A stretch of DNA of 18,523 nt from positions 1 through 18,523 of the forward strand of contig JACQVL010000020.1 of the NCBI GenBank assembly GCA_016209865.1, written 5' to 3'. The first letter of the stretch is position 1; each line of letters begins with the position of its first letter. Under the pieces are notes generated by a model. The model saw nothing but the letters and a program-made list of their open reading frames with translations, was not told where the DNA came from and did no database searches. The translations under genes were made by a program, and so were the position numbers. Positions 1 to 18,523 of the stretch are shown here, piece by piece. This DNA is from Candidatus Latescibacterota bacterium. Lineage in GTDB: Bacteria; JAAXHH01; JACQVL01.

Positions 1-1
1 C

Positions 2-715
2 TCCTGGATGCTGCGCTTCCACACCCAGACGGGGGGCGCCACCCTCACCGCCCAGCAGCCCGACAACAACATCGACCGCACCACCAAGCAGGCCCTGGCG
101 GCGCTCCTGGGCGGCACCCAGAGCCTCCACACCAACTCCAAGGACGAGGCCCTGGCGCTCCCCAGCGAGCAGGCGGTCCAGGTCGCCCTGCGTACCCAGC
201 AGATCCTGGCCCACGAGACCGGCGTCGCCGATGTGGTGGACCCCCTGGGCGGCTCCTACTTCGTGGAGCGGCTGACCGACGAAATCGAGGCCAAGGTCCA
301 GGAGTACCTAGGCCGCATCGAGGGCATGGGCGGCGCGTTGGCCGCCATCGAGCAGGGCTACATGCAGCGGGAGATACAGGAGAGCTCCTACCGCCACCAG
401 CGCGCCGTGGACGAGGGCCGGAAGGTGGTGGTGGGCGTCAACAAGTTCACCAGCGAGGAGCCCCGGATGGAGGGCCTGCTGCGAATAGACGCCGCCCAGG
501 CCAAGCGACAGCTTGAGCGTCTGGAGCGCTTCCGGGCCGGGCGCGACCAGGCCCAGGTCCGGGATGCCATCGGGCGGCTGGAGGAGGCCGCCGCGGGCGT
601 GGACAACACCATGCCGCATATCCTGGCGGCCGTGGAGTCCCACGCCACCCTGGGGGAGATCGCCGACGCCCTGCGGCGGGTCTTCGGCGAGCAGAAGGAG
701 TCGTTGGTGTTCTAG
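2..715 (+). CDS. Methylmalonyl-CoA mutase, catalytic (large) subunit, C-terminal part; 5' end outside window
   Basis: The reading frame is open from the left edge, so the ATG at 8 is internal. It is the C-terminal part of the catalytic subunit of a B12-dependent acyl-CoA mutase, which interconverts methylmalonyl-CoA and succinyl-CoA in propionate, odd-chain and branched-chain metabolism. The visible sequence has the family signatures HTQTGGATLTAQQPDNN near its start and DPLGGSYFVE about 80 residues in. It stops at a family-typical tail (GEIADALRRVFGE) with no cobalamin-binding DxHxxG domain after it, so this is the split type whose B12 subunit is a separate gene not seen here. The substrate-deciding residues lie upstream of the window, so isobutyryl- or 2-hydroxyisobutyryl-CoA mutase cannot be excluded. 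The acyl-CoA dehydrogenase downstream fits acyl-CoA catabolism. Confidence 0.93.
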   Translation, partial: SWMLRFHTQTGGATLTAQQPDNNIDRTTKQALAALLGGTQSLHTNSKDEALALPSEQAVQVALRTQQILAHETGVADVVDPLGGSYFVERLTDEIEAKVQEYLGRIEGMGGALAAIEQGYMQREIQESSYRHQRAVDEGRKVVVGVNKFTSEEPRMEGLLRIDAAQAKRQLERLERFRAGRDQAQVRDAIGRLEEAAAGVDNTMPHILAAVESHATLGEIADALRRVFGEQKESLVF

Positions 716-752
716 AATGGGTTGAGCAGAACACGGGATTGGTGATCAGCAG

Positions 753-971
753 ATGACTGAGCTATTGGACAGGGCCTTTGGCGAGGCTGCCAAACTCCCC
801 AAGCGCGAGCAGGATAAGCTCGCGCGCTGGCTGCTCAGGGAGATGGCTGCGGAGCGCCGCTGGGACGACCTGTTCTCGCGCTCCCGCAGCCGGCTCTCGA
901 AGCTGACACAGGAAGCGCTGGCGGAGCACCGTGAGGGCCGCTCTCGAAAACTGGTCCCGGACGAGTTGTGA
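753..971 (+). CDS. Putative antitoxin of a type II toxin-antitoxin pair
   Basis: This is a 72-residue, highly charged protein, mostly predicted helix and rich in Arg, Glu and Leu. It does not show a clear ribbon-helix-helix or Phd fold by eye, so the antitoxin family is not assigned. The call rests on context. Its stop codon overlaps the GTG start of the RelE/ParE-like toxin at 968 (GTGA overlap), which is the usual coupled antitoxin-first order. The acidic, helical C-terminal half would be the toxin-binding part if the pairing is right. Type II antitoxins usually repress their own promoter. The 37-bp gap upstream shows no obvious operator. Confidence 0.7.
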   Translation: MTELLDRAFGEAAKLPKREQDKLARWLLREMAAERRWDDLFSRSRSRLSKLTQEALAEHREGRSRKLVPDEL

Positions 972-1228
972 GGTCGCGCACCACTGAGCGGTTCCGCGAC
1001 GCCTTTGCTCGTCTACCGAGGTCAATCCAGCGCCAAGCAAGGCAGACCTACAAGCTGTTCCAGGAGAACCCCGGCCACCCCAGTTTGCGGTTCAAGCGAG
1101 TCCACCCCACCAAGCTCGTCTACTCCGTTCGAATCAGCAGGGACTACCGGGCGCTGGGAGTGCGCCAGGGTGACGAGATAGTCTGGTTCTGGATAGGCTC
1201 GCACTCCGATTACGAGAAACTGCTGTAG
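968..1228 (+). CDS. RelE/ParE-superfamily toxin
   Basis: This 86-residue basic protein has the layout of RelE/ParE-fold toxins: an N-terminal helical hairpin (TTERFRDAFARLPRSIQRQA), then beta-strands with an LRFKRV segment, KLVYSVRISRDYRALGV at about residues 48-64, and a C-terminal strand EIVWFWIGSHSDYEKLL. The Y-S-V-R-I-S-R-D-Y-R-A stretch and the closing 'IGxHxxYE' are typical of the RelE/HigB-like addiction-module branch. I chose the GTG start at 968 because it overlaps the antitoxin stop and gives the normal family length. Members act either as ribosome-dependent mRNA interferases or as gyrase poisons, and the sequence alone does not decide between them. The pair sits between two acyl-CoA metabolism genes. 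Confidence 0.82.
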   Translation: MRSRTTERFRDAFARLPRSIQRQARQTYKLFQENPGHPSLRFKRVHPTKLVYSVRISRDYRALGVRQGDEIVWFWIGSHSDYEKLL

Positions 1229-1237
1229 GAGGCAATC

Positions 1238-2380
1238 ATGGACCTCGAGCTTACCGAGCAGCAGCGGCTCTTCCGCCAGAGCATCCGCGACTTCGCCCGC
1301 AAGGAGGTGGCCCCCCTCGCCGCCGATATTGACGAGCGCGAGCGCTTCCCCACCGAGCTGGTGAGCAAGATCGCCGACCTGGGGCTCTTCGGCCTCACCA
1401 TACCGCCAGCCTTCGGCGGGCAGGGCGGCAGCGAGCTAGAGGCCATCATCGCCACCGAGGAACTGTCCTGGGCCTGCCCCTCCACCGCCCTGGTCTGGGG
1501 CGCCAGCGTCTCCCTGTGCGCGCACTCCATCCTGCACGGTGGCAGCGAGGCGCAGAAGAGGCGGTTCCTGCCGCCCCTGGCCGGCGGGAAGCGGCTGGGC
1601 GCCTTCGCCCTCAGCGAGGCCAGTTGCGGCAGCGACGCCGTCGCCCTGCGCTGCCACGCCCGCCGCGACGGCGACGACTACGTCCTGAACGGCACCAAGT
1701 ACTGGATCACCAATGGCGCCGAGGCCGACACCCTGGTCATCTACACCACCGTGGACCCCTCCCTGCGGGCCAAGGGCATAACCGCCTTCGTGGTCGAACG
1801 GGGCATGAAGGGCTTCAGCGTGGGCAAGCTGGAGCGCAAGATGGGCATCCGGGGCACCTCCCCGGCCGAGCTCGTCTTCAACGACTGCCGGGTACCGGCC
1901 GACAATCGCCTGGGCCTGGAGGGTGCCGGCTTCCGCCTGGCTATGGAGATCATAGACGGCAGCCGCGTGGGCATCGGCGCCCAGGCCCTAGGCATCGCCC
2001 AGGCGGCCTACGACGCCGCGTTCAGCTACGCCAGGCAGCGCCAGGCCTTCGGCCAGGCCATCGTCAGCTTCCAGGCCATCCAATGGATGCTGGCCGACAT
2101 GGCGACCGAGCTGGACGCCGCCCGCCTGCTCACCTACCGGGCGGCCTGGATGAAAGACCAGGGCATGGACTACGCGCGCGCGTCCGCCATGGCCAAGCTG
2201 TACGCGTCGGAGACGGCTAACAGGGTAGCCACCGAAGCCATCCAGGTCCACGGTGGGTACGGGTACATCCGGGATTTCAACGTGGAACGCTACTTCCGGG
2301 ACGCGCGGATCACCTCCATCTACGAAGGCACCTCCGAAGCGCAGCGGATCGTCATCTCGCGGAGCATTTTGAAAGAATAG
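1238..2380 (+). CDS. Acyl-CoA dehydrogenase
   Basis: The 380-residue length is standard for short/medium-chain acyl-CoA dehydrogenases, FAD enzymes that make the alpha-beta double bond of acyl-CoA thioesters and pass electrons to ETF. The N-terminal helical domain starts LTEQQRLFRQSIRDFARKEV. The middle beta-domain carries the FAD/substrate motif AFALSEASCGSD. The C-terminal domain ends with VHGGYGYIRDF and IYEGTSEAQRIVI. Glu363 of the YEGT motif is at the usual catalytic-base position. An SD-like AGGAG lies 6-11 bases before the ATG. Chain-length or branched-chain specificity cannot be assigned by eye. The upstream mutase suggests a propionyl- or branched-chain-linked route. Confidence 0.95.
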   Translation: MDLELTEQQRLFRQSIRDFARKEVAPLAADIDERERFPTELVSKIADLGLFGLTIPPAFGGQGGSELEAIIATEELSWACPSTALVWGASVSLCAHSILHGGSEAQKRRFLPPLAGGKRLGAFALSEASCGSDAVALRCHARRDGDDYVLNGTKYWITNGAEADTLVIYTTVDPSLRAKGITAFVVERGMKGFSVGKLERKMGIRGTSPAELVFNDCRVPADNRLGLEGAGFRLAMEIIDGSRVGIGAQALGIAQAAYDAAFSYARQRQAFGQAIVSFQAIQWMLADMATELDAARLLTYRAAWMKDQGMDYARASAMAKLYASETANRVATEAIQVHGGYGYIRDFNVERYFRDARITSIYEGTSEAQRIVISRSILKE

Positions 2381-2382
2381 AT

Positions 2383-2526
2383 AGTGGTCAGTGGTCAGTG
2401 GTCAGTGATCAGTTAAGACCGGATAGCATGATAGAGAGGTCTTTGCCCTACAATTGTTTCCGGCACTATGGGGTCTTCTTCTGGTCATATTCGGTTTTCA
2501 CTGACCACTGACCACTGATCACTGCC
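2383..2526. repeat. Heptamer repeat element A: inverted tandem GTGGTCA arms
   Basis: The left arm (2383-2414) is a tandem of a 7-base unit, GTGGTCA three times and then GTGATCA. The right arm (2495-2526) is the same motif inverted. CAGTGGTCAGTGGTCAGTG at 2389-2407 and its exact reverse complement at 2499-2517 form a perfect 19-bp inverted repeat around a loop of about 90 bases. The element begins 2 bases after the acyl-CoA dehydrogenase stop and ends at CACTGCC, just before the SD of the SelA-like gene. It fills nearly all of this 160-bp gap. Confidence 0.85.
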
Positions 2527-2540
2527 TTGAAGGACCCATC

Positions 2541-3677
2541 ATGGGCATCTACGAAGAACTTGGCCTCCGGCGCGTCATCAACGGAAACGCCACTCTCACC
2601 CGGCTCGGCGGTTCGCTCATGCCGCCGGAAGTCCTGGCCGCCATGGCCGAGGCGGCGGGCGCGTTCGTGGACATCGAGGTGCTGCAAGCGCGGGTCGGCG
2701 AGGAGATCGCCCGGCTGACGCGCAACGAGGCGGCGTATGTGTCCTGCGGGGCGGCGGCTGGCCTCGTCCTGAGTACGGCCGCGTGCATGACCGGCCTCGA
2801 CCCGGAGAAACGGGAGCGATTGCCGAACGTCGACGGGATGAAACACGAGGTCATCGTCCACCGGGGGACGCGGACGCCGTACGATTTTGCCATCCGCCAG
2901 ACCGGGGCGAAACTCGTCCTGGTCGGCACCGCCGAACGGACGGCGCCGGAGGAGCTCGAGGCCGCGATCACCGAACAGACCGCCGCGATCTTCTATTTCC
3001 CGAACGCCCACCGCGACCACATCGCCGTCCCGCTGGATCAGGCCATCGAGATCGCTCACCGGCACGGCGTCCCGCTGATCGTGGATGCGGCCGCGCAGCT
3101 CCCGCCCGCCAGCAACCTGTGGACGTTCACCCATCGCGGTGCCGACCTGGCACTCTTCAGCGGCGGGAAAGGGCTGTGCGGCCCGCAGTCGAGCGGCCTG
3201 AGCGTCGGCCGGCGCGACCTGATCGAGGCGATCCGGTTCAACGGCCCGCCGAAGCCGTTCATCGGCCGGCCGATGAAGGTGGGCAAGGAGGAGATGGTCG
3301 GCCTCCTCGCCGCCGTCCGCTGGTACCTCAGCCTCGACCACGAGGCGCTTCTCGACCGGTATGAGCGACAGGTGCAGGCATTCATCGATGCGTTGGGCAA
3401 CCTCCCCGGCCTTGCCGTCCGCCGGGACTTTCCGAATGAGGCAGGCCAGCCGATGCCCCGTGCGGAGATCACGGTCGACCCGGCACGGCTCGGCCTGACG
3501 GCCGAGGAGATGCTCCGCCAGTTGCTCGACGGCGATCCCTGCATCGACCTCGGAGGCGGAGGGGGCAATCGCATCCTGGTCAACCCGCAGACGCTCGCGC
3601 CGGACGAAGAGCAGATCATCATTCGGCGCATCGAAGAAATCGTCGAGCGACGCAGCCGGAGGCGGCGAGGGAGGTAG
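2541..3677 (+). CDS. SelA-like PLP-dependent enzyme (aminotransferase/ammonia-lyase-like)
   Basis: This 378-residue fold-type I PLP protein is of the SelA-like branch (SelA, DgaE). The N-terminus YEELGLRRVINGNATLTRLG matches the typical start. The ring-nitrogen Asp is in VDAAAQ (Asp182). The Schiff-base lysine is Lys210 in the diagnostic FSGGKGLCGPQSSGL segment. Known non-SelA members include D-glucosaminate-6-phosphate ammonia lyase, and others probably act on D- or hydroxy-amino compounds by elimination. True SelA is longer and works with SelB/SelC, which are absent here. AAGGA ends 6-7 bases before the ATG at 2541. It is the first gene of the plus-strand cluster, and the next gene starts 5 bases after its stop. 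The substrate is unknown. The last residues are a basic tail (RRSRRRRGR). Confidence 0.85.
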   Translation: MGIYEELGLRRVINGNATLTRLGGSLMPPEVLAAMAEAAGAFVDIEVLQARVGEEIARLTRNEAAYVSCGAAAGLVLSTAACMTGLDPEKRERLPNVDGMKHEVIVHRGTRTPYDFAIRQTGAKLVLVGTAERTAPEELEAAITEQTAAIFYFPNAHRDHIAVPLDQAIEIAHRHGVPLIVDAAAQLPPASNLWTFTHRGADLALFSGGKGLCGPQSSGLSVGRRDLIEAIRFNGPPKPFIGRPMKVGKEEMVGLLAAVRWYLSLDHEALLDRYERQVQAFIDALGNLPGLAVRRDFPNEAGQPMPRAEITVDPARLGLTAEEMLRQLLDGDPCIDLGGGGGNRILVNPQTLAPDEEQIIIRRIEEIVERRSRRRRGR

Positions 3678-3682
3678 GAACT

Positions 3683-4624
3683 ATGCCCCGACCGATGAGC
3701 CATATCCCGATCATCGACGCCCACGTCCATTTCTTCTCCCCCAATTTCATCACGGGGTACGCGACGTTGGGGAAAGCGCGACTCCCCTCGGATGATCCAG
3801 TTGGCGGGCTCCTTCGCCTGATGGGATGGGAGATGGAGACGGCCGACCCGGTGGCGCTCGGACAGCGATGGGTGCGGGAGATGGACGCCCGTGGCATCGC
3901 CCGGATGGTGCTGATCACGAGCTGGTTGGGAGATGAAGAGGCGACCACGACGGCCGTCCGGGCGTTCCCCGACCGGCTCAGCGGGTACGTGATGATCAAC
4001 CCGACGCAACCGGACGCGGCCGAACGCGCTAGGCGGGCGATCGGGGAGCTCGGACTCAGGGGGGTGACGCTGTTCCCGGCGATGCACGGCTTCCGCGCGT
4101 CGGATCAACACGTCTACTCGGTTTACGAAGCCGCGTCAGCGGCGGGTGTCCCGGTCTTCGTCCATTTCGGCATCCTGAAGGTCGGCATCCGGGACAAGCT
4201 CGGCCTCGTCAGCAAGTTCGACCTGCGGCTGTCCAACCCGCTCGACCTGCTCCTGGTTGCTAAAGATTTTCCGGCCACGACGTTCATCATCCCTCACTTT
4301 GGCTGCGGGTATTTCCAGGAGATGCTGATGGTGGCGGCCCAGTGCCCGAACGTGTGCGTCGATACCTCCAGCTCCAACTCCTGGGTCCGCCTGATGCCCT
4401 GTCCACTCACACTGAAAGACGTGTTCGCCAAGACACTCGACGTGCTCGGACCGGAGCGGGTCCTGTTCGGATCGGACTCGACCGCCTTCCCGAAGGGCTG
4501 GCGACAGGAGGTGTTCGAGGCGCAGGTGGAGGCCTTGCAGGCGCTGGGCCGGACTGAGGAGGATCTCACGCGCATCTTCGGGGGGAATGCGGCGAGAGTG
4601 TTGGGGATCAATATGAAAGGATAG
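3683..4624 (+). CDS. Amidohydrolase-2 family metal-dependent hydrolase
   Basis: This is a 313-residue TIM-barrel hydrolase of the amidohydrolase-2 (COG2159-type) family. Visible metal and active-site positions are the N-terminal DAHVH motif (His14, His16), His161 in VFVHFG, His205 in IIPHFGCGY and Asp265 in LFGSDS, the expected order for this superfamily. Members hydrolyse C-N bonds or decarboxylate or hydrolyse cyclic and aromatic acids, usually with one Zn or Mn. GGGAGG lies 8 bases before the chosen ATG. An in-frame ATG at 3698 is a weaker alternative. The 5-base gap from the SelA-like gene suggests one transcript and translational coupling. The substrate is not predictable. It may hydrolyse an amide or carboxylate intermediate made by the neighbouring PLP enzyme. 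Confidence 0.88.
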
Positions 4625-4635
4625 TATCCCAAGTT

Positions 4636-5427
4636 ATGAATAAAAGAATTAGAGCAGATAAACGGGTTTTAAGCGTTCGCGAACAGTTAGAGCTCTATCC
4701 AACCCCAAGAAAACAGGGGAAGAGAAAGTCGCCAGATGGGGTGACCACGAGCGAGTTAATCTGTACAGCCCATTCTGGAATGAATGAGGATGTGTTTCCG
4801 TTAGTACTGAGTCTCCATGTGCCTCCAGATTCTGTAGTCGCTGATATTACTTATGGTACGGGCATCTTTTGGAAGAAGATTCCGAAGGGGAAATACAAGT
4901 TGCTTGCCACGGATATTAAAATGGGAGTAGATTGTCGCAAGTTGCCTTATGATGATGCCGCTATTGACTGTGTAGTCTTGGATCCTCCATATATGGAGGG
5001 GTTGTATAGAGGTGCCACAAGCCAGTTGGCTGGTTCAGGAACCTATGCTGCCTTCAGGACCACCTACTCAAACGGAGAGCGGACAGGAACGGGGCCTAAA
5101 TATCATGATGCGGTACTTGACCTTTATTTCAAGGCCGGTCGGGAGGCATACAGAGTCTTACGAAAATACGGGATTTTGATTGTCAAATGCCAGGACGAGG
5201 TGAGTGCGAATACTCAGCGACTAACCCATGTGGAGATCATTAAAGAGTATGAATCTATAGGCTTCTATACGAAGGATTTGTTTGTCGTAGTGAGGCCCAA
5301 CAAGCCTGCTGTCAGCCGCATCAAGAAGCAGGAACATGCAAGGAAAAACCATTCGTACTTTCTTGTCTTCGTAAAGACGATGGGCGAGAACCCCCGCAGA
5401 AAGGGATTGTGTAATGGGTGTTCTTGA
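4636..5427 (+). CDS. DNA methyltransferase (N6-adenine/N4-cytosine type)
   Basis: This 263-residue SAM-dependent methyltransferase has a divergent SAM-binding motif I ([13 protein letters not shown], about 68-80) followed by the catalytic motif IV DPPY at 116-119. DPPY marks amino-methyltransferases acting on adenine N6 or cytosine N4. An N-terminal [12 protein letters not shown] segment may be motif X. The order I then IV rules out the beta class. The gene differs sharply in composition: row 4921-4980 has 27 G/C of 60, against 42 of 60 in row 6241-6300 of the next gene. It also uses AT-ending codons. It interrupts an otherwise functionally uniform metabolic cluster, and its SD is weak (AAGGA about 14 bases upstream). 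It is best read as a horizontally acquired restriction-modification methylase. Its overlapping partner at 5414 is truncated. The target sequence is unknown. Confidence 0.88.
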
Positions 5428-5488
5428 ACGATGGGAACTCACCTCCGAGGAGCTTGATAAAATCGTGTCTGCAAGACGAGAACCCTGA
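5414..5488 (+). pseudogene. 24-codon stub, likely truncated restriction-endonuclease partner of the methyltransferase
   Basis: An ATG at 5414 overlaps the methyltransferase 3' end by 14 bases and has a good SD (AAAGGGA, about 7 bases upstream). It reads [20 protein letters not shown] followed by RREP, then TGA at 5486. The start region looks like a genuine protein N-terminus, amphipathic and acidic, in the AT-richer composition of the methyltransferase. The frame ends as the sequence switches back to the GC-rich cluster. Methylase genes are often followed by an overlapping endonuclease gene, so I infer a deleted endonuclease. A genuine tiny peptide or leader for the next gene is possible but less likely. 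Confidence 0.5.
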
Positions 5489-5509
5489 AGGGGAGAACGG
5501 GAGGACACC

Positions 5510-6778
5510 ATGCCTGAATCTCTGGCAATCGACGGCGGGACGCCGGTGCGGACGGCAACATGGCCGGCGATGTTTCCGGGGGGGACGGAGTACGGCGAGG
5601 AAGAGAAACGCGCGGCGATCGAGGTGATCGAGGCGCAGTCGCCGTTCCGGTACTACGGGACGAACCTCCTCAAGAAAGTCGACCAACTCGAAGCGGCGTA
5701 CGCCCGGTACGTCGGCACCCGGTTCGCGCTGGCGACGCACAGCGGGAGTACGGCGCTCTCGGTCGCTATCGCGGCGCTCGGCGTCGGCCCCGGCACGGAG
5801 GTCATCCTGCCCGCGTTCATGTGGATCGCCGACGTCAACGCGGTCATCCATCTCCGCGGGATTCCCGTCCTGGCCGAGATCGATGAGACGCTCAACCTCG
5901 ACCCGGCCGACATCGAGAAGCGGATCACGAAGCGAACGAAGGCGATCGTCGCCGTGCACATGGCTGGATCGGTGGCGGATATGCCCGCCATCAAAGCGGT
6001 GGCGGATAAACACGGCATCCCGGTGCTCGAAGACTGCTCGCAGGCGGCGGGGGCTTCGATCGACGGCCACGTCGTCGGCTCGATGGGGGCGATCGGGACG
6101 GTCAGCCTTCAGTACAACAAGAATTTCACGACCGGCGAAGGGGGCATGATCACGACCAGCGACGACGTCTTGTTCCGCCGTGCGATCTGTTTCCACGACG
6201 GCGGATTCGAGCGGGACATGCAGGGCGTCTCCATTCCCCGGGATTCGCCGTTCGAGACGTGGGGCATGGGGGCGCGGATGGACGAATTGCGCGGGGCGGT
6301 CGGCCTCGTCCAGCTCGGCAAGCTCCCCGACATCGTCCGCCGGATGCGCGGCCATCAGCTCCGGCTGCGCGAGGCGCTCGGCAAGCTCCCCGGCATTCAC
6401 CTCCGCCGGCTCGTCGACCCGAACGAGGACAGCGGGGCGTATTTCACCTGGCTCCACGACACGACGGACGCGGCTGAACGGTTCACAACGGCGCTCAAAG
6501 CTGAGGGCATCCCGGTCAGCCCGCCGCACGGGGGCATCCATCAGTACCGGCACATGTCCAACCTCCTCAAGAACGTGCCGGTCACGACCGAAGGGTGTCC
6601 GTGGACGTGCCCGTTCAACAAGGAAAGCCCGATGGAGTACAACGCGTCGATGCTGCCCCGGAGCAACAGCCTGCTGGATCGGGCACGGCTGATCTCCCTC
6701 CCACCCAGCCTGACTGAGCAGGACGAGGATGACATCATCCGGGCCTTCCGGAAGGTGGCGCGAGTTGTGTTGGGATAA
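5510..6778 (+). CDS. DegT/DnrJ/EryC1/StrS-family PLP aminotransferase
   Basis: This 422-residue fold-type I aminotransferase is of the DegT family. These enzymes usually transaminate keto-sugars or, in the AHBA-synthase/L-glutamine:scyllo-inosose branch, cyclic ketones. The N-terminus LAIDGGTPVR is the family hallmark. THSGSTAL (77-83) binds PLP phosphate. EDCSQAAGA (174-182) carries the ring-nitrogen Asp175. The Schiff-base lysine is Lys204 in SLQYNKNFTTGEGGM. A GGGAGG SD lies about 5-6 bases before the ATG. No sugar-nucleotide genes are nearby, so a nucleotide-sugar role is not supported by context. An amino-donor or acceptor step in the surrounding amino-compound pathway is the inference. 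The methyltransferase island now separates it from the amidohydrolase. Confidence 0.9.
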   Translation: MPESLAIDGGTPVRTATWPAMFPGGTEYGEEEKRAAIEVIEAQSPFRYYGTNLLKKVDQLEAAYARYVGTRFALATHSGSTALSVAIAALGVGPGTEVILPAFMWIADVNAVIHLRGIPVLAEIDETLNLDPADIEKRITKRTKAIVAVHMAGSVADMPAIKAVADKHGIPVLEDCSQAAGASIDGHVVGSMGAIGTVSLQYNKNFTTGEGGMITTSDDVLFRRAICFHDGGFERDMQGVSIPRDSPFETWGMGARMDELRGAVGLVQLGKLPDIVRRMRGHQLRLREALGKLPGIHLRRLVDPNEDSGAYFTWLHDTTDAAERFTTALKAEGIPVSPPHGGIHQYRHMSNLLKNVPVTTEGCPWTCPFNKESPMEYNASMLPRSNSLLDRARLISLPPSLTEQDEDDIIRAFRKVARVVLG

Positions 6779-6810
6779 CATTCCCTGCCTCTCCGACCCA
6801 TCCCTTCTTG

Positions 6811-6886
6811 GGCAATGGGCAGATGGGCAGTAGGCAGTGGACGGGGGAACGGCTTCGACTGCCCACTGCCTATTGCCCACCTGCCC
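6811..6886. repeat. Heptamer repeat element C: inverted GGCA-type arms
   Basis: The left arm (about 6808-6840) has GGCA cores at 6811, 6818, 6826 and 6833, a spacing of 7 to 8 bases. The right arm (about 6858-6886) is its inverse. GGGCAGTAGGCAGTGG at 6825-6840 pairs with 6863-6878 at 15 of 16 positions, with a loop of only 22 bases. The element lies between the DegT and class V aminotransferase genes and is followed directly by the G-rich repeat at 6887. Confidence 0.75.
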
Positions 6887-6916
6887 GGAGAGGGGCCGGG
6901 GGTGAGGGACACAAGG
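6887..6916 (+). repeat. Half copy of the G-rich GGAGAGGGG...GGTGAGGG repeat
   Basis: GGAGAGGGGCCGGGGGTGAG and the next ten bases repeat, with about three differences, the right arm of the inverted repeat at 11789-11820. Both copies lie directly ahead of a gene, and the AAGGAG at its end is the SD of the class V aminotransferase-like gene. No left arm is present here. Confidence 0.75.
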
Positions 6917-6931
6917 AGACGATCATCCATC

Positions 6932-8107
6932 ATGGACAACACTGAGACTGAAACGCTTTCCTCCGACGATCAGTTCTGGGCTGAGATTCGTCGGAATCAT
7001 TTCCTCCTCAACCCGGAGGTCACGTTCCTGCAAGGCGGGTCGGTCGGGCCTTCCCCCAGGCCGGTCGTCGACAAGGTCACCGAATCGATCCGGGCGTTCG
7101 AGAGCGACCCGCTCCATCATCAGGGCGTCTTCCATCCGCTCGTCCAGGAAGCGCGCGAGAAACTGGCGGCGTTCGTCGGGGCGCATCCCGACCGGATCGC
7201 CTTCGTTCAGAACACGACGATGGGGATGAGCGTCCCGGCCCAGGGACTGACGTTCAAGGCCGGGGACGAGGTTCTGATGACCGACCAGGAATACCCGGCC
7301 GTCTCCGCGTGCTGGTGGTACATCGCGGAACGCTATGGGATGACGATTCGGACCGTCGAACTCCCCCTCGCCATCGAGAGCCCTGAACAGATCGTCCGGG
7401 CGATGGCGTCGGGCATCACGCCCAACACCCGCGTTCTGGTCGTCTCCCATGTCTACTGGACGACCGGACTCGCCATCCCCCTCACAGAATTGGTGCGACT
7501 CGGCCGGGATCACGGCCTGTGGGTCATCGTCGACGGCGCGCACGCCGTCGGGATGGTGCCGCTGCGACTGGACGACGCCCATCCTCATTGTTACATCTCC
7601 AGTTGTCACAAATGGCTGCTGTCCGCGAAGGGGACCGGGATGCTGTACGTGTCGGATGATGCCCAGGATCATGTTCGCCCGCTTATCTTAGGCAGGAACG
7701 TTTACCCCAACCCGAAGGCGAGCCGGTTCGATATGGTAGGAACGCGGGACATGACCCCTTTCCTCGGCCTGGCGGTGGCCATCGATTTCCAGATGTCCAT
7801 CGGCTGGGAACGGATTCGCGCCTACTGTCAGGGCCTGGCAGGCTATCTCAAGGAACGGGTAAAACGGATCAAAGGGGCACGGGTGCTGACCCCGGCCGAC
7901 CCGACGCTGTCCGGGTTCATCACGACGTTCACGATCGACGGGGCGGACCTCCCCAAGCTGCAACAGCAGTTGTGGCACGAGGCGCGCATCGAGACGACGT
8001 GTTTTCACATCCGGAACATCCCGGTGTTCCGCATCTCGACCCATTTCTACAACAGCCGTCAAGATATCGATAAGCTCGTCAGCGAGATCCAGAAACGGCT
8101 GTCGTGA
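6932..8107 (+). CDS. Class V aminotransferase-fold PLP enzyme (isopenicillin N epimerase/cysteine desulfurase-like)
   Basis: This 391-residue fold-type I PLP enzyme begins its domain with FLLNPEVTFLQGGSVGPSPR, like isopenicillin-N-epimerase-type proteins. FVQNTTMGMS (91-100) binds PLP phosphate. VIVDGAHAVG carries Asp201 and His204. The Schiff-base lysine is Lys227 in YISSCHKWLLSAKGTG. Members catalyse epimerisation, desulfuration, kynureninase-type cleavage or transamination, and the sequence does not decide which. The frame is open further upstream, to an ATG at 6815, but that stretch translates repeat DNA (element C). I chose ATG 6932, which has AAGGAG about 13 bases before it. It belongs to the plus-strand PLP gene cluster, and the D-threonine aldolase-like gene follows after 37 bases. 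Confidence 0.87.
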   Translation: MDNTETETLSSDDQFWAEIRRNHFLLNPEVTFLQGGSVGPSPRPVVDKVTESIRAFESDPLHHQGVFHPLVQEAREKLAAFVGAHPDRIAFVQNTTMGMSVPAQGLTFKAGDEVLMTDQEYPAVSACWWYIAERYGMTIRTVELPLAIESPEQIVRAMASGITPNTRVLVVSHVYWTTGLAIPLTELVRLGRDHGLWVIVDGAHAVGMVPLRLDDAHPHCYISSCHKWLLSAKGTGMLYVSDDAQDHVRPLILGRNVYPNPKASRFDMVGTRDMTPFLGLAVAIDFQMSIGWERIRAYCQGLAGYLKERVKRIKGARVLTPADPTLSGFITTFTIDGADLPKLQQQLWHEARIETTCFHIRNIPVFRISTHFYNSRQDIDKLVSEIQKRLS

Positions 8108-8144
8108 ACGTGTATGTCGCGTTGCATAATCGTGAGGATCTGTC

Positions 8145-9245
8145 ATGCCGCAACATCCCCATCCCGCCATCGGCCTACAAGTCACCAGCCTCGATACCCC
8201 CTCCCTTTTGGTCGACCTTGATCGTTTCGAACGGAACGTGGCGGCGATGGCTGCCTACTGCGAGCGCGTGCCCGTGAACCTGCGACCGCATGCGAAGACG
8301 CACAAGTGCCCTGAGATCGCCCGCCGGCAGGTCGAGGCGGGCGCGATCGGGATCACGTGCGCGAAAGTCGGGGAAGCGGAGGTCCTGGTCGAGGGGGGAC
8401 TCTCGGACATCCTGATCGCCAACGAGATCGTCGGTCCCCAGAAGATCGAGCGGCTGATGGCCCTCGCCCGCCGGGCGGACATGATGGTCGCGGTCGATCA
8501 TCCACGGAACGTCGAGGCTCTGTCTGACGCGACCGTTCGAGCGGGCGCCCGGTTGCGCGTCCTCGTCGACGTAGACATCGGCATGGGACGGTGCGGCGTC
8601 CCGCCGGGAGATGCGGCGGTTGAACTGGCCCAGCACGTGGCGCGCGTGCCCGGCCTCGTCTTCGCCGGAGTGATGGGCTACGAAGGCCATACTGTGGACA
8701 TCCCCGACCGGTCGGAACGGCGGCAGAAGACGACGGAGGCGGTCGCTCACCTGCTGGAGACGAAGGATCGCATCGAACGGCTCAGCATCCCGGTCGAGAT
8801 CGTCAGCGGCGGCGGGACGGGCACGTACGACATCACCGGCCCCTTCGGGGTGACGGAACTCCAGGCAGGGTCGTACATCTTTATGGATACGACCTACCGG
8901 AAGGTGCTCCAGGGCTTCGAGCACGCCCTGTTCGTCCTGGCGACCGTCATCAGCCGTCCGACGGCTCGCCGGGTCATCACGGACACCGGGGTGAAGACGT
9001 TCGCAGGCGACTACGGCCAGCCAGCGTTTCGGGACATCCCGGACGCGACGCTGGAGTCCCTCTCCGAAGAACACGGGAATTTCCTCCTGAACGAGGATAG
9101 CGATGTCCCGGAACTCGGAGAGAAGGTGATCCTCATGCCGGGGCATTGTTGTACGACCGCCAACTTGCACGAGGAGTATTACGTCATCCAGGATGGCCGC
9201 GTGGTCGATGTGTGGCCGATCGCGGCGCGGGGGAAGTCGCGGTGA
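8145..9245 (+). CDS. D-threonine aldolase / D-serine dehydratase-like PLP enzyme (fold type III)
   Basis: This 366-residue protein has an alanine-racemase-like barrel. The PLP lysine is Lys51 in LRPHAKTHK, the phosphate loop is SGGGTGTY (221-228), and the C-terminal metal loop is PGHCCTTANLH with His334 and Cys336. The ending VWPIAARGK matches D-threonine aldolases and 3-hydroxy-D-aspartate aldolase (BhcC). The metal pair here is His-x-Cys. From memory this is the zinc site of D-serine dehydratases, whereas aldolases use His-x-Asp. A beta-hydroxy-D-amino acid is the probable substrate, either cleaved to glycine plus aldehyde or dehydrated to an oxo acid plus ammonia. GTGAGGA lies about 8 bases before the ATG. 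The transporter gene follows after 15 bases, so the two are probably co-transcribed. Confidence 0.87.
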   Translation: MPQHPHPAIGLQVTSLDTPSLLVDLDRFERNVAAMAAYCERVPVNLRPHAKTHKCPEIARRQVEAGAIGITCAKVGEAEVLVEGGLSDILIANEIVGPQKIERLMALARRADMMVAVDHPRNVEALSDATVRAGARLRVLVDVDIGMGRCGVPPGDAAVELAQHVARVPGLVFAGVMGYEGHTVDIPDRSERRQKTTEAVAHLLETKDRIERLSIPVEIVSGGGTGTYDITGPFGVTELQAGSYIFMDTTYRKVLQGFEHALFVLATVISRPTARRVITDTGVKTFAGDYGQPAFRDIPDATLESLSEEHGNFLLNEDSDVPELGEKVILMPGHCCTTANLHEEYYVIQDGRVVDVWPIAARGKSR

Positions 9246-9260
9246 AACGAAGGAGGCGGC

Positions 9261-10775
9261 ATGGCAGACAGGGCGAGAGAGGTGTCCCAGGAACGACTCG
9301 ATGAACCCATCGGTGCGACCGTCGAGGCGGGACGGTTGCCGCCGTGGACGGTTGCGCCGTTGCCCGCCCCGCCCCGATTTACCCTGAAGAGCGCCCTGGC
9401 CGTCATGGGTCCGGGCGTAATCATGCTCTCCGCGTCCATCGGGAGTGGGGAATGGATCCTGGGCCCCGCCCTGGCCGTGCAGATCGGGTATTCCATCCTG
9501 TGGATCGTCACGGTCGCAGTGTTCACGCAGATGATCCTCAACGGCGAATTCATGCGATATACCCTCTACACCGGCGAGCCGATCCTGGTCGGTTTCATGC
9601 GCACCAGTCCGGGACCGACCTTCTGGGGATGGACGTATTTCCTGATCCTGATGTTGAGCTACGGCTGGCCTGGCTGGGCCGGAGGGAGCGCGGCGGTCCT
9701 GTTCGCTCTGGCGAAGGGACGTTTGCCCGATCCCAATATGCCGGGGGATTCGACGACGCAGACCCTCATCGCTGGCGTCGTGTTTCTCGTCTGTATCGCC
9801 CTCCTCGGCTTCGGCAGCCGGGTGATCGAGCGCGGTCTGGAGAAGCTCAACTGGTTCATCGTCGCCTGGATCTTGCTCTTCCTGGTCGTCGCGTGTGTCG
9901 TCTTCGCCCCGTTGAGCACGTGGGGGAGCCTGCTCAAGGGGTTTCTCAGCTTCGGCTCGCTTCCCCCGTCCGGCACCGACTACCTGCTCTTAGGAGCGGT
10001 CGCCGGGTATGCGGCCGGCGGAGGGATCGCCAACTGCGCCGTCAGCCACTGGTGCCGGGATAAAGGGTTCGGGATGGGAGGCGTCACCGGGTACATCCCG
10101 AGCATGATCGGCGGGAAAGAGATCCGGCTGTCGAACGTCGGCCGGGTGTTCGCCCCGACTCCGGAGAACGTGTCGCGCTTCCGGGAGTGGTGGAAGTATG
10201 TCGCCGCCGATCAGTACATCCTCTACGGCCCCGGCGCGTTCATGGGGATGTTCCTGTGCATCCTGTTAGCCGTGGCGGTCATCCCGGCCGGGACGAAGAT
10301 GACCGGCCTGGGAATCGGCGCCTATCAGGCGGAATACCTCGGTCAGGTCGGGGGAAGCCTCCTCCGGGTGCTCACCCTGTTGACCGGGTTCTGGATCCTG
10401 TTCGGCACCCAGCTCGGCATCGTTGATTTTTGCGTTAGGATGAGCACGGACATCGCCTGGGCGGGGAGTGAGCGGCTGCGCCAGTGGGCAGGAGGCGACC
10501 CACGGAAGCTGTACTACGCGATGTTGCTCGTCTTCGTCGTCTGGGGGGTCATCGCCCTCAACCTCGCCGCGCCATTCGCCCTGCTCCAACTGCAGGCGAA
10601 TATGGCGGCGTTCGTGTTCGTGATCATCAGCGTCCACGTGCTGATCGTCAACCGGAAACTCCTGCCGAAGGAGCTTCAGCCCGCGACGTGGCAACAGGTC
10701 GCCGTGACCTGTAACGCCATTTTCTACGCGGTCTTTACCGTGATGGTGATCGGTCGATGGGTGAAGGTGTGGTGA
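9261..10775 (+). CDS. Divergent Nramp-like membrane transporter
   Basis: This 504-residue polytopic membrane protein has about a dozen hydrophobic segments, beginning around residue 43 after a 40-residue hydrophilic N-terminus. The overall look is Nramp/COG1914 (APC superfamily fold). The first membrane segment reads MGPGVIMLSASIGSGEWILG, so the DPGN metal motif is replaced by GSGE. The sixth-segment MPH motif appears as GIAN in GGGIANCAVSHW. A canonical Mn/Fe site is therefore not present, and the substrate may be another cation or an organic molecule. A strong SD (AAGGAGG) lies 5 bases before the ATG. It sits directly downstream of the D-threonine aldolase-like gene, and uptake of the cluster's substrate is a reasonable inference. 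Confidence 0.83.
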   Translation: MADRAREVSQERLDEPIGATVEAGRLPPWTVAPLPAPPRFTLKSALAVMGPGVIMLSASIGSGEWILGPALAVQIGYSILWIVTVAVFTQMILNGEFMRYTLYTGEPILVGFMRTSPGPTFWGWTYFLILMLSYGWPGWAGGSAAVLFALAKGRLPDPNMPGDSTTQTLIAGVVFLVCIALLGFGSRVIERGLEKLNWFIVAWILLFLVVACVVFAPLSTWGSLLKGFLSFGSLPPSGTDYLLLGAVAGYAAGGGIANCAVSHWCRDKGFGMGGVTGYIPSMIGGKEIRLSNVGRVFAPTPENVSRFREWWKYVAADQYILYGPGAFMGMFLCILLAVAVIPAGTKMTGLGIGAYQAEYLGQVGGSLLRVLTLLTGFWILFGTQLGIVDFCVRMSTDIAWAGSERLRQWAGGDPRKLYYAMLLVFVVWGVIALNLAAPFALLQLQANMAAFVFVIISVHVLIVNRKLLPKELQPATWQQVAVTCNAIFYAVFTVMVIGRWVKVW

Positions 10776-10780
10776 GAGAA

Positions 10781-10922
10781 TCAGCGACGAGTGACGAGAG
10801 GAAGATGGATTCCCGCTTTCGCGGGAATGACTACTTTTTGTTGTGTAGCATCTTATGGAGAACTGGTAGAACATAAATGAATCATGTTTTCTCGTTACTG
10901 GTCACTCGTCACTCGTCACTGC
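10781..10922. repeat. Heptamer repeat element B, copy 1, with REP-like hairpin
   Basis: Inverted arms of the 7-base unit GTGACGA bound this element: AGCGACGAGTGACGAG at 10783-10798 and CTCGTCACTCGTCACT at 10905-10920, with 15 of 16 positions complementary. Inside, GGATTCCCGC, TTTC, GCGGGAATGAC (10807-10831) forms a perfect 8-bp stem with a 4-base loop, followed shortly by a T-run. The element fills the gap between the transporter stop and the SD of the creatininase gene. The hairpin may weakly terminate or stabilise the mRNA. Confidence 0.85.
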
Positions 10923-10941
10923 TCTTGAAAGGAGCCCTTTC

Positions 10942-11697
10942 ATGCGAGACAAGCGTGTCTTCATCGGAGACCTCACCCGGAAGGAATTCCGGGAGATGAT
11001 CGAGAACGGGACGATCAAGGCAACGATCGTGCCGACGGCGGCGACGGAGCAGCACCTCGAGCACCTGGAGATGATTCACGACACCGCCAGCGTCACCTAC
11101 ATGGCCCACCAGGCTGCTCTGACGCTCTACCCGTCCGTCGTCGTGGCGACACCCATCCCCATCGGGGTCTCGGAGCACTGGATGGCCCACAAGGGGACGC
11201 TCACCGTCCGAAAGGAGGTCTTCACCGAGTACGTGTACGACGTCTGCGACGCGCTGAAACGGGGCGGAGTGAAGACGATCCTGATCCTCAACGGCCACGG
11301 GGGCAACGTCCGGCCGATGATGGAACGGATGGAGGAATACCGGCAGAAGCTCGGCATCAACGTCCGGTTCAACTCGTACTGGGACGTCTACCCGCCTGAG
11401 GTGGTGTACCGGTACATGGAGGCGGGCTCGCTCCCCGGTCATGCGGACGAGTTCGAGACATCGATGGCGCTCGCCCTCTTCCCGGAACGGGTCCATGCCG
11501 GGGATATGGAGCAGGAGAGCACGGCCAAACTGGGCACGGTGGAAAAAGGACAGGGACTCATCCAGCCCGCCGTGGACGGAGTGGTGGACATCCTGAAGAA
11601 GATGATCGCCGGGGTGGAGGTCGATCTCGAACCCCGGTCGTTCGGCCCGACCGGCGCCCGGTCGATGGTGCGTGATGCGATGATTCAGAAGCGGTGA
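10942..11697 (+). CDS. Creatininase-family metal amidohydrolase
   Basis: The 251-residue length is normal for the creatininase family (creatinine amidohydrolase, FAPy deformylase, IolN, MftE). Likely metal ligands are Glu36, His38 and Asp47, at the family spacing E-x-H...D (+11), and His119 in NGHGGN (117-122). The C-terminal GHADEFETSMAL (166-177) supplies the conserved Glu. The usual first motif EQHGPHLP is changed to EQHLEHLE, which should alter the substrate pocket. The family hydrolyses cyclic or linear amides, so a lactam-, hydantoin- or formamide-type intermediate is plausible in this cluster. AAAGGAG about 8 bases before the ATG sets the start. It lies between element B and the G-rich inverted repeat. 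Confidence 0.9.
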   Translation: MRDKRVFIGDLTRKEFREMIENGTIKATIVPTAATEQHLEHLEMIHDTASVTYMAHQAALTLYPSVVVATPIPIGVSEHWMAHKGTLTVRKEVFTEYVYDVCDALKRGGVKTILILNGHGGNVRPMMERMEEYRQKLGINVRFNSYWDVYPPEVVYRYMEAGSLPGHADEFETSMALALFPERVHAGDMEQESTAKLGTVEKGQGLIQPAVDGVVDILKKMIAGVEVDLEPRSFGPTGARSMVRDAMIQKR

Positions 11698-11698
11698 G

Positions 11699-11820
11699 CC
11701 CTCACCATCCCCCGACCCCTTCCTCTCCCACAAGGGGCGAGAAAGGGGGAGTCCTTCACAAGAACGCTTGTCTCCCCTCTCCCCGCCGTGGGAGAGGGGT
11801 CGGGGGTGAGGGGCACACAG
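11699..11820. repeat. Inverted repeat D, C-rich left arm and G-rich right arm
   Basis: The left arm (11699-11730, CCCTCACCATCCCCCGACCC and on) is complementary, with a few inserted bases, to the right arm TGGGAGAGGGGTCGGGGGTG and on (11789-11812), enclosing about 58 bases. It starts 2 bases after the creatininase stop codon and ends at the SD of the next gene. The right arm also occurs alone at 6887-6916. Formation in mRNA could attenuate the downstream genes. Confidence 0.8.
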
Positions 11821-11829
11821 GGAGGCATG

Positions 11830-12840
11830 ATGGTCAAGATTGTTTACTCCGACAAGCTCGGCCGCACGATCCGCCAGGATGACCTGTCGACACTCGGTCT
11901 GTCCAGCCAGACGCTGACGGAGGAGGCGCTCCGGTCGGGGCGCTATGAAAACGCCATCGAGCTGGTCACCTACTTCCATCAGGAAATGCGGATCATGCAC
12001 GGCATCCTGATGACGTGGATCAAGGACCTCTTCCGCCAGATGCTCACTCGTGGACAGTTCCAGGGAGATATCCCGGCGACAGTCATGGCGATCGCCCGGG
12101 CGTTCGAGACAGTGCCGCTTGGCGTCGCGCCGCGTGAGCAGACGATCCAGGCCATCCGGGTCGGGGACGTGGAGGCGGCCGTCGACTGGCTCGACCGGAT
12201 GCGGCTGGAATTCAAGAACCCGCATGAGATCCTCGTCCCCTGGGTCCACGACCTGCTGACCAACCTGGCCGAGACGTACGGGGAGGAAGAGGTGCTCCAT
12301 TCCATCACGGAGACGGTCGACCAGATCTGGGGGCCCCGGTACGCGACATGGGATCAGATGACCCCGGAGGAAAAGCTGCAACTGACCGTCGAGGGCATGA
12401 GGGGCGGGCATTTCAGCGGCCCGCAGCGGCGTGGGGATGTGCAGCTCGCTGACGAGGGCGACCGGTATCGCATCGCGTTCGACCCGTGCGGGAGCGGTGG
12501 AGTGATGCGGCGCGGCGACCCGGAAACCGGCCGGGCTCCGTACCCGACGACGGGCCTGAACACACACCCGCACCTGTGGACGTGGCAGAAGACGGGCGTC
12601 CACTGGTACTGCACGCATTGCTGCATCACGATGGAATTCCTGCCGGGCCGCCGTCGGGGCCATCCGATGCGTCCGTTGGATCATACCTTAGACCACAGCG
12701 CGCCGTGTGTCTGGTATATCTATAAGGATGAAACACAGACACGGGAGTATCATTACCCACGAACGGGACTGGAGAGAAAATCAGTGACGAGTGACGAGTG
12801 GCCAGTTAGATCACTTCTCTGGAGCAATGGTCTAGACTGA
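11830..12840 (+). CDS. Uncharacterised protein with FDPCGSGG and CTHCC motifs
   Basis: I do not recognise a named family. From ATG 11830 the protein has 336 residues. The N-terminal two-thirds is mainly helical and acidic. The C-terminal third holds FDPCGSGG, a Trp/His-rich TTGLNTHPHLWTWQKTGVHW, YCTHCCI, then HTLDHSAPC, a set of Cys and His residues that could bind a metal or cofactor. I recall similar DPCGSGG plus YC-HCC pairs in unnamed hypothetical proteins but cannot name a function. ATG 11827 also exists, but the GGAGG at 11821-11825 spaces better to 11830. The frame extends upstream to ATG 11788 only by reading repeat D. The last 20 or so residues translate repeat B (SVTSDEW), so the native C-terminus was probably shorter. 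It lies between the creatininase and solute-binding-protein genes. Confidence 0.8.
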   Translation: MVKIVYSDKLGRTIRQDDLSTLGLSSQTLTEEALRSGRYENAIELVTYFHQEMRIMHGILMTWIKDLFRQMLTRGQFQGDIPATVMAIARAFETVPLGVAPREQTIQAIRVGDVEAAVDWLDRMRLEFKNPHEILVPWVHDLLTNLAETYGEEEVLHSITETVDQIWGPRYATWDQMTPEEKLQLTVEGMRGGHFSGPQRRGDVQLADEGDRYRIAFDPCGSGGVMRRGDPETGRAPYPTTGLNTHPHLWTWQKTGVHWYCTHCCITMEFLPGRRRGHPMRPLDHTLDHSAPCVWYIYKDETQTREYHYPRTGLERKSVTSDEWPVRSLLWSNGLD

Positions 12841-12907
12841 GACTCTCTGTTGTCATTCCCGCGAAAGCGGGAATCCATTCATCTTTTTCTCTCGTCACTC
12901 GTCACTG
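12781..12907. repeat. Heptamer repeat element B, copy 2 (inverted), with REP-like hairpin
   Basis: AGTGACGAGTGACGAG at 12783-12798 and CTCGTCACTCGTCACT at 12891-12906 form a perfect 16-bp inverted repeat. The internal hairpin at 12852-12876 is the exact reverse complement of the 25-base hairpin at 10807-10831. It sits near the right arm instead of the left, so the whole element is inverted relative to copy 1. The left arm overlaps the 3' end of the upstream gene, and the right end stops just before the AAGGAG of the next gene. Confidence 0.87.
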
Positions 12908-12927
12908 CCTTCAGAAGGAGTCTTCTC

Positions 12928-14184
12928 ATGCCCACCTTACGCGTCATCTACCGGGAATTCATCGGGTTCGAACACGCCCTCGCCAAGCAGGCGGAGTATT
13001 TCCGACAGCGCCATCCCGACGTCACGCTTGAGTTTACCCACTCCGATGTTCCACCTCTCTATGAGACGATGATCGCGAAGAACGGGGTATTCACCGACCA
13101 GTACGACGTGTTCCTGTGCCTGACGGACTGGCTCCCCGAGCTGATGAAATCGGGTGGGCTGACCCGGTTGAACGACGACCTGGCGCAAGACCCGCCGGAC
13201 GGCTGGCCAGATGGCTGGACGGACAGCATGACGCGGCTGCAGCGCGACCGCGCCGGGAACATCTACGGCCTGCCCTACCACGACGGCCCGGAGATGTTCA
13301 TGTACCGAACCGACCTGTTCGACGACCCGCATGAGCAGGAGGCATTCCGGAAGCAGACCGGTGTGCCGCTCCGCCCGCCCGAGACGTGGTCGCAGTTCCT
13401 GGACATCGCCACATTCTTCACCCGGCCAGACGATGGACTGTACGGGTGTCTCGTCGCCGCGTACCCGGACGGGCACAATACGGTGTACGATTTCATGATC
13501 CACTTGTGGAGCCGGGGCGGCCAGATGCTCGACGCGCGCATGCGTCCGGTCTTCAACCAGGCTGAGGGAGTTGAAGGCCTCCAGTTTTACGTCGACCTGA
13601 TCAACGTGCATCGCGTCGTCCCGCCGGAGGTGTTCGAGTTCGAGAGTGTCAAGTCGGGCCACTACTACGCGGGTGGTGGATCGGCGATGATGTGGAATTG
13701 GTGCGGGTTTGCGGCGCTGGCGGAGATTCCCGAGCTGTCCAAGATCGTCGGCAACAACCGGTGTACCGTCATCCCGCGCGGAGACGGGCCGAACGGACGG
13801 CATATGTCCCTCAATATCTACTGGGTGATGACGATTCCATCAGGCTGCGCACAGAAAGCTCTCGCCTACCAGTTCCTGAAGACCACCGCCTGCGCGGCGA
13901 TGGACAAAGTGACTTCGCTTGAAGGGGGGAACGGGACACGCCTGTCCACCTGGCGCGACCCGGATGTGCAGCGCCAGTTCAGGTATTATCAGATGATCGA
14001 ACGGGTCCATCAGAACGTCGAAAGCCCGCCGACCATCCCGGAATACCCGGCGATCAACGAGGTGCTCAACCGGGCGATCGATGATGCGCTGCATGGCCGG
14101 AAAGCGGTCAAACAGGCCTTAGACGAAGCGGCGGAGGAGTCGGAGGAGATCCTCAGCAAGGCAGGGTATTACAAACAGGCATGA
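12928..14184 (+). CDS. ABC-type solute-binding protein (SBP_bac_1 family) without visible signal peptide
   Basis: This 418-residue protein has the SBP family 1 (MalE-like) layout: an opening strand LRVIYREFIGF, YDVFLCLTDWLPELMKSGGL, a LTRLNDDL segment, GNIYGLPYHDGPEMFMYRTDLF, WSQFLDIATFF, AMMWNWCGFAAL and a C-terminal helical tail. AGAAGGAG about 8 bases before ATG 12928 fixes the start. The protein then begins MPTLRVIYREF, with no signal peptide or lipobox. The open frame continues to ATG 12850 only by translating repeat B and its hairpin (MSFPRKRESI), which is an artefact. No ABC permease or ATPase genes are adjacent. It may be a cytoplasmic ligand-binding protein, or the export signal was lost. 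The long aromatic-rich pocket region suggests a sugar- or amino-type organic ligand, not specified. Confidence 0.85.
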   Translation: MPTLRVIYREFIGFEHALAKQAEYFRQRHPDVTLEFTHSDVPPLYETMIAKNGVFTDQYDVFLCLTDWLPELMKSGGLTRLNDDLAQDPPDGWPDGWTDSMTRLQRDRAGNIYGLPYHDGPEMFMYRTDLFDDPHEQEAFRKQTGVPLRPPETWSQFLDIATFFTRPDDGLYGCLVAAYPDGHNTVYDFMIHLWSRGGQMLDARMRPVFNQAEGVEGLQFYVDLINVHRVVPPEVFEFESVKSGHYYAGGGSAMMWNWCGFAALAEIPELSKIVGNNRCTVIPRGDGPNGRHMSLNIYWVMTIPSGCAQKALAYQFLKTTACAAMDKVTSLEGGNGTRLSTWRDPDVQRQFRYYQMIERVHQNVESPPTIPEYPAINEVLNRAIDDALHGRKAVKQALDEAAEESEEILSKAGYYKQA

Positions 14185-14286
14185 GAGTTTGGGAATGTAA
14201 GAATGCTGAAGTGGGGAGATGTAAACGACCAAAGAGGGCAACACTACTTTACTCTCCTCCTCCTATACCCCCACATTTTCCTTACT
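14185..14286. other. Convergent intergenic gap with degenerate inverted arms
   Basis: This 102-bp region lies between convergent genes. A left stretch (about 14186-14216, GTTTGGGAATGTAAG and on) and the reverse complement of about 14269-14297 (GTTTGAATGAAGTAAGG and on) share an imperfect inverted match ending in TGGGG. No classical hairpin plus T-run terminator is visible. It may be a decayed repeat of the same general kind as A to D. Confidence 0.35.
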
Positions 14287-14904
14287 TCATTCAAACAGCG
14301 CCGTATCCCCCTTCCCCTTCCGGATCACCACCGGTTCCTCGCCTGTGAGGTCGACGACGGTCGATGGCTCGGACACCAGGATGCCGCCGTCGACGATGAC
14401 GTCGACCACCTTCCCGAACCGCGCCTCGATGTCTGCGGGGTTGTTGAGGATTTCGTCCTCGTCGCGCGTGACGCTCGTGCTCACGATCGGATGGCCGAGT
14501 TCCCGGACGATGGCCAGACAGATTTCATTCTCCGGCACCCGGATGCCCACCGTCTTCCGTTTGCTGACCATCACCTTGGGGACGAGGCGTGAGGCCTCCA
14601 GGATGAAGGTGTAGGGGCCGGGGAGGAGCCGCTTCATCAGACGGTACGATGTGTTGGAGATGTTCTTCGCGTACTGCGCTAAGTCGGTGAGGTCGGCGCA
14701 CACGAAACTCAGCGGCTTCTTGAGAGATTCCTGTTTAATCTGATAGATGCGTTCGATCGTCTTCTTATTGAAGATGTCGCAGCCCAGACCGTAGATCGTG
14801 TCCGTCGGGTAGACGATCACCGCGCCGGTCAAGAGTTCGCTCACGATCCGGCGAACCTGCCGGGGCTGCGGATACTCCGGGTTCACGACGAGATGGAGGG
14901 CCAT
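14287..14904 (-). CDS. YciO/Sua5/YrdC-family protein
   Basis: The 205 residues equal the length of E. coli YciO, and the sequence is recalled as YciO-like throughout: VIVYPTDTIYGLGCDI (30-44), KKPLSF, MKRLLPGPYTFIL (90-102), KRKTVGIRVP (115-124), STSV, and the closing TVVDLTGEEPVVIRKGKGD. The fold binds double-stranded RNA or nucleotides. The TsaC/Sua5 relatives make threonylcarbamoyl-AMP from threonine, bicarbonate and ATP for tRNA t6A, while the YciO branch is generally regarded as lacking a clear t6A role. The start at 14904 is one base past the threonine aldolase stop (TGA-T-ATG), giving tight translational coupling. Pairing a threonine-handling fold with a threonine aldolase is suggestive, but the link is not proven. 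Confidence 0.88.
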   Translation of the reverse strand: MALHLVVNPEYPQPRQVRRIVSELLTGAVIVYPTDTIYGLGCDIFNKKTIERIYQIKQESLKKPLSFVCADLTDLAQYAKNISNTSYRLMKRLLPGPYTFILEASRLVPKVMVSKRKTVGIRVPENEICLAIVRELGHPIVSTSVTRDEDEILNNPADIEARFGKVVDVIVDGGILVSEPSTVVDLTGEEPVVIRKGKGDTALFE

Positions 14905-14905
14905 A

Positions 14906-15946
14906 TCACCCCGCCTGGTTTTCCCGCGCCAGGACCGACTGGCAGACGTCCACCGCCCGGTCGATCTGTGCACGGCTGACGTCAAGATGCGTGACCGCTC
15001 GAATCGTCCGCGGGCCGGTCGCCAGCATGAGAACACTGTGTTCGCGCAGGCGTGTAATAACGTCGGGGGCACTCAACCCCCGGCGAAGCCCGAAGTAGAC
15101 GATGTTCGTCTGGATCTCCTCGACGTTGAGGTCGACCGCCGGACTGGCCGCCAGGCCTTCCGCCAATCGCCGCGCGTTCGCGTGATCGTCCGCTAATCGA
15201 TCGATGTTGTGCTCGAGCGCATACAAGCCCGCCGCGGCGAGAATCCCCGCCTGGCGCATCCCTCCGCCGTACATCTTCCGGTAGTACGCCGCCCGCTCGA
15301 TCATCTCCCGATCCCCGACGAGCACGCTGCCGACCGGCGCGCCCAGTCCCTTGGAGAGGCAGATAGAGACCGTATCGACATGCCGCGCATACTCGCGCGC
15401 CGGTCTGCCACTGGCCACGCAAGCGTTGAACAGCCGGGCGCCGTCCATGTGCACCCGGATCCCCCGCTCCAGGGCGAACGCCCGGATGTCAGCTAAGACG
15501 TCGATCGGGAAGATCGCCCCGTTCGCACGATTATGCGTGTTCTCGACGGCGATCAGCGCAGTTCGCCCGTAGTGGACGTTCTTCGGCCGGACGACCTGGG
15601 CGATCTGGTCGCGGGTGATCGTCCCGCGTTGACCGTGCAACAGTCGCGCCTGGACCCCGGCCAGCGCCCCTAAGGCTCCCGCTTCGGCGTTGAAGACGTG
15701 CGCGTGCTCTTCGACGACGATCTCCTCCCCGTGATGCGTCTGGGCGCGGACCGCAAGTTGATTCCCCATCGTCCCGCTCGTCACGAACAGGCCGGCCTCT
15801 TTTCCCAGCATCGTCGCCATCGCCTCCTGGAGCCGGTTTACCGACGGGTCTTCACCGAAGACGTCGTCGCCGACCTCCGCGTTCGCTATCGCCTGCCGCA
15901 TCGCCTTCGAAGGCCGGGTCACGGTATCGCTGCGTAGATCGATCAT
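14906..15946 (-). CDS. Low-specificity L-threonine aldolase
   Basis: This is a 346-residue fold-type I PLP enzyme of the beta-eliminating lyase/threonine aldolase family, cleaving L-threonine or L-allo-threonine to glycine and acetaldehyde. The start MIDLRSDTVTRPS is the family hallmark. Other motifs are VGDDVFGEDP, the HAHVFNAEAG active-site region (about 81-90), VHMDGARLFNA with Asp168, and the Schiff-base lysine Lys199 in ICLSKGLGAPVGSVLVG. I chose ATG 15946 because GGGAG lies 9 bases upstream. ATG 15952 is only 3 bases from it, and the longer frame to 16012 reads the REP-like repeat. It is transcribed with the YciO-like gene and probably with the RsbW-like gene. L-stereospecificity contrasts with the D-type aldolase-like enzyme at 8145. 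Confidence 0.92.
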   Translation of the reverse strand: MIDLRSDTVTRPSKAMRQAIANAEVGDDVFGEDPSVNRLQEAMATMLGKEAGLFVTSGTMGNQLAVRAQTHHGEEIVVEEHAHVFNAEAGALGALAGVQARLLHGQRGTITRDQIAQVVRPKNVHYGRTALIAVENTHNRANGAIFPIDVLADIRAFALERGIRVHMDGARLFNACVASGRPAREYARHVDTVSICLSKGLGAPVGSVLVGDREMIERAAYYRKMYGGGMRQAGILAAAGLYALEHNIDRLADDHANARRLAEGLAASPAVDLNVEEIQTNIVYFGLRRGLSAPDVITRLREHSVLMLATGPRTIRAVTHLDVSRAQIDRAVDVCQSVLARENQAG

Positions 15947-15985
15947 CTCCATGATCTCCCTCGCTAAGATGAGGCGAAAAAGAAT

Positions 15986-16051
15986 GGATTCCCGCTTGCG
16001 CGGGAATGACAATCATGCACTGTCACCCTGTTTTCTCGTCACTCGTCACTG
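15986..16051. repeat. Repeat element B, copy 3, one-armed, with REP-like hairpin
   Basis: The hairpin GGATTCCCGC, TTGC, GCGGGAATGAC (15986-16010) matches copy 1 except in the loop (TTGC for TTTC). It is followed by one arm, CTCGTCACTCGTCACT (16035-16050), preceded by TTTT as in copy 1. No opposing arm is visible beyond AAAAAGAAT just left of the hairpin. It lies in the gap between the RsbW-like and threonine aldolase genes, upstream of the latter's SD. Confidence 0.8.
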
Positions 16052-16067
16052 CTTTTCCCCTTCTTTT

Positions 16068-16511
16068 CTATCGGTGTGAGCCGTATTTCACGAGCGTGAC
16101 TTCAGTCCCATGGCCAGTGTTGTGGAACGAGACCTCATCCATCAAGACGCGAAGAATCAGCAGTCCACGCCCGCTCTCTTTCAAGAGGTTCTCAGGATCC
16201 AGGGGGTCGGGCACCGCATCCAGGTCGAACCCGTTCCCATAGTCTCTCACCCGGATGGTGATCCGGGACGGTTCACAGGTGAATATGATCTCCACTTTCT
16301 TGCGGGCATCACACTGATTCCCGTGGAGGATCGCGTTCTTGACCACCTCGTTGACCGCCACCGCGATATCATCCTTGATGAGGCTGTCGAACCCGAATTT
16401 GGGGATTAACTCCTCGACGATGAGGTCCACCTTCATCGTCATCTCCGGTTTGCTGGGAATGACGAGCCGGACGACCTCCGTATCGGCAGGCGCAGACTTC
16501 TGCCGGGCCAT
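16068..16511 (-). CDS. RsbW/SpoIIAB-like ATP-binding anti-sigma-type kinase
   Basis: This 147-residue single-domain GHKL ATPase has the N box NEVVKNAILHGN (54-65), the G1 box RDYGNGFD (89-96) and the G2 box SGRGLLILRVLMD (113-125). These are the signatures of HATPase_c_2 serine kinases such as RsbW and SpoIIAB, which bind a sigma factor and phosphorylate an STAS anti-anti-sigma protein. No sigma factor, STAS protein or PP2C phosphatase gene is visible in this window, so partners must be elsewhere. I chose ATG 16511, with GGAG 8 bases upstream. The frame is open to ATG 16550. A strong promoter (TTGACA-17-TATCAT on the minus strand) lies at 16676-16648. It heads the minus-strand unit that continues into the threonine aldolase and YciO-like genes. 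Confidence 0.87.
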   Translation of the reverse strand: MARQKSAPADTEVVRLVIPSKPEMTMKVDLIVEELIPKFGFDSLIKDDIAVAVNEVVKNAILHGNQCDARKKVEIIFTCEPSRITIRVRDYGNGFDLDAVPDPLDPENLLKESGRGLLILRVLMDEVSFHNTGHGTEVTLVKYGSHR

Positions 16512-16647
16512 AGCGCTCACTCCATGAAGAGAGACACTCCTCCAGGGCATCTCGAAGGCTTCTGTCTCATCACGTGGTCAGACACGCGGCGTGATGCACG
16601 TCGCCAGCGGACTCAACCCGCGACCTCCAGACCACCGTCCTGACATC

Positions 16648-16676
16648 ATGATAATCCATCTCCCCCCCCTTGTCAA
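16648..16676 (-). promoter_or_regulatory. Sigma70-like promoter for the RsbW-like gene
   Basis: On the minus strand TTGACA (16676-16671) is followed after 17 bases by TATCAT (16653-16648). That is 6 of 6 and 5 of 6 matches to the sigma70 consensus at ideal spacing. It lies about 140 bases upstream of the start at 16511. The -35 box is inside the inverted repeat at 16670-16709. Confidence 0.65.
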
Positions 16677-16709
16677 GAGAAAGGGATGATGACAGGATCG
16701 TCTTGACAA
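16670..16709. promoter_or_regulatory. Perfect 9-bp inverted repeat spanning both divergent -35 boxes (candidate operator)
   Basis: TTGTCAAGA (16670-16678) and TCTTGACAA (16701-16709) are exact reverse complements separated by 22 bases. Each half contains one of the two divergent TTGACA boxes. A dimeric regulator bound to both halves could control both directions together. It may equally be just two promoters sharing extended -35 consensus bases. Confidence 0.5.
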
Positions 16710-16731
16710 CCAGCACGCGTGGGTGCATACT
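16703..16731 (+). promoter_or_regulatory. Sigma70-like promoter for the TIM-barrel gene
   Basis: TTGACA (16703-16708) is followed after 17 bases by CATACT (16726-16731), 6 of 6 and 4 of 6 matches. TACTAT at 16728 is an alternative -10. It is divergent from the RsbW-like promoter and gives a leader of about 110 bases that contains the folded repeat at 16767-16820. Confidence 0.6.
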
Positions 16732-16766
16732 ATAGACGTTCAGAACATGATGTGGAATGGCGTTGT

Positions 16767-16820
16767 TTGTAGGGACAACCCTTGTGGTTGCCCTTCGTGG
16801 GCGGACACAAGGCCCGCCCC
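16767..16820 (+). repeat. Double-hairpin intergenic repeat in the leader of the TIM-barrel gene
   Basis: GTAGGGACAACCCTTGTGGT and the following bases form a first imperfect hairpin (GGGACAACC against GGTTGCCC). GGGCGG at 16799-16804 pairs with CCGCCC at 16814-16819 for a second. This looks like a dispersed genomic repeat of a kind I recall from other GC-rich metagenome bins. With the divergent promoters and the RsbW-like leader it accounts for the 338-base gap 16512-16849, where I see no gene. Confidence 0.6.
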
Positions 16821-16849
16821 AACTTCCATTCATTCCTGGAGGCTCCTGT

Positions 16850-18013
16850 ATGTCGTATACCACAATGTGGTCGTATACCTGGGATCTCATCGAGGACGGG
16901 ACGGATGAGACGATCCGGCGGCTCCGGCAGGACGTCGGGCTGGAGGCGATCAGCGTCGCCACCAGCTACCATACGTATGAGATGCTCTGCTGCCACCGGC
17001 CGGGCCGTAAGTTCCTCTGGGCCCCGGAATCTGCCGTGTACTTCCGTCCACAGACGGCGTTGTACGCGGAGACTCCCATCAAGCCGCACCTCAGTCCGCT
17101 CGCCCGTGAGCGGGACTCGCTGCGCGAGGTCGGCGACCGGTGCCTGGCCCACGGGCTGAAACTCGTCTCATGGACGGTCTGTCTGCACAACTCGCACCTG
17201 GCCACCACGTACCCGGATCATGCCCAGTCGAGCGCGTTCGGGGATGTGTACCTGCACGCGCTCTGCCCGAGCAGCCCGGCGGTGCGGACGTACATGATCG
17301 CCCTCGCACGCGACCTGACGACGAACTATCCGATCGCCGCCGTCGAGCTGGAGTCGCTCAATTTTCAGGGTTACGGCCAGTCTCACTACCACGGGAAGTA
17401 CGGACTGCGGTTCGGCCCGATCGAGTCATTCCTCCTGTCCCTGTGCTTCTGCCGTCACTGCTCGGCGCGCGCGCAGGCGCGCGGAATCGACGCCAGCCGG
17501 CTCCAGGAATCAGCCCGGCAGACGTTCAACCAGTTCTGTGAGACGGATACGCCTGTGAACCAGTCTCTGGACGATTATGTCCGCTCACAACCTGAATTAG
17601 ACGCGTACGTCCAACTCCGGGCGGACACGGTCTCGTCCTTCGTTCGGGAACTCAAGGCAGCCATCGCAACCCCGGTCTACTACCTGTTCATGGGGGATTA
17701 CTACATCGGAGGCATCCGGTACGGGGAGATCGCCGGGATCGCAGACCGGGTAGAGATTCTCACGTACACCGCCTCACCCGACCGCGTCCGCGACGGGATC
17801 GCCAGTACCCTGGCGCACGGCATCCGTCCCGATCAGATCGTGGCGGGCTTCCAGGCATATTACCCGGCATCCCCCGATCAGGCGACCCTCGTCCACACGA
17901 CTCAGGCGGCGTTCGATCAGGGCGTCCGTGGGTTTTCGTTCTACAATTACGGGATTATGCCCAAGAAAAACCTCGATTGGGTCAACGCAGCCATCGAGGG
18001 CATTCGAGCTTAG
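16850..18013 (+). CDS. Uncharacterised TIM-barrel-like protein with CxCxxC cluster
   Basis: This 387-residue protein recalls glycoside-hydrolase-like barrels, with alternating strands and helices: LEAISVATSYH, LKLVSWTVCLHNSHLA, PIAAVELESLNFQGYGQSHY and VRGFSFYNYGIMPKK. After the barrel's fourth to fifth strand comes LLSLCFCRHC (C199, C201, C204), a small metal-binding-type cluster I recall in unnamed proteins sometimes labelled alanine-rich or hypothetical. Glu168 in VELES could be an active-site acid, by analogy only. GGAGG lies 7 bases before ATG 16850. The frame extends to 16757 only by reading the double-hairpin repeat. No signal peptide is seen, so it is cytoplasmic. The downstream FAD oxidoreductase starts after 14 bases, probably in the same transcript. 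Confidence 0.8.
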   Translation: MSYTTMWSYTWDLIEDGTDETIRRLRQDVGLEAISVATSYHTYEMLCCHRPGRKFLWAPESAVYFRPQTALYAETPIKPHLSPLARERDSLREVGDRCLAHGLKLVSWTVCLHNSHLATTYPDHAQSSAFGDVYLHALCPSSPAVRTYMIALARDLTTNYPIAAVELESLNFQGYGQSHYHGKYGLRFGPIESFLLSLCFCRHCSARAQARGIDASRLQESARQTFNQFCETDTPVNQSLDDYVRSQPELDAYVQLRADTVSSFVRELKAAIATPVYYLFMGDYYIGGIRYGEIAGIADRVEILTYTASPDRVRDGIASTLAHGIRPDQIVAGFQAYYPASPDQATLVHTTQAAFDQGVRGFSFYNYGIMPKKNLDWVNAAIEGIRA

Positions 18014-18027
18014 AGAGGTTCTGTCTC

Positions 18028-18523
18028 ATGTCGTTCGAGGTGATCATCATCGGAGGAGGACTGGGCGGTCTCACGACGGGCGCGTTGCTCGCCCATCACG
18101 GCCAGCGTGTCCTGGTGCTCGAACAGCACGGCCAGTTAGGGGGGCGCGCCCGCGCTGAGGAACAGAACGGTTTTCTCTTAGGCGCCGGGCCGTCGTTTAC
18201 CCCGCAGACCACGCACAGCCCCTGTGCTGAGATCCTGCGAAAGATCGGCCAATCGATCCCGTTCGTGGAGACCCGGCGTCCGCTGTGCTGGGTCGACCGG
18301 GGGGGACGATTACAGCCACATCCCTTACCGGGAATCCCTGGAACCCTGTCCCGGTCGGGCCTGCTGCCGTGGAGTGCGATGCTCTCGACGCGAGCCCTCC
18401 ACACACGCGTCATGTCGATGCGACCGGAAGAAGCCTGGGACATCCCGCTGGGCATCTGGGCGAACTCTTACGTCAGACATCCGGCGACGCGCCGGTTCTT
18501 GTTCGAGACCGCTCAGTTTTTCC
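18028..18523 (+). CDS. FAD-dependent oxidoreductase, phytoene-desaturase-like; 3' end outside window
   Basis: The frame is open from ATG 18028 to the window edge (165 whole codons). It starts with a Rossmann dinucleotide-binding fold: VIIIGGGLGGLTTGALLAHHG, then the strand ending VLVLEQ and LGGRAR. This GxGxxG...E...GGRA pattern is typical of the amine oxidase/phytoene desaturase/protoporphyrinogen oxidase group of NAD(P)/FAD oxidoreductases. AGAGAGG lies about 9 bases before the ATG. No carotenoid or heme genes are in view, so the pathway is not set. With the TIM-barrel gene just upstream it may form a two-gene unit. Confidence 0.85.
   Translation, partial: MSFEVIIIGGGLGGLTTGALLAHHGQRVLVLEQHGQLGGRARAEEQNGFLLGAGPSFTPQTTHSPCAEILRKIGQSIPFVETRRPLCWVDRGGRLQPHPLPGIPGTLSRSGLLPWSAMLSTRALHTRVMSMRPEEAWDIPLGIWANSYVRHPATRRFLFETAQFF

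Follow-up and report, generated by a model that had tools for sequence, protein, structure and literature searches.

Several described systems come close to parts of the locus presented here. Among enzymes that depend on PLP, those of the DegT family are mostly biosynthetic aminotransferases. Further points of comparison are DgaE (D-glucosaminate-6-phosphate ammonia lyase), the beta-hydroxyaspartate cycle, the creatininase family and the SLC11/Nramp transporters. The D-threonine aldolase AxDTA has the metal pair His347/Asp349 and the base His193, and D-serine dehydratase has a His-x-Cys metal pair while the base His is absent (PMC4401734). Literature searches on the gene set of the locus and on IolN found nothing relevant.

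The window, by which we mean the whole stretch of 18,523 nucleotides that was analysed, comes from a Candidatus Latescibacterota bacterium. Gene calls and a Pfam and NCBIfam profile search of the window gave ten co-directional genes, A to J, on the plus strand at 2541-14184 (Table 1). Our best reading, held tentatively, is that this run is an uncharacterised amino-compound module, built from known families, with lineage-specific additions, rather than one fixed pathway.

Table 1. Genes of the run and the gene upstream of it, with positions in the window
Gene	Start	End	Strand	Assignment	Matches and features
g1	1238	2380	+	Acyl-CoA dehydrogenase; possibly upstream member of the run	PF00441/PF02771
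A	2541	3677	+	SelA/DgaE-like PLP enzyme, fold type I; accessory	PF03841, 49 bits; TIGR01437, 245.6 bits (cut-off 385.3)
B	3683	4624	+	Amidohydrolase-2 family	PF04909, 136.9 bits
C	4636	5427	+	N6/N4 DNA methylase-like (N6_N4_Mtase); foreign insertion between B and D	PF01555
D	5510	6778	+	DegT-family PLP enzyme; core	PF01041, 263 bits; Lys204
E	6932	8107	+	Class V PLP enzyme (aminotransferase class V); core	PF00266, 145.5 bits; Lys227
F	8145	9245	+	D-threonine aldolase/D-serine dehydratase-fold PLP enzyme, fold type III; accessory	Ala_racemase_N PF01168; D-ser_dehydrat PF14031
G	9261	10775	+	Divergent Nramp-fold transporter	NF037982 (Nramp_1), 193 bits (cut-off 50)
H	10942	11697	+	Creatininase-fold hydrolase; core	PF02633, 136 bits
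I	11830	12840	+	Cys/His protein without family	Helical N-terminal half; C-terminal part with invariant C220, C261, H263, C264, C293
J	12928	14184	+	Family 1 solute-binding protein (SBP_bac_1)	PF01547, 88 bits

Content and layout of the run

An earlier note on this DNA had named nine genes in one direction, and all nine are present. Family models, together with the Schiff-base lysine motifs found in A, D, E and F, bear out its four unlike PLP enzymes (SelA-like A, DegT-type D, class V E and alanine-racemase-fold F). The profiles equally confirm its two metal-type hydrolases (B and H), the Nramp-like G, the family-less I and the binding protein J. The methylase gene C lies in the same run and is absent from that note. 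None of the enzymes reaches a function-specific NCBIfam cut-off, and only the broad Nramp_1 model is passed, by G.

Upstream, the run goes on with the acyl-CoA dehydrogenase gene g1 and, before it, the end of a methylmalonyl-CoA mutase gene (2-715). An acyl-CoA dehydrogenase 45% identical to that of g1 is encoded directly upstream of B in the relative G014 (L058:6725-7873). From A-B to E-F the intergenic gaps measure 5, 11, 82, 153 and 37 bases, and from F-G to I-J they measure 15, 166, 132 and 87 bases. Since the gaps after G (10776-10941) and after I carry dispersed repeats, a single transcript spanning all ten genes is doubtful.

Linkage of the core genes in relatives

The phylum sample was small (16 genomes, 12 of one genus), and linkage was counted in 14 relatives within the order. 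D and E are neighbours in all 14, with two intervening genes in one, and the D orthologues are 74-81% identical. H joins this pair in most of these relatives (orthologues 73-89%), and D, E and H would make up the module within this taxonomic order; in the relative G001, H is on a different contig from D-E-X. The interval between E and H is filled in most relatives by a third PLP enzyme of the Cys/Met type, which we call X and which is seen in g2, g3 and g5 genomes, and in the window by F and G. Two further genera have B directly ahead of D, as in G014 (75%), where the two genes overlap by 4 bases, and G001 (72%). G014 carries B-D-E-G-H together, and in that one genus a G relative (74%) follows E. 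D scores above the PF01041 cut-off and has the active-site Lys motif LQYNKNFTTGEGG, and B retains the motifs HxH, FVHFG, PHFG and FGSDS.

We see a chance not far short of even that D-E-H is a module with lineage-specific additions which acts on an amino compound. The core probably handles a nitrogen compound. Gene content, conservation, the alternation of X with F and G, the composition of C and the active-site residues are observed, and from them we infer breakdown as the direction, the class of the substrate and an organic cargo for G. In the mechanism proposed, a compound that carries an amide- or lactone-like linkage would enter via G, and its ring or bond would be hydrolysed by B and/or H. 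D would then transfer or remove an amino group, and E and F (or X) could perform an elimination step, with products passing to central metabolism. C, the pair I-J and A look like later additions that need not participate.

The same genes could also be biosynthetic, with D-E-X-H building a modified amino compound, for instance a derivative of an amino sugar or a cyclitol, or an amino acid that contains sulfur. We consider this possible but rather unlikely. D is nearest to KdnA (5k8b is its closest solved structure) and has further matches among scyllo-inosose aminotransferases. For X the nearest models are those of methionine gamma-lyase and cystathionine gamma-synthase, and the proteins nearest to E are C-S lyases and PvdN (closest solved structures C-DES 1elq and PvdN 5i90). 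All of these would suit biosynthesis, and so would a phytanoyl-CoA-dioxygenase-like (PhyH-like) gene, assigned by eye, that follows the cluster in several g3 genomes. However, B, H and G suit uptake and hydrolysis, and in the surroundings of the clusters we recognised no gene for a carrier protein, a ligase or export. In Chloroflexota, moreover, some D homologues adjoin dimethylglycine-dehydrogenase-like and homocysteine-methyltransferase-like genes.

Another question is whether the genes have a common function at all, as ordinary synteny in a small order and chance accretions could have brought them together. The control block K-L-M of the window (Sua5, LtaE and HATPase; 14284-16514) is likewise linked in most relatives. 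Synteny inside the order is therefore not extraordinary on its own, that of the core may reflect limited rearrangement, and our claim of linkage is moderate. The families of E and F are also expanded in these genomes. On the other hand, D-E-H stays linked while its surroundings change: the cluster adjoins Sua5/LtaE in the window and lies about 95-107 kb from them in G006 and G008. The combination of D with Amidohydro_2 also recurs in two other phyla, with D homologues adjoining Amidohydro_2 genes at two Planctomycetota loci (L101 and L102) and, together with an F homologue, at the Chloroflexota locus L112. Taken with these observations, the absence of any common function seems unlikely to us.

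The searches of Chloroflexota, Planctomycetota and the phylum of G026 used strict E-value limits. D matches there were only 39-47% identical, no match to the window's E or H appeared, although weaker relatives could be hidden at these limits, and the full cluster was not found outside its order. Against plasmids, D, E, G and H had distant matches only (<60% identity), and no similar cluster turned up. The recurrence of several unlike PLP enzymes together with a hydrolase is a concrete and testable lead to an as yet unassigned pathway of an uncultured lineage.

The additional genes and the transporter

Among the relatives of the order, none has matching neighbours for A, C, F, I or J. C is foreign by its composition, with a GC of 0.465 and a GC3 of 0.496 against 0.61-0.70 and 0.80-0.95 for the other genes, and has no homologue in the phylum. 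A has Lys210 within an SGGK motif, its closest solved structures are 8t7j and DgaE 7lc0, and the relatives that match it best within the phylum (about 45%) do not adjoin B. F reaches 317 bits with NF045642 (cut-off 690), and two residues that are catalytic in D-threonine aldolase are missing from it. Its GHCC, with H334-x-C336, aligns to the aldolase SHVD, so that the His-x-Asp metal pair is absent, and Asp185 stands where AxDTA has His193. Both residue features of a Zn-dependent D-serine dehydratase, the His-x-Cys metal pair and the missing base His, are therefore found in F, yet its overall sequence is closer to the aldolases (299.9 bits with 7dib, against 120).

No Pfam or NCBIfam family matched I, whose relatives are mostly in Anaerolineae. 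With its predicted structure (pLDDT 83.7), Foldseek found nothing at E<=0.001, and the fold search otherwise gave only helical bundles (Z about 7, residues 12-147); 5 of the 16 members give a weak B12-binding_2 signal (best E 0.0017). Because I adjoins a MetE-like gene and solute-binding-protein genes in Chloroflexota, I and J look like a pair separate from the core. At E<=1e-25, J is without a homologue in the phylum. Its ATG at 12928 starts MPTLRVIYREF, with no obvious signal peptide by eye.

These observations bear on the earlier note's proposal that all its genes form a single uptake-and-breakdown pathway. Extended to all ten genes, as one complete pathway that breaks down a compound of the D-amino, beta-hydroxy amino or cyclic amide kind, it would account for the common direction, for the shortest gaps (A-B, B-C and F-G) and for the families of A and F, which fit beta-hydroxy-alpha-amino acids. 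It is hard to reconcile with the foreign origin of C, the company that I keeps elsewhere, the missing aldolase residues of F and the unmatched neighbours of half the run, and we regard it as quite improbable. The refutation that the note itself named, homologues that never adjoin one another, does not hold for the core, as B, D, E, G and H are neighbours elsewhere. As to the substrate class, D-amino or beta-hydroxy-amino chemistry is plausible for A and F, and the cyclic amide has one hint in a G relative (L068) near caprolactamase-like CapAB genes.

The best Foldseek match of G is DraNramp (6d91, E 6.5e-10, TM-score 0.64 when normalised to the query length and 0.78 to that of the target), which places G in the Nramp/LeuT fold. 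Its sequence departs from that of known Nramp proteins: the metal-site motif DPGN of TM1 aligns to GSGE, which is kept or nearly so in nine relatives, and none of the nine family members matches PF01566 (Pfam Nramp) up to E=1. G61, G63, E64 and W65 are invariant in the alignment of the nine relatives, and no TM6 MPH motif is apparent when these nine sequences alone are compared. Relatives with 40-49% identity occur in Chloroflexota, Planctomycetota and the phylum of G026. Their neighbours vary, with no single constant partner, and include malate/lactate/ureidoglycolate dehydrogenase (L092 and L094), mannonate dehydratase (L096) and a citrate-lyase-type lyase with M24 proteins (L075). Since GSGE replaces DPGN and relatives adjoin genes of organic catabolism, G more likely carries an organic compound than a metal. 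That it is a true divalent-metal importer serving the metal-dependent B, F and H would agree with its Nramp_1 score and with the Nramp/MntH structures that head its Foldseek matches, but is very improbable given the altered metal site, the missing Pfam match and the organic-compound genes near its relatives. The GSGE-type relatives, which occur beside organic-compound genes in several phyla and which the curated model names divalent metal transporters, may be misannotated.

A bolder reading, possible but speculative, is that D-E-X-H with its B, F and G variants forms an undescribed pathway of a little-known phylum, with at least three PLP enzymes and a creatininase-fold hydrolase, and that G belongs to an Nramp-fold branch carrying an organic nitrogen compound instead of metal.

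Likeness to described systems

J differs from the binding protein of a typical ABC importer in that there is no ABC permease or ATPase gene among the window genes. G shares the LeuT/Nramp fold and the Nramp_1 model with SLC11/Nramp and differs in the DPGN motif and the PF01566 match. A matches the DgaE model TIGR01437 over its full length, with 7lc0 among its best matches, but stays below both model cut-offs (245.6 vs 385.3 and 225 vs 600 bits). With the creatininase family (creatininase, MftE, IolN and ArfB), H shares PF02633 and the motifs EQH...D and NGH. It is equally weak to IolN, creatininase (TIGR04448, 65.8) and MftE, with 67, 66 and 65 bits against cut-offs of 245, 235 and 172, and it has NGHGGN where creatininase proper has NGHYEN.

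What the locus has in common with the beta-hydroxyaspartate cycle (BhcA-D) is one BhcC-like enzyme, F, beside other PLP enzymes. The cycle itself was rejected on model scores (BhcA 33 bits for E, cut-off 650; BhcC 317 bits for F, cut-off 690). With the family of D-threonine aldolase, BhcC and eukaryotic-type D-serine dehydratase, F shares both its domains, and its sequence is closest to the D-threonine aldolases 7dib and 4v15. It differs from these aldolases in its His-Cys rather than His-Asp metal pair and in having no counterpart of AxDTA His193, and in both features it resembles D-serine dehydratase (PMC4401734).

The gene run and its conserved core

The run is real and of moderate interest: an unassigned combination of known families that has a conserved core, to which further genes were added later. 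It holds ten genes (A to J). Family profile matches bore out the list in the earlier note, in which the DNA methylase-like gene C had been overlooked. We propose a putative stepwise pathway for the run. The source genome is a draft of 3.75 Mb, 83% complete, and the window is one entire contig of it. Dispersed repeats, for example ATGGATTCCCGCTTTCGCGGGAATGAC, are found in the gaps after G and after I.

Features located in the window
Feature	Position	Strand	Context
Genes A to J	2541-14184	+	
C, N6/N4 DNA methylase-like gene	4636-5427	+	between B and D
Dispersed palindromic repeats (GGATTCCCGC...GCGGGAAT) and GTGACGAGTGACGAG-type repeats	10805-10834, 12849-12885, 15977-16012		intergenic gaps
Fifth PLP enzyme, Beta_elim_lyase family, putative L-threonine-aldolase type	14909-15952	-	adjoins the run, beside Sua5 and a HATPase gene
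Protein without Pfam or NCBIfam match	16847-18010	+	58-59% identity in 3 other genera, near LtaE there

For conservation, proteins A, B, D, E, F, G and H were concatenated as one query against 16 genomes of the phylum and the loci were read; a second search used J, C and X, a Cys/Met-type PLP enzyme by its PF01053 match. Orthologues of the DegT-type enzyme D (74-81%) and the class V enzyme E (61-69%) occur together in all 14 relatives, and only in G013 are they separated, by two inserted genes. By eye, this insert (L063:3412-5199) encodes an AAA-type ATPase and a DUF4276-like protein, possibly a defence-type pair.

The gene order in genus g3 is D-E-X-H, where H is a creatininase-fold hydrolase. 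It is whole in most g3 genomes and interrupted by contig ends in G011 and G013, and X shows ~87-94% identity within the genus over its own length. We also observed D-E-X on a 4 kb contig (G015), B-D-E-X with H on a separate contig (G001), and acyl-CoA dehydrogenase-B-D-E-G-H (G014), B being an Amidohydro_2 protein and G an Nramp-fold transporter. The window reads B-C-D-E-F-G-H, so that F and G occupy the X interval in this incomplete genome, in which the closest match to X has 42% identity. For A, F, I and J a matching neighbour was absent in every relative examined; phylum relatives of the SelA/DgaE-like A as a family show ~45% identity, and those of F 50% at best.

Adjacency within this order is partly expected, because the Sua5-LtaE-HATPase right flank, searched like the cluster as a control, likewise stays together in most relatives. 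The Beta_elim_lyase PLP enzyme is part of this block. The D-E-X/G-H group adjoins Sua5/LtaE in the window, lies ~95-107 kb from it in G006 and G008, and is on other contigs elsewhere. That the grouping persists while its genomic place changes speaks in favour of a unit.

Outside the order only parts of the cluster recur. D homologues (43-45%) adjoin Amidohydro_2 genes at two Planctomycetota loci, and one Chloroflexota locus combines a D homologue (40%) with an F homologue (42%) and an Amidohydro_2 gene, whose protein is of the same family as B, yet not close to it.

Genes C, I and J

Gene C was most likely acquired recently from a foreign source and inserted here. Its base composition is 46.5% GC (GC3 0.50), against 61-70% (GC3 0.80-0.95) in the other genes, and the second search found no homologue of it in the phylum sample. 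B and D, which flank it here, overlap by 4 bases in G014.

The Cys/His protein I has no family assignment in Pfam or NCBIfam. A fold search gave no hit for it at E<=0.001, and a follow-up fold comparison covered its helical half only; its C-terminal part holds five invariant Cys/His residues. Within the phylum it is found in two relatives (55-57% identity), adjacent to a MetE-like gene in both. Its named relatives are mostly from Anaerolineae, where it often lies 3' of a MetE-like gene and often 5' of solute-binding-protein genes with permeases. Because of these neighbours, we read I and the solute-binding protein J as a pair apart from the rest of the run. Shorter relatives of I precede acetoacetate-decarboxylase-like genes in Phycisphaerales (L020:10133-11628) and, by eye, in Ignavibacteriales (L023:1-1241).

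Comparison with known enzymes and transporters

The lysine motifs are intact in A, D, E and F. The best-scoring matches of F are D-threonine aldolases, but F carries His-x-Cys where these have His-x-Asp, and Asp where the reference aldolase AxDTA has His193. In D-serine dehydratase the metal is held by a His and a Cys, and the base equivalent to AxDTA His193 is missing (PMC4401734). This shared pattern argues that F is better called, from its sequence, a candidate D-beta-hydroxy amino acid lyase or dehydratase rather than an aldolase. A second cluster in relatives (L081, L082, L083) has E paralogues (~50%) and F paralogues (41-43%) divergently arranged; in the F paralogues the metal motif HxC/HxD is replaced by YTD.

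H reached no cut-off of the function-specific models, and the NGHYEN of creatininase reads NGHGGN in H.

The transporter G scores above the cut-off of the NCBIfam Nramp_1 model and has no match to the Pfam Nramp model; the best match of its predicted structure (mean pLDDT 77) is DraNramp. Its relatives occur in three other phyla with neighbours that vary by locus, including caprolactamase-like CapAB, a malate/lactate/ureidoglycolate dehydrogenase, mannonate dehydratase, and a citrate-lyase-type lyase with M24 proteins; we infer an organic substrate. At the Chloroflexota locus L068:4929-11208, the CapA and CapB genes adjoining the G relative score below model cut-offs. GSGE in G aligns with the Nramp DPGN motif. 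Slc11 outgroups whose metal site has diverged are described in PMC10606218, and G may be a candidate member of these.
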